A stretch of 64,000 nucleotides of DNA from Dyella ginsengisoli LA-4 (GTDB lineage: Bacteria; Pseudomonadota; Gammaproteobacteria; Xanthomonadales; Rhodanobacteraceae). The DNA is taken from contig NZ_AMSF01000055.1 in the NCBI RefSeq assembly GCF_000334915.1, positions 1-64,000 of the forward strand, in the 5' to 3' direction. The notes under the pieces were generated by a model that saw only the letters and a program-made list of their open reading frames with translations, did no database searches and was not told the DNA's origin. The number at the start of each line of letters is the position of its first letter. The stretch's first letter is position 1. The translations under genes were made by a program, and so were the position numbers. Below, in pieces: positions 1-64,000 of the stretch.

Positions 1-105
1 CACCCGCCGCCTATGCCAAGCAGTTAAAGTGACCCCGGACTCCAAACCGTCCCGCTACTCAAAGCGGGGGGACGTCGCGCCGGCACCGCGTCGGCGGCGG
101 ATCGG
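1..105. other. left edge, no gene seen
   Basis: G+C-rich stretch before the RAYT remnant. I see no open frame with homology I recognise and no clear RNA. A short inverted pair around positions 58-72 (CAAAGC..GGGGGG region) is not convincing. Confidence 0.4.
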
Positions 106-297
106 GCCTATGGCGAATGGCTGCGGCAAGGCGTCAGCGAGGACGACCTGCTCCGCATCCGCGAGCACCTTCAGAAAGAACGCGCCTTGGGCGACCGCAC
201 GTTCCAGGCACTGGTCGAGCGGGCGCTCGGCCGCCCGGTGGCGGCACGGCCACAGGGACGGCCGAGGCGGGCCGACGATGCAAATCAGGGGACTTAA
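106..297 (+). pseudogene. 3' remnant of a RAYT (REP-associated tyrosine transposase)
   Basis: The frame from AYGEWLRQG to the TAA at 295-297 matches, almost residue for residue, the last third of the intact RAYT at 37448-38155 (shared stretches EWLRQGVSEDDLL, KERALGDRTFQALVERALGR, RPQGRP). The N-terminal two thirds with the HUH motif are missing, so it cannot be functional. It ends in the same REP sequence as the intact copy. A fragment left by REP/RAYT movement or local rearrangement is the simplest reading. It marks the left end of the toxin stack at 328-1340. Confidence 0.85.
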
Positions 298-316
298 TTA
301 CCTCCGTCCCCTTTAG
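289..316. repeat. REP element copy 1
   Basis: GGGGAC and GTCCCC arms flank the core TTAATTACCTCC. The same unit recurs at 38147-38173 and at 40118-40150, each time joined to the 3' end of a RAYT reading frame. Such palindromes are the usual target of RAYT proteins (family knowledge). It may also act as a transcription end for the flanking minus-strand genes, but no U-tract supports that. Confidence 0.75.
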
Positions 317-327
317 CCCTTTAGCGG

Positions 328-660
328 TCAGGTAAACATCTCAATGTCGTCTATTGCGTCTTCGACCCGACCTGCTATCTCCGTATCAGAGAGATGACCC
401 CGTAGGCTCTCCAATACTTTTTCCCGATCGATACTTCTATGGATTCTTGCAAGATGCCCCAAACAAGTGGCAGCAAGCCCGCTAATTCGGCTATCTTGGT
501 TCGATAGAAAGCTAAGGCATAGTTCTTGCGCCCATCGCCAATCTTGGTCATGAAATGTCACCGACACCAAAGCATTACATATCTTCTCAGCGTCACCTGA
601 AGAGAAAGATCGACGCACATCTTCCCTTGAAAGCTCCGGGACATCTGAAAATTTGTTCAT
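328..660 (-). CDS. HEAT-like immunity protein, partner of orphan toxin
   Basis: 110 residues, acidic and all-helical in appearance, with repeated paired-helix character (WRWAQELCLSFL, ISGLAATCLGHLARIH) and the tail VEDAIDDIEMF. It resembles small HEAT-repeat immunity proteins found beside RHS and CDI tips (family recollection, not a search). The ATG at 660-658 shares its A with the TAA of the upstream toxin gene (TAATG), so the two are translationally coupled. A longer frame to 747 exists, but it would run through the toxin gene. It probably neutralises the toxin encoded at 660-959. The A+T content is well above that of the flagellar genes, which fits horizontal acquisition. Confidence 0.7.
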   Translation of the reverse strand: MNKFSDVPELSREDVRRSFSSGDAEKICNALVSVTFHDQDWRWAQELCLSFLSNQDSRISGLAATCLGHLARIHRSIDREKVLESLRGHLSDTEIAGRVEDAIDDIEMFT

Positions 661-959
661 TATTGGCCACCTAAAATGTTGCCACGTCGATCCACCATTC
701 CAGCCCTCTGCAAAGCATTTTGCATTTCCGGACGAAGCTCCGACCAAGTACGAACGTGGCCGTGATAAACATTATTAATCGTATTATCAAATATCACAAA
801 ATCCCCGGTCTCGTAATCTATTCCGACTCGTCGCGTTGAGGTCGACTTAACCTGTATAGAAGTGTCGAGCGCGTCCTGCCCATTTACTGGTCCACGACTC
901 TTAACCGAGTTACCGACGGCCCCATGATAATCAGCGCCCTCGAACTCCATCCTTCGCAT
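660..959 (-). CDS. orphan polymorphic toxin tip, Ntox17-like
   Basis: 99 residues. The features GADYHG, NSVKSRGPVNGQDALD, VGIDYETGDFVIFD, YHGHVRTW and QRAGMVDRRGNIL match my recollection of polymorphic toxin type 17 domains, which are RNase-like tips on RHS and related effectors. No carrier protein precedes it. The open frame extends back from the ATG at 959 to the TGA of the neighbouring immunity gene (1008-1010), in that gene's own frame, reading through GVPDTGLGSGN, which looks like a linker ahead of a toxin tip. It is therefore a displaced RHS tip rather than a normal gene. Whether it is translated is unknown. It could serve as a donor cassette for recombination onto RHS1. Family assignment is moderate. 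Confidence 0.65.
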   Translation of the reverse strand: MRRMEFEGADYHGAVGNSVKSRGPVNGQDALDTSIQVKSTSTRRVGIDYETGDFVIFDNTINNVYHGHVRTWSELRPEMQNALQRAGMVDRRGNILGGQ

Positions 960-1007
960 AGCGCTTAAAGTGTTTCCAGATCCTAATCCCGTGTCTGGAA
1001 CACCAAA

Positions 1008-1340
1008 TCAGCGCGTGCCACTGTTATATAGCGACTCCAAATCGTCTTCATAAATACCGGGGGCATCGAGGCTTAGCCATTCAGAAAGTTTATCTGGATA
1101 GGAAAAGTGATGGCTGCCATCCTCGATGACATGAGACTTGCCTGTACCGTACTTTGAAATGAAAAGCAGATGCTCGCGCACCGCTCCAACTAATTTTGTC
1201 AACTCAATAGTTGGCTGCTCAGCTTTTGCCTCTTGGCGATCTCTACGACTAAAGGTCGACACACCCATCAAGAGATCATAAACATCTCGCTCATGACCGT
1301 TTTCCAGCAAAGACTTAATCATTTCAATTTTTTTAGACAT
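1008..1340 (-). CDS. putative immunity protein for RHS1
   Basis: 110 residues, no recognised family. The N-terminus is helical (KKIEMIKSLLENGHERDVYDLLMG); the C-terminal half is rich in aromatic and acidic residues (SHHFSYPDKLSEWLSLDAPGIYEDDLESLY). It begins 53 bases after the stop of RHS1, on the same strand, where the cognate immunity gene of a polymorphic toxin is expected. The Shine-Dalgarno is weak (GCGAGAT next to ATG). A+T content is high. The role is inferred from position only; protection against the RHS1 C-terminal tip is the expected job. Confidence 0.6.
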   Translation of the reverse strand: MSKKIEMIKSLLENGHERDVYDLLMGVSTFSRRDRQEAKAEQPTIELTKLVGAVREHLLFISKYGTGKSHVIEDGSHHFSYPDKLSEWLSLDAPGIYEDDLESLYNSGTR

Positions 1341-1393
1341 ATCTCGCGCCTATTTCGATACATGAGATCACTTCAAATATGCATCGCATGTTA

Positions 1394-4300
1394 TTAGGGT
1401 ACCCGATACCCAACGACTTGGCCGCCACTATTGAACCCAACATTCGAATAGCCAAGGGTTGCTCTAATCTTTGCTGCCGGAGTCATTTGAAGCGCGTCCT
1501 GGCTCGAGTATCCGAGATCGTTGTAGTAGTAGTCATAGATGCCCTCATTGGACGCATCCAGATCACCGGAAATCGACGTCACATTTTCAGGACCCAGCTG
1601 CTCAATCGCTCTCGAAACCATTTCGGTTCCTAGACCACTTTGCTGAGGGCTCGCTCCCAACCAATCGATATTTAGATTCCCTGTCTGAGAGTTGAACGTT
1701 GCCCTGAGCTGGTTGGCCGGGAATTCCGTCGAACCTTGATCAACAATGCTGCCATCTGCAGCCACAGTTTGGTTGGACTGAACGGTAATCGTCGTACCGT
1801 TGGACGTTTGAGCGGTTTGGGTCTCAAAATCCAGACCCAACTCGCTGCGATACGGCGTGAAAGACGGCGGACTGATCGTTTCAGGTGCTGTGTCTGGAAC
1901 CATCCGCTGAAGTGGTGGCGCACTATCTAACTGCCAACTTGTCGGTTGCAACTCTACCCGCCACATGGGCTCAGGAACAGGGGCGACCTCTCCGGGGCCA
2001 GCGAACAGAGCCGGGGCACCACCCGCGAGCAAGACCCCGCCTAGCCTCCTCCTAAAGTCACGATTGGCCTCCTCGATGTCCAGATTCTCCGGACCGACGC
2101 TTGGGACCATTTTTCCGTCAGGCCCAACCTGCGTCGCGCGATATTGCAGATCCACCTCTGGCCCAACCGCATGCGCTTCCATTTGGTCGGAAAGCGAGCC
2201 GCTAGTCCCTCCACGAAGTGCGATATCAGCCTGCAAGGCGTGGTACCGAGCGCTCCCGGGAACTGTATCCCTCAGCTCCATGGTGTCAGCCCGGATTTGT
2301 GAGGACCGACCCGACTGGAACGAGCTGAACAGAAGCTCTTCGGCCGTCATCGAATCAACTCCACCCGCCTGACTGGAGCCGCCAGTCCCGGCTGACGGCG
2401 GAGTTGATGGAGCATCGACCGTTGCCGAAACCGACACAGGCGCCAGATCCGTTACCGTCAGCCCGTGCAGAAGGAGCGGACGTCCTTCGGCATCGACCTC
2501 AAGGAAAGATTCGTAACCTGGGAGGGTGGCAGGAATGATATTACTGCCACCTCTGCCGGCACCAAAGATGGCGGCGTGCAGCGCATCGTCACCCACGCTA
2601 GCAAGCATCGGGTAGTCCGAAGGATTGTAAGAATCAAGTGGATCGCTAGGCCACCCACTCTGGTCAGCCCCAGAAGCTGGGTATGCGTTGAAGAAGCCCC
2701 CTCGAGCATCCGAGTTACTCTGAACCTGAGCGGCCTCCGCGCGATCCTGGGCTTCTTGGGTGCGACGTACTTGGTAGGCATTAAGCGCCGTCATCGCAGC
2801 GCTACCCAACGCATTCCCGAACGCATCCCGAACGATCTGGCCGCTGTTTGCGCCATGCCCCCCAAGCAGTCGTGCAGTCTCGCTGCTGACAGCCCCGCTC
2901 ACCAAGCCGCCGACCACGTTTTGGCCAAACGTGCTATTCGACAGACCGAACTGCTGGTCGAGCTTCCCGGGCAACCCCGAAAGTGATGTCGCCTCAGCAC
3001 TGACCGCCGCCGCAGCCACATTCGCCCAGCTGAAGTGGGCCTGCTGCCCGGCCAGCTTCTCTCCGGCGTAGCCCCCAATGGCTCCCGCCGCACCGACGCC
3101 GGCAATACGAGCATCCGCCGCCAAGGTGTTGGCTTTTTCCAGAGCTGCCAGGCTCTCGCCACCCGAGGCCAAGCCCCCTAGGCCCGCGGTGAACCCGGCG
3201 CCGAGCCCCGCGCCCAAGGCTTCCCCGAAAGAGAACCCGTTGCTCACGCCCAGCATGTCACCCGTGAGCTGCCCGGCCACACTTCCGACAAAACCACCGA
3301 TAGCCGCTGCAGCCAATCCCTCTGCAACAGTGACTCCCGCGATCGCCGAGCCACTCAGGGCAGCGGCACCCGCGGCAAAAATGCCCTCGGTTGCCCCCAT
3401 GGCGACAGCCGCCGCTCCGGCCGTTGCGATGGTCGCCACCACCACCACCGCAATCACAATGATCTGCGCCAACGCACTGCAATGGTGACTACTCGGCGGC
3501 GGCGGCGCCTGCGGCAACGCCGGCGTCGTACTCCCCGAAATCTCCGCCGGGCTGTACGGCTTGAACGTCGTCGCATCGTTGGTCGACGTCGTCACCTCGG
3601 GCAGCTTCAAGGTGGTGCCGAACACCAGATCGCTGTCCTTACTCAACCCGTTGGCGTTTGCCACCACGTACCACAGTGTGCTGGTGCCGTAGACCTGCTG
3701 CGCGATGCTGGCCAGGGTATCGCCGACCTGCGCGGTGTAACTCTGCGTGCCCGAGTCGCCGTTGCTGAAGGCCGTCAGACCGCCCAGCGCATTGATGTGG
3801 CCGCCCTCATCGACCTCGGCCACCTGCTGGCCATTTACATAGGCGTAGTGATGCGTTCCGGTCCCACCGGTGGCGGTGAAGCTGCCGCTGCTGACCGTGC
3901 CATCGCGCCGCTCGAGAATCTGCCCGTTACCATCGTAGGCAAACGCGCGGACCTGATCGCTGTAGGCCGCATTGTTGTAGTGGGTGACCAGGTCGATGCG
4001 CTGACCGAAGTTGTCGTAGATGCCGGTAACCGTACTGGACACGGCATTGCTGTCAGTGCTGGTACCGGCGGTCGCCTTCTCCAGATAGCTATCTTTCCGG
4101 TAGTAGGTGGTGGTGTAGGTGTTGGTGGTCCAGGTCTGCGTGCTGGAATTGAGCGAGGTGTAGCGGTAGACCGTGAGATTGCCAACCCCGTCATAGCCGG
4201 ATGCCCCGCTGGCATTGCTGTAGAGCACCTGCGAGTTGAGCTGCAGCAGGCCGTAGCCGCTGGTGCCGGGGTCTTTCTCCTGGTCCGGGCTGAGCCGGCC

Positions 4301-7300
4301 CTGATCAATCTGTAACGCAGCCGTCTGGAGCCAGCTATCACCAGAGGGGCGCGCGTAGTCGGACGAGGAGGTGATGTGGCCGTCAGCGTCGTAGGTGTTG
4401 ACGGTGGCCTTGGTCAGCCAGCCGGTGTAGTTGAGAGGAAGCGTACCGTCCGTGGTCTGGACGCTGATGTTGCTGCCAGGCTGAAAGTAGATGTCCGAAA
4501 CGGTGAGATGCCCATCGGCGTCATAGCGCCGGGTCTCTTGAAGGTCTTTCCCTCCACCACTAGTAACGGGCCACCAGGTGCGCAATAGTTCGTTGCGTTC
4601 GTCGTAATCTTTCTGCTGGGTGGTTAGAGCATTCGCCGTGTCGTACTGGGTGACTGCGACCACATTGCCGGCGGCGTCGTACGACTGCGAATAGGAGTGC
4701 GCGTCCGTGCTGGACACCAGGATCTGTCCGTTCACCAACTGGCCGTTCGATACCGTGACCCGGTTGTCTGCGTCGTACATGAACCAATAGGCCTGGACGT
4801 TCGGACTTGCGGTGGACGTGGCTGTCGTCGTGGTCTGCGCACTCAAAGGTGCACTCAGAACGAGCATGTTTTTGCTGGGCAGGTTCGAAAATATAATGAG
4901 GTCACAGGTCGTACTCGCCGACATACCATCGACGGAATCCGTTGCCGTGATGACGACATAGAAGTCCCTATCGATACTGCTACTCGGAAGCGTTGCAGTA
5001 AGAGTTCCCGTAGTGGAGTTCCATGAATAAGCTGAACCCAGGGCAGTGCCATCCTGGCGCTTGATGGAATAGGTCAACGCGCGACCGGTGGGGTTGCTAA
5101 ATGCTGTCGAAGGCACTTTCCACGTGCTCGTCCTGCCAGCATAAAACTGAATGACACTGATGCCGCCGTTATAGACTGGAGGCTGGTTTGCCGGCGGGCT
5201 GACCGTGATCGTGAAGGTTGTGCTGGTCACGCCCCCCCTGCTGTCCGAGGCCTTGTAGGTGACGGTATAGCTGCCCGTTGATGTCGGCTTCCCGCTGAAC
5301 GTGCGCGTACTTGCGTTGAAGGAGACTCCGGGAGGCATTCCTGTCGCGCTGTAGGTGATGGTGTCACCGTTCTTGTCAGTAGCTGACGGAGCGGTATACG
5401 CCGCCATGGCGGCCCCGGATACGGCTGTCTGGTTTGCCGCGCTTCCCATAAATGCCGGGGCCGCGTTATTTACGGTTAACGTAAAAGTAGCAGCCGCCGT
5501 ACGACCCAGCTTGTCGGTTGCGATGACCTGGATCCCGTAACTTCCGGAGATCACCGTGCCCACATAGATGGCGCTACCGCCCCAGGTGATGCCGCTGGGA
5601 AGGTTTGATCCATTCGTAAGCTTGGCGGTGTAAGTCAAGCCACCACCGTAAGGATCACTGAAGGTGTTGCTATTGACCTCAATGATCCCGCCTTGCCCGG
5701 GATTGGCCGTCACATTGGACAGGGCATTGATCTGAGTGGGCAGTGCGAAGGAATTGGCCAGCGTGAACTGGCCGGCCGCAGTGCCCCCCTGCCCGTTGGT
5801 TGCGATCACTTCCAGCTGATAGCTGCTGTCTTTCTGATAGGTGTTGGTGACCTCGGAGATCAGGTAGTTGAGGGTGGCGGGAACGCCGGAAATTGCACCG
5901 GAGGTGGCATTGATGCTCAGCCCCACCTGACTGATGCTGACCCACTGCGCAGGGATTGTCCGAGTGGCGACATCGGTGCCTCCATTGACCGGATAGTCGA
6001 GGTCATGTTGCGGGATCAACACCATCGCCGAATACGTCAGCGCACCGCCGTCCGGCTCAGTGAAGGCATTGGCAGGCTTGTTGATGGTTATGGAGCTACC
6101 GCCGATGACACCGGTCTGGTTGGTGTAGCCGCCGTTGTAGACCGGCGGCGGTTGGACATAGGCCTGGGTGTTGATTGAGAAGCCGCCGGCTGCGGACTGC
6201 CCTTGCGGGTTAGTGGCGGTAACGCTGATGAAGTAATTGTTGCCAATGTCGCTGGTTGGCGGCGTGCCGGAGAACACGTGGGTGGTGGCATTGAAGGACA
6301 TCCAGCCGGGCATGCCGCTGGCCACGTAGGTCAGCGTGGTCTGGTCGTTCTCGTAGAACGCCGAGGGCGGTATGGCGTAACTGAACGCGCGCGTGGAAAG
6401 CGCCGTCTGGGCAGTCAGCCCCCCTTGGTACACCGGGGGGGTGGAAGCCACCACGAAGGTGAAGTCAAGCGCTGCCGAGCCCCCATTGGAAGCGTTGGCG
6501 AGCACTCGCAGCGAGTAGCTGTTGATCGATCCTGCCGGCGGCGTGCCGCTGAACGTACGGGTCGTGGCATTGAAGTTGAGCCACCCGGGAAGTTGGCTTC
6601 CGTTGGCGTACTCGGCCGTGTAGGTCACGGTAGCGCCATTGGCATCGGTCGCGGACGGAGCGGAGAAACTGATCGCCGTCCCGATCTTGCCGGTGGGTGG
6701 CGTGATGCCGCTGGTGAAGACTGGGGAGACAACCGGTATCGTGACTGTGAATGTAGTGCTGACCGATGCACCTGAGGCATCGGTGGCAACCAAGGTGATC
6801 GACCAGCTACCCGCCGTGCTCGGATTATTGGAGCTAAGCACGCCATCGGTGCTCAAGTGCAACCACGGCGGAAAATTGGATTCAGTAAAAGTAAGTCCAA
6901 AGCCAAGCGGGTCAGTGAAGGCACTGGATGCATCGAAGCTCCATGCCTGCCCCGGCTGTACGGTTTTCGCGCCGATCGAGGAGACAGTTGGCCCTCCTTC
7001 TCCTGTGCCGATCGGCGACGCATTCGAGCCAAAGGCACTCTGTACGAAGGCGGCACGACGGTTGCCAGCGGCATCATAGTTGTAGGCCGTGCGCATCAGG
7101 CCCACTTTGGTGACGGCGTCCTGGTTGGTAACCACCCACAGGCGATTGTGGCTGTCGTAACGGGTGACAGTTTCATTGTGGACGTTCTGACCAGCACCAT
7201 CGACCGTGTTGGTGACAACATCAGTCACGTTGCCAGAGGCATCGTATTGATAGAGCGTCGAGGCCGAGGTCTGGCTGCCGGTCTTCTCGGTTTTCTGCTG

Positions 7301-10300
7301 GACCAGACCGCTGGCGTAGTAGGTGAAATCGACCTCGCTCGTCGTTCCAACAAGAACCGAGGGCACATAGCCCGGATCGGTCTGCGGTAGCGGCTGCTGC
7401 TGCGAATTCTTCGGATCCCAGGTGCTGGTCTGCGTGGTCAGCAGACCCGAGTCGGGATCGTACGCGTAGGTGTACTTGGCGCCACTCAGGTCGGTGTGCG
7501 CCTGGACACGTCCGAAGTAGTCGTAGGACCAAGTCTGGATGTTGCCATCGGCATCGGTCTCGCTGACCTTGTTGCCGTTGACGTCGTAGACAACCGTATC
7601 GGCGACGCCTTTGGCTTTCTGCACGGCGCTTTGGCTCTTGAGCACCCGGTGCTGGCTGTCGTACTCGTAGTATGACGTGTAGGCAGCAGGATTGGTCCCG
7701 GGATCTCCCGAATTTCCAATGGCATCAGTCACCGCGATGCGATCGCCATTTTCGTTCAGTACATAGGTCTGCAACGTATGAACAATGCGCGTTGCATACG
7801 TACCGTCGGTTGTTTCGACGGTGTAATCCCCCAATCCTGTAACCCTTCCACCGAGATCATAGGTGGTTGTGGTGATGTGGGGTGACAGCACCGCCTGCGC
7901 CAAGCCGATGTCAACAGGCGGGGTCTGTTGTGCAAGTGCGTGACCGAATACGTCGTACGCCGTGTAGCTTTTTGCCAACGTGGCGTCTTGCGACTGGGTC
8001 AATTGGCCGGCGGCGTTGTAGGTGTTCCAGGACGAGTGATTGTTTTCGTCGGTGACTCCGATCAGGCGGCCATTGACGTCGTAGAACCACTGTTTGACCG
8101 GTGTCTGCCATGTGCGGCTGCCATCGGTACCGACCACCATCACCTCAGCCTCGATCTGCTTGATGACGTGATTCTGGGAATCGTAGAGGAAGGTGGTGGT
8201 GTAGCCCCGGGAGTCGGTCCGCGACAGCACATTGCCCCAACGATCGTAGCTGAGGGTTGTGAGGGCGCCGGCATCCACCCCCGAAGCAGCATTGTTGGCG
8301 GGCGCCCGAATATGTTCGGCGCGGCCATCAAGGTCGAGTGGCTGGAAGGTCCATGTCCTACTTCCACCGCCAGTGACCACGTAGCCATCAAAATCCAGGT
8401 GTCCTGCCAGATCGTAGCCGTAGCTATGGATGGCGCCGGTGCTGCTGGCGGGGGCGCTGGTTTGCTGACCGGCGTTGTTGTACGTGAAGACCGCTTCGTT
8501 ACCATCGACCGTGTCGCCGCGGGCAGTCACCTCCCCGAAGGCGTTGTACGTGACGTACTGGGCGCTGTCCGGCGTGCTGACACCGGCCCGCGTGACCACG
8601 GTGCTCATCCGCTGGTTGACGTTGTCGTAGGTGGCCGTGGTGGTAACGACCACCGAGCCGCTGCTGCCGGTGAGCGTGAACCAGGTCTTGGTGAGATTGC
8701 CCGCCTGGTCATAAGCGCTGTAGGTAGTATCCCAGACCGCCGCGACATATCCGGATTGACCCGGGGTACCTTGCTGGGCTTTGATCAGTACCGACTCTGT
8801 TATCTGCCGGCCCAGAACATCGTAATGATCGTAGGTCGTCTCGGCGGTGGCGCCGGTCCCCGAGCGTACCGTGCACACAGCATTGCCCAATGCGTCGTAG
8901 GTGATCGTGGTGACCGGTGAGGCCTGGACATAGAGCGAGGCGCTGGACAGATTGATGCTGGCGCTGCCGGCCAGCAGGGTTTGCCAGTTGCTGACCAGCA
9001 CCGCTCGGCTAGGCTCGGTCACGGTGAGTACACGGCCCAGTGCATCGTAGGTGGTGGTGGTCTTGGCGCCGTTGACGGTCAGCGAAGTGACCCGGTCTTC
9101 GCCGTCGTAACCGAAGCTAGTCGTGCTGCTGCCGCTGGCGATAGCCGCCGTCCCGTTGACGTAGCTGTACTCGCCGCTCTGGACCTGCTGGGACTTCCGG
9201 CCGATGCTGTCGTAGCTGATGGTGGTGGTTCGATCGGAGCCACTGGCCACCGTGCCGGCCGCCGGAAGGCCCGGCACGGTGGCTGTAGTCAGGCTGCTGG
9301 TGGCGATGGCATTGGCATACTCGGTGGTCGAGGTGACCTGCCCGGCGCCGTTGTACGCCCAGGTGGTGACGTAACCCATCGGGTCCACGTCCATCACCTT
9401 CTCGTTAAGCGCGTTGTAGTAGCTGTAGGTGGTCGCCCAGGTCTCGGCGCTGTAATTGGATTGGCCGACGGTGCCATACGCGCCTTGGATCAGCACCGAC
9501 GTCTTCACTACGTTGCCATAAGCGTCGTAGGCATACGTCGTGGTCGGCGAGTCCGTCGCACCCTGCCCGGCGTTATTACCCATCGCCAGTACGTAGGTGA
9601 TGGCCGACTGCACCACACTGGTCTTGCGGTTGGCCTGGTCGTAGGTGGTGTTGATGGTGCGATCACTGCCCGACGCGGTCAGCGCTCCAGTAATCTGCGC
9701 TGCACTCAACGGCTGGCCGGCACTCCAGCCGCCGATCGCGTTGGTGTTCAGTGCCGTGGCGTAACGGGTCACCCCGGTCTGGTTGCCATAGGCATCGTAG
9801 GTGTAGGCGGTGACGTAGCCGTTGGCGTCCACGTCATAGGCCAGCTCACCGTCGAGGTTGTAGGCCTTGTAGGCGTAGTGGCCGCGCACGTCCTTGCTGA
9901 CCACCGCGTGGTCCAGCGCGTCGTAGGTCACCGTGGCGGTCGTAACGCCAGTCGAACTCGTGGCGTGGAACACGCCGCTGGTGTCGACGTAGCCGGCGTC
10001 GGGATAGGTCGTGGTGGTCTGGTGGTTACGGCTGTCGTAGGTGTAGGTGATGGTGCGCGCTGCTGCCGTGCCGTAGCCGTCGGTGCGGGTCGTGACGTTG
10101 CCGTTGGCGTCGTAGGTCAGCGCCGTGATCACCGGCGCACTGGTCGTGCTCAGCGTGTTGCCCGTGATGTACGTCGCGATCGTGACTGCGGGACTGATCT
10201 GCCGGATCTGCCGGCCGGCCGCGTCGTACTGGTAGGTCCACACCGCGCCATCGCGATTGGTCTCGGTGAGTTTCAGACCGGTGTCGTCATAGGTGTAGGA

Positions 10301-13300
10301 CATCTTGGTGGGAGATGAGCCTCCCTTCAGACCATCGACCACACTGGTTAGCCGGCCGGCCAGGTCGTAGACGTCACGGGTGAAACGAGGGGTGTCGGAG
10401 GTCGTGTTCGCTGCAACGGCTGCACTGACCGCGGCGGCCACATCGGCCTCGGTCAGTGCGTCGGGTATCGTGGTGAGATCAAGGTAAATTGGAATGACGT
10501 AGTTCCAATTTGTCTCGGTGCGAGGCCCGGTCGAGCTGTATTGTCTTTCGGTGACATAACCGCCGGCATCGATCGTGTAACGCAAACGACCAGCCTGGTC
10601 GTATACGTAGCGGGTCTGGTGATAATTGGTGCTGCCGGCCAGAGCTTGTGTCACGCTATCGGCAGAGCTCAGCTGAGCGCTCAGCGCACTGCTCGTACTC
10701 AGCGGGATCGTGGTGCCGTAGGCGATGTCACTGATTACCCGGCCGGCGGCGTCGTAGCGACGTTCGCTGACCTGGCCCACCAGCTGCCCGTTGACGGTGT
10801 TCTGCTGCACCACGAAGCGGACCTCACCGTCCGCGTCGTACAGCTTTAGTGTCACCTCGGCATTCGCGTCGGTGTTGCCGGCAGCACTGATCAACGAGCC
10901 CATGCTGCTGTAGGCCGTGCCGGCTACCATGGCAGGGAACAGATTGGCGCTGTTGAAGGCCTGATTGCTTATCGGGTAGGCATAGGTGAGCGTCTCCGAG
11001 GGACGACCGGCCGCGTCATAGCGCTGCTCGGTGATGTAGCCCAGCGGGTCCACCGTGTAGTGCACCCGGCCATTATTGTCGTACACCGTATAACGGCGCT
11101 GGTCGATGGTGTAATCGGTCACCTGTGCGACACGGCTCGCCACATCGGCCAGGGTCGGTGCGGTACTCAGCCCAACCAGGTCGATTGGCGTGGCATAAGT
11201 GCGCGTTGCGGTGACTCGTCCGTCGGCATCGTAAAAGGCCTGCACCACGGCGCCTGACGGATCGATCGTGTAGACCTTCTCGTTCGCTTCGTCGTAGACG
11301 GTGCGCGCAACGTTCCTGTTAGGGTCAGTTACCGTGACCAGGTTGCCGTTACCGTCGTAGGCGTAGTCTGTGGTCAGGTTCAGGTATGCAGCGTTGGTAT
11401 TCGGATTGGTGCCATTGCCTGGGTCGACCACTGTGCGGATGCGTCTTCCCAGGTTGTCGTAGATGTACTGCGTGGTGCGAGCTGCATTCGTACCCACCCC
11501 CTCAGTCACCGAGAGTTGGTGGCCGGCCCCATCCCAGGTATAGGTCGTGGTGAGGAACTTGTCGGCCTCGGCCTGTTGCACCATGGTCAGCACGTTGCCG
11601 GAGGCGTCGTACGCGTACGTGGTCACTGCCCCATGCGGGTCGGTCACGCTCAGCGTCTGGCCACGACCGTCGTAGGTGTACGAGGTGACCTGGTTCAGCC
11701 CGCTGGGATCCACCGTGCGGGTCAGCACCCGGCCACTGGCGTCGTAGCTGTACTTCACCACGTGCCCCGTGGTATCGGTGGTCTGCAGCAGGTGGCTGTC
11801 GGCGTCGTAGACGTTGTCTGGCTGGGTCTGGAGCAGCGCGTCGGTGACGTGCAAGAGGCGGCCGTCGCCATCGTAGGTGTAGTGGGTGACATTGCCGGCA
11901 CCGTCGGTCACCGACAGCGTGTCGCCGTAGGCGTCGGTGACCTTGGTAACCACCACTCCGTCCGGGGTGGTGATCGTGGTGGTATGCAGATCCGGGTACT
12001 GGTACGAGGTCACCTGCCCCATCGCATCGGTCTGCGTGACCACTCGACCGTAGGCGTCGTAGCTGGTCTGGGTGGTGCGGACCGTCCCCTGCACCGTCTG
12101 GCTCTGGGTCACCTGGCGACCGAGCGCATCGTAGGTGGTGCTGGTGGTGCTACCACGCGCATCGGTACGGCTGGTGACCCGCCCGAAGGCATCGTAGGTC
12201 ACTCCGGTCGTGCGGTTGAGCCCGCCGACATCGTCGGTCTCGCCGGTGCGCTCGCCGCGCAAGTCGTAGCTATACGTGGTGATCGTGCTGTTGCCGGCGC
12301 TCAGCGCCTGGCCCGGCTGACTCAGCTGACGCTGCTGCTGCACCACCTCGCCAAACGCATCGTAGGTGTAGGCGACCTCATAACCGTTGCCATCCAGCAC
12401 GCTGGCCACCTGGCCATCGAGCGTGTACTGGTAGGCCTGGATCGCATCCTGAGCCGGGTTGGCCAGGGCGGTGGAGGCTGCCGCTAGATCCGCCAGCGCA
12501 GCGGTGTCGGGATTGACGGTGCTGCCGCTGCTGCTGCCGGTCGTCAGCGTGACCCGGCCGGCCAGCTGCCGGCTGGTAGTCACCTGGCCGAAGGCGTTGT
12601 AGGTGTACGCGGTGACTTCGCCCCAGGCATTGAGGGTGCTGCCGTTGGGCTGGCCCACCACGCGGTAGGCCAGGCGTCCGGCGGCGTCGTAGTACGACCA
12701 CACGGTGTTGCCCAGCGCGTCGGTCTTGAGCGTCTCCTGACCCCGGGCGTTGTACTGATGAGTCGTGGTGGCATGCGCACCGTCGGTCGATGCCTGAAGA
12801 TCACCGAAGGCATCGTAAGTGGTGCTGGCGGTACGCACCTGGCCGCCGTTGGGCGGCGTGATGGTGATGCTCTGCTGGTAACCAGCGCTTTTATATTCGT
12901 ATTCGTAAGCCGTGACCGTGCCGTCTGCCGCCGTGACCTGGTGCACCCGCCCCTCGGCGTCGTACTGCGTCACCGCCGTCTGAACCTTACTGCCGGAAGC
13001 ATCATCCACCAGTGTGGTGACCGACTCCTGCCCAGTCAGCTGGCCGACCGCCAGCGCTTTGCTATAACGCGAGGTGATCACACTGTGGTTGGTTTCGTCG
13101 TAGGTCGTGGTGGTCAGGTAACCGTCCGCATCTACCTGGGCGACGAGATCACCCCGATTGTCGTAGTAGAACCGGGTGACCTGATCGTCCGTGCCTGTGA
13201 CCTGATTCAGATTGGCCAGCAATGTTTCCAGTGAGGGTGGGTGACCCAGGTCTGACGCTAACGCCTTGGTGTACGCCACCGTCTTCATCACCCGTCCGGC

Positions 13301-15808
13301 CCCGTCGTAAGCGGTCGTGGTGACGTACCCCTGGGCATCCAGCGTCGCTACCGGCCGGTGGGCCAGGTCGTACAGGACGTAGCTCGTCCGATCCTGGGGG
13401 CTGGCGATGGTGCTGAGGTCGGCAAGCAAGGTCGCCAGCGCGGGGGTGCCCTGCAGTGCGCTGAGCTGGGCCGCTGACAGGGGCGTCGCATAGGCCGTCG
13501 TCGACACCCGGCTGCCTGCGCCGTCGTAGCCATACTCCGTGACATTGCCCAGCGCATCGACGTCGGCCACGTGCTGCCCGGCCGCATCGTGCAGGCTCAG
13601 CGTGGTCCGATCATCCGCACTGGCCGTCGGCAGGATACTGGCCAGATCGCTCGGCCCCACCGCGCCGTTGCTCAGCCAGCCGGTGGTATCCACCCGCGTG
13701 GCGTACTGCACCGTCTCCACCACCGCGCCGTCGGCGTCGCGCACCAGGCGGGTGACGGCGCCGGTGTCGTCCACCGTGCCGGCGACCTGCCCGGCCGCAT
13801 CGTAGAAGGTGTAGCTGATCCCGCCGCCGACGTCCTGCACGGCCCGCAGCTGACCGTCAGCGTCGTAGACGTACTGGGTCGTCCGCGTGGTCTCGCCGGT
13901 GGCCGACTCGGTCACCGTCACCAGCTCACCGGCGCTGTTGCGCACCTCGGTATGCACCCGGCCGTTGGCGTAGCTCACCGCCACCGTGCCCTGCCCGTCC
14001 TGGTAGTTGTAGCTGGTCACCGCCTGGTTGACGTCGTCCGTCCGGCTCTGCAGCCGGCCCAGGCCGTCGTAGGCGTAGGACACACTCTCCAGCGTCGTGC
14101 GATCGCTGCCGCGCACCGTGATCTGCTGGCGCAGCAGGCCCTGGCCGTCGTAGCTGTAGCGGGTGATCGACTCGCCGGCATCGGCCACGCCGTTGCCGGA
14201 GGTGTCGACCTGGTCCCAGGCGATGTGTTGGGTCAGGCGTCCGGTAATCGCGTCGTAGCTGTACTCGACGAGCGTGCTGCGGCTGAGATCCTGCGCCGCT
14301 GCCCAGGTGATCATCGTCGCCAGGTCCGGCGCCGCATCGATCGCCAGGTCGCTGACATCGTAGGATTGGCCCACCTGACCCGCCTGACCTGCCGCGAAGC
14401 TGCGGGTCGCGCTAATCAGGCCTTGTGGATTATCGTACTGCGTCTCCTGCACGACGCCGTCGGCGTCGATCACGAAGCGCAGCCGGTCCTGGCTGTCGTA
14501 CACGTAGCGCGTCGTCGACGGATCGGCCGGCGCGCCGGCATCCGCGGCATCGGTACCATCCGGGTCCGGCGTGCGGTACACCGTACGGGTCAGCAACTGG
14601 TCGTCGGCGCTGTAGGTGGAGGTGACCGTATTGCCGGCCGCGTCGCGCTCCAGGATCCGATTGCCGCGGTCGTCGTAGCGGTAGATCGTGGTGTTGCCCA
14701 GCGCATCGGTCATCGAGGCGAGATGGCCGTCGGCGGTGTAGGTGTAGCTGGTGACCTGGCGCTGGCCGTTCACCGCCGGCGAGGTCACCGAGGTGAGGTT
14801 GCCGGCTGCATCGTAGCCGTAGGTCCAGACCCGGCTGCTGGCGTCGGTCACCGTGGTGGACTGGTTGGTCAGGTCGTAGCTGAAGCTCAGCGTCTGCGCA
14901 TCGGTGCCGCTGCCGGTGGTCACCGAGGCGACCCGGTAGTTGCCTTGGCTGTCCTGCGCGTAGGTGTAGCCCACCGTCACGCCGTCGCTCTGCGTCAGCG
15001 AGGCCACCCGCAAGCTGTCGCCGTCGTAGGTGTAGGTGGTGCTGAAGGTACTGGCGTCGGTGGTGTTGTCCGGCGTGAGGTCCGTGGTCACCGTCTGCAG
15101 ACGGCCCAGGCTGTCGTAGTGGTAGCTCACGCGACTGACGGTGGTCACCGCACCACCCGTCGTCGGAATCTCCATCGTCGACAGGCTGCTGACCCGGCCG
15201 TCTTGATACTCCAGGCTAAGCCCTTCGCCGTCGTCTGCCATCACGCTGGTCAGCTGCTGCGTGGTGGGGTTGTAAGACAACTTGTAGTGCGCGCCGCTCT
15301 TGCCGTCGGTCAGGTCGGTCAGCACGCCGGCGCCGCTGTACGTCTCCTGCATCCGGTCGCCACCACCGGTGTACGTCCACGTGCCATCGCCGGCCGACCA
15401 GGCCAGGGTGTCTTCGGCACCACTCTGGGTCGTGCCCACGTACAGCCCGCGCGTGGCGTCGTAGGTGAAGATCTCTTCTTCACCGTCGCCCCCGTCACGG
15501 GTGATCGTGCTGCCGGCCGTGTTGAGGGAGCCGGACAACGCGCCCAGCCGACGGTCCAGGCCCAGCAGCCAGGCGCCGGCACCCACATCACCGGTGCTGC
15601 CGAGGCTGTTGTAGGTCCGGGTCAGGCCAGCCAGCAGGCCTTGGGCGACCAGTTGCTCGTCGCGCTGCTGCAGCACCAGGTTGCCGGTGGCGACATTGAC
15701 GTACTGGCTCGCCCCGCTCTGACCCAGTCCGCCCTGGCTCCCCAGCCTCAACGCCGAGGCCGACGTCCCCAGCAGGCCAAGACCGTTGCCCGAAATCACT
15801 GCCACCAT
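1394..15808 (-). CDS. giant RHS/YD-repeat polymorphic toxin, GNAT-like tip (RHS1)
   Basis: 4,804 residues. Start chosen at the ATG at 15808, which has a strong GAGGGGAAG Shine-Dalgarno and gives MVAVISGNGLGLLG. Residues 30-80 carry the conserved entry (QYVNVATGNLVLQQRDE). Residues about 100-2930 are YD repeats (YDAAGR, YDALGR, YDGDGR). Residues about 2930-3640 are several He_PIG/cadherin-like domains (PSATDANG, FSGTPP patterns). A further YD block follows. Residues about 4020-4070 are a LysM domain (VGDTLASIAQQVYG). Residues about 4110-4180 are an Ala/Val-rich hydrophobic block. The last 130 residues form the tip: QQSGLG followed by a helix matches the Q/R-x-x-G-x-G acetyl-CoA loop of GNAT enzymes, with YDYYYNDLGY downstream. 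There is no Sec signal and no PAAR or VgrG. RHS proteins form a shell around a C-terminal toxin (family knowledge). It lies 84 bases beyond the flagellar operon and has a FliA-type promoter. Confidence 0.9.
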   Translation of the reverse strand: MVAVISGNGLGLLGTSASALRLGSQGGLGQSGASQYVNVATGNLVLQQRDEQLVAQGLLAGLTRTYNSLGSTGDVGAGAWLLGLDRRLGALSGSLNTAGSTITRDGGDGEEEIFTYDATRGLYVGTTQSGAEDTLAWSAGDGTWTYTGGGDRMQETYSGAGVLTDLTDGKSGAHYKLSYNPTTQQLTSVMADDGEGLSLEYQDGRVSSLSTMEIPTTGGAVTTVSRVSYHYDSLGRLQTVTTDLTPDNTTDASTFSTTYTYDGDSLRVASLTQSDGVTVGYTYAQDSQGNYRVASVTTGSGTDAQTLSFSYDLTNQSTTVTDASSRVWTYGYDAAGNLTSVTSPAVNGQRQVTSYTYTADGHLASMTDALGNTTIYRYDDRGNRILERDAAGNTVTSTYSADDQLLTRTVYRTPDPDGTDAADAGAPADPSTTRYVYDSQDRLRFVIDADGVVQETQYDNPQGLISATRSFAAGQAGQVGQSYDVSDLAIDAAPDLATMITWAAAQDLSRSTLVEYSYDAITGRLTQHIAWDQVDTSGNGVADAGESITRYSYDGQGLLRQQITVRGSDRTTLESVSYAYDGLGRLQSRTDDVNQAVTSYNYQDGQGTVAVSYANGRVHTEVRNSAGELVTVTESATGETTRTTQYVYDADGQLRAVQDVGGGISYTFYDAAGQVAGTVDDTGAVTRLVRDADGAVVETVQYATRVDTTGWLSNGAVGPSDLASILPTASADDRTTLSLHDAAGQHVADVDALGNVTEYGYDGAGSRVSTTAYATPLSAAQLSALQGTPALATLLADLSTIASPQDRTSYVLYDLAHRPVATLDAQGYVTTTAYDGAGRVMKTVAYTKALASDLGHPPSLETLLANLNQVTGTDDQVTRFYYDNRGDLVAQVDADGYLTTTTYDETNHSVITSRYSKALAVGQLTGQESVTTLVDDASGSKVQTAVTQYDAEGRVHQVTAADGTVTAYEYEYKSAGYQQSITITPPNGGQVRTASTTYDAFGDLQASTDGAHATTTHQYNARGQETLKTDALGNTVWSYYDAAGRLAYRVVGQPNGSTLNAWGEVTAYTYNAFGQVTTSRQLAGRVTLTTGSSSGSTVNPDTAALADLAAASTALANPAQDAIQAYQYTLDGQVASVLDGNGYEVAYTYDAFGEVVQQQRQLSQPGQALSAGNSTITTYSYDLRGERTGETDDVGGLNRTTGVTYDAFGRVTSRTDARGSTTSTTYDALGRQVTQSQTVQGTVRTTQTSYDAYGRVVTQTDAMGQVTSYQYPDLHTTTITTPDGVVVTKVTDAYGDTLSVTDGAGNVTHYTYDGDGRLLHVTDALLQTQPDNVYDADSHLLQTTDTTGHVVKYSYDASGRVLTRTVDPSGLNQVTSYTYDGRGQTLSVTDPHGAVTTYAYDASGNVLTMVQQAEADKFLTTTYTWDGAGHQLSVTEGVGTNAARTTQYIYDNLGRRIRTVVDPGNGTNPNTNAAYLNLTTDYAYDGNGNLVTVTDPNRNVARTVYDEANEKVYTIDPSGAVVQAFYDADGRVTATRTYATPIDLVGLSTAPTLADVASRVAQVTDYTIDQRRYTVYDNNGRVHYTVDPLGYITEQRYDAAGRPSETLTYAYPISNQAFNSANLFPAMVAGTAYSSMGSLISAAGNTDANAEVTLKLYDADGEVRFVVQQNTVNGQLVGQVSERRYDAAGRVISDIAYGTTIPLSTSSALSAQLSSADSVTQALAGSTNYHQTRYVYDQAGRLRYTIDAGGYVTERQYSSTGPRTETNWNYVIPIYLDLTTIPDALTEADVAAAVSAAVAANTTSDTPRFTRDVYDLAGRLTSVVDGLKGGSSPTKMSYTYDDTGLKLTETNRDGAVWTYQYDAAGRQIRQISPAVTIATYITGNTLSTTSAPVITALTYDANGNVTTRTDGYGTAAARTITYTYDSRNHQTTTTYPDAGYVDTSGVFHATSSTGVTTATVTYDALDHAVVSKDVRGHYAYKAYNLDGELAYDVDANGYVTAYTYDAYGNQTGVTRYATALNTNAIGGWSAGQPLSAAQITGALTASGSDRTINTTYDQANRKTSVVQSAITYVLAMGNNAGQGATDSPTTTYAYDAYGNVVKTSVLIQGAYGTVGQSNYSAETWATTYSYYNALNEKVMDVDPMGYVTTWAYNGAGQVTSTTEYANAIATSSLTTATVPGLPAAGTVASGSDRTTTISYDSIGRKSQQVQSGEYSYVNGTAAIASGSSTTSFGYDGEDRVTSLTVNGAKTTTTYDALGRVLTVTEPSRAVLVSNWQTLLAGSASINLSSASLYVQASPVTTITYDALGNAVCTVRSGTGATAETTYDHYDVLGRQITESVLIKAQQGTPGQSGYVAAVWDTTYSAYDQAGNLTKTWFTLTGSSGSVVVTTTATYDNVNQRMSTVVTRAGVSTPDSAQYVTYNAFGEVTARGDTVDGNEAVFTYNNAGQQTSAPASSTGAIHSYGYDLAGHLDFDGYVVTGGGSRTWTFQPLDLDGRAEHIRAPANNAASGVDAGALTTLSYDRWGNVLSRTDSRGYTTTFLYDSQNHVIKQIEAEVMVVGTDGSRTWQTPVKQWFYDVNGRLIGVTDENNHSSWNTYNAAGQLTQSQDATLAKSYTAYDVFGHALAQQTPPVDIGLAQAVLSPHITTTTYDLGGRVTGLGDYTVETTDGTYATRIVHTLQTYVLNENGDRIAVTDAIGNSGDPGTNPAAYTSYYEYDSQHRVLKSQSAVQKAKGVADTVVYDVNGNKVSETDADGNIQTWSYDYFGRVQAHTDLSGAKYTYAYDPDSGLLTTQTSTWDPKNSQQQPLPQTDPGYVPSVLVGTTSEVDFTYYASGLVQQKTEKTGSQTSASTLYQYDASGNVTDVVTNTVDGAGQNVHNETVTRYDSHNRLWVVTNQDAVTKVGLMRTAYNYDAAGNRRAAFVQSAFGSNASPIGTGEGGPTVSSIGAKTVQPGQAWSFDASSAFTDPLGFGLTFTESNFPPWLHLSTDGVLSSNNPSTAGSWSITLVATDASGASVSTTFTVTIPVVSPVFTSGITPPTGKIGTAISFSAPSATDANGATVTYTAEYANGSQLPGWLNFNATTRTFSGTPPAGSINSYSLRVLANASNGGSAALDFTFVVASTPPVYQGGLTAQTALSTRAFSYAIPPSAFYENDQTTLTYVASGMPGWMSFNATTHVFSGTPPTSDIGNNYFISVTATNPQGQSAAGGFSINTQAYVQPPPVYNGGYTNQTGVIGGSSITINKPANAFTEPDGGALTYSAMVLIPQHDLDYPVNGGTDVATRTIPAQWVSISQVGLSINATSGAISGVPATLNYLISEVTNTYQKDSSYQLEVIATNGQGGTAAGQFTLANSFALPTQINALSNVTANPGQGGIIEVNSNTFSDPYGGGLTYTAKLTNGSNLPSGITWGGSAIYVGTVISGSYGIQVIATDKLGRTAAATFTLTVNNAAPAFMGSAANQTAVSGAAMAAYTAPSATDKNGDTITYSATGMPPGVSFNASTRTFSGKPTSTGSYTVTYKASDSRGGVTSTTFTITVSPPANQPPVYNGGISVIQFYAGRTSTWKVPSTAFSNPTGRALTYSIKRQDGTALGSAYSWNSTTGTLTATLPSSSIDRDFYVVITATDSVDGMSASTTCDLIIFSNLPSKNMLVLSAPLSAQTTTTATSTASPNVQAYWFMYDADNRVTVSNGQLVNGQILVSSTDAHSYSQSYDAAGNVVAVTQYDTANALTTQQKDYDERNELLRTWWPVTSGGGKDLQETRRYDADGHLTVSDIYFQPGSNISVQTTDGTLPLNYTGWLTKATVNTYDADGHITSSSDYARPSGDSWLQTAALQIDQGRLSPDQEKDPGTSGYGLLQLNSQVLYSNASGASGYDGVGNLTVYRYTSLNSSTQTWTTNTYTTTYYRKDSYLEKATAGTSTDSNAVSSTVTGIYDNFGQRIDLVTHYNNAAYSDQVRAFAYDGNGQILERRDGTVSSGSFTATGGTGTHHYAYVNGQQVAEVDEGGHINALGGLTAFSNGDSGTQSYTAQVGDTLASIAQQVYGTSTLWYVVANANGLSKDSDLVFGTTLKLPEVTTSTNDATTFKPYSPAEISGSTTPALPQAPPPPSSHHCSALAQIIVIAVVVVATIATAGAAAVAMGATEGIFAAGAAALSGSAIAGVTVAEGLAAAAIGGFVGSVAGQLTGDMLGVSNGFSFGEALGAGLGAGFTAGLGGLASGGESLAALEKANTLAADARIAGVGAAGAIGGYAGEKLAGQQAHFSWANVAAAAVSAEATSLSGLPGKLDQQFGLSNSTFGQNVVGGLVSGAVSSETARLLGGHGANSGQIVRDAFGNALGSAAMTALNAYQVRRTQEAQDRAEAAQVQSNSDARGGFFNAYPASGADQSGWPSDPLDSYNPSDYPMLASVGDDALHAAIFGAGRGGSNIIPATLPGYESFLEVDAEGRPLLLHGLTVTDLAPVSVSATVDAPSTPPSAGTGGSSQAGGVDSMTAEELLFSSFQSGRSSQIRADTMELRDTVPGSARYHALQADIALRGGTSGSLSDQMEAHAVGPEVDLQYRATQVGPDGKMVPSVGPENLDIEEANRDFRRRLGGVLLAGGAPALFAGPGEVAPVPEPMWRVELQPTSWQLDSAPPLQRMVPDTAPETISPPSFTPYRSELGLDFETQTAQTSNGTTITVQSNQTVAADGSIVDQGSTEFPANQLRATFNSQTGNLNIDWLGASPQQSGLGTEMVSRAIEQLGPENVTSISGDLDASNEGIYDYYYNDLGYSSQDALQMTPAAKIRATLGYSNVGFNSGGQVVGYRVP

Positions 15809-15837
15809 GGCGCTTCCCCTCGTCCGGATCGCTTGTG

Positions 15838-15856
15838 GCCCGGTCGGCGACCGGGC
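15838..15856 (-). promoter_or_regulatory. hairpin in the RHS1 5' leader
   Basis: Perfect inverted repeat, GCCCGGTC and GACCGGGC around a three-base loop, between the predicted transcription start and the Shine-Dalgarno of RHS1. It has no U-tract, so it is not an intrinsic terminator. It is conserved in the RHS2 leader (55485-55503). It could stabilise the mRNA or modulate translation. Confidence 0.5.
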
Positions 15857-15868
15857 TCCTCCAAGCAC

Positions 15869-15895
15869 TTATCCAGCGGGGGAAACGAAAGTTTA
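15869..15895 (-). promoter_or_regulatory. FliA (sigma-28) type promoter of RHS1
   Basis: On the minus strand TAAACTTT (15895-15888), then an 11-nt spacer, then CTGGATAA (15876-15869). The family consensus is TAAAGTTT, N11, GCCGATAA. Seven of eight -35 bases, the exact spacer and the GATAA core of the -10 match. The -35 box contains the TAA stop of the last flagellar-operon gene. The expected start lies near 15862, giving a leader of about 54 nt with a hairpin and a strong Shine-Dalgarno. A FliA-type sigma gene lies about 0.6 kb upstream. Prediction by eye only. Confidence 0.72.
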
Positions 15896-16282
15896 GGGGG
15901 CGCTACCGCCCCGCAAGTCATGGAGCATGAGCAGGAACTGCGCCGATGCCGCAGCATCAGCCTCCAACGTCGACTCAATTCGTTCCAGCAAGGCCCCAAG
16001 ATCGGGATGTCCGGCGAAGTCGCTACCGAATTCATTCAGCAGAATTCGACGAACTACCGGGCGGCGAAGCGCGCGAACAGCATCCTCGGATCTGAGATCG
16101 ACTCCTTCAATGAGTGCAACCAGATCCGCGCGCAGAGTGCTCCCCTGCTTGGTATCGATCGCTTGGATACCGCCATTGGCAGGCTTCCGATTTCCAGTAC
16201 GGGCGACTTGGTCTGACCTTCCGGCAATTCCACCGATCCATGAGGCCATGGACGATGGGCGACCGATACGATCCGGACTCAT
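15893..16282 (-). CDS. unrecognised flagellar-operon protein, last gene
   Basis: 129 residues. Start at the ATG at 16282, preceded by AAGGAG eight bases away; the ATG overlaps the TGA of the 62-residue gene (ATGA). The N-terminal 45 residues are polar and probably disordered. The rest is helical (LRADLVALIEGVDL, ALRRPVVRRILLNEFG, LGALLERIEST, FLLMLHDLRG). It does not look like canonical FlgM, yet its place next to a FliA-type sigma gene, its size and its layout (disordered head, helical tail) would suit an anti-sigma factor or an export chaperone. The last 26 codons are duplicated upstream of RHS2. The TAA stop forms part of the RHS1 promoter. Function unknown. Confidence 0.7.
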   Translation of the reverse strand: MSPDRIGRPSSMASWIGGIAGRSDQVARTGNRKPANGGIQAIDTKQGSTLRADLVALIEGVDLRSEDAVRALRRPVVRRILLNEFGSDFAGHPDLGALLERIESTLEADAAASAQFLLMLHDLRGGSAP

Positions 16283-16467
16283 GCTGGGCACTCCTTGGAA
16301 TCGAACATTGTCCGTCGAACAGCAAGCGCGGCTGACTCGATGAAAGGCCGCATTGCCCTACCAAGAAAGGATGCAGCCCGGGCGGCGCAGAGGCTGAAGC
16401 GGTTAGTGCCAAGATTGCCCCTGCCCTGACGGTAATAGTCTACCCCTGCCCCATCTCTGCTCACCAT
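16279..16467 (-). CDS. small unknown protein between sigma factor and 129-aa gene
   Basis: 62 residues. The ATG lies eight bases after the sigma-factor stop and has GAGGT five bases upstream. Its TGA overlaps the next start (ATGA), as elsewhere in this operon. Composition is basic (RR, ARAASFLGRAMRPF), with two cysteines and no signal peptide. The coupling on both sides is the argument that it is real; there is no family support. Confidence 0.5.
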   Translation of the reverse strand: MVSRDGAGVDYYRQGRGNLGTNRFSLCAARAASFLGRAMRPFIESAALAVRRTMFDSKECPA

Positions 16468-16475
16468 CTGCTACC

Positions 16476-17180
16476 TCAAAGGCAAGCTTCCTTTGCCTGG
16501 ACCGGTTGGTTGAGGAAATCGCGCATACGTCTGATGGCTTGATGGTGAAGCTGGGAAATTCGCCCCTTGGTCAAACCCATACCTTCGGCTATGTCGATAA
16601 AGGCTAGATGTTTCAGATAGTGGGACTCGACTACCATGCGTTCTTTGGCTGGAAGCACACCCAGCGCGGCGCGCACCCGCCTACTCGACTCTGCTTTGAT
16701 AGCAGAGGCATATGGCGTATTTGCCACTGATTCTCCGTCCGCTGCCGATTGCTCCAGCAGGAATCCGAGCCCCAGGCCAACCACCCAATTGCTAAAATGT
16801 TGCAGGGCAGTGTCGCTGTCCGACTCTTCAACAAGAAGCGAACTGCTACGCTCTATCAGCAGCTCATTGGTCCGCCCTGTTGGAATCAGGGCCGCATCCC
16901 TCAGACCGTTGAATACGGCTCCACGCACGCGATGGCGGGCATACGTTCGAAAATCCACCCCCTGCTCTGGGTCGAAGCGATCCATGGCCTCCAAAAGACC
17001 GAGCATCGCGTTCTGAACGTAGTCATTCCAATCCGCTTGCCGCCAGTAGGTTTTCGCATACACATCGCGCGCGACCAGACGCGCCCACGCTTGATGCCGG
17101 TGGACTAGCGCGCTCCTAGCTGACGCATCACGCTGCGCCGTCCAACTCCTCCAGAGTCCAGCCTCTTCCTGGTCGACCAT
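16476..17180 (-). CDS. fliA: FliA-type (sigma-28 family) RNA polymerase sigma factor
   Basis: 234 residues from the ATG at 17180, four bases beyond the fliP stop; a TTG start at 17225 would overlap fliP and is less likely. Region 2 is visible (DYVQNAMLGLLEAMDRFDPEQGVDFRTYARHRVRGAVFNGLRD) in two halves. Region 4 carries the helix-turn-helix ending LTKGRISQLHHQAIRRMR, very like the FliA recognition helix. The spacer between them is acidic and divergent. In flagellar systems this sigma transcribes late genes such as flagellin once its anti-sigma factor has been exported. Here the matching promoter motif sits before the RHS genes. No recognisable flgM lies in the window. The symbol denotes the family; a separate housekeeping fliA may exist elsewhere. 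Confidence 0.82.
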   Translation of the reverse strand: MVDQEEAGLWRSWTAQRDASARSALVHRHQAWARLVARDVYAKTYWRQADWNDYVQNAMLGLLEAMDRFDPEQGVDFRTYARHRVRGAVFNGLRDAALIPTGRTNELLIERSSSLLVEESDSDTALQHFSNWVVGLGLGFLLEQSAADGESVANTPYASAIKAESSRRVRAALGVLPAKERMVVESHYLKHLAFIDIAEGMGLTKGRISQLHHQAIRRMRDFLNQPVQAKEACL

Positions 17181-17184
17181 GACT

Positions 17185-17937
17185 TCAGCGAGGGTGAAAG
17201 CTTGCCAAAAGTGCTTGCGCGACAAGCGACCAGCCGTTGATCAACAGGAATAGAAGAATCTTTAGAGGCAGGCTGATCGTGGAGGGCGGCACCATGATCA
17301 TGCCGAGCGCCATCAGCACCGCCGCCACAACAAGATCGATGAGGAGGAAGGGCAAGAAGATCACGAAGCCGATTTGAAACGCCGTTCGCAGCTCACTGAG
17401 CATGAACGCAGGAATCAGTTCCAACGCCTTGACGTCCTGCATCGTCTTTGGCGGCGCGTCATTGGCCATGTGAGCCACGGCGACCAGGTCGTCCTGCCGA
17501 GTCTGGCGGACCATAAACAGCTTTAGCGGATCGAAGCCCTTCTCCACGGCGACTTCAAAGCTGATTTGCTTGCCAATGTACGGATCTATCGCCTGGGACT
17601 TAGCCTGCTGGAGCACGGGGGACATCGTGAACAGCGTCAGGAACAACGCCAACGTGACCAGCACGCTGTTCGGGGGCGTTTGCTGTAGTCCGAGCGCGCT
17701 GCGAAGCAGGGAAAAAACGATGACGATTCGCGTGAACGAGGTAAGGCTGATCACCAGCAACGGCAACACGGAAAGCACGGTCAGCACAAGGAACGAGCGC
17801 AGGATAGGTGACAGATCCTGTGTTCCGGCGCTATGAACGAGGTCCTGCAAGGGATCAGCGTGCACGATCGCCGGCACCATCATGGCCAGTCCGGCACCGA
17901 GCATCGCTCTTAGCACCACACGGTTACGCAGATTCAT
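17185..17937 (-). CDS. fliP: flagellar export gate protein FliP
   Basis: 250 residues, the usual size. Cleavable signal (ending VPAIVHADP), then helices typical of FliP: LVLTVLSVLPLLVISLTSFTRIVIVFSLLR, TPPNSVLVTLALFLTLF, and the C-terminal PAFMLSELRTAFQIGF and LIDLVVAAVLMALGM. FliP forms the core of the FliPQR gate in the inner membrane through which unfolded substrates pass. The reading frame overlaps fliO by 14 bases. All signature regions look intact, so the gate should work. Confidence 0.97.
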   Translation of the reverse strand: MNLRNRVVLRAMLGAGLAMMVPAIVHADPLQDLVHSAGTQDLSPILRSFLVLTVLSVLPLLVISLTSFTRIVIVFSLLRSALGLQQTPPNSVLVTLALFLTLFTMSPVLQQAKSQAIDPYIGKQISFEVAVEKGFDPLKLFMVRQTRQDDLVAVAHMANDAPPKTMQDVKALELIPAFMLSELRTAFQIGFVIFLPFLLIDLVVAAVLMALGMIMVPPSTISLPLKILLFLLINGWSLVAQALLASFHPR

Positions 17938-18310
17938 GAGGCGCTCCGTGCCTTGAAACGATCTCCTTCACACTCACCCGCCTGCTGGATTCGACAATGA
18001 GGTACTGCGATCCGCCGGCTTGAAGCAGGAAAGCACGGCTGCCGGCTCCCAGCGCAGCGCTTCCCAATACCCGCAGTGCATCTTCCTTTTCTCTGCGCTC
18101 ACCCGATGACGCGCCCTGGACACCAAAACGGCTTAGCCAGCCCGCCTTCCGACAGATGGCCAGGACGGCGAGCAGTAAGCCCAACAGGGCCGCCGTGATG
18201 AGAAAAACGGACAGCACATGCCCGCCACTTACGGGCGGCTGCTGCAGATAGGGAATCGCCGGCGGAGTGCTGGAAGGGACCGCCGGTCCAACAGGATTGC
18301 CGGAATACAT
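17924..18310 (-). CDS. fliO: FliO, FliP assembly factor
   Basis: 128 residues. Proline-rich periplasmic head, one membrane helix (VLSVFLITAALLGLLLAVLAI, about residues 33-53), then a small basic cytoplasmic domain (SRAFLLQAGGSQYLIVESSRRVSVKEI), the FliO layout. FliO helps assemble the FliP ring. It overlaps fliP by 14 bases and fliN by one. Sequence conservation is low throughout this family; the call relies on topology, size and position between fliN and fliP. Confidence 0.88.
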   Translation of the reverse strand: MYSGNPVGPAVPSSTPPAIPYLQQPPVSGGHVLSVFLITAALLGLLLAVLAICRKAGWLSRFGVQGASSGERREKEDALRVLGSAALGAGSRAFLLQAGGSQYLIVESSRRVSVKEIVSRHGAPHESA

Positions 18311-18618
18311 CAGGCGATCTCGCTGATCCTGAGCCCGAAGTTGTCCCCGACGGCAACGAGATGCCCGCGCCCCACAATCTTTCCGCCCACCCGCAAGAGC
18401 ACCGGCTCCTCCAGCGACGCGTCCAGCGCCAGCGTGTCGCCTTCTTTGAGGTCAAAAAGCTTCTTGACCGTGGTCGTGGCTTCCCCCAATACGACCTCGA
18501 GCTCCACGGACACGTGGTCGAGAATGGCAACATCCCGGCTAACCACGTGGCCGGCCTTTTCGCTGCGCGCCGTCGGCGCCTCCATCAGATCGATTGCTTC
18601 TACAAGTGTTGCGTTCAT
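18310..18618 (-). CDS. fliN: C-ring protein FliN
   Basis: 102 residues with the SpoA (surface presentation of antigens) domain over residues 30-100: VSVELEVVLGEATTTVKKLFDLKEGDTL, then LRVGGKIVGRGHLV and FGLRISEI. FliN forms the base of the C-ring and docks the FliH-FliI ATPase complex, so it is needed for export as well as for switching. Overlaps the fliM-like gene by four bases (ATGA). Confidence 0.94.
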   Translation of the reverse strand: MNATLVEAIDLMEAPTARSEKAGHVVSRDVAILDHVSVELEVVLGEATTTVKKLFDLKEGDTLALDASLEEPVLLRVGGKIVGRGHLVAVGDNFGLRISEIA

Positions 18619-19394
18619 GGCAATTCCTGTTTTGAAGGTTCAGAAGTAAGAGTGATCGCGCGAAGTTGCCCCCTGCGTACAGGCACGCCCGACGCAAGCA
18701 CCCGAGTGCCTCCCTTGATGCGCAACTTGGCCTTGCTGCTGACGGAGCATTCCCCGATCAACACCTCACCGGGAGAGAGGCTGTTGATTTCACGCAGGGA
18801 GATTCGTCCCATCGAGAGCACGGCCTCTACGGTCAGCGGGGTGTCTTCCAGTGCATGCTGACGACTGGCCCAGTTGTCGGGCATCGGCCCCGCACGATGC
18901 TCTGGCGGAGCGAGGCGATCGACGCCAATCCGGGTCACCGCCAAAGGCAGCCGGAACTTCCCCACCCGGACCCTGAAAAGCAATGCGCCCAGTTGGGTGT
19001 GGGTCGCAGTGGCTGGCCAGCCCACTTTCCCGGTTTCAGCAAGAACAACTTGACCCGACATGCACGCGCCGACACGCCCAGCGAAGTCCCTCAAAGCGGA
19101 GTCGCCGACTTCCTCAGCAAGGGCATGGGGGGCCTCGGGTAACCCGGCAAGCCAAGCCCCAAAGCAGTTCAAGTCCACCTGCGCCAGGGCGATCAGGACC
19201 GTCTCCTCACCCTGCTTAGAGTGCAGGGCCAATCCGCCCCCCTGGAATGGCGCGCGCTCTTCTGCCGTCTCGATGTCGATCGATTCCGATGGGTGCACAG
19301 ACCAGTCGGCATGCCATTCCTTGAGAACGCGCCGAAGCAGCGATTCGACGGCTTGGGAGCGGGTCGTGCCGATCCAACCGAACTGGGGACTCAT
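18615..19394 (-). CDS. fliM: short FliM-like C-ring protein without CheY-binding motif
   Basis: 259 residues from the ATG at 19394, four bases after the flgE stop; the frame to 19442 would overlap flgE. The last 70 residues are a SpoA domain (VEAVLSMGRISLREINSLSPGEVL, LRIKGGTRVLASGVPVRRGQLRAI). The middle shows only weak resemblance to the CheC-like FliM core. The N-terminus (MSPQFGWIGTTRSQAVESLL) lacks the LSQxEIDALL-type motif that binds phospho-CheY in FliM. It is about 70 residues shorter than ordinary FliM and in build is closer to SctQ of injectisomes. It likely forms the C-ring sorting platform. Strict FliM orthology is uncertain. Confidence 0.75.
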   Translation of the reverse strand: MSPQFGWIGTTRSQAVESLLRRVLKEWHADWSVHPSESIDIETAEERAPFQGGGLALHSKQGEETVLIALAQVDLNCFGAWLAGLPEAPHALAEEVGDSALRDFAGRVGACMSGQVVLAETGKVGWPATATHTQLGALLFRVRVGKFRLPLAVTRIGVDRLAPPEHRAGPMPDNWASRQHALEDTPLTVEAVLSMGRISLREINSLSPGEVLIGECSVSSKAKLRIKGGTRVLASGVPVRRGQLRAITLTSEPSKQELP

Positions 19395-19398
19395 TTGA

Positions 19399-20559
19399 TC
19401 AACCACCGCGGGTGGAGTCATACAGCTGCTGAAGCATGTCATTGGTGACGGTCATGACCCGGGAGTTGGCCTGATAGCCCCGCTGGATCACGATCATGTC
19501 TGCCAGCTCCTGGGTCAGGTCGACATTCGACATTTCCAGGCTGCCTCCGGTGAGCTTTCCGAACACACCCTCTCCTGCTCCACCCACCTGTCGCGCCTGG
19601 TTCGGCGCCCCTTCGTAAAGGCGACCATCAACCGCTTGAAGTGCCGTCTCGTCAGGGAAAGCAGCCAGCGCGATACGTTGCCCCTGCTTGGTCTCCTGGT
19701 CGCTGTACTTGAGCTGCAGAACACCATTCTGGTCGAAGGACATCGACGCGATGCCCACCACCGCGTGGCCATCCTTCGGGGATGCCACGAGATTGGAAGC
19801 CACGCCGGAGTAACTGGTTGAGCCGCTCAAGGTACCTGGCGCGCCGAAATTCAGAGTTACGTTCTGGGTTGCGCTGCCGATAGGCAGACTCAATGCAATC
19901 GTGTTGTACCCGGATTGAATCGAGCCGTCCGTTCCAAATCGAATCTCGCCCGAGCCGACCGCTTGGCCGTTATTATCTTGGACGGATACCAACCAACTTC
20001 CAGATGTCGTCGACTGATTGTTGGTCAGCGTCGCCGTATAAGTATGGCTGTTGCCCTGAGCGTCGTAGACGGTGAAGGACGGCAACGAAAAAGTCGAATC
20101 CTGATTAGACAGATTACCCGTCACATTGACGGTAGTCGTCGCTGCTGCCGGCAGGGTCCGAAGATTGGTGATGCTCACGTCGGCCAGGTTTCCCGAACTA
20201 TCCACCGCCTGCACGTGGTAGTGATTGATGGTGTCGACCAGATACCCATCCCCATCGAACACGAACTGCCCTGCACGGCTGTAATAGGTTTTCCCGCTGC
20301 TCGGGTCGCGCAGAATGAAAAGGCCCTCTCCGTCGATCGCCAGATCGGTGTTGTTCCCTGTCTGCTCGATCTGCCCTTCGGCAGTGCGTATTCCGGTGCC
20401 CTGTTGACGGGAACCATAGTCCCCCATGACGTTTTCCATGAACGAATCACTGCCCCGGAAGCCAGGCGTATTCATGTTCGCCAGATTGTTACTGATGGTG
20501 TTGAGGCTCTTGGAAAAGGAGAGCAACCCGGACAGAGCGTTGAAAAGCGACTGAGGCAT
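19399..20559 (-). CDS. flgE: flagellar hook protein FlgE
   Basis: 386 residues. The N-terminal rod/hook signature is present (LFNALSGL, LNTISNNLANMNTPGFRGS), as is the C-terminal signature (NVDLTQELADMIVIQRGYQANSRVMTV in two parts). The Ser/Thr/Gly-rich middle is the hook outer domain. FlgE polymerises into the hook outside the outer membrane. Its retention means that the machine still builds an extracellular tube. No FlgK or FlgL adaptor gene follows. It starts 12 bases after flgD. Confidence 0.97.
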   Translation of the reverse strand: MPQSLFNALSGLLSFSKSLNTISNNLANMNTPGFRGSDSFMENVMGDYGSRQQGTGIRTAEGQIEQTGNNTDLAIDGEGLFILRDPSSGKTYYSRAGQFVFDGDGYLVDTINHYHVQAVDSSGNLADVSITNLRTLPAAATTTVNVTGNLSNQDSTFSLPSFTVYDAQGNSHTYTATLTNNQSTTSGSWLVSVQDNNGQAVGSGEIRFGTDGSIQSGYNTIALSLPIGSATQNVTLNFGAPGTLSGSTSYSGVASNLVASPKDGHAVVGIASMSFDQNGVLQLKYSDQETKQGQRIALAAFPDETALQAVDGRLYEGAPNQARQVGGAGEGVFGKLTGGSLEMSNVDLTQELADMIVIQRGYQANSRVMTVTNDMLQQLYDSTRGG

Positions 20560-20571
20560 GAGTGATCTCCC

Positions 20572-20994
20572 TTAGGGTGTGATCTGCTGAATTTGCGACA
20601 TACGGATGCCGGTGACCGTTTGCGACGACGACGTGGCCACCGACAACGATGCACCGTTGGCATCGAACTGAATGGCAGACACCTTTCCCGTAGACACGGT
20701 GGCGCCGTCGGCACCAACAAATTGAACCGTGTGATTGAGCAATCCAAGCGATTGCGCACCCGAGTTCAGCGAGAGCAGATTGTCGATTCCGGTGACTGTC
20801 TGCTGTTGTTGCTGGATGCCGACGAATTGCGCCAGCTCGGTGAGGAACTGGCCATTGTCCATGGGCTGCATGGGGTCCTGGAACTGGAGCTCGCTCACGA
20901 ACAGCTTGATGAAGTCCTGCTCGTTGATATTGGAGTTTTGCGGTAACGAGGCGTCCTGGGTCTGGAGCACACTGCCGATGGCATCTACGGACAT
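20572..20994 (-). CDS. flgD: hook-capping protein FlgD, short form
   Basis: 140 residues from the ATG at 20994, one base after the upstream stop. The FlgD motif is clear: FIKLFVSELQFQDPMQPMDNGQF and LTELAQFVGIQQQQQTV. The C-terminal part is about 60 residues and cannot hold the full FLN-type and tudor-like domains of longer FlgDs (around 220 residues). FlgD caps the growing hook. The start at 21039 would overlap the neighbour and is not used. Confidence 0.93.
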   Translation of the reverse strand: MSVDAIGSVLQTQDASLPQNSNINEQDFIKLFVSELQFQDPMQPMDNGQFLTELAQFVGIQQQQQTVTGIDNLLSLNSGAQSLGLLNHTVQFVGADGATVSTGKVSAIQFDANGASLSVATSSSQTVTGIRMSQIQQITP

Positions 20995-20995
20995 A

Positions 20996-21835
20996 TCAAA
21001 CCTCTCCTTGCGTTGCGTTGTGCCGCCAGATCTCCACACCGTTCATAACGATGCGCTGGATATCGCGCCCTTGTTCCCGCGCGTAGCTCCTGAATGACTC
21101 GATGGCCTCGGACGAGGTGGCGATCGGTGCCCGGTAGTCGCGAATCCATAGAGTGGTCTCTCCACCACTCGACGTAGTCACCTTTGCGAGTCGCTGCAGC
21201 CACAACTGCGACTCGGCGGCGACCGAACCCATCAAGGGCGCACCCCAGTCGTGTTCCAGCGGATCGTCGCCTGCCGATGCGCGCGCCGCAGCCATGGTTT
21301 CGGCCGGTTCGAGCCCGAATGCCGGATCCATCGGGGAAGCGCCAGTCCGGGAGGGCAGCGCCGACTCAGACGACTGCCTCGGCTGAAGAATCCTTCCACT
21401 GACCTCGGATTGCCCGGACGCCAGTACAGCTGTCGATTCCTGGACCGACGAGATGATGGAGAGAAACGGATTGGCGACCGCGTGTTGCTCATACAAGCGC
21501 ACCAGCAAAGCGGGCGCCTCTTTCCCGTTGGCAGTCAATTCCGCGCTCAATGAATGGCCGAGGTCGCCGCCGACGAAATCTTCATGCTGCACGGTTGTCG
21601 CGATTGCTCCCGCGATCACCTCAGGATTCGGCTGCAGATTCGGCATCGTCACTGCGGGCTGCCCAAGGCTGGGTGTCACTCCCAAGGAAGAAGGCTTTTC
21701 CTGCTGACCTTTTTCGTTGGTCAGGACAGCCATGAAGTCGACGGACTGGATGTCGTCGCGATTCCTGGTGCGAACGTTGCCAGCGCCAACTAAAGCGAGC
21801 CTGGGCTGCTCCGCGTGTTCGTTGATCGGGTGCAT
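20996..21835 (-). CDS. unrecognised protein in the fliK position
   Basis: 279 residues, mostly polar and low in complexity for the first 190; the C-terminal 70 look folded (ESQLWLQRLAKVTT, TTLWIRDYRAP, AIESFRSYAREQGRDIQRIVMNGVEIW). It lies between fliJ and flgD, where hook-length control protein FliK is usually encoded. FliK is likewise long, disordered at the N-terminus and folded at the C-terminus. I cannot match its C-terminus to the FliK Flg_hook domain, so the name is positional only. ATG at 21835 shares a base with the fliJ TGA. Confidence 0.6.
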   Translation of the reverse strand: MHPINEHAEQPRLALVGAGNVRTRNRDDIQSVDFMAVLTNEKGQQEKPSSLGVTPSLGQPAVTMPNLQPNPEVIAGAIATTVQHEDFVGGDLGHSLSAELTANGKEAPALLVRLYEQHAVANPFLSIISSVQESTAVLASGQSEVSGRILQPRQSSESALPSRTGASPMDPAFGLEPAETMAAARASAGDDPLEHDWGAPLMGSVAAESQLWLQRLAKVTTSSGGETTLWIRDYRAPIATSSEAIESFRSYAREQGRDIQRIVMNGVEIWRHNATQGEV

Positions 21836-22284
21836 CAATTCCTCCCCTTGAAGCTCTGCCAGGCTTCGATGGCCTGCTCAAGCTGGCGCGCGTCATGCTC
21901 TTTGCTTTCCAGCATCCTCGCTGCCGCTTCGGTCTCCGCGAATCGGTCGCGTAGGTAGGACTTCAATTGCGCCTCGTGCTTCTCCCCAAGGAGCGCAACA
22001 TCCAACTCAGATTTTCTTTGCTTCTCGCCGTCAAGCGCCTTGTCCGCGTGAGCAGCCAGGTCCTGAATCCACCCAAGCCGGCCAAGATCGATACTCGGCA
22101 TGCTGGTGCTCTGTTCCATGGCAACCCATGTTTCGCGAAGCTGCGATTCGGCCCGTTCGGTCTGCTCTGTCTGTCGCTGAGCATCCTTGGTAGCGACGGC
22201 GAGTTTCTGGCGTTGGACGACATCTCGCACTTGGGCCACGCGCGACATCACAGCCAGGCTGCCAATTTTGGACGTCCGTTTCAT
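21835..22284 (-). CDS. fliJ: export chaperone FliJ
   Basis: 149 residues, almost entirely coiled coil (VAQVRDVVQRQKLAVATKDAQRQTEQTERAESQL split in heptads; LEQAIEAWQSF at the end). FliJ is the stalk of the FliI ATPase and contacts FlhA. Overlaps fliI by four bases. Sequence identity between FliJ proteins is low; size, coiled coil and gene order carry the call. Confidence 0.88.
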   Translation of the reverse strand: MKRTSKIGSLAVMSRVAQVRDVVQRQKLAVATKDAQRQTEQTERAESQLRETWVAMEQSTSMPSIDLGRLGWIQDLAAHADKALDGEKQRKSELDVALLGEKHEAQLKSYLRDRFAETEAAARMLESKEHDARQLEQAIEAWQSFKGRN

Positions 22285-23597
22285 GTCTCAGCTTCCCGCT
22301 CGGAGTTGAGCGCAGTAGCAAACACGTCCATGGCACCCTGCCGCGTAGACGTCTCTTCGGGCGACTGAGCCAGACCCGCTTCCAGCCGAGGCTGACAATC
22401 GACCGCAGCGTCCAGCGCCGTATCGTGCCCACGCTGATAGGCGCCCATGCTGATCAGATCGCGTGAGCGCTCGTAGATGGCGAGACTCGCACGGACGCCG
22501 CGGGCGAGAGCCAGCTCATCCCGGGAGGCAAGCTGAGGCATCAGTCGGCTGATACTGCGCAGTACATCCACCGCGGGCAGCTGGCCGCGGTCCGCCAATT
22601 CGCGGTTGAGAACGATGTGGCCATCCAGGATGGCGCGCATATGGTCCGCGATCGGCTCGTTCATATCGTCGCCTTCGACAAGCACGGTGTAGACCGCCGT
22701 GATGGACCCACCATCACGCCACTTGCCGCAACGCTCGACGATGCGCGGAAGCCAGCCGAACACCGAGGGTGGATATCCGCGCGCAGCGGGAGGCTCGCCT
22801 GCCGCCGTGCCGATTTCGCGCTGCGCCATGGCAAATCGGGTAATCGAATCCACCACCAGCAGGACATCCTTGCCCTGTTCTCGGAAATATTCGGCAATGG
22901 CATGGGCCGCATGAACCGACTGCGCACGCAGCAGCGCTGGTTGGTCCGCTGTTGCCGCGACGACTACCGCCCGCTTCCTACCCTCCTCTCCCAAGGCATG
23001 GCGGATGAAGTCGCCGACCTCGCGCCCACGCTCGCCGACCAGCGCCACCACGACAACGTCTACCTTGGCGTCCGACGTCAGCATGCCCAACAGGGTGCTT
23101 TTCCCGACGCCGGATCCGGCAAAGATGCCGACGCGCTGCCCCTTACCGATGGTCAGGAGGGCATCTATCGAACGCACACCGGTCTCAAGCACGTCGCGCA
23201 CGGGCTCGCGCTCGAGCGGTGCCGTGCCATCGGAGTAAAGCGATCGGCGCTCTTCCCAGGGGATCGCCCCTTGGTCATCGATGGGGTTCCCCAACGCATC
23301 GATGACCCGCCCCAAAAGGCCCGGCCCCATCGCAAGATCGCTGCTCCGGTCCAGGGCACGCACCGGCATGCCGCACATCACGCCGTGAGGGGTGCCGTAG
23401 GGCATCAGGATGATGCGGTCTTCACGCAAACCGACAACAGATGCATGCAGGACACCGTCCGCCGTTTCAACGCTGCACAGCTCGCCTAAGCTGCAGTGCG
23501 GGCCTCGTGCTTCGATTGCCAGTCCATTGCACGACAGGACCTGGCCGGACCGGCTGATCAAGGGCACGCTTCGGGCAATCTGCAGCGCGGTGGGCAT
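22281..23597 (-). CDS. fliI: flagellar export ATPase FliI
   Basis: 438 residues, full length. Walker A GIFAGSGVGKSTLLG near residue 165; VALVGERGREVGDF; Walker B region DVLLVVDSITRFAMAQREIG; GYPPSVFGWLPRIVERCG; C-terminal SRLMPQL. FliI hydrolyses ATP to unload chaperones and unfold substrates at the export gate. It overlaps fliH by one base (TAATG) and fliJ by four. All catalytic motifs are intact, which argues that the export apparatus is active rather than decaying. Confidence 0.98.
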   Translation of the reverse strand: MPTALQIARSVPLISRSGQVLSCNGLAIEARGPHCSLGELCSVETADGVLHASVVGLREDRIILMPYGTPHGVMCGMPVRALDRSSDLAMGPGLLGRVIDALGNPIDDQGAIPWEERRSLYSDGTAPLEREPVRDVLETGVRSIDALLTIGKGQRVGIFAGSGVGKSTLLGMLTSDAKVDVVVVALVGERGREVGDFIRHALGEEGRKRAVVVAATADQPALLRAQSVHAAHAIAEYFREQGKDVLLVVDSITRFAMAQREIGTAAGEPPAARGYPPSVFGWLPRIVERCGKWRDGGSITAVYTVLVEGDDMNEPIADHMRAILDGHIVLNRELADRGQLPAVDVLRSISRLMPQLASRDELALARGVRASLAIYERSRDLISMGAYQRGHDTALDAAVDCQPRLEAGLAQSPEETSTRQGAMDVFATALNSEREAET

Positions 23598-24229
23598 TAA
23601 CTCACTCCCCCGGCAGATTCGGGCAAAAGGGCTCCGCGCAGTCGGACCAGCTGGTGCATCGGCCCTGCGTCGATATCACCAAGCGCGCTGTGCAGGCGTA
23701 GCTCACCGCGCGACAGGGACTCGTCTACAATGACTTCAATGACGCCGGGGATCTCGGAAAGGCCTTCGGCGTCTTCCGGATGAACCCGGACCCGAACTGA
23801 CGCCAGATTGAGGTCTGCGAGTGTCTTTCGACAGGCGGCAGACACCGCAATGCGATCCGCATGCCTGGCACCAAGAATGCGCTCCAGCACCGTCAGGGCG
23901 ATTTCCGAGGCAAGGCGTTCAACCTGCGTAAGCGCATTCCGATACCCCTCCTCGAACATTGGCGCCAGCTGTTGAACTCGGTCGCGCCATGCGCCGACTT
24001 CTGCCTCGACCTCAGCCCGGGATGCCTCGAGTTCCGCAAGCTCTGCCTTGGTTCGCCGCTCGACCTCGCTCCGGGCATCGCATTCCCCGGCCTCGTAGCC
24101 CTCCTGATATCCCTGGCGATAGCCATCGACCGCCGTGCTGGACACTTCCGTGTCAGCCGGGCGTGACGCATCAAGGATCGCCCGGGGTTGTGCACCCAAC
24201 CGTACCGACGCGGCAGAGAGCTTTTTCAT
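23597..24229 (-). CDS. fliH: FliI regulator FliH
   Basis: 210 residues from the ATG at 24229 (MKKLSAASV), five bases after the fliG-like stop; the longer frame to 24409 runs inside that gene. Shows the FliH order: charged head, the GxxxG-type run GYRQGYQEGYEAGE, a long coiled coil (residues 65-120) and a C-terminal domain (VRVHPEDAEGL, GVIEVIVDESLSRGELRL). FliH forms the spokes linking the FliI hexamer to FliN. Confidence 0.92.
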   Translation of the reverse strand: MKKLSAASVRLGAQPRAILDASRPADTEVSSTAVDGYRQGYQEGYEAGECDARSEVERRTKAELAELEASRAEVEAEVGAWRDRVQQLAPMFEEGYRNALTQVERLASEIALTVLERILGARHADRIAVSAACRKTLADLNLASVRVRVHPEDAEGLSEIPGVIEVIVDESLSRGELRLHSALGDIDAGPMHQLVRLRGALLPESAGGVS

Positions 24230-24234
24230 GCCGC

Positions 24235-24687
24235 TCACGGATGTGCCCCGGCGATAGCGTTTTGCCCTCGCCGCCGCACCGCCGCGGCGAGGCTTCTGGC
24301 CAAAGCCGGGGGAATCTTCCTCTGCGCGGTCGCCTGCGATATGTCGGCCGACATCACACCTTCGTGGCCAAGGTGCGAGTCGTACATAGCCCGATGATCG
24401 GGAGCACATGCTTCGATGACCAGCGAAGCCCAGTCCGCAGGCAACCCTTCCAGGCCGGCCATCAGGACATCCGGTGATGGCGGCTCAGCAGAAGGCGGTG
24501 CATCGATCGGCAAAAGCACCTGCGCCATCAGCAGGTGATCGGCATGAGCGACACGGCGGAGTTCCGACAGCGTACGTTCGATGGCACGCCATGCCCCATC
24601 CCCCAATTGCTTGCGGATCCATCGACGATCCGATCGGTGCATGCCCGCTATCATCACTGCTGCGCGACGAAGTCCGGCCTTGTTCAC
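24235..24687 (-). CDS. reduced FliG-like protein, no torque domain
   Basis: 150 residues lying exactly where fliG belongs, between fliF and fliH; its ATG overlaps the fliF stop (ATGA). Residues 4-55 (GLRRAAVMIAGMHRSD, LGDGAWRAIERTLSELRRV) align by eye with the FliG N-terminal domain that binds the FliF C-terminus. Normal FliG has about 330 residues, with middle and C-terminal armadillo domains that bind FliM and the stator. Here only about 80 further residues remain and no charged torque helix is visible. It may act as a static adaptor between MS-ring and C-ring. Alternatively it is an unrelated protein in the slot. No frameshift or fliG remnant is seen nearby. Confidence 0.65.
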   Translation of the reverse strand: MNKAGLRRAAVMIAGMHRSDRRWIRKQLGDGAWRAIERTLSELRRVAHADHLLMAQVLLPIDAPPSAEPPSPDVLMAGLEGLPADWASLVIEACAPDHRAMYDSHLGHEGVMSADISQATAQRKIPPALARSLAAAVRRRGQNAIAGAHP

Positions 24688-26081
24688 GACAGCTGCTCCG
24701 GCGCTTCGACCCAGGCACGGATGCGGGCCAACACTTCCTCCCGTTCGGGTGCGGACAGTCGCTTGGCTTCACGGCGGCGTCCCAACACGACCTGTAGCAA
24801 CAGCATCGAAAGCGCACCGGCAATCGCCGCGCCGACAAGCCAGCTGAGGAACGATGGCGAAAGCGCCCCATGCGTGTGGCTCTGAGGCACTGGCGCCGAA
24901 GCTTTCGCTACCGGTTCGAGAGCAGCCTTCGGCTGCGTGACGAGAACGGCGGGTACACTTTGTGCCATGGCGATCTCAACCTTGTCGCCACGTGATGCCT
25001 GCAAACCAATGCCCGCAGATACCACGTCGGCAAGCATCGGAAGAGTCGTCTTGTCCACTGCCGACGGCACCACAATGCCGACAGAAACGCGTTCGATTCG
25101 CCCAGGCGCCTGCTCGACTTCCTCGCGTTCGCTACCGTGTGCATATTCGACTTCGCGACTGGAGCTTCCGCCTCCGCCGGAGGTCCCTGGCGCGCTTGCT
25201 CCGGAGCCGTGACTGGAGCTGGTTTTCTCCTGCACCAGCAAGCCCTGTCCATTCTTGCCCTGGGCGAGGATCCGATTGCCCAGGCGCTTCACCTTGTCGT
25301 AGTTGAGCTGGACGGCCACCGACACGGTGAAATCTGTCCGATGCAGGGCTCTGGCCAGCAGCTCTGACGCCTGTTTTTGCATGGCCGCTTCGAGCTTCCC
25401 GGCCTGCGCCATGCGCCCGTCCATCTGCGGCGCGTCACCACTGTCACCGGTTGATGACAAGGTATCGCCACGTGCGTCGAGCACGGCGACACGCGAAGCA
25501 TCCAACCCTTCCACCGCCGAAGCCAGCAGACGCTGTATCCCTGCTACCTGCCTGGCATCGAGCGTCTTGCCTTCACGGAGCGCGACAGTCACCGAGGCCT
25601 TGGAAGGCTGCGTATCCTGGTCGAAAAGACTGGCATGCTGAATAGTCAGATGGACCCGCGCTGACCGTATCTCGATCATCGACTCGATGGTCCGCTCGAG
25701 CTCACCCTGCAAGGCACGCTGGTAATTGATGTGCTGGGCGAATTCGGTAACGCCATAGTCGGAGTCCTTGAATGCTTCGAATCCCACGCTGCCGGTGCGC
25801 GGCACGCCGTCGGAGGCGAGCTTCATCCGTGTCTGGTAGACCTGCTCGCGCGGCACGAGGATGGTCTTGTCGCCGTCCTCGAATCGATAGGGAACACCCC
25901 ACTGGGATAGCGAGGCACCGATTTCCGCAGAGGCTTCCGGTTGGAGGTCAGTGGCCAATGGTGCGTAGGCCGGATGCATGGCCCACCAGGCACCAAACCC
26001 AGCCAGTGCAATGATTACCAGCACGCCAAGGGCGAACATCCATCGCGACCGCTGTGTCATGTTTTCAAAGAAGGAAGTCAC
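24684..26081 (-). CDS. fliF: MS-ring protein FliF
   Basis: 465 residues, about 80-100 shorter than typical. First membrane helix at residues 15-35 (MFALGVLVIIALAGFGAWWAM); YscJ-like ring modules (YQTRMKLASDGVP, GFEAFKDSDYGVTEFAQHINYQRALQGELERTI, RVHLTIQHASLF); a Ser/Gly-rich loop near 290; second membrane helix near 425 (LSWLVGAAIAGALSMLLLQVVLG). The cytoplasmic tail keeps a short helix (EREEVLARIRAWVEAPEQLS) resembling the FliG-binding segment. The MS-ring houses the export gate. Confidence 0.96.
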   Translation of the reverse strand: MTSFFENMTQRSRWMFALGVLVIIALAGFGAWWAMHPAYAPLATDLQPEASAEIGASLSQWGVPYRFEDGDKTILVPREQVYQTRMKLASDGVPRTGSVGFEAFKDSDYGVTEFAQHINYQRALQGELERTIESMIEIRSARVHLTIQHASLFDQDTQPSKASVTVALREGKTLDARQVAGIQRLLASAVEGLDASRVAVLDARGDTLSSTGDSGDAPQMDGRMAQAGKLEAAMQKQASELLARALHRTDFTVSVAVQLNYDKVKRLGNRILAQGKNGQGLLVQEKTSSSHGSGASAPGTSGGGGSSSREVEYAHGSEREEVEQAPGRIERVSVGIVVPSAVDKTTLPMLADVVSAGIGLQASRGDKVEIAMAQSVPAVLVTQPKAALEPVAKASAPVPQSHTHGALSPSFLSWLVGAAIAGALSMLLLQVVLGRRREAKRLSAPEREEVLARIRAWVEAPEQLS

Positions 26082-26094
26082 GGGGTCGATCGCC

Positions 26095-26388
26095 TCAAAG
26101 CTGCATCTGGGTCAGTTGCTGATAAGCCTCGACGACGCGATTGCGTACCTCGACGGCAAACTGGAGATCAATTCGCGCCTGTTCCATCGCGATCATCACG
26201 TCGTGCACCGGCATATCCTTGCCCGCAGCCATGGCGCGCAGATCGCCGTCGCCCGCATTGAGCTCGGCGTTCAGCTTGCCGAGCCCGCCATCGACGAGGC
26301 GGGAGAAATCGCTCGCCCCGGCCGCTTCCGGACGGGACATTTCCTGGACACCGGGCGCCCAGGAGATTGCAGCAATCGACTCGATCAT
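26095..26388 (-). CDS. fliE: rod-MS ring junction protein FliE
   Basis: 97 residues, usual length. C-terminal signature (DMPVHDVMIAMEQARIDLQFAVEVRNRVVEAYQQL in two parts). FliE is the first axial protein and joins the MS-ring and gate to the rod. ATG overlaps the flgC TGA. Confidence 0.95.
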   Translation of the reverse strand: MIESIAAISWAPGVQEMSRPEAAGASDFSRLVDGGLGKLNAELNAGDGDLRAMAAGKDMPVHDVMIAMEQARIDLQFAVEVRNRVVEAYQQLTQMQL

Positions 26389-26747
26389 CCCTGACTCCTT
26401 CCGATCTCGAGTGCTGAAAACAGCATGCTGTGCAGCGCATTGAAGGCGCGAAGATTGGCCTCATAGCCGCGGCTCGCGGTCACCAGCGTGCTCATTTCCT
26501 CGACCAGATCGATCTTGGGGTAGTGCACCATGCCTTGGGCGTCCGCCATGGGATTTCCCGGGTCCCGCACAAGTCGTTGTGCGGAGACACCGCCAACCGC
26601 ACTGGAAAAGCCGGAGCCGGAACCGCCCGGCGCATTGGGGTCCAGCGGCGTGTTCGATGTAGCGATATTGCGCGCGGCCTGCTCGACGCGTGCACGCTCG
26701 AAGTCCAGACCACTACGCGTAACGGAGAACAGAGATTCGATGCTCAT
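26385..26747 (-). CDS. flgC: proximal rod protein FlgC
   Basis: 120 residues. N-terminal SRSGLDFERARVEQAARNIATSNTP-like segment and the C-terminal PKIDLVEEMSTLVTASRGYEANLRAFN signature typical of FlgC. Starts four bases after flgB. Proximal rod subunit crossing the periplasm. Confidence 0.95.
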   Translation of the reverse strand: MSIESLFSVTRSGLDFERARVEQAARNIATSNTPLDPNAPGGSGSGFSSAVGGVSAQRLVRDPGNPMADAQGMVHYPKIDLVEEMSTLVTASRGYEANLRAFNALHSMLFSALEIGRSQG

Positions 26748-26751
26748 AGAA

Positions 26752-27111
26752 TCACTTCCCGCTGATCGCTAGCTGCATGAGGCCGAAGCGGCGACTCATG
26801 CCTTCACTCAGGGCGCGGTACACCCCACCCTGGATGCTGGCCTGCGCCACCAGGTCGTCCAAGGAGAGGGCCGCGCCGCTGGATGCCGAAGTGCTGACTT
26901 CCGCGGCGAGCTGATGGCTGGAGAGTCCCGCGAAGGCAGACAGCTGTGTCGCTCCATCGACCGCCGAATCGAGTGCACCCAGCGCCTGGGAGAAATCCGC
27001 CCGCTGCACCATGCCGTCGGTATCTGCATGGGAGATGTTGAAGCTCGCCATCTGCAACTTCAGCTGGGCGATGTCCAGCCCCATGCGAACGGCTTCCGTA
27101 GTGATGTCCAT
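26752..27111 (-). CDS. flgB: proximal rod protein FlgB
   Basis: 119 residues. The FlgB segment usually reading NIANADTPGYKARDF is here FNISHADTDGMVQRADF; the tail GVYRALSEGMSRRFGLMQLAISG fits FlgB. More divergent than FlgC, but position and length agree. Confidence 0.85.
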   Translation of the reverse strand: MDITTEAVRMGLDIAQLKLQMASFNISHADTDGMVQRADFSQALGALDSAVDGATQLSAFAGLSSHQLAAEVSTSASSGAALSLDDLVAQASIQGGVYRALSEGMSRRFGLMQLAISGK

Positions 27112-27122
27112 ACCTGTGCTCC

Positions 27123-28235
27123 TTACTGGATGACGAGCTCGCCGCGCAGTGCGCCGGCGGCCTTGATCGATTGCAGGATGCCGATCACGTCCTGGGTCGA
27201 GAGGTGGATGGCACGGAGCGCCCCGACGAGGTCGGTGACCGTCGTGCCGTCGGGCATCGATACCGATCGCGCAGGGGCTTCATTGACCGCGATGCGGCTT
27301 TCCGGGACTACGGCCGTCCCGATCGATGCACCGGGGCGGCTGTAGATGCCATCGGGCTGCGACACCAGGTAGTGGGTCTGCACGTCGACACGCAGATCGC
27401 CCTGGGTGATGGAAACCGCGCCGATCCTCACATCGCCACCGGCAACCACACTCCCTGTCCGCTCGTTGACGACGACTCGAGCAACCTGATCGGGCGTAAC
27501 GTCCACACTCTCGATCTGAGCGATGGCGCGTACGACGTTAGCCACAGGCTGGCCGAAGCGGATGGATACCTTGCCGGCATCCTGTGCGACGGCGCTGGCT
27601 CCGGGGACGCGCGCGCTGATGGCCTCCGCGACGCGTTCGGCCGTGGTGAAGTCCGGTTGGTAAAGCACGACATCCAGCGAACGCTGGTCGCCGGCCAGAC
27701 CCAGTGGCGCGGCCTGTTCCACGGTGGCACCGCTGGGTACCCGCCCCACGGTGGTCTGGTTTTTCTCGCTGCGACTTCCGAACGACTCGACCCGATAGCC
27801 GCCGACGGCTACCGGTCCCTGCGCCAGTGCATAGAGCTTGCCGTCCGGCCCTTCCAGCGGGGTCAACAGCAACATACCGCCACTGAGGCTGCGGGCATCG
27901 CCCAACGACGACACTTCAACATCCAGTTTCTGTCCGGATTCGGCGAAGGGCGGGAGGGTCGATGTCACCATGACCGCCGCCACATTGCGTGTGGAAAGAT
28001 CGTCCGCGCTCACATTGACGCCGTAGTGACTCAGGGTGTTGGCCACGGACTGCACGGTCACCTTGTTCTTTGACGAGTCACCGGATCCCGACAGACCGAT
28101 GACCAGCCCATAGCCGGTCAGTGCGTTGTCGCGCACGCCTTGGATACGGGCTATGTCTTTGAGCCGGACGGACGCATCGGCGCGGACCATGCCAGGTAGC
28201 GCCAGGGCAAGAACCAGGAACAGCAATGCACGCAT
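27123..28235 (-). CDS. flgI: P-ring protein FlgI
   Basis: 370 residues from the ATG at 28235, which shares a base with the flgH TGA (a GTG one codon earlier is possible). Sec signal (LLFLVLALALPGMVRAD), then the FlgI hallmarks VRLKDIARIQGVRDNALTGYGLVIGLSGSGD in two parts, RNVAAVMVTSTLPPFA and VVVNERTGSVVAGGDVRIG. It forms the periplasmic bushing around the rod in the peptidoglycan layer. Retention of the P-ring implies an envelope-spanning channel. Confidence 0.97.
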   Translation of the reverse strand: MRALLFLVLALALPGMVRADASVRLKDIARIQGVRDNALTGYGLVIGLSGSGDSSKNKVTVQSVANTLSHYGVNVSADDLSTRNVAAVMVTSTLPPFAESGQKLDVEVSSLGDARSLSGGMLLLTPLEGPDGKLYALAQGPVAVGGYRVESFGSRSEKNQTTVGRVPSGATVEQAAPLGLAGDQRSLDVVLYQPDFTTAERVAEAISARVPGASAVAQDAGKVSIRFGQPVANVVRAIAQIESVDVTPDQVARVVVNERTGSVVAGGDVRIGAVSITQGDLRVDVQTHYLVSQPDGIYSRPGASIGTAVVPESRIAVNEAPARSVSMPDGTTVTDLVGALRAIHLSTQDVIGILQSIKAAGALRGELVIQ

Positions 28236-28843
28236 CACAGCAACCTCAACCAGTGGAGAACGCGATAGGTGATGCTGTGCCGCTGGGCACTGGAGACATC
28301 GCCTTGCCCGTTGAACTCGATGTTCGCGTCGCTGATGCGATTCGACGGAATGACATTGGCCGGAAGAATGTCCTCTTCGCGCACCAGGCCGCTGAGTGCG
28401 ATGTGCTGCTGCTCGCCGTTGATGGTGACCGTCTGCTCACCCTGTACCCGAAGCAGACCGCCCGGCTCGAGGCCGATCACCCGCACCGCCAGCTGGGCCT
28501 TCAGCGCGCCGCTGCGCGACGTTTCTCCCTGTCCCTGGTCCGAACCAGACAACCCCAGCCCGTAGGGATAGTTGCCCCGAGGGGTACGCGCCTGGGCATT
28601 GGCCTGGAAATCGTGCGAGCCATCCGTGTTCGCGCTCACGCTGGCCTGAGCGGTCTCCAGCACCAGGACGGTGAGCATGTCCCCCAGGCGATGAGCACGG
28701 CGATCGGCGGTCAGCGCGCGATAGCTGTCCGGCTGGATCATGGATCCTGACGCGGACGACTGCGCCTGTGCTATGGGCAGCCCCCCCATCACGGCGAACG
28801 TGATGAGCAGAGCCCACCCCAAAATCCTGTTAGCGCCCGACAT
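28235..28843 (-). CDS. flgH: L-ring protein FlgH without lipobox
   Basis: 202 residues. FlgH core clear: RAHRLGDMLTVLVLE, GETSRSGALKAQLAVRVIG, LLRVQGEQTVTINGEQQHI, SGLVREEDILPANVIPSNRISDA. Ordinary FlgH is a lipoprotein, with a cysteine at the end of its signal. Here the signal (LLITFAVMGGLPIAQAQSS) has an AQA signal-peptidase I site and no cysteine anywhere in the first 60 residues. The L-ring would then sit in the outer membrane without a lipid anchor. ATG at 28843; the frame overlaps flgA by 14 bases. Confidence 0.95.
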   Translation of the reverse strand: MSGANRILGWALLITFAVMGGLPIAQAQSSASGSMIQPDSYRALTADRRAHRLGDMLTVLVLETAQASVSANTDGSHDFQANAQARTPRGNYPYGLGLSGSDQGQGETSRSGALKAQLAVRVIGLEPGGLLRVQGEQTVTINGEQQHIALSGLVREEDILPANVIPSNRISDANIEFNGQGDVSSAQRHSITYRVLHWLRLL

Positions 28844-29546
28844 GCACCACTCCCTTTGCCATTACCTCGGCCGTCACCGGGGCGTCGGCCCCGCGCGCAA
28901 GGACCTGCACTGCCTGCCCCGCGTTACCTGCAGTCAAAGCGGTGCCGCGGGTTTGCAGGCGCACCGCGCCGGAATCGACCACGACGGTCACGCTCTGCTG
29001 GCGGTCGACATCCGGGATCACCTCGAAATCCCCCTGTACCAGCGGGGTCCCGGCCTGGACACGGTGACTGAGCCGCTCCCCGGCGAGCCGATCGAGGGAC
29101 TGCACCGGAGCATCCTCCGACGAGGCGAGATCGATCGATCCAGGACGGGTGTTGATCCGCGTGAAGGGCGTGCCCGCCGCGGCATCGTTCGCGTAGACCC
29201 AAGCGCTGTGCTCGGCGTGGACAGCAAACCAGACCACGGCAGTACGTACGGTCCGCCCATTGATCTGCAACTGCACGGGTACGGCGACGCGCGCCCGCGG
29301 CCAGCGTCCCGTCGGCTGCCCGGCGCGCATACGCACAGCGCCTGCCGGGACCGTTGCATCCCGCGGCTTGCCGACAACGCTGAGCGTGAGCTGGGTCTTT
29401 GCCGGAAGCGGCAGCGCGCGCAGAGCTGCTTCTGCAACACCTGCCAGACGCGTGCCGGAGATGTCTTGGGTCGCAGCTGTCCGCTGAGGTCCAGCGAATG
29501 CCGCGACCGGGATCACCGCCAACAGGAAGAAGTTCTTCCGAACCAT
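28830..29546 (-). CDS. flgA: P-ring assembly chaperone FlgA
   Basis: 238 residues. Sec signal (FFLLAVIPVAAFAGP); SAF-like C-terminal domain with RLAGERLSHRVQAGTPLVQGDFEVIPDVDRQQSVTVVV in two parts and GVVHVGR at the end. FlgA escorts FlgI in the periplasm. Lies between flgG and flgH with one base to flgG. Confidence 0.93.
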   Translation of the reverse strand: MVRKNFFLLAVIPVAAFAGPQRTAATQDISGTRLAGVAEAALRALPLPAKTQLTLSVVGKPRDATVPAGAVRMRAGQPTGRWPRARVAVPVQLQINGRTVRTAVVWFAVHAEHSAWVYANDAAAGTPFTRINTRPGSIDLASSEDAPVQSLDRLAGERLSHRVQAGTPLVQGDFEVIPDVDRQQSVTVVVDSGAVRLQTRGTALTAGNAGQAVQVLARGADAPVTAEVMAKGVVHVGR

Positions 29547-29547
29547 T

Positions 29548-30315
29548 TCAACGGCGCAGGTTGTTGATGGTGTCGAGGATTTCGTCCGCTGCCTGGAGCA
29601 CGCGTGCGTTCAACTGATAGGCGCGCTGCGCCAGCACCAGCGATGTCATCGACTGCACCATGTCCACGTTGGACTGCTCGATCATGCCCTGCTGCAGGCT
29701 GCCGAAGCCGGAGTCCTGCGGACGCCCCAGCGTGGCGTCGCCCGACGCCTCCGTCGCCATGTAGGCATTGCTTCCGACCGACTGCAGTCCATCCGGGGAT
29801 GCGAACGTTGCCAGCTGGATCTGCCCGATTTCAGTGGGCTGCGTGTCACTGCCCAACACGGCGCTGACCTTGCCGTCGGAGGCGATGGTCAAGTCCTTCG
29901 CATCCGGCGGAACCTGGATGCCGTCGGCCAGGCGGTTGCCTTGGGCCGTGGTGAGGTAACCCTCGCTATCCACATGGAGCTGCCCGGCACGGGTATACAG
30001 GTGATTGCCGGCCGCATCGAGCACCTCCAGGAAACCCTGGCCTTGAATAGCCAGGTCCAGCGGATTGCCACTCTGCACCAGCGCACCCTCGCTGAATACG
30101 GCGTGGGAGCCGAGTACCTCCACCCCTTCTCCAGGGCCTTGAGCGCCGGCACCCTGTGCGACCTGGGCGGGCGTCAGCATGGCCACGTTTGCGAAGTTGA
30201 CGTTCGATCGCTTGTAGCCGGGCGTCTGCATGTTCGCCAGGTTGTTCGACAGCGTGTCGATCTGGGTCTGCGAGCCCTGCAAGCCGGAGGCTGCAATGTA
30301 GAGTGCATCGATCAT
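29548..30315 (-). CDS. flgG: distal rod protein FlgG
   Basis: 255 residues. Canonical start (IDALYIAASGLQGSQTQIDTLSNNLANMQTPGYKRS, read in two parts) and end (QSNVDMVQSMTSLVLAQRAYQLNARVLQAADEILDTINNLR, read in parts). FlgG builds the distal rod. Follows flgF by 11 bases. Confidence 0.97.
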   Translation of the reverse strand: MIDALYIAASGLQGSQTQIDTLSNNLANMQTPGYKRSNVNFANVAMLTPAQVAQGAGAQGPGEGVEVLGSHAVFSEGALVQSGNPLDLAIQGQGFLEVLDAAGNHLYTRAGQLHVDSEGYLTTAQGNRLADGIQVPPDAKDLTIASDGKVSAVLGSDTQPTEIGQIQLATFASPDGLQSVGSNAYMATEASGDATLGRPQDSGFGSLQQGMIEQSNVDMVQSMTSLVLAQRAYQLNARVLQAADEILDTINNLRR

Positions 30316-30326
30316 ATCGAGTCCTT

Positions 30327-31007
30327 TCAGCTGTTCTCGCCAAGGTGGTTGATCCCGGCCTGCATGACCTCGTCGTAGGCCTGCATGGCGTGCTGCAGCG
30401 ATTGCGCATGCCGGGTGAGCGTCATCAGGTGGACCATCTCGCTAGCGGGGTCGACGTTCGACTGTTCGAGCTCACCCACGTGCAGGGTCCCGTTCCAGTC
30501 CGCGGTGTCGCCGGCATAGGCATACAGGCCGTCGCCGGCGGCCTGCAGCAGCTCTGGCTGGGTGATATCCACGATGCGGAGATGGTCGATCACCTTGCCT
30601 CCGTCACGCACGCTGCCGTCAGCACCGACGCTGGCATCTGCACCGTGCACGTGAATAGGACCGCCCTGGCCAAGCACCGGGTGACCCTGCGGGTCCACCA
30701 GTTGCCCGGATGCGTCGACACCCAGCTGCCCCGCTCGCATGAGCAAGGTGTTGCCGCCAACTTGCACCGTCAGGAATGCCTGGCCCTGCAGCGCCACATC
30801 CAGGGAGCGTCCGGTAGCTTCCAGGGGGCCGTCGGCCATAGACATGCTGACCGGTGCGGCATCCGCCAAACGAGCGGAAAAGTCGGGTAGCAGCTGACGT
30901 GCGCGGTAACCTGGCGTGCGAAGGTTCGCGACGTTCTGGCTGGTTACATTCAGTGCGTCGACATCGTGACCGAGTGCTCGGGTAATGCTTGCGATGGTGG
31001 CATCCAT
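30327..31007 (-). CDS. flgF: proximal rod protein FlgF
   Basis: 226 residues. Rod-type N-terminus (ALGHDVDALNVTSQNVANLRTPGYRARQ read in parts), central LDVALQGQAFLTVQ, C-terminal LEQSNVDPASEMVHLMTLTRHAQSLQHAMQAYDEVM read in parts. It is shorter than FlgG and precedes it, as FlgF usually does. Confidence 0.9.
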   Translation of the reverse strand: MDATIASITRALGHDVDALNVTSQNVANLRTPGYRARQLLPDFSARLADAAPVSMSMADGPLEATGRSLDVALQGQAFLTVQVGGNTLLMRAGQLGVDASGQLVDPQGHPVLGQGGPIHVHGADASVGADGSVRDGGKVIDHLRIVDITQPELLQAAGDGLYAYAGDTADWNGTLHVGELEQSNVDPASEMVHLMTLTRHAQSLQHAMQAYDEVMQAGINHLGENS

Positions 31008-31016
31008 GCGTACGTC

Positions 31017-33083
31017 TCAGGCTGCGGCTTGGGAAAGTGCGACGGTGCCGAAGGCGCGCACCACCGCATGGGTGGGCACTTCGTTGACTCCGAGCACGGC
31101 GATGTGGGGAAGACTGCGCTGAAGCAGTTGGCGGACCGGGCGGCGCACACTCCCCGGGCACAGCAGCACCGGCAGCAGATTGCGTCCCATCATGGCCTCG
31201 GCCTGTCGCGCGAGATTGCCGAGCAGCGCCTCGAGCTGCCCCGCGTCGCTAAGCAGCAACGAGGCACCCTCGCGCTGCCGAACGGCGCTGACAATGGAGC
31301 GCTCCAACTCCGGAGCGAGTGTCATCACATGAAGCTCGCCCTGCGCATTGCCGAGCTTCTGGCAGATGCTTGGTCCCAGCCGCTCGCGCACGCGCTCGGT
31401 CAGCTCCTCGGCTTGCTTGAGGGTTTTGCCGGCATCGACCAGCACTTCAAGGATGCTGTCCAGGTGCCGAATACTGACCTGTTCGCGCAGCAGCAACTGC
31501 AGCACCTTCTGAACGTCGGTGTAGGACATCACGCCCGGCACCAGCTCATCGACCAGCGAGGCCTGCTGCTCGCGCAAGCGCTGCACCAAACGTTCGGTCT
31601 CCGCACGACTGAGCAGATCCGCCGCATGACGCTTGAACAGCTCGCTCAAGTGGGTGACCAGTACCGTGTCCGGCTCCACCAGGGTGTAGCCCGCGCCGCG
31701 CGCCATTTGCCGTCGATCAGGATGGATCCAGAGCGCGGGCAGGCCATATGCGGGATCTCGCGTCTCGACGCCTTCCAGGCGTGCGCGCTTGCCACCGGAG
31801 TTGATGGCCAGCACGGAATCGAGTTCCAGCTCCCCCTGCCCCACGCGTGCGCCATGCAGATGGATTTCGTAGCCGAACTCCCCGACGGGCCGGTCGTTGC
31901 GCAGCTGGACCGGTGGAAGCACGAACCCAAAATCCAGGGCGAACTGCTTGCGCAGCAGCGCGATCCGCTCACCCAGATCGATACCCTTTTCGCGCAGGCC
32001 CGATGCCAACCCGTGGCCCAGCCGCAGCTCGATTGCGTCCACTTGCAACAGCCGGTAGAGATCCTCCTCGGCCTTCTTGGGCGCATTCTCTTCGGCAACA
32101 GGAGTGGTCGCTTGTTCTTCTTCCGGGGTGGCGCGGGACGCCATCCAGGCGACGCCGACGACCAAGGCCAGCACCACAGCCACCGGCCAGGCCGGCAGCC
32201 CCGGCAACACAAGCAGGCCGCCAAGTGCCAGCGCGACGATGCCCAACGTCTTGGCGTTGGAGAGCACCTGCCTCCCGATCTCGGTGCCAAGCTGGGCGTC
32301 GGTAGCGGCGCGCGTGATGATGATGCCGGTGGCGACGGCGACGACCAGCGAAGGGATCTGGGTGACGATGCCGTCACCCACGGTGAGCAAGGTGTAGCGC
32401 TGGGCCGCGTCACCCCACCCCATACCCTGCTGCACCATGCCGACGGTCAGTCCGCCGACGATATCGATCAGGATGATGATGATGCCGGCGATGGCGTCGC
32501 CCTTGACGAACTTGGTCGCGCCGTCCATCGCGCCGTAGAAGTTTGCTTCCTTCTCGATCTGGGCACGTCGACGTCGCGCCTCATGCTCATCGATCAACCC
32601 CATGTTCATGTCGGCGTCGATGCTCATCTGCTTGCCGGGCATGCTGTCCAGGGTGAAACGGGCGGCCACCTCCGCGACGCGCTGCGCGCCGTTGGTCACC
32701 ACCACGTATTGCACGACTACCAAGATCAGGAACACCACCAGGCCGATGACGTAGTTGCCGCCGACCACGTAGGCCCCCACCGCGTGGATAACCTGTCCTG
32801 CTGCGCCGTGGCCAAGGATCAGGCGAGTCGCCGAAATGTTCAGCGCCAGCCGGAACAGCGTGGTGATGAGCAGCAGCGACGGAAAAGTCGAGAAGCTCAG
32901 CGGCGTATCGGTGAAGAAGGTGATGAGCAACACCAGCAAGGCCGTGCTGAAATTCAGCACCAGCAGGAAATCGAGCAACGCGGCAGGAATGGGCGTGAAA
33001 AGGATCACCAGAATCCCGATCATCCCGAGGACCAGCGCCATGTCGCGCTTGCCAGTCAGCATCTGACGGAACAACGAGCTCAT
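31017..33083 (-). CDS. flhA: export gate protein FlhA
   Basis: 688 residues from the ATG at 33083, which overlaps the flhB TGA (ATGA); the longer frame to 33179 would run inside flhB. About eight membrane helices in the first 330 residues; FHIPEP-type cytoplasmic loop (RFTLDSMPGKQMSIDADMNMGLID read in parts, EANFYGAMDGATKFVKGDAIAG). The C-terminal domain (GYEIHLHGARVG, ETRDPAYGLPALWI, VMTLAPELERSI) is the chaperone-substrate dock. FlhA forms the nonameric ring that ranks export substrates. Confidence 0.98.
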   Translation of the reverse strand: MSSLFRQMLTGKRDMALVLGMIGILVILFTPIPAALLDFLLVLNFSTALLVLLITFFTDTPLSFSTFPSLLLITTLFRLALNISATRLILGHGAAGQVIHAVGAYVVGGNYVIGLVVFLILVVVQYVVVTNGAQRVAEVAARFTLDSMPGKQMSIDADMNMGLIDEHEARRRRAQIEKEANFYGAMDGATKFVKGDAIAGIIIILIDIVGGLTVGMVQQGMGWGDAAQRYTLLTVGDGIVTQIPSLVVAVATGIIITRAATDAQLGTEIGRQVLSNAKTLGIVALALGGLLVLPGLPAWPVAVVLALVVGVAWMASRATPEEEQATTPVAEENAPKKAEEDLYRLLQVDAIELRLGHGLASGLREKGIDLGERIALLRKQFALDFGFVLPPVQLRNDRPVGEFGYEIHLHGARVGQGELELDSVLAINSGGKRARLEGVETRDPAYGLPALWIHPDRRQMARGAGYTLVEPDTVLVTHLSELFKRHAADLLSRAETERLVQRLREQQASLVDELVPGVMSYTDVQKVLQLLLREQVSIRHLDSILEVLVDAGKTLKQAEELTERVRERLGPSICQKLGNAQGELHVMTLAPELERSIVSAVRQREGASLLLSDAGQLEALLGNLARQAEAMMGRNLLPVLLCPGSVRRPVRQLLQRSLPHIAVLGVNEVPTHAVVRAFGTVALSQAAA

Positions 33084-34153
33084 GAGCGTATCCGGTTGCC
33101 GGGACGGGACATCAGCCAGCGGTACACTGGCGCCAGTTGGGTAAACAGCGTGTCGGGTACCGGGTGGTCGATCGGGCACTCACGGAGCAATGCCCGCGCG
33201 AGTTCAGGCGAACGGAGCATCGGCACACCGTGGCGGACGGCGAGCTTTCGAATGCGCTCGGCCACGCGATCGGTGCCTTTGGCCAGCACAATGGGGGCGC
33301 GCATGGTCCGTGGCCGATAACGCAGTGCCACTGCGACATGGGTCGGGTTAGTCATCACCACGTCCGCCTCCGGTACGCGTCCGATCGAACGGGAGCGCTT
33401 CAGCAGCTCGGAGAGCATGCGGCGACGCTTGGCGCGGATATCCGGATCACCTTCGCGCTGCTTGTGTTCGTCCTTGATGTCGCGACGGCTCATGCGCAGC
33501 TTGCGCAGGTATTCGCGGCGCGTGAAGACCAAGTCGAGCAGCGCCAGCAAACCGAGGATCACCAGCATCCAGGTCGCGACGCGGCCCAATACCGATCCCA
33601 GCCATTCCGGCAGACGATGCGGCGAGCCCGAGGCGACCGCCCCTACCATCGGCGTGATCCCGCGAAGTGCGCACCAGGCCAGCACGCCGATCGCGCCCAT
33701 CTTCAACGCCAGCTTGGCCATGTCCCAGAGCGTGCGTAGCCCGAACAGACGCTTGAACGCCTGCGCCGGGTTCATGCGGGTGAAGTCGGGTTTGAGCGGA
33801 TGGCTGCTGAAGACGAATCCGGTCTGGATGAGATTGGCCACGACCGCCACAACGACCGTCGCCAGCACCACCGGTATCAGCGCCTGGCCCACCGGCGCGA
33901 AGGTCGTCCCCAACCAACGGGCCAGAGAGGTACCTGCCAGGGGGGCATCTCCTGACAGGAGCAGACATCGCGTGACCGCATCGGCCGCGCTACGAACCAG
34001 ACGCGGTGCGGTTACCGCCATCGCGATGCAGAAGGCAAGCAACACCAGTACCCCGCCCAGTTCGGCGCTGCGCGGCACCTGCCCCTTCTTGCGCGCCTCC
34101 TCCAGACGAAACGGCGTCGGCTGCTCGGTCTTGTTCTCTTCGCCCTGGGACAT
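33080..34153 (-). CDS. flhB: export switch protein FlhB
   Basis: 357 residues. N-terminal EENKTEQPTPFRLEEARKKGQVPRS, four membrane helices, and the self-cleavage motif NPTH in VVMTNPTHVAVALRY near residue 270, intact. Cleavage at NPTH lets the gate change from rod/hook to late substrates when the hook is complete. Its conservation means that the machine still has a late-substrate state, although no flagellin is visible here. Confidence 0.98.
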   Translation of the reverse strand: MSQGEENKTEQPTPFRLEEARKKGQVPRSAELGGVLVLLAFCIAMAVTAPRLVRSAADAVTRCLLLSGDAPLAGTSLARWLGTTFAPVGQALIPVVLATVVVAVVANLIQTGFVFSSHPLKPDFTRMNPAQAFKRLFGLRTLWDMAKLALKMGAIGVLAWCALRGITPMVGAVASGSPHRLPEWLGSVLGRVATWMLVILGLLALLDLVFTRREYLRKLRMSRRDIKDEHKQREGDPDIRAKRRRMLSELLKRSRSIGRVPEADVVMTNPTHVAVALRYRPRTMRAPIVLAKGTDRVAERIRKLAVRHGVPMLRSPELARALLRECPIDHPVPDTLFTQLAPVYRWLMSRPGNRIRS

Positions 34154-34156
34154 GGC

Positions 34157-34927
34157 CTACTGCGCCCCCCGGGAAATCACCGTAAAGGCATGCACGAAGA
34201 CCCGTTCAATCAATTCCGGGGCATACTGGAGCGCCGCCGCCAGCAGCAGCAGAGTCGCACCCATCTTCAGCGGCAAGGCCACGAAGTAGATGTTCGCCTG
34301 CGGCATCGATCGGCTGGCGAAGGCCACGGCCGTGTCGACCCCGAGCAAGCCGAGGATGACCGGAGCGACGACCGCCAAACCAAGCAGAAACTGGCCACCG
34401 AGCAGGTCCACGAAAGCGGCCGGGGACAGCACCCAGACGGCGCTTCCCAATGGAGCAAAGCGCATCGAAGCGAGCACCCAACGCAACACGAACAGGTGCA
34501 ATCCGGCAGCGAAGAAACTCATCGTCACCGTCCAGCGCATCGCCGTGCCGACCATCGACTCGGTCGCCCTGACGGTCGGGTTGAAGATATTGATGGCGGC
34601 GGCGCCGGACTGGATATCCACGACGCGAGCAGAGAAAGCGACGGCAGTGCCTGGCAGTAGCACCGCGAGCGCCAACGCCATGCCCATCGCCAACTCACCA
34701 AGCAAAGCCACGGCGAAGCCCAGAGGCTGGTCGATGCCGATCACCGGCGCACCTGCCGGTGCAATCCCCACCGCCAGCAGGCTCAACGCCAGCAGCAAGC
34801 TCATGCGGATCACACCAGGCACGAAGGCGAACGGTGTCAGGGCCGGCAAGGCGACCACCGGCGCGAAGCGGGCCCCTGCCAGCACTAGACGCCCCACGGT
34901 CGTTTCCAGGCCCGTCATGACGCTCAC
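34157..34927 (-). CDS. fliR: export gate protein FliR
   Basis: 256 residues, six hydrophobic helices (LLLALSLLAVGIAPAG, ELAMGMALALAVLLPGTAVAF, FVDLLGGQFLLGLAVVAPVILGLLGVDTAVAF among them) and FNPTVRATESM. FliR closes the FliP-FliQ-FliR gate. ATG overlaps the fliQ stop. Confidence 0.95.
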   Translation of the reverse strand: MSVMTGLETTVGRLVLAGARFAPVVALPALTPFAFVPGVIRMSLLLALSLLAVGIAPAGAPVIGIDQPLGFAVALLGELAMGMALALAVLLPGTAVAFSARVVDIQSGAAAINIFNPTVRATESMVGTAMRWTVTMSFFAAGLHLFVLRWVLASMRFAPLGSAVWVLSPAAFVDLLGGQFLLGLAVVAPVILGLLGVDTAVAFASRSMPQANIYFVALPLKMGATLLLLAAALQYAPELIERVFVHAFTVISRGAQ

Positions 34928-35187
34928 ATCCCTGCCGCCAGGCCGATCATCTGGCGGGCAAAAGCCACGATCACCGACATCATCCAGGCGCCGAGCACCA
35001 GCACCATCACCACGACCACCACCAGCTTGGGGATGAAGGTCAGAGTCATTTCCTGGATCTGCGTGACCACCTGCACGATAGAGATCAGCACGCCGACCAC
35101 CAGGGTCGCGATCAGCAGCGGCGCAGACACCTTGGCTGCGGTGAGCAGCGTTTGTGCCAGCAGGTGCATCGCGGTATCGGCATCCAT
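34924..35187 (-). CDS. fliQ: export gate protein FliQ
   Basis: 87 residues, two membrane helices (APLLIATLVVGVLISIVQVVTQIQE read in parts; PKLVVVVVMVLVLGAWM) with the FliQ loop TQIQEMTLTFIPK. Standard size. Sixteen bases after the TPR gene. Confidence 0.96.
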   Translation of the reverse strand: MDADTAMHLLAQTLLTAAKVSAPLLIATLVVGVLISIVQVVTQIQEMTLTFIPKLVVVVVMVLVLGAWMMSVIVAFARQMIGLAAGM

Positions 35188-35203
35188 GCCCGGTAGCTCC
35201 CGA

Positions 35204-36337
35204 TCAGCGAGGCGCCGTGCGCGAACGCAGGGTCTGGAGAAACGCTAGACCGTCCACCGCTGGCGCACCCGGGGTGCGCTGAAGCACGTTCGAAACCAGG
35301 TGACCTGCCTCGGTGTCTCGCCCCTCATCCAGCCATAGCAGGGCCTGGGCGTACACGGCATTACGCCCATTCGGGTCCAGGCGGCGGGCGCGGGTCAGCG
35401 CCGCCTCGGCCGCTTCACGCTCACCGCGCAAGGCGTGGATGACGGCAAATCCACCGTGGGTTTCACCAAAGCTGCGGTCCAGCGCAAACGCCTGATCGTA
35501 AGCGGCGTGCGCTGCATCGATGTTCCCAGCGAGTAGTCGGCACCAGGCCAGCGCATGCCACGTGCCGATATGCCCAGGCATGGCCTGCACGGCCCGCTCC
35601 AGCACACCGGTCGCATCCGCGATGTCGCCAGCGAGCATCAGCACCTGCCCCATACCGGAGAGCGCGCGGCCCTGGCCGGGCGAGGAATTCGCCGCACGGG
35701 AAAAAGCTTCCCTGGCCTCGTCGAGTCGCTGGCTCCATAGCGCGAGCGTGCCGATGACCAACTCAGCATCAGGCCACACTCGCGCATCCGCTCTGGCCAC
35801 CGTGGCGGCGCGAGCCGCCTCCTCGTTTCGATCCATGTCGAGCAGGATCAGCGCATGCAGCGCCTGAGTCTCAGCGTCGCCCGGCTGCTGCTCGAGAGCG
35901 CGGTCCGCCCATTGCAGCGCACCATCCAGCGCATGTTGCCAATGCATCACACGCGCCTGCAGCCGGCACAACGCTGCATCTGGCGTGACGTCGCCCTGCA
36001 GGCAGGGCGCCAGGACCGTAGCAGCCGCCTCGGCGTGCCCCTGCATCAGTTCGACGTAAGCCAGGTCGTGTCGTACGGCGGGGTTATCCACGCCGTCGGC
36101 GAGGAGCGCTGTGAGGATCGAAGAAGCACGCCCGAGGTTGCCGGAAACCAGCGCGCAACGTGCCTGCCGGAAGCGGACCACAGGGAGCGCCTGTGCCTGC
36201 GCTGGGAGACGACGGAGAACCTCCAGGCTTTCGGCTGCCTCACCTGAAACGAGCAGGTTGTCGGCCAGATCACAAGCCAGATCCACGTTGCCGGGATCAT
36301 CCTGAAAATAGCGACGCAAGCGGTCCAACTGCGACAT
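35204..36337 (-). CDS. TPR-repeat protein, first gene of the flagellar operon
   Basis: 377 residues, helical, with about nine tetratricopeptide-like units (ADRALEQQPGDAETQALHALILLDMDRNEEA and AAYDQAFALDRSFGETHGGFAVIHALRGEREAAEAA read in parts). No signal peptide, so cytoplasmic. Start supported by AAGGGA seven to eight bases before the ATG. It opens the operon and is spaced 16 bases from fliQ. Cytoplasmic TPR proteins often act as chaperones of type III substrates; the substrate is unknown, and a huge unfolded RHS protein would be an attractive client (inference). I do not recognise it as a standard flagellar gene. Confidence 0.85.
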   Translation of the reverse strand: MSQLDRLRRYFQDDPGNVDLACDLADNLLVSGEAAESLEVLRRLPAQAQALPVVRFRQARCALVSGNLGRASSILTALLADGVDNPAVRHDLAYVELMQGHAEAAATVLAPCLQGDVTPDAALCRLQARVMHWQHALDGALQWADRALEQQPGDAETQALHALILLDMDRNEEAARAATVARADARVWPDAELVIGTLALWSQRLDEAREAFSRAANSSPGQGRALSGMGQVLMLAGDIADATGVLERAVQAMPGHIGTWHALAWCRLLAGNIDAAHAAYDQAFALDRSFGETHGGFAVIHALRGEREAAEAALTRARRLDPNGRNAVYAQALLWLDEGRDTEAGHLVSNVLQRTPGAPAVDGLAFLQTLRSRTAPR

Positions 36338-36497
36338 CGATTCCCTTCCCGCACCCCACCGCGAGCGCTGACCATCGTGGGTCGCGCCTCACATTCCATG
36401 GGTATCGGATTACTGCTTTGACGCCGGACCAAGCAGCTCGGCATCCCCCTGTACGCACCGACCGATCTTCCCTGAACAAGCAGCTTCGCGAAGGCGC
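36338..36497. other. presumed promoter region of the flagellar operon
   Basis: 160 bases between the TPR gene and the dead RAYT gene. The operon promoter should be here. I find no sigma-54 box (TGGC-N8-TGC). A GTAATCCGATACC run on the minus strand recalls a sigma-28 -10 box, but no TAAA lies at the right distance. No firm promoter called. Confidence 0.35.
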
Positions 36498-37247
36498 TCA
36501 GGGAGTCTGTACAACCGTCGCCCAGCTTGTCAAGAAAAAAAGGGACAGGGATTTCAGCATGGTGCCAAGTACCCTGCGCGGGCGTCCTCGTGGCCGAGGG
36601 GAGGGTAACTCCCCCATCGCTCGACCCAGCTTTTGCAGGAAGCGCTCGCTTCCCCAAGGACAGCCCTGCTGGGTGTGCCGGAGCAACGACGCACCGGTTT
36701 CGGATGAGCCGAGGGCTCTCTGTCGATACCGAATCTGCCGCTCGCTCTCCGACATACCAAGCTGCACGTATGCCGCATGAGGTGTGAGCCAAGGGACCGC
36801 CTGGCCATGTGCGTGGCAAGCGTAACTCGACCACGGAGCGTGCCGAGCACTGCCGTCCGCCACAGCGGGTTTCGCACTTTGCTCGACAAGCTGACAGGCA
36901 TCGAGAACGTACTTCGCGCCACCGACCAGGCAGGACTGGTAACGCCCATACCAGAGCGTGCCGAGTGATCGATCACGGCGATTGGCGTAACGCGTGAACT
37001 GCTGCGCGGAGCTGTGCAACATCGCAGTCACTGCCCCCTCCGCTCTTCCGGTAATCAACAGCCGAACCTCATGAGTCGCAAACGCGTATGCATGCAAATC
37101 GCATCCCTGCTTGATGCAAGCCTCGCCGATCAGGGAGAGATAGAGGTCGACGTCGCAATGACCTTCAAACAGCGACCGCCCCGGAGCGGATCGCTGGATG
37201 ACGTGCTGCGGAATATGCGGGTGTTCACATCGAGGTCTTCGAGGCAC
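36498..37247 (-). CDS. RAYT-like protein with destroyed HUH motif
   Basis: 249 residues from a GTG at 37247 with AGGA nearby (alternative TTG at 37265). It has RAYT landmarks: PHIPQHVIQR, LYLSLIGEA, TRYANRRDRSLGTLWYGRYQSCLV, WSSYACHA, TPHAAY, RPRGRP. The catalytic HUH, NHVHLLL in the intact neighbour, reads THEVRLLI here, with glutamate and arginine at the two catalytic histidine positions. The protein is otherwise undamaged and full length, so it may be domesticated (DNA binding without cleavage) or simply dead. The tail KSLSLFFLTSW is encoded by a second REP-like sequence. Confidence 0.75.
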   Translation of the reverse strand: MPRRPRCEHPHIPQHVIQRSAPGRSLFEGHCDVDLYLSLIGEACIKQGCDLHAYAFATHEVRLLITGRAEGAVTAMLHSSAQQFTRYANRRDRSLGTLWYGRYQSCLVGGAKYVLDACQLVEQSAKPAVADGSARHAPWSSYACHAHGQAVPWLTPHAAYVQLGMSESERQIRYRQRALGSSETGASLLRHTQQGCPWGSERFLQKLGRAMGELPSPRPRGRPRRVLGTMLKSLSLFFLTSWATVVQTP

Positions 37248-37447
37248 CGGTCCTATCCATGGCAATGCGTTCCTGGACTAATCCACATTCCGCCGCCAGG
37301 GTTTAGCGACGATCGTTCCTTTCTCGACCCAATCGATATCAGCGCCCACTTCAGTCGGCGAGTACCGCGCCTAATTTTCCGGAGATCCCACCTGATCTCG
37401 ACGAGAACACCGACAGCGAACGGCCGGGCAATTAGTGATACTGAAGC
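37248..37447. other. intergenic region between divergent RAYT genes
   Basis: 200 bases separating the divergent dead and intact RAYT genes; must hold both promoters. I see no clear boxes and no RNA. Confidence 0.4.
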
Positions 37448-38155
37448 ATGCCTCGCCAAGCCCGACTGGAACTTCCCGGCATCCCGCTTCACGTCACCCA
37501 GCGCGGCGTCAATCGCTGCGCGATCTTCGTCGACGACGAGGACCGGGAGCATTACTACCGACTGCTCGGCGAAGCGACCCGGGAGCACGGCATCGCCGTT
37601 CATGCCTACGTCTTCATGGGCAACCACGTGCACTTGCTGCTCACCTCACCCCAACGCGACGGGCTATCACGGGCCATGCGCAACCTCGGCCAGTGCTACG
37701 TGCAAGCATTCAACCGGCGGCACCGCCGCTGCGGCACGCTCTGGCAGGGGCGCTTCAAGTCATGCCTGGTCGACAGCGAGTGCTATCTGCTTACGGTCTA
37801 TCGCTATATCGAGCTCAACCCGGTACGGGCCGCGATGGTCGAACGACCCGAGCAGTTCCCTTGGTCCAGCGTGCACGCCAACCTGTCACTGCAGGAGGAT
37901 CCGCTGGTGACCCCGCACCCGGCCTACCTCGCGCTGGACTGCGACCCGACCGTTCGCGCCAAGGCCTATGGTGAATGGCTACGCCAAGGCGTCAGCGAAG
38001 ACGACCTGCTCCACATCCGCGAGCACCTTCAGAAAGAACGCGCCTTGGGCGACCGCACGTTCCAGGCACTGGTCGAGCGGGCTCTCGGACGCTCGGTGGC
38101 AGCACGGCCACAGGGACGACCGAAACGACAGAACGACGCAGCTGAGGGGGCCTAG
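37448..38155 (+). CDS. REP-associated tyrosine transposase (RAYT), intact
   Basis: 235 residues. Y1 HUH transposase of the RAYT group: LPGIPLHVTQRG, the histidine pair in GNHVHLLLT (residues 57-65), NRRHRRCGTLWQGRFKSCLV, the tyrosine region YLLTVYRYIELNPVRAAMV, FPWSSVHAN, TPHPAYLAL. Such proteins nick and join REP palindromes. The gene ends directly in a REP copy (38147-38173). Two further 3' fragments of the same gene joined to the same REP lie at 106-316 and 40087-40150, a sign of past activity. Confidence 0.93.
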   Translation: MPRQARLELPGIPLHVTQRGVNRCAIFVDDEDREHYYRLLGEATREHGIAVHAYVFMGNHVHLLLTSPQRDGLSRAMRNLGQCYVQAFNRRHRRCGTLWQGRFKSCLVDSECYLLTVYRYIELNPVRAAMVERPEQFPWSSVHANLSLQEDPLVTPHPAYLALDCDPTVRAKAYGEWLRQGVSEDDLLHIREHLQKERALGDRTFQALVERALGRSVAARPQGRPKRQNDAAEGA

Positions 38156-38173
38156 TTACCTCCGTCCCCTTTA
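38147..38173. repeat. REP element copy 2
   Basis: GGGGGC..TTACCTCCGTCCCC unit overlapping the RAYT stop codon. Same core as copies at 289-316 and 40118-40150. Confidence 0.75.
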
Positions 38174-38304
38174 GGCCGGAGTATGCAACAGACGCTTCCG
38201 CTGGCCGGCGATTGGACGTGCTACGCACGCGGCTTGGGCGGCACGGATCGATCGATGCCAGCCGGTTGACCAGACCACGCACCAGCGAGGGCGACTCCCC
38301 TGGA

Positions 38305-39279
38305 CTAGGGGCGTTGGCTGGGCCGAAGCAATTCCCACCCACACAACTGATCGGCGTTGTCCATCGACAGTGAGCGGTGCTTGATCTCGGCCGGCGCGGA
38401 GTCATGAAGCTCGAGGCGCGTCTGCTCACTGACCAGCCGATCCGGAAACAGCGCGATGCAGTGACCGCCGCCTTTGGTCGACGGGTAGCGGATCCCCTCG
38501 AAACCCGCATCGCGGACCATGCTGGCGAAGATCTGGCTGGTAGAGGGAAGCCCGTACTGCATCGGTGCCACCCGCCAATTCGTCCCCAGCACGTCATGCC
38601 GCAGGCGCTCGGAGGTGCGCACCATGTAGGCGTGGTTGGGTGGCAGGCGAAGCCGCTTCTGGATGCGCCGAATTTCTTCCGGCAGCTTCATCTTGCCCAG
38701 CACCCGGCACAGGGCGGCCACGCATCCGGGCTCTTCCAGGTCGAAGATGCGCGCCAGGTGGCCGTCGAGCTGCAGGCAGCTGAAGCTGCTGCCCGGCATC
38801 AGGGCGAGGTCCTGGGGCAGCAGGCCGGCGCTGGTGTCTCCCGAGGGCAATTGGAATTTCTCCCGGAACGCCGTCTCGAAGTCCTCGGCGATGTACAGGG
38901 CCGGCCACGGGCTCTGCATGGACTTGTCCACATCGCGCCCGACGTTGAAGCGTCCGCCCACGTCGGTGAGGGAGCCGGCGGCCGACAGCGGACTGAGCGA
39001 GAACTGGTAGGTGACCAGGCGCACCCAGCCTTGCAGATCCAGTGCGACTGGATCGACGGATTCCAGCGCGGCGCGGATGGCCGCCTTGTAGCGCTGCCGC
39101 TGCGGCTCGACCCCGAAGTAGAGCAGATCGCTGTATTCGTCGAGGTCATGGGACACGCGGTTCCAGCGCTCGACATCCGCGGAAGAGAACCGGTCGAGCT
39201 CGAGGATGCTGCGTGCGGCCGCCGACTCGTGACGAGGCGGGTGTGCCGGCGGTGGTTGCTTGCCTCGCCCCCGCTTCAC
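38305..39279 (-). CDS. RES-domain toxin of a RES-Xre toxin-antitoxin pair
   Basis: 324 residues. RES family hallmarks: an N-terminal arginine/tyrosine segment (SAAGSLTDVGGRFNVG near residue 100), YIAEDFETAFREKF and a later RYPSTKGGGHCIALF with the conserved serine. RES toxins act on cellular NAD (hydrolysis or ADP-ribosyl transfer). This protein is longer than the usual 150-230 residues, mainly by an N-terminal 80-residue extension. Starts with GTG overlapping the antitoxin TGA (GTGA), the usual order with antitoxin first. Confidence 0.88.
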   Translation of the reverse strand: MKRGRGKQPPPAHPPRHESAAARSILELDRFSSADVERWNRVSHDLDEYSDLLYFGVEPQRQRYKAAIRAALESVDPVALDLQGWVRLVTYQFSLSPLSAAGSLTDVGGRFNVGRDVDKSMQSPWPALYIAEDFETAFREKFQLPSGDTSAGLLPQDLALMPGSSFSCLQLDGHLARIFDLEEPGCVAALCRVLGKMKLPEEIRRIQKRLRLPPNHAYMVRTSERLRHDVLGTNWRVAPMQYGLPSTSQIFASMVRDAGFEGIRYPSTKGGGHCIALFPDRLVSEQTRLELHDSAPAEIKHRSLSMDNADQLCGWELLRPSQRP

Positions 39280-39683
39280 TCCGCCGCGACCCGGGGAGCC
39301 TGACGCGCGCTCATGGCACTGAGGATGAACTTGCGCAACCGGTCGAACCGTCCCAGACGGACCATGTCCCGCGGTGAGACGTCGCCGAGCATCGGATTAC
39401 GGGCCTTGAACCACATGGCGGTCTTCACCAAGTCGCCGCCGAACGCTTCGGCCACCATGTTGCAGGTGATGGCGACCTCCTCCAGCCGGTCACGCATGGC
39501 GGCGGGAATGGCTTCGTCGTAGCGCACCGAGTTGGCCGAGACGTCGGCCAGGTGAGAGACCTCGGCCTTGCGGAGATCCAGCCAATCCACGACTCGACGT
39601 GGCTGGAAGTCCGGGCCCAGGCCGAAGCCGAGCAGGTCGTGTTGGGGGATGGTGTCGAAGAGCGTCGCAGCGGTAGCGGACAT
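39276..39683 (-). CDS. Xre/MbcA/ParS-type antitoxin
   Basis: 135 residues. The C-terminal half carries the toxin-binding (DUF2384) pattern: EVAITCNMVAEAFGG, TAMWFKARNPMLGDVSPRDMV read in parts, GRFDRLRKFIL. The N-terminal half is the Xre-like DNA-binding part (HLADVSANSVRYDEAIP). GGAG nine bases before the ATG. Tandem repeats upstream (39741-39772) may be its operator. Confidence 0.9.
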   Translation of the reverse strand: MSATAATLFDTIPQHDLLGFGLGPDFQPRRVVDWLDLRKAEVSHLADVSANSVRYDEAIPAAMRDRLEEVAITCNMVAEAFGGDLVKTAMWFKARNPMLGDVSPRDMVRLGRFDRLRKFILSAMSARQAPRVAAE

Positions 39684-39740
39684 GGTGAATTTCTCCGTGG
39701 ACGGGAGAGTGTAACACCGGCAACCCAGCTTTTATGAACA

Positions 39741-39772
39741 GCTTAACCACGCTTGACCCACGTTTTACCCAC
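39741..39772. promoter_or_regulatory. three tandem 10-11 bp repeats, possible antitoxin operator
   Basis: GCTTAACCAC, GCTTGACCCAC and GTTTTACCCAC follow head to tail, 58-89 bases upstream of the antitoxin ATG. Xre-type antitoxins autoregulate by binding repeated sites, so this is a candidate operator. It could also be an attachment-site array tied to the recombinase remnant next to it. Confidence 0.45.
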
Positions 39773-39809
39773 CTTCGGACCGTCCCGCAACAGGCCGTCC
39801 TGGCCGGAT

Positions 39810-40086
39810 TCAATCCGATTCCGGATCGTCCGCAAGCGGCGAGGTGAGGCGACGTAGATCGGCCACTGCGTTCACGCCGGCCCGGGACCGGCGGGTGTAC
39901 CGGTTGACCATCTCGGCGCTGCGCCAGCCGCCGGCGTGCTGGATCTGCGCGGTGGTCGCGCCGTTGTTGATCAGGTCGTTGGCGGTGCCCACCCGCGCCG
40001 AATGCCCCGAGATGGTCGCCGCGTGCTCCAGCCGCGCCGGCGCGCCGGCGGAAGATCCGCGCCACCTCCTGGGCGCCCTGCAGCAG
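39810..40086 (-). pseudogene. tyrosine recombinase (phage-type integrase), C-terminal remnant
   Basis: The last 60 codons read GATTAQIQHAGGWRSAEMVNRYTRR, with the tryptophan box and catalytic tyrosine. In the neighbouring frame SGHSARVGTAND supplies the H-x-x-R box and, further back, QGAQEVARIFRR. The two frames join at a one-base shift near 40040, within the run of CGCCGG repeats. The N-terminal half is missing; a RAYT tail plus REP sits at its 5' end (40087-40150). Non-functional. Likely the remains of an island integrase. Confidence 0.85.
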
Positions 40087-40150
40087 CGGGGACGACCGAA
40101 ACGGATCGACGACGCGCATGAGAGGACTTAATTACCTCCGTCCCCTTTAG
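40087..40150 (+). repeat. RAYT 3' tail fused to REP element, copy 3
   Basis: About 15 codons matching the RAYT C-terminus (RGRPKR..) run straight into GACTTAATTACCTCCGTCCCC. The unit separates the broken recombinase from a toxin fragment and so probably marks the insertion that cut both. Confidence 0.75.
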
Positions 40151-40320
40151 CGCGAGTTCCAGTTACAGAGCTTCCCTGAAATGCAGCATCTGCGTTCGGA
40201 TATCCGGCGTTCTCAAGACCGCTGTATAGGTTGTCACCAAAAGCCTGGAACTCCGATGAATTTCCGAAGCCGAGTGGTACCTTGTTTGGAACATAAAGAG
40301 AAATCGCCTTTCGGCGGCTT
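40127..40320 (-). pseudogene. orphan toxin fragment, nucleotidyltransferase-like
   Basis: Minus-strand frame without a start: it reads LYVPNKVPLGFGNSSEFQ, FGDNLYSGLENAGYPNADA and AFQGSSVTGTRA, then enters the REP and stops. The FGS-x-EF..FG..L..GL..AGY....FQGSSVTG pattern recalls the front of a nucleotidyltransferase-type RHS tip, whose catalytic DFD part would follow; it is missing here. It lies straight after the RHS2 immunity gene, so it is a displaced tip cut off by the REP unit. Family call from memory. Confidence 0.55.
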
Positions 40321-40324
40321 CGTT
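40301..40324 (-). terminator. weak terminator-like hairpin after immunity gene 2
   Basis: On the minus strand CGCC-GAAA-GGCG followed by ATTTCTCTTTAT, starting about 7 bases after the immunity stop. The stem is short (4 bp), with a GNRA loop. Could end the RHS2-immunity transcript. Confidence 0.35.
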
Positions 40325-40330
40325 CACTGC

Positions 40331-40591
40331 TTAAATCTTTAGCTCATCGAACAGTGGTCTCAGAATCTCATCAAGTCGCTCATCCGTCAGTCCAACGCCC
40401 GCCCGTTCCGGACTTGCACCGCGATTCCAAGCCATGATCGCCGGCATTGCTGACTCTGAAAGATCATCCAATTCCATATAGAGAAGCCGGACGATGTCAT
40501 GATTTGTTCGAACGATGTCCTGCTCGAACCACCCCCGAAAAATCGAGCTCGGCTTCTCTCCAGACTTCAGAAGCAGGCGAATGTCGCTCAT
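40331..40591 (-). CDS. putative immunity protein for RHS2
   Basis: 86 residues. The ATG at 40591 overlaps the RHS2 TGA (ATGA), so toxin and immunity are translationally coupled. Small, acidic and helical: DIRLLLKSGEKPSSIFRGWFEQDIV, VRLLYMELDDLSES, DERLDEILRPLFDELKI. Not a family I can name. High A+T like the other tip modules. The frame open to 40699 runs inside RHS2 and is not used. Confidence 0.7.
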   Translation of the reverse strand: MSDIRLLLKSGEKPSSIFRGWFEQDIVRTNHDIVRLLYMELDDLSESAMPAIMAWNRGASPERAGVGLTDERLDEILRPLFDELKI

Positions 40592-43500
40592 GGCTTCACC
40601 TGCGAAGTCGGCGTAAAGACTGGACGTACGACGCCTGCCTGAATTTCTGGAACGTAAACATCGGTATAGCCATGCCTTGTTGCCATTCGACCAGTCCAAG
40701 TGGAAAGAGCTGCCTGCCGCGGGCTTAGACCCGCCTCAACCCCATTGAGGTATTGAGCGGCATTAACGCTATCAGTTCCGATGTGCCATTCGCCAGTAAT
40801 CGAACTGATCGGTACACCGTCGTTCCTGGCGCGGAGCATGAAGCTATCGAACATGTCAGAACCGGAGCCGAACAGAGCTCGATCGCCCTCAGCGCGAACC
40901 GTGAACGTCATCCGATCTTCTGAAGTTATGCGCCCCAGGAACCCATGGCTAAACCCTTCGGGCGACGGATCGTGTATTAGGTACTCTCGCGTCCCATTTG
41001 GATATGTGTTCGTAGAGAAATCATCCGCCAGATTCATCCTGGGCATGATGACTTTGTCTGGAACCAAAGATACTCCAGAGTCCGCCTTCGCGAACACCCC
41101 CAACTCCTGCAACCCAGCCTTGGCCGACATCAGCAGCTCAGGAAGCTCAAGCCCAGCCTTGGCCAAGCTCGCAGCCATCAGCGCATAGTTACCGGCCCGC
41201 TCGATAGGCGACAGCTCGAACGGATCTTTAAGTGGCGCGGCGAATTCATGCGACGCCTGCGCTTCTGCGTTATGAAGCTCCTGCAGGTCGGCCGAGGACG
41301 ACTGATACTGTTCCGCCATCTGAAGTTGGTATACGGCCTGCGCTTGCGAGGCCCGAACAGCCAAGTGATAAATTCCATCGGCCGTCCCCTTGATTGCCCC
41401 CCAAACAGCTCTAGCGGGCAGCGTCAGCAGCGTATAGGCCTGCTTATTCTCGAATTGACGCACCTCCTCAAGCGGAACCGGCGCATCGTTCACAGCATAT
41501 GGAGCAGTTGGCGGAGTGAGATTGTAGGTAGCCAAACCGCGCGAGGCTGACGGATCCATGTAGTCCATGGATAGCAGACCAGCAGCCGGCGCCGAAACAC
41601 TCATGCCCGTCAGGGTGGGTATCTTGATGGGAAGCATCGGAGGTTGCGACTGCGGTCCGGCATCGAGGACAGGGGGGCCGAAAGCACTGGCACCACCATA
41701 GCCGGCACCGATCAGTGAGAGATCGTTGCTATAGGCGTTTGGGTCGCCTGCATATGTGGAAAGGACGTCCATGTTCGGATCTGAGTATGCACCCCAACCG
41801 GCTTCCTGAGCACCGTCAAGTCCACCGACCGACGAATTGCCATAGGCGAACGAATAAGCGGGCACCTGGGCGTTCAAGGACGTTGTGGAATGCGCATCGA
41901 TGTCCGCCTGCGCCCGAGCGCCGGTCTTGTTGATCAGATTCTGGACGTTCTGATCAAGTTGCTTCTGGCCGCTCCTGAGCTCGACCTCGTTAATGCCTGC
42001 AACCGCAGTACTTCCCAGCGCGTTTCCGAATACATCCTCGCTGATCTGCTGCCAACCCTGCACATGGTGATCACCCAAGGCAACGCTTGTCTCGCGGGTG
42101 ACGATGTCGCTCGTCGCCCTGGCACCCAAGTTGCCCCAATAGTTGGAACCAAACTGACCGGCATGAATGTCTTGATTGGTCGAGCCGACCTCTCCACCAG
42201 CCACCGCTCCAGCCGTCGTAGCCACTAAGCCAGCCCAACTGAAATGAGCCGTTTCGCCGGTGAGCTTCTGGGTTTCGTACTGGGCAAGGTAACCGGTGGC
42301 GCCGCCAATCGCGTTGGCAGTGGCCCCGCCCATACCCAGCCCCCCCAGCGCCCCACCGACCGCCCCGGTAATCGCACCTGCGGAAGCCTGCTGGAATACT
42401 TCCTTGAAAGAAAAACCACTGTGAGTACCAAGAATGTCACCAGTAAGCTGGGTCGCGATATCACCCGCCGCAGCCACTGCAGCCCCGGTGGCAGCTCCGG
42501 CCGCAACTGTAGCGCCCAAGCTTGTGGACGCCCAAGCTGCCATCGCGCCTGATGCCGCGCCATAGGTCACCGCCGACACGATCACCGCCACTGCAATCAC
42601 GATGATCGCCGCCACCATATTGCAGTGATGCTTCGGCGGCGGCGGCGCATACACACTCGGCGGCGTCGTACTACCGGCAATCTGCGACGGGTTGTACGGC
42701 TTGAACGTGTTCGCCGCGTTCGCGCTTGTGGTCACCTGCGGAATCGTCAGCGTCTGCCCCACCACCAGGTCGGCATCGCTGTTCAGGCCATTGGCCTGTG
42801 CCACCACGTACCACAGGCTCGCGTCGCCGTACTCGGCCTGGGCGATGCTCATCAGCGTGTCGCTGAACTGCACCACGTAGCCGGAGGTGCCGGCATCGGT
42901 GTTGGTGAAGGCAGTCAGGCCATTCACCACGTCGATACCACCGCCTTCGTCCACGCTGGCCACCTGCTGGCCGTTGACGTAGTCGTAGTGGTGCGTGCCA
43001 GCCCCGCCCTGAGGAGTGAACGTGCTCCCGGACACTGTGCCATCGCGGCGCTGCAGGATCTGCCCGTTGCCATCGAAGGCGAAGGCACGCACCGTGTCGG
43101 CCAGGGTGCCGCTGCTCAGCTGCACGTGCTGGTCGATCGCGATGCGCTCGCCCAGGTCGTTGTAGTAGCTGGTGTCGGTGGCCGGTACGTAGTTGCTGTC
43201 GCTGCTACTGCCGGAGGTGGCCCGCTCGAGATAACCGTCCTTCTTCAGGTAGTGCACCGTATAGGTGTCCGTACGGCCGGTAGTGACGTCGTAGTACTGG
43301 TAGGCGGTGACGTTGCCGACTGCGTCGTAACCACTGCCTGCCGCACCGCCGGAGACCTTGTAGCTGACCTCGTTCTGCAGGCCCATGCTGGCCCAGCTAG
43401 TCGCGTCGATGGCCGGCATCGTCGTCGGCGGCGTAGCCGTTTTGCCATCACCCTGCCAGTTGCCCGGATGGGCGAACACCTGCTCCTGCAGCAAACGTCC

Positions 43501-46500
43501 GTCGGCGTCGTAGTGGTCGATGGTGGCCGAGGCGAGCATGCCGCTGATGTCGTTGCTACCGTCGCCCACGGCATCGGCATACGGATCGAGCTTGATCAGG
43601 CCGCCGTTGACCCGCGTAGTCGTACCCGGTGCATAGAACTGTTCCTTCGCCACCAGGTGGCCAGCCGCGTCGTAGACGCGCCTTTCTTCGATACCTCGGC
43701 CACCGCCCTGAGTGGACGCATAGTCGGAACGCACCAATTCGTTGCGCTCGTCGTAATAAGCAAGCTGTGACTGGGACTGCCCGGTGCTGTCGACCAGGAT
43801 GTGGTTGACCGCGTTGCCTGCTTTATCGTAAAGCGTCTCGCTGGAGCTGGAGTCCTCCTTAAGCACGATCTGGCCGTTGACCAGTGCGCCGTTGTCGATA
43901 TCGACGCGATTGTCGGCGTCGTAGGTGAACCAGTACGACTGCATGTTCGGCGTGGGTGTTGAGCTACCGCCGCCACCGGTGCCTCCCGCCCCTCCCCCGG
44001 TGCCGGTACCGCCGCCACCGTCTATCGGCAGCAGATTAGCGGTAGCTCCTGACCCTAGTGTACTTAGGCCCGATCCCGTGCCTCCGGGGTACAGTGAAGT
44101 GGACGGGCTTATGCTCGCAAAGCCCAGGGGAGTTGGCGGAGCACTCGGGCGTGAGAAGCCGATGGTCTTAGTAACACTTAGTCCATTGGTGTCGGTTGCC
44201 TTGAGGATGATTGTCACCGCCAGTGCCGGCCCGCTGGACGACGTAAAAGTGCGTGTGGCTGGATTGAAGCTGAGCCAGGCGGGTACAAATCCACCAGCTG
44301 CGTTGGATATCGAGTAAGTAAGGGCTGAGCCCGTCGGGCTGGTGAACGCGCCAGATGGAAAAACGTAATCCGGATAAGTGGGAGTGAGCGTGACGCTGTT
44401 GGGAATTCCGCCGTTATAAACAGGGGGCTGCGCAGCCGGCGGATTGATCTTGATGTGGAAAACGAAGGTCGAGGTGGCTCCGGCACTATCGGTAAGTTTG
44501 TAGCTGACAGCCCAGGTACCGGCAGTGGTCGGCGTACCACTGAATACCCGATTTGATGCGTTGAAAGTAATGCCCGGAGGCATTCCGGAGGCGCTGTAGG
44601 AGATCACCTCTCCATTCTGGTCTGCTCCGGTAGGAGCCTGATAGCTGAATGCCGTGCCGACGACGCCACCTTGGTCAGAGACACCGAGAGGAATACCAGG
44701 AGCGATATTGCTGATCGTGAGATTGAAGTTGGTCGAGACGGTCCTCCCGAGAGCATCCTTCGCCGTCACTCTAATCGTGTAGGTTCCGGACAATACTTGT
44801 CCGACGGACATTGAGCCTCCGCTCCAAGTCAATCCGCTCGGCAGGGCGGCCCCGTTCGACAGCGAGGCCGTGTAGCTGAGTCCGTGACCATATGGATCGG
44901 AAAAGGTGTTTCCCTGAACAACCGTAAAGGTGCCGGAATAAGGATTTTTCGCCGAAGGAGTTGCAATCGGGTTCGCAACAGCGGGCGAACCTACAATCGC
45001 CATCTGGAAGTTCAGGCTAGTGACCACCCCCTTTGCATCCGTTGCTTTGTAAATGATGGTGAACGTGCCGGCCGCAGTTGGCGTGCCGCTAAAGGTACGA
45101 GTGGACGCATTGAAGGTCACACCCGAGGGCATGCCGCTTGCGCTGTAGGTGACGGCATCGCCATTGGCGTCCGTTGCTGCCGGCGCTTGATAGGGTGCCA
45201 TGGCGATGGAGGTCGCACCACTCTGGTTGGTCACGCCGCCGGAGAACACTGGTCCGACATTGTTGATCGCGATGGTGACATTGGTGCTGACCGTGCGACT
45301 CAATCCGTCGCGGGCCGTGATCGTGATGGTGTAGCTTCCAGCGACCACCGTGCCGATGGTGAGCGAGCTACCGCTCCAGCTCGTGCCGCTGGGCAACCCA
45401 CTGGCGGTATAGGTAAGCCCCGTACCGTAGGGATCGTTAAAGGTATTGCCCTGAACGAGCTGGATCGCACCGGCATTGGGGTTCATCGCTGCCGGGGTGG
45501 CAATAGCGTTCTGAACCGCAAGCGGCGCATAGGAGTTGGTCAGAGTGAATTCGGCAGAGGCGGCGCCGCCCTGCACATTGGTCGCCGTGACTTGCAACTG
45601 GTAGGTGCTGTCACGATAAACCGACCCGTCTGCCGTCGATTCGGTATACACCAGTGCTTGCGGCACCCCGGTGATCGCACCTGTGGTGGCATTGACGCTA
45701 AGACCAACCTGGCCGATGTCGACCCACTGTGCCGCGATGGTCACGTAGGTGTAATCGTCGATCTTGGGATTGAAATGCTCCACCGTGTGCTCAGGAATCA
45801 GCACCATGCCCGAGTAGGTCAAAGCCCCCCCGTCCGGCTCGACAAAGGCTCCAGAGGGCTTAGCAACATTGATCGCGTTACCACCGATCATTCCGGTCTG
45901 GTTGGTGTAGCCCCCGTTGTAGACCGGCAAGGGCTGTTGGTACTGGGCGATCGTGACGTTGAAATGCGTCATGGCCATCGCACCGCGCGAGTTGGTGACC
46001 ATGACATACAACGTGTCTTGCTCACCGACGGCGCTGCTCGGCACCGTACCGCTGAAGGTGTGCGTCGCCGCATCGAAGCTCATCCAGCTCGGCAGCGCAT
46101 AGTGCTGCTCGTTGCCGTTGATCATGATGTAGCTGCCCGCGGTGTAGCTGAGTGTGGTGCCATCCGGCTCCGAGAAGGCACTGGCTGGGATGGAGTAGCT
46201 GAAGGGCCTGCCGTTGAATCCGGTCTGGTCCGAGACACCGCCGTTGTAAACAGGTGGGATAGAAGCCACGGTCAGTGTGAATGGTTCGCTGGCTGTTGCG
46301 CCATTGGACGCGGTGGCAATCACTTGCAGCGAATAGTCGTTAGGGCTGCCCAAGGGCGGCGTACCAGTAAAGGTCCGAGTGCCAGCGTTGAACGTAAGCC
46401 AGCTCGGCAAGGCTCCCCAGCCTGAACCGCCGTTGTAGCTTGCGCTGTAGGTGATGCTGGCTCCGTTGGCATCCGTTGCTGCCGGGACGGTAAAGCTCAG

Positions 46501-49500
46501 GGCCGTGCCGACGTGCCCGAGGGGTGGGGTCACGCCTCCGCCGAAGACGGGCGCCACCACCGGTACCGTCACGGTGAAGGACGCACTGACGCTGGCCCCC
46601 GTGATGTCGGTGCCGGTGATGGTGATCGGCCAGCTTCCGGCCGCAGCGGCGTTGCCGCTGAGCACACCATCGGTGCTGAGATGCAACCACGACGGCAAAT
46701 TGGAGCCGGTGAAAGTCAGCCCAAAAGCGAGCGGATCCGTGAAGCTGCTGGCGACATCCAGGCTCCAGGCCTGCCCGGGCTGAACGGTTTGTATGGGGAT
46801 CGACGAAACGGTGGGCGTACCGGTCCCCGTATTGATCGACGAAGCATTGGTGCCGTATCCACTCTGCACGAACACGGCGCGACGGTTGCCGGCAGCGTCG
46901 TAGTTGTAGGCCGTGCGCATCAAGCCTACGTCCGTGTCCGGATTCTGGTTGGTAACCACCGACAGCCGGTTATGGCTGTCGTAGCGGGTGACGGTTTCGT
47001 TGTGGACCGCCTGGCCGGCACCATCAGTCGTCTCGGTGACGACATCGGTCGCGTTGCCCGAAGCGTCGTACTGGTAGGTCGTCCAGGCCGAGGTCTGACT
47101 CCCCGTCTTTTCGGTTTTCTGCTGGACCAGACCGCCGGCGTAGTAGGTGTAGTCGACTTCGCTGCTGCTACCGACCCATAGCCCCGGGACGTAGCCGGGG
47201 TTGGTCTGTCCACTGGGCGTCCAGGTGCTGGTCTGCTTGGTCAGCAGACCCGAGTTCGCATCGTAGGTGTAGGTGTAGTTCGCGCCGCTGAGATCGGCAT
47301 GCGCCCGCACCCGACCGAAATAGTCATAGGCCCAGGTCTGGGTGTTTCCATCGGCATCGGTCTCGCTGACCTTGTTGCCATTGACATCGTAGGCCCTCGT
47401 GTCGGCCACGCCATTGGCGTGTTGCACGGCGGTCTGGCTCTTGAGTACACGCCCCTGGCTGTCGTAGTCGTAGTACGACGAGTTGCCGAGGGCATCGGTG
47501 ACTTGGCGGCGGTCGCCGTTCTCGTTCAGCGTGAAAGTCTGGAGTGTGTGCGCTGTGCGTGTGCTGCCGCTGGTGTCGAGCGTGTAATCCCCCTGCCCAG
47601 TGACCTGGTCATCGAGGTCGTAGGTCGTTGTGGTGATATGCACGGCCGTGAGAGCCCCATTCACCGTATGGGTCGGGTCCACGGTTACCGCAGGGGTTTG
47701 TTTCGCCAAGGCGCGGCCGAGGACGTCATACGCCGTGTAGGTCATTGCCCCGAGCGCATCCTCGCTCCGAATCAGCTGGCCGGCGGCGTTATCGGTGTTT
47801 GATGTTGAGTGATTGTTCTCGTCGGTCACACCCATCAGGCGACCGTTGACGTCGTAGAACCACTGCTTGACCGGCGTCTGCCACGTACGCGTGCCGTTGG
47901 CGCCCACCACGAGCACCTGCGGCTCGGTCTGCTTGATGATGTGGTTCTGGGAGTCGTACAGGAAAGTAGTGGTGTAGCCGCGGGCGTCAGTCTGGGACAG
48001 TACGTGGCCCCAGCGGTCGTAGCTCAAGGTTGTCTGGGTGCTTTCGTCCACACCGCTGGCGGCGTTGTTGGCCGGGGTGCGCACCTGCACGGTGCGACCA
48101 TCGAGGTCCAGCCAGTTGTGGACCCAGGTGGTATTGCTGCTGCCGGTGACGATGCTTCCATCAAAAGTGAGATGGCCGGCCAGATCGTAGCCGTAGCTGT
48201 GGATGGCGCCGGTACTGCTGCCGGGGGCGCTGGTTTGCTGACCGGCGTTGTTGTACGTGAAGACCGCTTCATAACCGTCGCTGCTGTACGCATTGACCAC
48301 CCCGTCGCCGCGAGCCACCACCTCACCGAAGGCGTTGTACTTGACGTACTGGGCGCTGTCCGGCGTGCTGACGCCAGCCCGCGTGGCCACGGTGCTCAGC
48401 CGCTGGTTGACGTTGTCGTAGGTGGCCGTGGTAGTGACAACCACGGAGCTGCTGTTGCCGGTGAGCGTGTACCAGGTCTTGGTGAGATTGCCTGCCTGGT
48501 CATAGGCGCTGTAAGTGGGATGCCCGTTGGCATCAAATTCCGTCACCTGACGACCCAGCGCGTCGTAATGGTCGTAGGTCGTTTCAGCAGTGGCCCCCGT
48601 TCCGGAGCGCACAGTGCGCACGGCATTGCCCAGAGCATCGTAGGTGATCGTGGTGACCGGCGAGGCCTGTACATAGAGCGAGGCGCTGGACAGATCGATG
48701 CTGGCGTTGCCGGCCAACAGGGTTTGCCAGTTGCTGACCAGCACCGAGCGGCTGGGCTCGGTCACGGTGAGTACACGGCCCAGTGCATCGTAGGTGGTGG
48801 TGGTCTTGGCGCCGTTGACGGTCAGCGAGGTGACCCGGTCTTCGCCGTCGTAGCCGAAGCTGGTGGTGGTACTACCGGCAACGATCTGGGCCGCGCTATT
48901 GACGTAGCTGTTGTACTCGCCGCTCTGTACCTGCTGCGACTTCCGGCCGATGCTGTCGTAGCTGATGGTGGTGGTGCGGTCGTAGCCGCTGGCCACCGTG
49001 CCGGCCGCCGGCAGGCCCGGTTGAGTGGTCGTGGTCAGGCTGCCGGTGGCGATGGCATTGGCGTATTCGGTGGCCGAGGTGACCTGCCCGGCGCCGTTGT
49101 AGACCCAGGTGGTGACGTAACCCATCGGGTCCACGTCCATCACCTTCTCGTTCAGGGCGTTGTAGTAACTGTAGGTGGTCGCCCAGACCTCGGCGCTGTA
49201 ATTGGATTGGCCGACGGTGCCATAGGCGCCCTGGATCAGCACTGACGTCTTCAGCACGTTGCCGTACGCGTCGTAGGCATACGTCGTGGTCGGCGAGCCC
49301 GTCGCGCCCTGCCCGGCGTTGTTGCCCATCGCCAGCACGTAGGTGATGGCCGACTGCACCACGCTGGTCTTGCGGTTGGCCTGGTCGTAGGTAGTAGTGA
49401 TCGTGCGATCGCTGCCCGACGCGGTCAGCGCTCCGGCGATCTGCGCGACGCTCAACGGCTGGCCGGCGGTCATGAGCGTGCCGCTCAGCGCCGTGGCATA

Positions 49501-52500
49501 GCGGGTCACCCCAGTCTGGTTGCCGTAGGCATCGTAGCTATAGGCGGTGACGTAGCCGTTGGCATCCACGTCATAGGCCGGCTCGCCGTCGAGGTTGTAG
49601 GCCTTGTAAGCGTAGTGGCCGCGCACGTCCTTGCTGACCACCGCGTGGCCCAGCGCGTCGTAGGTCACCGTGGCGGTCGTAGTGCCGGTACCCGGGGTAC
49701 GGAACACACCGCTGTTGTCGACATAACCGGCATCCGGATACGTCGTGGCGATCTGATGGTTGCGGCTGTCGTAGGTGTAGGTGATGGTGCGCGCCGCGGC
49801 GGTGTTGTAGCCGTCGGTGCGCTTCGTGACATTGCCGTTGGCGTCGTACTCCAGCACGGTAGTTATCGGTGCGCTGGCCGTACTCAGCGTGTTGCCGCTG
49901 GTGTAGGTTGCCACCGTCACCACGGGGCTCTTCTGCACGGTCTGGCGACCGGCCGCGTCGTACTGGTAGGTCCACACCGCGCCGTCGCGGTTGGTCTCGG
50001 TGAGCTTCAGGCCGGTGGCGTCGTAGGTATAGGACGCCTTCGTGCCCAGGGCATCGACCACGTGGGTCAGGCGACCGGCCAGGTCGTAGACGTTCTGGGT
50101 GAAGCGGGTGCTGGCGGCGGCGTTGGTCGCACTGACCGCGCTGGCCACACTGGCCTCGGTCAGCGTGCCCGGCACGGTAATCGCGTTGAGGTACGTCAGG
50201 GTCTTGGTGAGCTGGCCGTCGGCATCGTACTGCTGCTCGGTAACGAAGCGGCCGGCGTCGATGGTGTAGCGCAGGCGACCGGCCGCATCGTATACGTAGC
50301 GGGTCTGCTGGTAATTGGTGCTGCTGGCCAGGGTCTGCGCCACGCTATCGGTGGACAGCTGGGCGCTGAGCGCGCTACCACTGCTCAGCGGGATCATGGT
50401 GCCGTAGGCGATGTCGCTCAGTACCCGGCCGGCCGCGTCGTAACGACGCTCGCTGACCTGTGCCACCAGCTGCCCGTTGACGGTGTTCTGCTGCACCACG
50501 AAGCGGACCTCGCCGTCCGCGTCGTACAGCTTCAGCGTCACCTCGGCATTGGCGTCGGTGTTGCCGGCCGCACTGATCAGTGCCGCCATGCTGCTGTCGG
50601 CTGTACCGGCCACCATCGCCGGGAACAGGTTCGCGTTGTTGAACGCCTGGTTGCTCACCGCGTGGGCGTAGGTGAGCGTCTCCGAGGGCCGTCCTGCGGC
50701 GTCGTAGCGCTGCTCGGTGATGTAGCCCAGCGGATCAACCGTGTAGTGCACGCGACCGGCCGCGTCGTACACCGTGTAGCGACGCTGGTCGATGGTGGCA
50801 TCGGCCACCACCCGGCTCGCGACGTCGGCCAGGGCCGGCGCCGTGCTGAGGTTGCTCAGGCTGATCGGCGTGGCGTAGGTGCGCGTCGCCGTCACCCGCC
50901 CGTCGGCATCGTAAAAGGCCTGCACCACGGCGCCGGACGGATCGATCGTGTAGACCCGCTCGTTCGCTTCGTCGTAGACGTTGCGCGTGACGTTCCCGTT
51001 GGGATCGGTCACCGTGACCAGGTTGCCGTTGCCGTCGTAGGCATAGGCCGTGGTCAGGTTCAGGTGACCACTGCCCGGGTCCACCACCGTGCGGATGCGC
51101 CGGCCCAGGTGGTCGTAGATGTACTGCGTGGTCCGCGCCGCAGTCGTGCCGGCACCTTCGGTCACCGAGAGCTGCTGGCCGGCGCCATCCCAGGTGTAGG
51201 TGGTGGTGAGGTTCAGGTGGGTGGTGTCCCCGGCGTCCTCCACCATCGTCAGCACATTGCCGCCGGCGTCGTAGGCGTACGTGGTCACCACCCCACGCGG
51301 GTCGGTCACGCTCAGCGTCTGACCGCGGCCGTCGTAGGTGTAGGTGGTGACCCGGTTCAGCCCGCTGGGATCCACCGTGCGGGTCAGCACCCGGCCGCTG
51401 GCGTCGTAGCTGTACGTCACCACGTGCCCCGTGGTGTCGGTGGTCTTGAGCAGATGACCGTCGGCGTCGTAGACGTTGTCGGGCGGGGTCTGGCCCAGCG
51501 CGTCGGTGACGTGCAAGAGGCGGCCATCGCCATCGTAGGTGTAGTGGGTGACGTCGCCGGCGCCGTCGGTGACCGACAGCGTATCGCCGTAGGCATCGGT
51601 GACCCTGGTGACCACCACGTTGTCCGGGGTGGTGATCTTGGTGGTATGCAGATCCGGGTACTGGTACGAGGTCACCTGCCCCATCGCATCGGTCTGCGTG
51701 ACCACACGACCATAGGCGTCGTAGCTGGTCTGGGTGGTGCGGACCGCCCCCTGCACCGTCTGGCTCTGGGTCACCTGGCGACCGAGCGCATCGTAGGTAT
51801 AGCTGGTGGTGCTGTTGCGCGCGTCGGTGCGGCTGGTGACCCGCCCGAAGGCGTCGTAGGTCACCGCGGTCGTGCGGTTGAGCCCGCCGACATCGTCGGT
51901 CTCGCCCGTACGCTCGCCGCGCAGGTCGTAGCTATACGTGGTGGTCGTGCTGTTGCCGGCGCTCAGCGCCTGGCCTGGCTGACTCAGCTGGCGCTGTTGC
52001 TGCACCACCTCGCCAAACGCATCGTAGCTATAGGCGACCTGATAGCCGTTGCCGTCCAGCACGCTGGCCACCTGGCCATCCAGGGTGTACTGGTAGGTCT
52101 GGATCGCATCCTGGGCCGGGTTGGCCAGGGCGGCGGAGGCGGCCGCTAGATCCGCCAGCGCAGCGGTGTCGGGGTTGACGGTGCTGCCGCTGCTGCTGCC
52201 GGTCGTCAGCGTGACCCGGCCGGCCAGCTGCCGGCTCGTGGCCACCTGGCCGAAGGCGTTGTAGGTGTACGCGGTGACTTCGCCCCAGGCATTGAGCGTG
52301 CTGCCGTTGGGCTGGCCCACCACGCGGTAGGCCAGGCGTCCGGCGGCGTCGTAGTACGACCACACGGTGTTGCCCAGCGCGTCGGTCCGGAGCGTCTCCT
52401 GGCCGCGGGCGTTGTACTGGTATGTCGTGGCGGCCCCTGCCCCGTCGGTCGCGGTGGCCACGTCGCCGAAGGCGTCGTAGGTCGCACCACTGGTGCGCAC

Positions 52501-55455
52501 CTGGCCGCCGTTGGGTGGCGTGGTGGTGGTGCTCTGCAGGTGGCCGACGCTGTCGTAACCGTAGACGGTGACCGTGCCGTCCGCCGCCGTGACCTGGTGC
52601 ACCCGCCCTTCGGCGTCGTACTGCGTCACCGCCGTCTGGACCGCACTGCCGTTCACCTCCCCCACCAGCGTGGCGACCGACTCCTGCCCGGTCAGCGCAC
52701 CCAGCTGGCTCACCGACAGCGCCTGGCTGTAGCGCGCAGTAGTCGTGCTATCGCTCGCCTCGTCGTAGGTGGTGGTGGTCAGGTAACCGTCCGCATCCAC
52801 CTGGGCGACGAGATCACCCCGGTTGTCGTAGTAGGACCGGGTGACCTGATCGTCCGTGCTGGTGACCACATCCGCCAGCAGCGCCGTCAGCGAGGGGGGA
52901 TGACCCAGTGCACTGAGCTGGGCCGACGTCAGCGCCGTCGCATAGGCTACTGTCTTCACGACCCGACCAGCCGCGTCGTAGGCGGTCGTGGTGACGTATC
53001 CCTGGGCATCCAGCGTCGCCACCGGCCGGTTGGCCAGGTCGTACAGGACGTAGCTCGTCCGATCCTGGGGGCTGGCGATGGTGCTGAGGTCGGCGAGCAA
53101 GGTCGCCAGCGCGGGGGTGCCCTGCAGTGCGCTGAGCTGAGCTGCCGACAAGGGCGTCGCATAGGCGGTGCTCGATACCCGGTTGCCCGCGCCGTCGTAG
53201 CCATACACCGTGACATTACCCAGCGCATCGACGTCGGCTACGTGCTGCCCGGCCGCATCGTGCAGGCTCAGCGTGGTCCGATCATCGGCACTGGCCGTCG
53301 GCAGGATGCTGGCCAGATCGCTCGGCCCCACCGCGCCGTTGCTCAGCCAGCCGGTGGTATCCACCCGCGTGGCGTACTGCACCGTCTCCACCACTGCGCC
53401 GTCGGCATCGCGCATCAGGCGGGTGACGGCGCCGGTGTCGTCCACCGTGCCGGCGACCCGCCCGGCCGCATCGTAGAAGGTGTAGCTGATGCCGCCGCCG
53501 ACGTCCTGCACGGCACGCAGCTGACCGTCGGCGTCATAGACGTACTGGGTCGTCCGCGTGGTCTCGCCGGTGGCCGACTCGGTCACCGTCACCAGCTCGC
53601 CGGCGCTGTTGCGCACCTCGGTATGCACCCGGCCGTTGGCGTAGCTCACCGCCACCGTGCCCTGCCCGTCCTGGTAGCTGTAGCTGGTCACCGCCTGGTT
53701 GACGTCGTCCGTCCGGCTCTGCAGCCGGCCCAGGCCGTCATAGGCGTAGGACACACTCTCCAGCGTCGTGCGATCGCTGCCGCGCACCGTGATCTGCTGG
53801 CGCAGCAGGCCCTGGCCGTCGTAGCTGTAGCGGGTGATCGACTCGCCGGCATCGGCCACGCCGTTGCCGGAGGTGTCGACCTGGTCCCACGCGATGTGTT
53901 GGGTCAGGCGTCCGGTGATCGCATCGTAGGCGTAATCGGTGCGGGTAGTCTGGGTGAGGTCCTGCGCCGCCGCCCAGGTCGTCATCGTCGCCAGGTCCGG
54001 CGCCGCATCCACTGCCAGGCCGCTGACGTCGTAGGCCGCTGCGGCAAAGCCGCGGGTCAGGCTGACCTGCCCTTGCGCGTTGTACTGGGTCTCGCTGACG
54101 TTGCCGTCGGCGTCGATCACGAAGCGCAGCCGGTCCTGGCTGTCGTACACGTAACGCGTCGTCGACGGATCGGCCGGCGCGCCGGCATCCGCGGCATCGG
54201 TACCGTCGGGGTCCGGCGTGCGGTACACCGTGCGGGTCAGCAGCTGGTCGTCGGCACTGTAGGTGGAGGTGACCGTATTGCCGGCCGCGTCGCGCTCCAG
54301 GATCCGATTGCCGCGGTCGTCGTAGCGGTAGATCGTGGTGTTGCCCAGCGCGTCGGTGGTCGAGGCCAGGTGACCATCCGAGGTGTAGGTGTAGCTGGTG
54401 ACCTGGCGCTGGCCGTTCACCGCCGGCGAGGTCACCGAGGTGAGGTTGCCGGCGGCATCGTAGCCGTAGGTCCAGGCCCGGCCGCTGGCGTCGGTCACCG
54501 TGGTGGCCAGGTTGGTCAGGTCGTAGCTGAAGCTCAGCGTCTGTGCGTCAGCGCCGCTGCCGGTGGTCACCGAGGCGACCCGGTAGTTGCCTTGGCTGTC
54601 CTGCGCAAAGGTATAACCCACCGTCACGCCATCGCTCTGCGTCAGCGAGGCCACCCGCAGGCTGTCGCCGTCGTAGGTGTAGGTGGTGCTGAACGTGCTG
54701 GCGTCGGCGGTGTTGTCCGGGGTCAGGTCTGTGGTCACCGTCGACAGGCGGCCCAGGCTGTCGTAGACGTAGCTGACGCGACTGACCGTCACTGCGGTGC
54801 CGCCACCCGGCGGCACCTCCAGGCTGGACAGACTGCTGATCTGGCCGTTCGTGTAGCCCAGCAACAGGGCTTCGCCGTCATCGGCCGTCACGCTCACCAG
54901 GGCCTGCGTGGTGGCGTCGTAGCTCAAGTGGTAGTGCGCGCCGCTCTTACTGTCGGTCAGGTCGGTCAGCACGCCGGCGCCGCTGTAGGTCTCCTGCATC
55001 CGGTCGCCACCACCGGTGTAGGTCCACGTGCCATCGCCGGCCGAACAGGCCAGGGTGTCCTCGGCGCCGCTCTGGGTCGTGCCCACGTACAGACCGCGCG
55101 TCGTGTCGTAGGTGAAGACCTCCTCTTCACCGTCACCCCCGTCCCGGGTGATCGTGCTGCCGGCGGTGTTGAGGGTGCCGGACAGGGCGCCCAGCCGACG
55201 GTCCAGGCCCAGCAGCCAGGCGCCAGCCCCGACGTCGCCGGTGCTGCCGAGGCTGTTGTAGGTCCGGGTCAGGCCAGCCAGCAGGCCTTGGGCGACCAGT
55301 TGCTCGTCGCGCTGCTGCAGCACCAGGTTGCCGGTGGCGACATTGACGTACTGGCTCGCCCCGCTCTGACCCAGCCCGCCCTGGCTCCCCAGCCCCAACG
55401 CCGCGGCCGACGTCCCCAGCAGGCCAAGACCGTTGCCCGAAATCACTGCCACCAT
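40588..55455 (-). CDS. giant RHS/YD-repeat polymorphic toxin (RHS2), different tip
   Basis: 4,955 residues from the ATG at 55455 with AAGGGGAAG before it. Same order as RHS1: conserved entry, YD repeats to about 2870, He_PIG/cadherin-like block about 2875-3770 (some 190 residues longer than in RHS1), a Gly-rich linker (GGGGTGTGGGAGG), YD repeats, LysM at about 4190-4240 (FSDTLMSIAQAEYG), hydrophobic block 4277-4345, then a shared pretoxin region (FGNALGSTAV). The final 165 residues are unlike RHS1: YLIHDPSPEGFSHGFLG, RALFGSGSDMFDSFML, ISSITGEWHIG, LSPRQAALSTWTGRMATRHGY. The tip is unnamed to me. Long blocks are nearly identical to RHS1 while others differ sharply, which suggests recombination. 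Carries a copy of the same FliA-type promoter. Confidence 0.9.
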   Translation of the reverse strand: MVAVISGNGLGLLGTSAAALGLGSQGGLGQSGASQYVNVATGNLVLQQRDEQLVAQGLLAGLTRTYNSLGSTGDVGAGAWLLGLDRRLGALSGTLNTAGSTITRDGGDGEEEVFTYDTTRGLYVGTTQSGAEDTLACSAGDGTWTYTGGGDRMQETYSGAGVLTDLTDSKSGAHYHLSYDATTQALVSVTADDGEALLLGYTNGQISSLSSLEVPPGGGTAVTVSRVSYVYDSLGRLSTVTTDLTPDNTADASTFSTTYTYDGDSLRVASLTQSDGVTVGYTFAQDSQGNYRVASVTTGSGADAQTLSFSYDLTNLATTVTDASGRAWTYGYDAAGNLTSVTSPAVNGQRQVTSYTYTSDGHLASTTDALGNTTIYRYDDRGNRILERDAAGNTVTSTYSADDQLLTRTVYRTPDPDGTDAADAGAPADPSTTRYVYDSQDRLRFVIDADGNVSETQYNAQGQVSLTRGFAAAAYDVSGLAVDAAPDLATMTTWAAAQDLTQTTRTDYAYDAITGRLTQHIAWDQVDTSGNGVADAGESITRYSYDGQGLLRQQITVRGSDRTTLESVSYAYDGLGRLQSRTDDVNQAVTSYSYQDGQGTVAVSYANGRVHTEVRNSAGELVTVTESATGETTRTTQYVYDADGQLRAVQDVGGGISYTFYDAAGRVAGTVDDTGAVTRLMRDADGAVVETVQYATRVDTTGWLSNGAVGPSDLASILPTASADDRTTLSLHDAAGQHVADVDALGNVTVYGYDGAGNRVSSTAYATPLSAAQLSALQGTPALATLLADLSTIASPQDRTSYVLYDLANRPVATLDAQGYVTTTAYDAAGRVVKTVAYATALTSAQLSALGHPPSLTALLADVVTSTDDQVTRSYYDNRGDLVAQVDADGYLTTTTYDEASDSTTTARYSQALSVSQLGALTGQESVATLVGEVNGSAVQTAVTQYDAEGRVHQVTAADGTVTVYGYDSVGHLQSTTTTPPNGGQVRTSGATYDAFGDVATATDGAGAATTYQYNARGQETLRTDALGNTVWSYYDAAGRLAYRVVGQPNGSTLNAWGEVTAYTYNAFGQVATSRQLAGRVTLTTGSSSGSTVNPDTAALADLAAASAALANPAQDAIQTYQYTLDGQVASVLDGNGYQVAYSYDAFGEVVQQQRQLSQPGQALSAGNSTTTTYSYDLRGERTGETDDVGGLNRTTAVTYDAFGRVTSRTDARNSTTSYTYDALGRQVTQSQTVQGAVRTTQTSYDAYGRVVTQTDAMGQVTSYQYPDLHTTKITTPDNVVVTRVTDAYGDTLSVTDGAGDVTHYTYDGDGRLLHVTDALGQTPPDNVYDADGHLLKTTDTTGHVVTYSYDASGRVLTRTVDPSGLNRVTTYTYDGRGQTLSVTDPRGVVTTYAYDAGGNVLTMVEDAGDTTHLNLTTTYTWDGAGQQLSVTEGAGTTAARTTQYIYDHLGRRIRTVVDPGSGHLNLTTAYAYDGNGNLVTVTDPNGNVTRNVYDEANERVYTIDPSGAVVQAFYDADGRVTATRTYATPISLSNLSTAPALADVASRVVADATIDQRRYTVYDAAGRVHYTVDPLGYITEQRYDAAGRPSETLTYAHAVSNQAFNNANLFPAMVAGTADSSMAALISAAGNTDANAEVTLKLYDADGEVRFVVQQNTVNGQLVAQVSERRYDAAGRVLSDIAYGTMIPLSSGSALSAQLSTDSVAQTLASSTNYQQTRYVYDAAGRLRYTIDAGRFVTEQQYDADGQLTKTLTYLNAITVPGTLTEASVASAVSATNAAASTRFTQNVYDLAGRLTHVVDALGTKASYTYDATGLKLTETNRDGAVWTYQYDAAGRQTVQKSPVVTVATYTSGNTLSTASAPITTVLEYDANGNVTKRTDGYNTAAARTITYTYDSRNHQIATTYPDAGYVDNSGVFRTPGTGTTTATVTYDALGHAVVSKDVRGHYAYKAYNLDGEPAYDVDANGYVTAYSYDAYGNQTGVTRYATALSGTLMTAGQPLSVAQIAGALTASGSDRTITTTYDQANRKTSVVQSAITYVLAMGNNAGQGATGSPTTTYAYDAYGNVLKTSVLIQGAYGTVGQSNYSAEVWATTYSYYNALNEKVMDVDPMGYVTTWVYNGAGQVTSATEYANAIATGSLTTTTQPGLPAAGTVASGYDRTTTISYDSIGRKSQQVQSGEYNSYVNSAAQIVAGSTTTSFGYDGEDRVTSLTVNGAKTTTTYDALGRVLTVTEPSRSVLVSNWQTLLAGNASIDLSSASLYVQASPVTTITYDALGNAVRTVRSGTGATAETTYDHYDALGRQVTEFDANGHPTYSAYDQAGNLTKTWYTLTGNSSSVVVTTTATYDNVNQRLSTVATRAGVSTPDSAQYVKYNAFGEVVARGDGVVNAYSSDGYEAVFTYNNAGQQTSAPGSSTGAIHSYGYDLAGHLTFDGSIVTGSSNTTWVHNWLDLDGRTVQVRTPANNAASGVDESTQTTLSYDRWGHVLSQTDARGYTTTFLYDSQNHIIKQTEPQVLVVGANGTRTWQTPVKQWFYDVNGRLMGVTDENNHSTSNTDNAAGQLIRSEDALGAMTYTAYDVLGRALAKQTPAVTVDPTHTVNGALTAVHITTTTYDLDDQVTGQGDYTLDTSGSTRTAHTLQTFTLNENGDRRQVTDALGNSSYYDYDSQGRVLKSQTAVQHANGVADTRAYDVNGNKVSETDADGNTQTWAYDYFGRVRAHADLSGANYTYTYDANSGLLTKQTSTWTPSGQTNPGYVPGLWVGSSSEVDYTYYAGGLVQQKTEKTGSQTSAWTTYQYDASGNATDVVTETTDGAGQAVHNETVTRYDSHNRLSVVTNQNPDTDVGLMRTAYNYDAAGNRRAVFVQSGYGTNASSINTGTGTPTVSSIPIQTVQPGQAWSLDVASSFTDPLAFGLTFTGSNLPSWLHLSTDGVLSGNAAAAGSWPITITGTDITGASVSASFTVTVPVVAPVFGGGVTPPLGHVGTALSFTVPAATDANGASITYSASYNGGSGWGALPSWLTFNAGTRTFTGTPPLGSPNDYSLQVIATASNGATASEPFTLTVASIPPVYNGGVSDQTGFNGRPFSYSIPASAFSEPDGTTLSYTAGSYIMINGNEQHYALPSWMSFDAATHTFSGTVPSSAVGEQDTLYVMVTNSRGAMAMTHFNVTIAQYQQPLPVYNGGYTNQTGMIGGNAINVAKPSGAFVEPDGGALTYSGMVLIPEHTVEHFNPKIDDYTYVTIAAQWVDIGQVGLSVNATTGAITGVPQALVYTESTADGSVYRDSTYQLQVTATNVQGGAASAEFTLTNSYAPLAVQNAIATPAAMNPNAGAIQLVQGNTFNDPYGTGLTYTASGLPSGTSWSGSSLTIGTVVAGSYTITITARDGLSRTVSTNVTIAINNVGPVFSGGVTNQSGATSIAMAPYQAPAATDANGDAVTYSASGMPSGVTFNASTRTFSGTPTAAGTFTIIYKATDAKGVVTSLNFQMAIVGSPAVANPIATPSAKNPYSGTFTVVQGNTFSDPYGHGLSYTASLSNGAALPSGLTWSGGSMSVGQVLSGTYTIRVTAKDALGRTVSTNFNLTISNIAPGIPLGVSDQGGVVGTAFSYQAPTGADQNGEVISYSASGMPPGITFNASNRVFSGTPTTAGTWAVSYKLTDSAGATSTFVFHIKINPPAAQPPVYNGGIPNSVTLTPTYPDYVFPSGAFTSPTGSALTYSISNAAGGFVPAWLSFNPATRTFTSSSGPALAVTIILKATDTNGLSVTKTIGFSRPSAPPTPLGFASISPSTSLYPGGTGSGLSTLGSGATANLLPIDGGGGTGTGGGAGGTGGGGSSTPTPNMQSYWFTYDADNRVDIDNGALVNGQIVLKEDSSSSETLYDKAGNAVNHILVDSTGQSQSQLAYYDERNELVRSDYASTQGGGRGIEERRVYDAAGHLVAKEQFYAPGTTTRVNGGLIKLDPYADAVGDGSNDISGMLASATIDHYDADGRLLQEQVFAHPGNWQGDGKTATPPTTMPAIDATSWASMGLQNEVSYKVSGGAAGSGYDAVGNVTAYQYYDVTTGRTDTYTVHYLKKDGYLERATSGSSSDSNYVPATDTSYYNDLGERIAIDQHVQLSSGTLADTVRAFAFDGNGQILQRRDGTVSGSTFTPQGGAGTHHYDYVNGQQVASVDEGGGIDVVNGLTAFTNTDAGTSGYVVQFSDTLMSIAQAEYGDASLWYVVAQANGLNSDADLVVGQTLTIPQVTTSANAANTFKPYNPSQIAGSTTPPSVYAPPPPKHHCNMVAAIIVIAVAVIVSAVTYGAASGAMAAWASTSLGATVAAGAATGAAVAAAGDIATQLTGDILGTHSGFSFKEVFQQASAGAITGAVGGALGGLGMGGATANAIGGATGYLAQYETQKLTGETAHFSWAGLVATTAGAVAGGEVGSTNQDIHAGQFGSNYWGNLGARATSDIVTRETSVALGDHHVQGWQQISEDVFGNALGSTAVAGINEVELRSGQKQLDQNVQNLINKTGARAQADIDAHSTTSLNAQVPAYSFAYGNSSVGGLDGAQEAGWGAYSDPNMDVLSTYAGDPNAYSNDLSLIGAGYGGASAFGPPVLDAGPQSQPPMLPIKIPTLTGMSVSAPAAGLLSMDYMDPSASRGLATYNLTPPTAPYAVNDAPVPLEEVRQFENKQAYTLLTLPARAVWGAIKGTADGIYHLAVRASQAQAVYQLQMAEQYQSSSADLQELHNAEAQASHEFAAPLKDPFELSPIERAGNYALMAASLAKAGLELPELLMSAKAGLQELGVFAKADSGVSLVPDKVIMPRMNLADDFSTNTYPNGTREYLIHDPSPEGFSHGFLGRITSEDRMTFTVRAEGDRALFGSGSDMFDSFMLRARNDGVPISSITGEWHIGTDSVNAAQYLNGVEAGLSPRQAALSTWTGRMATRHGYTDVYVPEIQAGVVRPVFTPTSQVKP

Positions 55456-55484
55456 GGCGCTTCCCCTTGTCCGGATCGCTTGCG

Positions 55485-55503
55485 GCCCGGTCGGCGACCG
55501 GGC
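55485..55503 (-). promoter_or_regulatory. hairpin in the RHS2 5' leader
   Basis: Exact copy of the inverted repeat at 15838-15856 in the RHS1 leader. Confidence 0.5.
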
Positions 55504-55515
55504 TCCTCCAAGCAC

Positions 55516-55542
55516 TTATCCAGCGGGGGAAACGAAAGTTTA
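55516..55542 (-). promoter_or_regulatory. FliA (sigma-28) type promoter of RHS2
   Basis: Both boxes, the spacer length and the distance to the ATG are the same as for RHS1: TAAACTTT (55542-55535), 11 bases, CTGGATAA (55523-55516). It lies in the duplicated block, apart from any flagellar gene, so RHS2 remains under the same predicted control. Confidence 0.7.
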
Positions 55543-55660
55543 GGGGGCGCTACCGCCCCGCAAGTCATGGAGCATGCGCAAGAACTGCGCCGAAGCCGCA
55601 GCATCAGCCTCCAGCGTCGACGTGGAGCGTCTTTTTACACAAGAATTTACACGTGGCCCA

Positions 55661-55693
55661 AAAGAAAAGGCCCTGCATCGCTGCAAGGCCTTG
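55661..55693 (-). terminator. intrinsic terminator of tRNA-Asn
   Basis: Minus strand: AAGGCCTTGCA, GCGA loop, TGCAGGGCCTT, then TTCTTTT. Strong stem eight bases after the tRNA 3' end. Confidence 0.8.
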
Positions 55694-55700
55694 AAAAGTT

Positions 55701-55777
55701 TGGCGCCCGAAGTTGGACTCGAACCAACGACCCCCTGATTAACAGTCAAGTGCTCTAACCAGCTGAGCTATTCGGGC
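55701..55777 (-). tRNA. tRNA-Asn (GTT)
   Basis: 77 nt with encoded CCA. Acceptor stem GCCCGAA pairs with TTCGGGC; D-arm AGCTCAGCTGGTTAGAGC; anticodon loop CTGTTAA gives GTT (Asn); T-arm GTTGGTTCGAGTCCAAC. All stems pair. Its 3' end faces the RHS2 island, the usual orientation for a tRNA used as an integration site. Confidence 0.97.
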
Positions 55778-55840
55778 GTGAGCTCGATAGTTTGTCGAGG
55801 TATGGAGACCCTGTCAAGAGATCGCGGCACCACCCGAACC

Positions 55841-57241
55841 TCAGGCCGATCGCACCCGATAACAGGGCTCGTAAGCGGTACCCCCCGGCAGCTTCATCCG
55901 GTGCTGGGACACGAAGGCCTGCAGCAACTGGTCAAGCGAACGCATGATGTCCGGCTCGCCGTCGATGTCGAACGGACCGTGCTGCTCGATTGCGCGCACG
56001 CCCTCCTCCTTCACGTTGCCGGCCACGATGCCCGAGAAGGCCCGACGAAGGTCTGCCGCCAGCTCGTGCCGCGGACGGTCGCGATGGATCGCCAGCGAAC
56101 GCATCGCATCGTGAGTGGGGCGGAACGGCACCTGGAACGCGAACGGGATATGCAGCGCCCAGTTGAAGAAGAACGCATCCTTGTTGTCCAGACGGTAATT
56201 GCGCACCTTGTCCACACCCTTGACCATCGCCCGCGCCACGGCGGCCGGGTCGTCCACCACGATCTGGTAGTGCTGGGCCACTTCGTCGCCGAGGGTGAGG
56301 CGCAGGAACCGGTCGATCTGCTCGAAGTAGGCCGCCGACTTGCGCGGACCGGTGAAGATCAGCGGGAACGGCACGCCGGCGTTTTCAGGGTGCAACAGAA
56401 TCCCCAGCAGATAGAGGATCTCCTCCGCCGTGCCGACGCCGCCCGGGAACACGATGATGCCGTGACCGGTGCGGACGAACGCCTCCAGGCGCTTCTCGAT
56501 ATCCGGCATGATCACCAGCTGGTTGACGATCGGGTTCGGCGACTCGGCTGCGATGATGCCCGGCTCGGTGATGCCGATGTAGCGGTTGTTGCGCCGACGC
56601 TGCTTGGCGTGGGCGATGGTGGCGCCCTTCATCGGCCCCTTCATCGCGCCCGGGCCGCAGCCGGTGCAGATGTCCATGCCGCGCAGGCCGAGCTGGTAGC
56701 CCACCTGCTTGGTGTATTCGTACTCGTCGCGCGAGATCGAATGACCGCCCCAGCAGACCACCAGGTTCGGGTCGATCTGCGGCTTGAGCGTGCGCGCGTT
56801 GCGCAGGATCTCGAACACCGCGTGGGTGATGCCCACGGTGTCATCGAGATCGAAACCGCCCTGCTCGAGCTGGGTCGACACATAGACGATGTCGCGCACC
56901 ACGGCCACCAGCAGCTCGTTGATGCCGCGGATGATCTGGCCGTCCACGAAGGCCTGGGCCGGTGCGTGGGTGAGCTCGATCTTGATGCCGCGATCCTGCT
57001 GCAGCACCTGGATGTCGAAATCCGGGTACAGCTCGAACATCGAACGGGGATCGTCGCTCATGCTGCCCGAGGTCAGCACGGCGAGCGCGCAGCGGCGCAG
57101 CAGCGCATGCATGCCCGAGCCACTGGCGTCCCTCAGACGGGCGACCTCGTTGCGGGAAAGGATGTCCAGCCCGCCGGCAGGCGAGATGCGCGCGCTGACG
57201 GTGGCAGGCCTGCCGGTGGTGCCGGCGTGAATATCGTTCAT
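55841..57241 (-). CDS. ppnN: nucleotide 5'-monophosphate nucleosidase PpnN (LOG family)
   Basis: 466 residues from the ATG at 57241, with CAGGAG nine bases before it; the longer frame to 57331 has no good ribosome site. Three-part PpnN layout: N-terminal domain (DILSRNEVARLRD, LYPDFDIQVLQQDRGIKIEL), central LOG Rossmann domain with CTGCGPGAMKGPMKGA and the PGGVGTAEE motif, and the C-terminal domain (FSGIVAGNVKEEGVRAIE). Cleaves purine and pyrimidine monophosphates to base and ribose phosphate in cytoplasmic salvage; in E. coli it is tuned by (p)ppGpp (family knowledge). Catalytic motifs intact. Core gene, unrelated to the toxin loci. Confidence 0.95.
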   Translation of the reverse strand: MNDIHAGTTGRPATVSARISPAGGLDILSRNEVARLRDASGSGMHALLRRCALAVLTSGSMSDDPRSMFELYPDFDIQVLQQDRGIKIELTHAPAQAFVDGQIIRGINELLVAVVRDIVYVSTQLEQGGFDLDDTVGITHAVFEILRNARTLKPQIDPNLVVCWGGHSISRDEYEYTKQVGYQLGLRGMDICTGCGPGAMKGPMKGATIAHAKQRRRNNRYIGITEPGIIAAESPNPIVNQLVIMPDIEKRLEAFVRTGHGIIVFPGGVGTAEEILYLLGILLHPENAGVPFPLIFTGPRKSAAYFEQIDRFLRLTLGDEVAQHYQIVVDDPAAVARAMVKGVDKVRNYRLDNKDAFFFNWALHIPFAFQVPFRPTHDAMRSLAIHRDRPRHELAADLRRAFSGIVAGNVKEEGVRAIEQHGPFDIDGEPDIMRSLDQLLQAFVSQHRMKLPGGTAYEPCYRVRSA

Positions 57242-57333
57242 CCGGAAAATCTCCTGCCGCTGACGGTTCCGCTGCCTCATGCAGCACCGTGGCGGACCGC
57301 CAAGCATCCCGCGGGCGCATGACGCGGTCAAGG

Positions 57334-57370
57334 CAATAAAAAACCGGCGCCCTTGCGGGCGCCGGCTCTT
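57334..57370 (-). terminator. intrinsic terminator of the TonB receptor gene
   Basis: Minus strand GCCGGCGCCC, GCAA loop, GGGCGCCGGT, then TTTTTTATT, some 20 bases after the receptor stop. Confidence 0.88.
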
Positions 57371-57391
57371 GGAACAACCCCGAAGGGCCGG

Positions 57392-60300
57392 TTAGAACGT
57401 GTACTTCAGGGTCAGCATCGCCGACCAGCGCGACACCACGCGAGTCGGGTTGGAGCCGCCGTCGTAGACGCTCCGCTGCTGCGGCTGGTAGTTGCCGTTC
57501 TTGTCGGTCGGCAGGTAGTAGACGTACTGGCCCTGGGCATTCACGCCGTCGTAGCCGGCCAGCGTGCGGGTGAAGTACTGGATGGTCTGGGTCTGGCCCC
57601 AGTTCTTGTCCAGCATGTTCAGGAAGTTGTACACGTCCAGACGGACGATGCCCTTGTTGCCCTTGAACAGGCCCGGGATCTCCTGCTGGAAGCTCATGTC
57701 GAGCTCATTCACCCACGGCAGGCGCGCACCGTTGCGAGCGGCGATCTGGCCGCGATGCTTGCTCAGGTACTTGTCGTGGCTGATGTAGTCCTGGAACTGC
57801 TGGATCAGCTCGGGGCTGGCATTGCCGTAGCTCACACGCGGATCGCTGAGGGTCGGGATGTAGGCCGGATCCTCGTAGGTGATGCCATCACCGTTCACGT
57901 CACCGGAGAAGATCCAGCTGTACGGCAGGCCGGAGTGACCGTTGTAGAACGCCGAGACGCTGGTCTTGTAGTCGCCGAAGAACGCATGCTGCCAGGTGAG
58001 CGAGGCCTTGAGCGCCTTCGGGATGTCGCGGTCGGCGGTACCGGCCACCACTTCGTTGGCGTTGGTGCGCACCACGTACTTGTAGCCCGACGACGCCTGC
58101 GAGCTGTTGCCCGGATTCACTTCGGTGGCATGGCTGAGCGTGAAGCTGACGTTGCCGAACCAGCTTTCGGAGAACGGCTTGGACAGCGCCAGCGTCAGGC
58201 TGTCCGACTTGCCCTTGTGGGTGTTGGTCAGCAGGGTCGAGTACTTGTCGAAAGCATAGTTGCGATAGGCGTTGGCATCCTTGCTCGAGGTTTCGCCCGG
58301 GGTCTTCCAGTACTGCAGGCGGCCGTCCGGCAGCAGGATCGGATTGCCGTTGGCATCGGACGTCGGTGCGCCGATGTTCAGCGCCTGGTAGAGGATGCCG
58401 TCACGCGTCTGGATGTGCTGCAGCTCGACCGAGCCGATCAGCCCCCACCACGGCAGTTCGCTGTCCAGCGCCAGGGTGGTCTTCCACACGGTCGGAAGCT
58501 TGAAGTTCGGATCGATGGTGTCGACCACGCCACTCACGCTGCCATTGCCGGCGGGAAGATTCTGGTTGTGCGGATCCGGACTGAACGGGGTCGCCGTCGG
58601 GTCGAACGAAGAATAGCTCGCCACCGTCAGACCGTTGTTCTGATACGGGTTGGTCATCCACACCGTCGGCGGGAAGGTCTGGAACAGACCGAAGCCGCCG
58701 CGCAGCTGCAGCATGCGCTCGGTGTCGAAGTTGTAGTTGAACGAGAAGCGCGGCTCGACCACGCGGTTCTTCGAACCCAGCGTGGAATTGTTCGGGTAGC
58801 CGAACGCCTGCTCGAACGCGGCGTTGTACAGCGGCGGATGGTCGGAGTGCGGGATGTCGACGCGCACGCCGTAGGTCACCGACAGGTTGTTGTTGACCTG
58901 CCAGGTGTCCTGCAGGAACGGGCTGTACTGGCTGTACACCCACTTCGCCGCCACGTCGCCAAGCGTGTAGCCAGCAGCGGGCTGATACAGGAAGTACGAG
59001 TTGTAGGCCGCGTTCTGGAAGTTGTCCAGGCCATAGAACGTGTAGGAGCCGAACTCGGTACGGCCGAACAGGTTGTAGATGTCGTTGCGCTGGTAGTCGA
59101 TACCACCCTTGATGGTGTGGTCGCCCAGGTAGTAGGTACCGGCCAGGAACAGCGACCACTTCTTGGTCTGGATCGCGTTGTAGTGGCTGTACTGGTCCTC
59201 ACCCAGATAGACCGCCGGACCCTTGCCGGTGTCGCTCAGGTAGACCTGCACCTGCGGCTGGTCGGCGAAGCCGGCGCGGTTCTGGGTGAACTTCTGGTAG
59301 CTGATCTTCGCTTCGGTGGAGAAGTTGTCGGACCAGTCGTCGAACAGCTGCAGCGCGGTGTTCTCGGTCAGGCTGTTCTTGGTGTACCAGTAGCTGCTCA
59401 GACCGATGTTGCTGGAGCTGTTGCCCTGGATGATCGGCTGGCTTTCCTTGGTGCGCTGGTAGGTCAGGCTGGCACGGTGGTTGTCCGTGATGTTCCAGTC
59501 GATCTTGGCGAGGTAGCGCTTGTCATTGAGCTCGGAGCCGCCGGAGCCGAAGGAACCCGGGTTCAGACCCAGCGCCTTGGCGGTGTCGATCACCTTCTGC
59601 AGATCCCCCGGGGAGATCTTGTTCGAGGTCGATGCGCCGCTCCCCAGCGAGGAATCCAGGCCATTGGCCGAGTCGGCGCCGATGCCGGTGGTCTTTTCCT
59701 GCTCGGCCGACACGAAGAAGAACAGCTTGTCCTTGATGATCGGGCCGCCGACGGTGAAGCCGCCGGTCCAGTCACGCTTGTAGCCGGTGTAGCCGTAGCC
59801 CGGGTCGGACGAACCCAGCCAGCCGGCGTTGCCGACCATGCTGCTGGCGTTGCGGTAGGCGTAGTACACCGAACCGTGGAACTGGTTGGTGCCCGACTTG
59901 GTCACCGCGTTGATGTCGGCGCCCACGGCGTCGGAGGCGACATCGAAATTGGCGGTGGAGATGTTGTACTCGGCGATGGTGTCGACCGAGATCGGCGAGC
60001 CCTGGTACGGCAGGCCGTTGGCGTTCAGGCCGAACGGGTCGCCCTGGGAGATGCCGTCCACGCTGATGTTGTTGTAGCGGTTCGGCAGGCCGGCCATCGA
60101 GATCGAACCGTCGCCCTGGTCGGTCACGTTGATGCGAGGATCGAGACGCGCAATGTCGTCGATCGAACGGTTGCCCTGCGGCGTGGTGTCGAGCTGGCGC
60201 TGCGACACGTTGGTCGACAGGCCCTTGTTGTCGGGCGAGAAGGTCTGGGCCAGCGCCGAGGCGGACACCGTCACCGCGCCGAGATCCTTCGCCTGCGATG

Positions 60301-60646
60301 CACCGGCGATCTGCAGGTTGATCGCGGAGGCCTGGCCGAGCTGCAGGTAGACGTTGTCCTGCTGGGCGCTGGCCATGCCCTGCTTGCTGGCGGTGATGTC
60401 GAACGGACCACCCACGCGCAGGCCCTGCGCAGCGTAGCGACCGTCGGCATCGGTGGTGACCACCTTGGTGGTGCCCGAGGGCTCGTGCACGATCTGCACG
60501 GTCGCGCCGGCGACCGGCTGGCCATTGGCATCGACGACGCGGCCGGACACGGCGGCGGAGGTCACGTTCTGCGCGAATGCCGGCGCAGAGACCAGCAGGC
60601 TGGCGATCGCCAGCGGCAGGAGCTTGGTGCGGATTCGATTGTTCAT
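57392..60646 (-). CDS. TonB-dependent receptor with carboxypeptidase-regulatory-like head (Oar-like)
   Basis: 1,084 residues from the ATG at 60646. Sec signal (LLPLAIASLLVSAPAFAQ); residues 25-110 a CarboxypepD_reg-like domain (SGRVVDANGQPVAGATVQIV); TonB box-like GAVTVSA near 133; plug (LDTTPQGNRSIDDIARLDPRI read in parts, NISVDGISQGDPFG, SDAVGADINAVTKSGTNQFHGSVYY read in parts); then a large beta-barrel ending in the aromatic residue of MLTLKYTF. Imports a ligand across the outer membrane with energy from TonB. The substrate is unknown; peptides or proteins are common for Oar-type receptors. Monocistronic, with its own terminator. Confidence 0.93.
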   Translation of the reverse strand: MNNRIRTKLLPLAIASLLVSAPAFAQNVTSAAVSGRVVDANGQPVAGATVQIVHEPSGTTKVVTTDADGRYAAQGLRVGGPFDITASKQGMASAQQDNVYLQLGQASAINLQIAGASQAKDLGAVTVSASALAQTFSPDNKGLSTNVSQRQLDTTPQGNRSIDDIARLDPRINVTDQGDGSISMAGLPNRYNNISVDGISQGDPFGLNANGLPYQGSPISVDTIAEYNISTANFDVASDAVGADINAVTKSGTNQFHGSVYYAYRNASSMVGNAGWLGSSDPGYGYTGYKRDWTGGFTVGGPIIKDKLFFFVSAEQEKTTGIGADSANGLDSSLGSGASTSNKISPGDLQKVIDTAKALGLNPGSFGSGGSELNDKRYLAKIDWNITDNHRASLTYQRTKESQPIIQGNSSSNIGLSSYWYTKNSLTENTALQLFDDWSDNFSTEAKISYQKFTQNRAGFADQPQVQVYLSDTGKGPAVYLGEDQYSHYNAIQTKKWSLFLAGTYYLGDHTIKGGIDYQRNDIYNLFGRTEFGSYTFYGLDNFQNAAYNSYFLYQPAAGYTLGDVAAKWVYSQYSPFLQDTWQVNNNLSVTYGVRVDIPHSDHPPLYNAAFEQAFGYPNNSTLGSKNRVVEPRFSFNYNFDTERMLQLRGGFGLFQTFPPTVWMTNPYQNNGLTVASYSSFDPTATPFSPDPHNQNLPAGNGSVSGVVDTIDPNFKLPTVWKTTLALDSELPWWGLIGSVELQHIQTRDGILYQALNIGAPTSDANGNPILLPDGRLQYWKTPGETSSKDANAYRNYAFDKYSTLLTNTHKGKSDSLTLALSKPFSESWFGNVSFTLSHATEVNPGNSSQASSGYKYVVRTNANEVVAGTADRDIPKALKASLTWQHAFFGDYKTSVSAFYNGHSGLPYSWIFSGDVNGDGITYEDPAYIPTLSDPRVSYGNASPELIQQFQDYISHDKYLSKHRGQIAARNGARLPWVNELDMSFQQEIPGLFKGNKGIVRLDVYNFLNMLDKNWGQTQTIQYFTRTLAGYDGVNAQGQYVYYLPTDKNGNYQPQQRSVYDGGSNPTRVVSRWSAMLTLKYTF

Positions 60647-60903
60647 TACGGTATCGACCCTTGAGTTCGCAACGGAAATCGGCAGTGAAAGCAAGAACGT
60701 ACGTGGGCCCGGCCAAGGCCAGGCTTTCCAGACGGACGTGTTTTCCCCGGTTTTTTTTGAAGCTTGTTGGCTAGTTCGGTCTGCGGCGGCGCAGCGACAA
60801 CCGCCAACTGATTGTTAAACCGACTTTAACGACAGTGTATGACAGATTTGTAACGGTTTCACTTCGCGTGGACAACACGCCGCGCCGCCGGGGGCGGGAC
60901 GAC
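60647..60903. other. regulatory region upstream of the TonB receptor
   Basis: 257 bases between the receptor and the acyltransferase stop. Contains the palindrome at 60814-60830 and an A+T-rich run (TGTTAAACCGACTTTAACGACAG part). It must hold the receptor promoter. No RNA seen. Confidence 0.5.
60814..60830. promoter_or_regulatory. perfect palindrome, possible operator
   Basis: GTTAAA and TTTAAC around CCGAC, about 170 bases before the receptor start. A 6-5-6 symmetric site suits a dimeric repressor or activator. No cognate regulator lies nearby. Confidence 0.45.
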
Positions 60904-62616
60904 TCACCGCCGCCCCAGATAGCGGGCACGCTTGGCCGGCTTGAGGTTCGCCAGATCGAGCATGACCAGGCCGTCGACGCAGCCGGAAAAGCCCGGATCC
61001 TCGCCGAAATCCAGGAACTGGACGCCCTGCGGCTCCACCAGGTCGACGTACTGCCGGTACAGCACCGGCAGGCTCACGCCCAGCGCGTCGAGGTGATGCT
61101 TGAGCTTGCCCAGACCCTCGGCCGGGGCAAGGCCATCGAGGGCTGCGCGGACGGTATCCAGGACCCCATCGGACACCACGAAAGGCTGCCGCGCCGACGC
61201 CAGACCCGGCGCGCCGAAATAGTGCCGGTGCGCCGCCGCGATCCACTCCCGCGCCTCGCGTGGCAGATTGACCGACATGCTGACCGGCCCGAACAGGTAG
61301 CGCAGATCGCCGTGCCGCTGCAGGTACAGGCCGATGCCCTGCCACAGCTGATCCAGCGCACGCGATTTCCAGTAGGCCGGGGCGATGAAGCTTCGACCCA
61401 GCTCCAGGCCCTGCGCGAGACGGGACTCGAGGGCCGGCGAGTAGGTGAACAGGCTGGAGGTGTAGAGGGCGGCCAGTCCGCGCTCGGCGATGATGCGTCC
61501 GCCATGGCCGAACCGATAGGAGCCGACGATGCGCTGCGGCTCCGGATCCCAGAGCACCAGGTGCTCGTAGTAGGCGTCATAGGCGTCGAGATCGCAGCGG
61601 GCGCCGGTGCCCTCGCCGACCTTGCGGAAAGTGAGTTCGCGCAACCGACCGATCTCGCGCATCACCACGCTGTCGGCCTCGCCCTGGAAGAGCAGCAGTT
61701 GCTTGCCGTCCGCTAGGTCAGTGAGCTTGTCCGCACGCGACGCCAGCGCCTCGGCGACCTGGTCGGCAGGCTCCGGCAAGGCCAGCGGCGCCTGCCCACC
61801 GAAGAGCAGTCCGCGCCGACGAGCCACCCGGTAGACGTGCCGGCGCATGAGCTTCGCTGCCTGGACCGGATCGCCGCCGCTGCGCTGATCCAGCTCGTCG
61901 GCGCCCACCAGTGCACCGACGGTGAAGCCGATGCGGTGACCTGCCGGCGACACCGCCTCGCGCGGGAGCATCGCCGTCGACAACGGCTTGGCCAGCATCG
62001 AGACGCCGTAGAACATCGCGGAATTGCGCGCAGCAACGTGCACCGGCAGCACCGGCGCCCGGCTGCGGAGGGCCAGCCGGGCGAAGCCATCCGACCAGCG
62101 GCCATCCCTGAGACCGTCCGCACGCAGACGGGACACCTCACCGGCCGGGAAGACGATCAGCGCCTCGCCGTTGTCCAGTGCGCGATAGATGTCGCGGAGC
62201 TTCGAAGCCGCCCCCTTGCCGAACACGTCCACCGGCAACAGCAACGGACGCAACGGCTCGACCAGGGTGAGCCAGTCGTTGCCCAGGATCTTCACGTCGG
62301 GGCGCACCGAGCCGACCAGGTCCAGCAGGGCCAGCGCATCCACGATCCCCAGCGGATGGTTGGCAGCCACCACCAGAGGGCCATCCACCGGAATGTTTTC
62401 GCGGCCGTCCGGGTTGACCCGGTAGCTGGCGCCCAGAACCCCGAGGGCACGGCTGACGAAAGGCAGTCCCTCGACGCCGCCAGAGGCGATCAGGGCACGA
62501 TTGAAGCCGGCCTCGTCTGCCAGCCGTCCCAGCATGCCCGCAACAGGACGGCGCAGGCGGGGATGCTGGGCGAGCCAGGGCAAGCGTTCGGTAAGGCTCT
62601 TGTCGATGCTGAGCAT
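60904..62616 (-). CDS. two-domain acyltransferase (LPLAT plus GNAT/OlsB-like), OlsF-like
   Basis: 570 residues; the ATG at 62616 has AAGGAG six bases upstream. Residues 70-270 form a lysophospholipid acyltransferase domain with the catalytic NHPLGIVDAL box and VFPAGEVSR. Residues 320-570 resemble the OlsB/hemolysin-type GNAT domain (LTFRKVGEGTG, DAYDAYYEHLVLWD, RIVGSYRFGHG, LELGRSFIAPAYWKS). Such fusions make acylated amino-acid lipids such as ornithine lipid: the GNAT half N-acylates and the PlsC-like half O-acylates (known for OlsF). Membrane-associated. The exact amino acid is not deducible. Confidence 0.85.
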   Translation of the reverse strand: MLSIDKSLTERLPWLAQHPRLRRPVAGMLGRLADEAGFNRALIASGGVEGLPFVSRALGVLGASYRVNPDGRENIPVDGPLVVAANHPLGIVDALALLDLVGSVRPDVKILGNDWLTLVEPLRPLLLPVDVFGKGAASKLRDIYRALDNGEALIVFPAGEVSRLRADGLRDGRWSDGFARLALRSRAPVLPVHVAARNSAMFYGVSMLAKPLSTAMLPREAVSPAGHRIGFTVGALVGADELDQRSGGDPVQAAKLMRRHVYRVARRRGLLFGGQAPLALPEPADQVAEALASRADKLTDLADGKQLLLFQGEADSVVMREIGRLRELTFRKVGEGTGARCDLDAYDAYYEHLVLWDPEPQRIVGSYRFGHGGRIIAERGLAALYTSSLFTYSPALESRLAQGLELGRSFIAPAYWKSRALDQLWQGIGLYLQRHGDLRYLFGPVSMSVNLPREAREWIAAAHRHYFGAPGLASARQPFVVSDGVLDTVRAALDGLAPAEGLGKLKHHLDALGVSLPVLYRQYVDLVEPQGVQFLDFGEDPGFSGCVDGLVMLDLANLKPAKRARYLGRR

Positions 62617-62713
62617 GACCATCTCCTTGGACTGCCTACATGCTGGCGTCCAATTATGACAGCCGCTCGAAACCCGCAAATGTCTGCGGCGGCCCGCCGC
62701 AGACTGGAACGGT

Positions 62714-63325
62714 TCAGACAGTCAGGTGCAGGTAGGCCGCCACGCCGCCCAGGAACATCTGCACCGACAGGGCGATCAGCAGCATGCCCATCACGCGCTC
62801 CAGCGCGGTCAGCACGCTCTCGCCCAGCCAGCGGAACAGGTAGGTGGAGCTGAGCAGGATCGCCGAGGTCGCAAGCCAGGCCAGCACCAGCGCGGTCGCC
62901 CAGTCGGCAGTGCGGCCCGGCTGGGTGTTGGTCAGCAGCAGCAGCGCGGCCATCGCCGATGGCCCGGCCACGCCAGGGATCGCCATCGGCACGATGAACG
63001 GCTCGGCCTGCCCAGGCTTGCCGAAGATGCCGCCGCCATCGGCCGGCGGGAACACCATCCGGATGCCGATCAGGAACAACACGATGCCGCCGGCGATGCT
63101 GATCGATTCCTGCCTGAGCTGCAGCGCCTTGAGGATCAGCTGGCCGCCGACCAGGAAGCCCAGCAGCACACCCAGCGCGATCAGCAGCTCGCGCACCATC
63201 ACGATGCGGCGTCGGCGCGGCGGCACATCCTTGAGCAGGCTCAGGAAGAACGGGATGTTGCCCAGCGGATCCATGATCAGGAACAGCAGGATTCCCGCCG
63301 ACAACGTGGTCATCTGCGTTTCCAT
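62714..63325 (-). CDS. MarC-family inner-membrane protein
   Basis: 203 residues from the ATG at 63325 with GAGG before it. Six membrane helices; MarC/YhgN hallmarks LFLIMDPLGNIPFFLSLL, FLIGIRMVFP and IPGVAGPSAMAALLLL. The family's function is not settled. The downstream acyltransferase follows after about 100 bases; the upstream SDR ends 50 bases before. Confidence 0.92.
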   Translation of the reverse strand: METQMTTLSAGILLFLIMDPLGNIPFFLSLLKDVPPRRRRIVMVRELLIALGVLLGFLVGGQLILKALQLRQESISIAGGIVLFLIGIRMVFPPADGGGIFGKPGQAEPFIVPMAIPGVAGPSAMAALLLLTNTQPGRTADWATALVLAWLATSAILLSSTYLFRWLGESVLTALERVMGMLLIALSVQMFLGGVAAYLHLTV

Positions 63326-63375
63326 CGAATCAACCTCGGTAATGCGTGGTGCCCGGCGCCTCGGCCGGACATGAA

Positions 63376-64000
63376 TCAATGCCTGCGAAGATCGAGCACG
63401 GCACCGCGCGCGGCAACGCCGCCGGGGCCAAGCAGATGGACGATGGCCGCTGCGGTGGCGTCCGGCGGCGGCTGCTTGAGCGTGTCCTCGCCGAAGTACG
63501 CCTCGCGGCGCAGCGCCGTACGCATCGGCGCCGGCAGCACCGCCTGCACCCGGAACCCACCCCGATCGTGCTCTTCGTGAAGAATCGCCGCCAAGCGCTC
63601 CAGCGCCGCCTTGGATGCGCCATAGGCGCCCCAGTGAGCGCGCGACACCAGTTCCGGATCGTCCAGCACGAACACCACCGCGCTGTCATCCGCCCGCTTG
63701 AGCAGCGGCAGGCAGGCCTGGGTGATCGCGAACGGCGCAGACACGTTGACGTGCATCGCGCGAAGGAAGTGGTCGGGCTTGTGCATCGCCAGCGGCGTCA
63801 ACCCGGTGAAGCTGACCGCGGCATGCACGATGCCATCGAGTCGCCCGAGATCACGCTCCACCGCATCGGCAAGCGCTTCGTAATCGACCGGAGTCGCGAC
63901 CTCCAGATCGACCGGATGGATCACCGGCTCCGGCAGCCCGGCCCGCACCATCTCGTCATAGAGCTGTTCGAGCTGGCGCTTGCGACGACCGGCGAGAATC
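63376..64000 (-). CDS. short-chain dehydrogenase, YciK-like, N-terminus off the window
   Basis: At least 208 residues; the open frame continues past the ATG at 63951 to the edge (reading LAGRRKRQLEQLYDEM), so the Rossmann GxxxGxG lies outside. Visible: DGIVHAAVS, NVSAPFAITQACLPLL, the catalytic region WGAYGASKAALERLA (Y-x-x-x-K) and LPAPMRTALR. Order and spacing fit the YciK group of SDRs. Substrate unknown. Confidence 0.88.
   Translation of the reverse strand, partial: ILAGRRKRQLEQLYDEMVRAGLPEPVIHPVDLEVATPVDYEALADAVERDLGRLDGIVHAAVSFTGLTPLAMHKPDHFLRAMHVNVSAPFAITQACLPLLKRADDSAVVFVLDDPELVSRAHWGAYGASKAALERLAAILHEEHDRGGFRVQAVLPAPMRTALRREAYFGEDTLKQPPPDATAAAIVHLLGPGGVAARGAVLDLRRH

What the first reader, a model, noticed from the sequence alone, without database searches (positions are those of the whole stretch)
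55456..55621. RHS2 arose by a duplication that took the promoter and the end of a flagellar gene with it
166 bases match the RHS1 upstream region, including the last 26 codons of the 129-residue flagellar-operon gene, and stop abruptly at 55621. Direction is clear: RHS1 next to the operon is the parent. The copy kept a working FliA-type promoter far from the operon, so selection may favour the link to the flagellar sigma.
Basis: seen in the sequence. Interest (0 to 1): 0.68.

Follow-up and report, generated by a model that had tools for sequence, protein, structure and literature searches.

The report
Giant RHS genes with flagellar promoters
A second giant toxin-like (RHS) gene carries a copied promoter and the tail of a flagellar-operon gene, and this promoter marks a family of RHS genes that travels with a flagellum-like machine lacking filament and motor, probably a dedicated protein exporter.

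Summary
Observation confirmed: the 166 bases before RHS2 (55456-55621) match those before RHS1 at 160 positions and stop at 55621. They hold the last 26 codons of an operon gene (here g129) and a FliA-like promoter. The tail is native to the g129 family, so RHS1 to RHS2 is the right direction. "A duplication" is too simple: four-fold-site divergence rises from 0.07-0.26 at the 5' end to 0.51-0.85 in the last third, so the pair is mosaic.

The larger result is the promoter link. All 16 N-terminally complete RHS genes of this type in nine genomes of one family have this promoter, beside the operon or not; the pattern occurs twice in the own genome, at RHS1 and RHS2. The operon is not a motility flagellum: rod, hook, rings, export gate and a diverged FliA-type sigma, but no flagellin, FliG torque domain or MotB. 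Seven genomes have it with none of these in the held sequence. Its FlhA forms a separate clade with one member in each of 25 of 28 further RHS-bearing genomes. Most likely it is a flagellum-derived type III exporter for giant RHS proteins. Export is inferred, and some data speak against it (Kribbella). My capped searches listed no description in print.

The parts
55456..55621 (-). copied stretch upstream of RHS2 (promoter, 5' leader, g129 tail)
   Evidence: 160/166 identical to the RHS1 upstream, ends at 55621
55540..55621 (-). orphan last 26 codons and stop of g129
   Evidence: alignment; tblastn hit 55543-55638
55516..55542 (-). RHS2 promoter TAAACTTT-N11-CTGGATAA
40588..55455 (-). RHS2, 4955 aa from the conserved MVAVISGNGLGL start
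   Evidence: ORF; length
55701..55777 (-). tRNA-Asn (GTT) beside the copied stretch
   Evidence: ARAGORN; flank conserved in genus mates
39811..40100 (-). tyrosine-recombinase-like remnant past the 3' end of RHS2 (recognised by eye, no family search)
   Evidence: open frame with GHSARVG...RYTR
1394..15808 (-). RHS1, 4804 aa, operon-linked
15869..15895 (-). RHS1 promoter; its first bases TAA are the stop codon of g129
15893..16282 (-). g129, small helical protein of the operon; family in 9 of 9 genomes
16476..17225 (-). diverged FliA/WhiG-type sigma factor
   Evidence: Pfam; NCBIfam FliA_WhiG 103.4 bits, below its cut-off of 189.6
17185..18618 (-). fliP, fliO, fliN
18615..19442 (-). short FliM/SctQ-like protein (only the C-terminal domain recognised)
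19399..22284 (-). flgE, flgD, FliK-position gene (280 aa), FliJ-position gene (149 aa)
   Evidence: Pfam for flgE and flgD; the other two by position and conservation
22281..24409 (-). fliI, fliH
24235..24687 (-). u150, at the fliG position; weak FliG N/middle-domain resemblance, no torque domain found
24684..31007 (-). fliF, fliE, flgC, flgB-position gene, flgI, flgH, flgA, flgG, flgF
   Evidence: flgB-position gene by position only
31017..34927 (-). flhA, flhB, fliR
   Evidence: FlhA clade
34924..35187 (-). fliQ-like 87-residue ORF (by position and sequence, no family search)
   Evidence: frame printed
35204..36337 (-). TPR protein beside the operon; weak SctY and LcrH/SycD chaperone matches below cut-off

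Best explanation
The stretch is the promoter and leader of RHS1 with the tail of the gene before it, copied beside a tRNA-Asn, where it puts RHS2 under the sigma factor of the same operon 40 kb away. Shown: the copy; its direction; the same promoter type before RHS genes of this kind in many genomes; one clade of flagellar-type FlhA in nearly all genomes tested that have them; no flagellin, FliG torque domain or MotB in genomes that have only this system. Inferred: the operon builds a flagellum-derived type III exporter (basal body, rod, rings and hook, no filament, no motor). Its own FliA-like sigma turns on the RHS genes as late genes, in the place that flagellin has in a flagellum, and the RHS proteins leave through it with variable C-terminal ends as effectors against other cells. 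Also inferred: g129 has a FlgM-like or chaperone role. RHS2 is a second payload gene of the same regulon; recombination keeps its 5' part and promoter alike while the 3' end diverges.
For: Copy and direction. Promoter: 16 of 16 RHS starts in nine genomes. CTAAACTTT-N14-GAT has 2 hits in the own genome, both RHS promoters, 0 in 3 genus mates, and 19 over the 12 genomes searched, 15 of them RHS promoters; the reversed control pattern has 1. In loci of genomes not used to find the motif, TAAAC-N17-GAT lies within 200 bases upstream of 34 of 58 starts against 9 of 9401 control windows. Flagellin genes of the same genomes have another best promoter match, TCAAG-type, in 4 of 5 whose start was found (no control run). 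Co-occurrence: of 118 genomes (own included) 9 have an operon-type FliP (66% identity or more) and the same 9 have the N-terminally complete RHS. FlhA tree of 71 rows: one clade of 33 rows, SH-aLRT 100, with one member from each of 25 of 28 further RHS genomes and 8 of the first nine; the same 33 rows by FastTree, support 1.0. No flagellin and no FliG_C in G022 and G072, nor in 5 more genomes whose only other FlhA, if any, is injectisome-like; no MotB in these 7. Core gene order kept in 8 relatives and in 4 beta- and gamma-proteobacterial examples. No PAAR domain in the first 769 residues of RHS1.
Against: No secretion, expression or structural data. Kribbella (two RHS genes) has the same conserved N-terminus but no FlhA, and Microvirga has it without a clade FlhA, so the N-terminus need not be a type III signal. 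A Herminiimonas MAG has RHS and promoter but no FlhA found. 13 of 58 independent starts miss even the loose promoter and 47 of 58 miss the strict form. Only 19 of 80 RHS loci show operon genes within the fetched flanks, two of these by one gene. The sigma factor falls below the curated FliA cut-off. Proteins of this size would be very large for the route (general knowledge), and 3 of 71 frames stop early, at 741-2365 aa. g129 has no convincing Pfam or PDB relative.
Confidence: 0.65

Rival explanations
1. The operon is an ordinary second (lateral) flagellum and the RHS genes are passengers that landed at its end.
For: It encodes rod, hook, L and P rings, MS ring and a FliA-type sigma; FlhA passes the flagellar model narrowly, 779.7 against 772.1.
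Against: In the nine genomes flagellin and FliG_C lie on other contigs than the operon or are absent; both are absent from the held sequence of G022, G072, G123, G133, G137, G139 and G145, as is MotB. Unlinked RHS genes carry the same promoter.
Confidence: 0.06
2. The RHS genes share the sigma factor with the operon but are secreted by another route (Sec, type VI, lysis); the operon builds something else, such as a hook or tube used for contact.
For: The conserved RHS N-terminus also occurs in Kribbella, which has no FlhA. No export signal was tested. Most RHS loci are not beside the operon.
Against: Operon-type FliP and this RHS type occur in the same 9 of 118 genomes. RHS follows fliA within 350 bases in 7 of 71 cases. 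RHS1 and RHS2 have one and no basic residue in their first 25, unlike a Sec signal; no PAAR domain in the RHS1 N-terminus.
Confidence: 0.23
3. The operon is a decaying flagellar locus that lost filament and motor genes and has no present function.
For: Missing flagellin, FliG torque domain and MotB; short FliM-like gene.
Against: Gene set and order conserved over distant genera; one FlhA clade with 33 genomes; a dedicated promoter kept.
Confidence: 0.04
4. For the copy: RHS2 is the parent, or the g129 tail came with a mobile RHS and was fused to g129 in this genome.
For: RHS2 sits beside a tRNA gene with a recombinase-like remnant at its far end, as mobile DNA does.
Against: The tail residues align with native C-termini of g129 relatives in eight other genomes; RHS genes behind fliA are found elsewhere.
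Confidence: 0.06
5. For the copy: not a recent gene duplication but two old RHS paralogs whose 5' ends and promoters were homogenised by gene conversion.
For: Four-fold-site differences 0.07-0.26 over the first 1500 codons, 0.21-0.54 in the middle, 0.51-0.85 over the last third.
Against: Exchange of the 3' part of one copy after a duplication would look much the same; without closer relatives the two cannot be told apart.
Confidence: 0.5

Closest known systems
Bacterial flagellum, including secondary flag-2 systems (PMC6993521, passages seen)
   Same: Rod, hook, rings, export gate, ATPase, FliA-type sigma with late-gene promoters; the flag-2 paper itself suggests a secretion role
   Different: No flagellin, FliG torque domain or MotB with this operon; the promoter-linked genes found are RHS genes. 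In the passages seen the flag-2 paper names a flagellin (LafA) among its conserved proteins and one 1556-aa Rhs beside VgrG in one Escherichia fergusonii locus
Injectisome (non-flagellar type III system; PMC3459982, passages seen)
   Same: Type III exporter of flagellar descent that delivers proteins rather than building a filament
   Different: No secretin recognised among the operon proteins scanned; flagellar L and P rings, rod and hook kept; FlhA outside the injectisome-like group (that group named by score and position)
Myxococcus needle-less T3SS* (PMC10433427, passages seen; PMC12075869, start of abstract in a listing)
   Same: Reduced type III apparatus tied to killing of other bacteria; Rhs proteins of about 4000 aa also occur there
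   Different: T3SS* has no outer-membrane part or needle, this one has rings and hook; Myxococcus Rhs4 and Rhs5 carry signal sequences according to that review
Buchnera basal bodies (PMC8109811, abstract seen)
   Same: Flagellar basal body and export machinery kept with no known secreted protein
   Different: Reduced symbiont genome; here a separate FlhA clade, own sigma factor and cargo candidates
Hat-shaped inner-membrane structure related to the flagellar exporter (PMC9380563, abstract seen)
   Same: A non-motility structure tied to flagellar type III proteins
   Different: No separate operon or RHS in the abstract; relation to this operon unknown
RHS polymorphic toxins (PMC3482391, passages seen)
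   Same: RHS repeats, variable C-termini, small ORFs downstream
   Different: Very long, no PAAR found in RHS1, FliA-type promoter. The passages seen do not describe flagellar delivery of RHS; they do note an RNase toxin-fold gene beside flagellar operons of Firmicutes and ask whether it is delivered that way

Membership tests
Motility flagellum | flagellin | tested here: not met
   PF00669: on other contigs than the operon in 7 of nine genomes, absent from G022 and G072; absent from G123, G133, G137, G139, G145
Motility flagellum | FliG torque domain | tested here: not met
   PF01706, same pattern; only a short FliG-position protein
Motility flagellum | MotB stator | tested here: not met
   PF13677 absent in 7 of 7 operon-only genomes, present in 5 of 5 that also have flagellin and FliG
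Flagellar-type III export apparatus | FlhA, FlhB, FliP, FliR, FliI, FliF | tested here: met
   Pfam; NCBIfam FlhA, FliP and FliF over cut-off, FliI clade models below theirs but the FliI/YscN subfamily over
Injectisome | secretin and needle in the locus | tested here: not met
   none recognised among the operon proteins scanned with Pfam; FlgH and FlgI present instead
FliA (sigma-28) equivalog | curated FliA model score | tested here: not met
   best TIGR02479 103.4 bits against 189.6; Pfam sigma regions 2 and 4 present
FliA-type promoter | TAAA-type -35, fixed spacer, GATAA-type -10 | tested here: met
   the consensus itself is recalled, and use by this sigma is untested
RHS polymorphic toxin | RHS repeats with variable C-terminus | tested here: met
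   PF05593 2.2e-31; RHS1 and RHS2 20-34% identical over the last three alignment windows
RHS polymorphic toxin | toxic C-terminal domain with immunity gene | tested here: inconclusive
   no Pfam match for either 400-residue C-terminus or the small downstream ORFs
Type VI-delivered Rhs | N-terminal PAAR domain | tested here: not met
   none in the first 769 residues of RHS1; RHS2 not scanned there
FlgM anti-sigma (g129) | FlgM family match | tested here: not met
   no FlgM among the Pfam matches of 9 members at E up to 10; likeness of the first residues is recalled
RHS exported by this apparatus | export dependent on flhA or fliP | not testable with these tools
   needs an experiment

The most novel reading that the evidence does not exclude
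A third lineage of type III secretion beside flagellum and injectisome: a flagellar basal body, rod and hook without filament or motor, in beta- and gamma-proteobacteria at least. Its own sigma factor has a regulon of giant RHS proteins that take the place of flagellin and are exported as payload, with assembly state controlling payload expression as at the flagellar hook checkpoint.
Probability: 0.5. Interest if true: 0.93.

Novelty: new variant of a known kind. Interest (0 to 1): 0.8.

Why it matters
If right, RHS proteins of unknown delivery have a dedicated machine, and the flagellum has been turned once more into a secretion device while keeping rings, rod, hook and its sigma-factor logic. 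It makes predictions that single deletions (sigma gene, flhA) in harmless soil bacteria can test, and it gives a marker (FlhA clade plus TAAAC promoter) for finding more.

Tried and rejected
Considered and rejected or not claimed. RHS2 as parent: the g129 tail is native. Ordinary second flagellum. A flagellin-like N-terminus as proof of export: RHS M..VI..N...L resembles the own flagellin start MSFVINTN at only four or five positions, and Kribbella has it without FlhA. A leader hairpin: over 53 leaders the mean longest perfect stem is 4.9 against 4.0 in shuffles, too weak to claim. g129 as FlgM: no support. u150 as FliG: weak only; 5 of 12 Foldseek hits are FliG or flagellar C-ring/motor entries, all at E above 1.

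Corrections and dropped rows. In one search two starts (G077a, G072b) were taken wrongly and corrected; the positions printed are relative to a point 27 bases before the start codon. One search has 24 rows: 16 used as N-terminally complete, 1 a second piece of the same gene, 7 weaker partial matches dropped. A plain g129 search found it in only 4 of 60 genomes, own included; the rest came by profile within fetched regions. Of 80 loci, 9 were left out of the promoter counts because the match did not begin at residue 1; 71 were used, several from one genome. 28 of the genomes behind the loci, chosen by me for spread, were searched for FlhA, FliG and flagellin; their completeness is not given and some are MAGs. 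One two-piece FlhA row (G131:C26) was not put in the tree; G030's FlhA lies off its contig. The tree is a quick one (SH-aLRT, no bootstrap, midpoint root for drawing). Genome names for G-handles of the first set are inferred from equal contig lengths.

Print. Searches: of which I saw capped listings; passages; abstracts. No paper was read whole. Subscription papers are mostly not held, so absence in print is only absence from these.

Full report
Observation. The window carries two giant RHS genes on the minus strand, RHS1 (1394-15808, 4804 aa) and RHS2 (40588-55455, 4955 aa), both uninterrupted. The 166 bases before the two starts agree at 160 positions and the match ends at 55621. They contain the last 26 codons and stop of the 129-residue gene g129 (15893-16282) and TAAACTTT-N11-CTGGATAA; the TAA of the -35-like element is the stop codon of g129. 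A tRNA-Asn lies at 55701-55777. In three genus mates the tRNA side is conserved only to 55632, 55657 and 55701. In the 36-39 kb fetched there, nothing else of window 1-55631 matches except short stretches at about 17.6 and 35.0 kb (near their own flagellar genes) and one 66-base match. In G002 the tRNA end is repeated 28 kb away, so this tRNA looks like an integration site.

Direction. g129 has relatives in all nine genomes with this operon (profile search in fetched regions), and their C-termini align with the copied tail. Of 71 RHS starts from a named collection, fliA ends within 700 bases upstream in 8 and within 350 in 7 (queries from one family, so distant fliA may be missed). RHS1 thus sits at a place known elsewhere and RHS2 received the copy. 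Four-fold-site differences, uncorrected, are 0.07-0.26 in the first 1500 codons, 0.21-0.54 in the middle and 0.51-0.85 in the last third. One duplication with even decay does not give this; gene conversion of the 5' part, or exchange of a 3' part, does. I cannot tell these apart.

The promoter is a family trait. A search of 118 genomes (own included) with the RHS2 N-terminus gave 16 N-terminally complete RHS genes in nine genomes. All 16 have TAAACTTT, an 11-base spacer and a GAT-type element, GAC in one; the site begins about 85-99 bases before the start codon. CTAAACTTT-N14-GAT occurs twice in the 4.5 Mb own genome, at RHS1 and RHS2. Over the 12 genomes searched it has 19 hits, 15 of them RHS promoters, none in three genus mates; the reversed control pattern has 1. 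Two of the four others (G089:C11:21862, G005:C5:16989) lie near the g129/TPR end of the same operon. A named collection then gave 80 RHS loci. In 58 starts from genomes not used to find the motif, TAAAC-N17-GAT is present in 34 (control 9 of 9401 windows), the looser TAAAC-N17-[GC]A in 45 (55 of 9401), and the strict TAAACTTT form in 11 (0 of 9401). The 13 that miss even the loose form include Kribbella, Microvirga, Hahella, Pseudoalteromonas, Chitiniphilus and Roseateles noduli. Several loci share a genome, so these are not all independent. Flagellin genes of the first genome set have as best match a different type, TCAAG with GCCGAAA, in four of five whose start was found; the own flagellin gave no clear site, and three starts were not found (no control). 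The sigma factor of the operon is FliA/WhiG-like but far below the curated FliA score. That it reads this promoter is inference.

The operon. It encodes a FliA-type sigma, fliP, fliO, fliN, a short FliM-like protein, flgE, flgD, fliI, fliH, fliF, fliE, flgC, flgI, flgH, flgA, flgG, flgF, flhA, flhB and fliR, position-equivalents of fliK, fliJ, fliG, flgB and fliQ, and a TPR protein. Eight relatives keep the core order, with single genes not detected in some and G030 cut by its contig end. So do Variovorax, Ramlibacter and a Lysobacterales MAG, with the stretch fetched from Fluviicoccus showing part of it. Of the 80 named RHS loci, 19 show operon genes within the fetched flanks, two of them by one gene only; most RHS genes are therefore not beside the operon. 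The gene at the fliG position is 150 aa; its family has weak FliG N- and middle-domain matches (E 0.011 and 0.077, one member each) and MgtE_N in 5 of 8 members, but no torque domain.

Not a flagellum. Flagellin_N and FliG_C are found in 7 of the nine genomes, each time on other contigs than this operon, and not in G022 or G072. Of 28 further RHS genomes 21 have each of the two, and the same seven lack both. Five of these seven have a clade FlhA and otherwise at most an injectisome-like one: Variovorax boronicumulans, Lysobacter sp. Root690, a Lysobacterales MAG, Ramlibacter sp. and a Fluviicoccus MAG. The other two are Kribbella and the Herminiimonas MAG, with no FlhA. MotB is absent from the five and from G022 and G072, and present in 5 of 5 genomes that also have flagellin and FliG.

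A separate FlhA lineage. In a quick tree of 71 FlhA sequences one clade of 33 rows (SH-aLRT 100) holds the eight operon FlhA of the first set and one from each of 25 of the 28 other genomes; FastTree gives the same 33 rows with support 1.0. The exceptions are Kribbella, Microvirga (two FlhA outside the clade) and the Herminiimonas MAG. In the 118-genome set, operon-type FliP and this RHS type occur in the same nine genomes. I did not test how many FlhA-clade genomes outside that set lack RHS.

Mechanism. The best reading is a flagellum-derived exporter whose late-gene sigma controls giant RHS proteins instead of flagellin. Shown: gene content, promoter, co-occurrence. Inferred: export, target cells, role of g129. 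The RHS N-terminus (MVAVIxGNGLGL) is nearly invariant in 14 aligned sequences; RHS1 and RHS2 have one and no basic residue in their first 25. Two Kribbella genes share it without any FlhA, so its role as a signal is open. Frames not cut by contig ends in the first set are about 3,750-7,850 aa; of 71 named loci 68 stay open to the locus end and 3 stop at 741-2365 aa.

In print. The capped listings of ten searches and the passages and abstracts seen hold no description of this system. The nearest are in Closest known systems.

Noticed in passing
window 37448-38155, 105-316, 40089-40151: A Y1 transposase (RAYT-like) gene; its 3' end is repeated at two other places, about 1.1 kb past the end of RHS1 and 0.4 kb past the end of RHS2.
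   Followed up: partly
window 38305-39683: RES-domain protein with a small upstream partner, possibly a RES-type toxin-antitoxin pair (Pfam RES; partner unmatched).
   Followed up: no
window 1-1393: GC 0.515 against about 0.63 around it, with small ORFs behind RHS1: perhaps a recently exchanged 3' cassette.
   Followed up: no
G022: L011 and L023: Two RHS loci on different contigs with identical leaders and identical printed N-terminal 230 residues: a further recent copy with its promoter.
   Followed up: no
L115 6954-7050 (G002): Direct repeat of the tRNA-Asn 3' end 28 kb from the gene, perhaps marking another island at the same site.
   Followed up: partly
5' leaders of RHS genes: Many leaders have a stem-loop shortly after the promoter with unrelated sequences; weak excess over shuffles.
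   Followed up: partly
L085 about 1862 (G089:C11:21862) and L095 about 6990 (G005:C5:16989): The same promoter pattern near the g129/TPR end of the operon, perhaps feedback on the operon or g129.
   Followed up: partly
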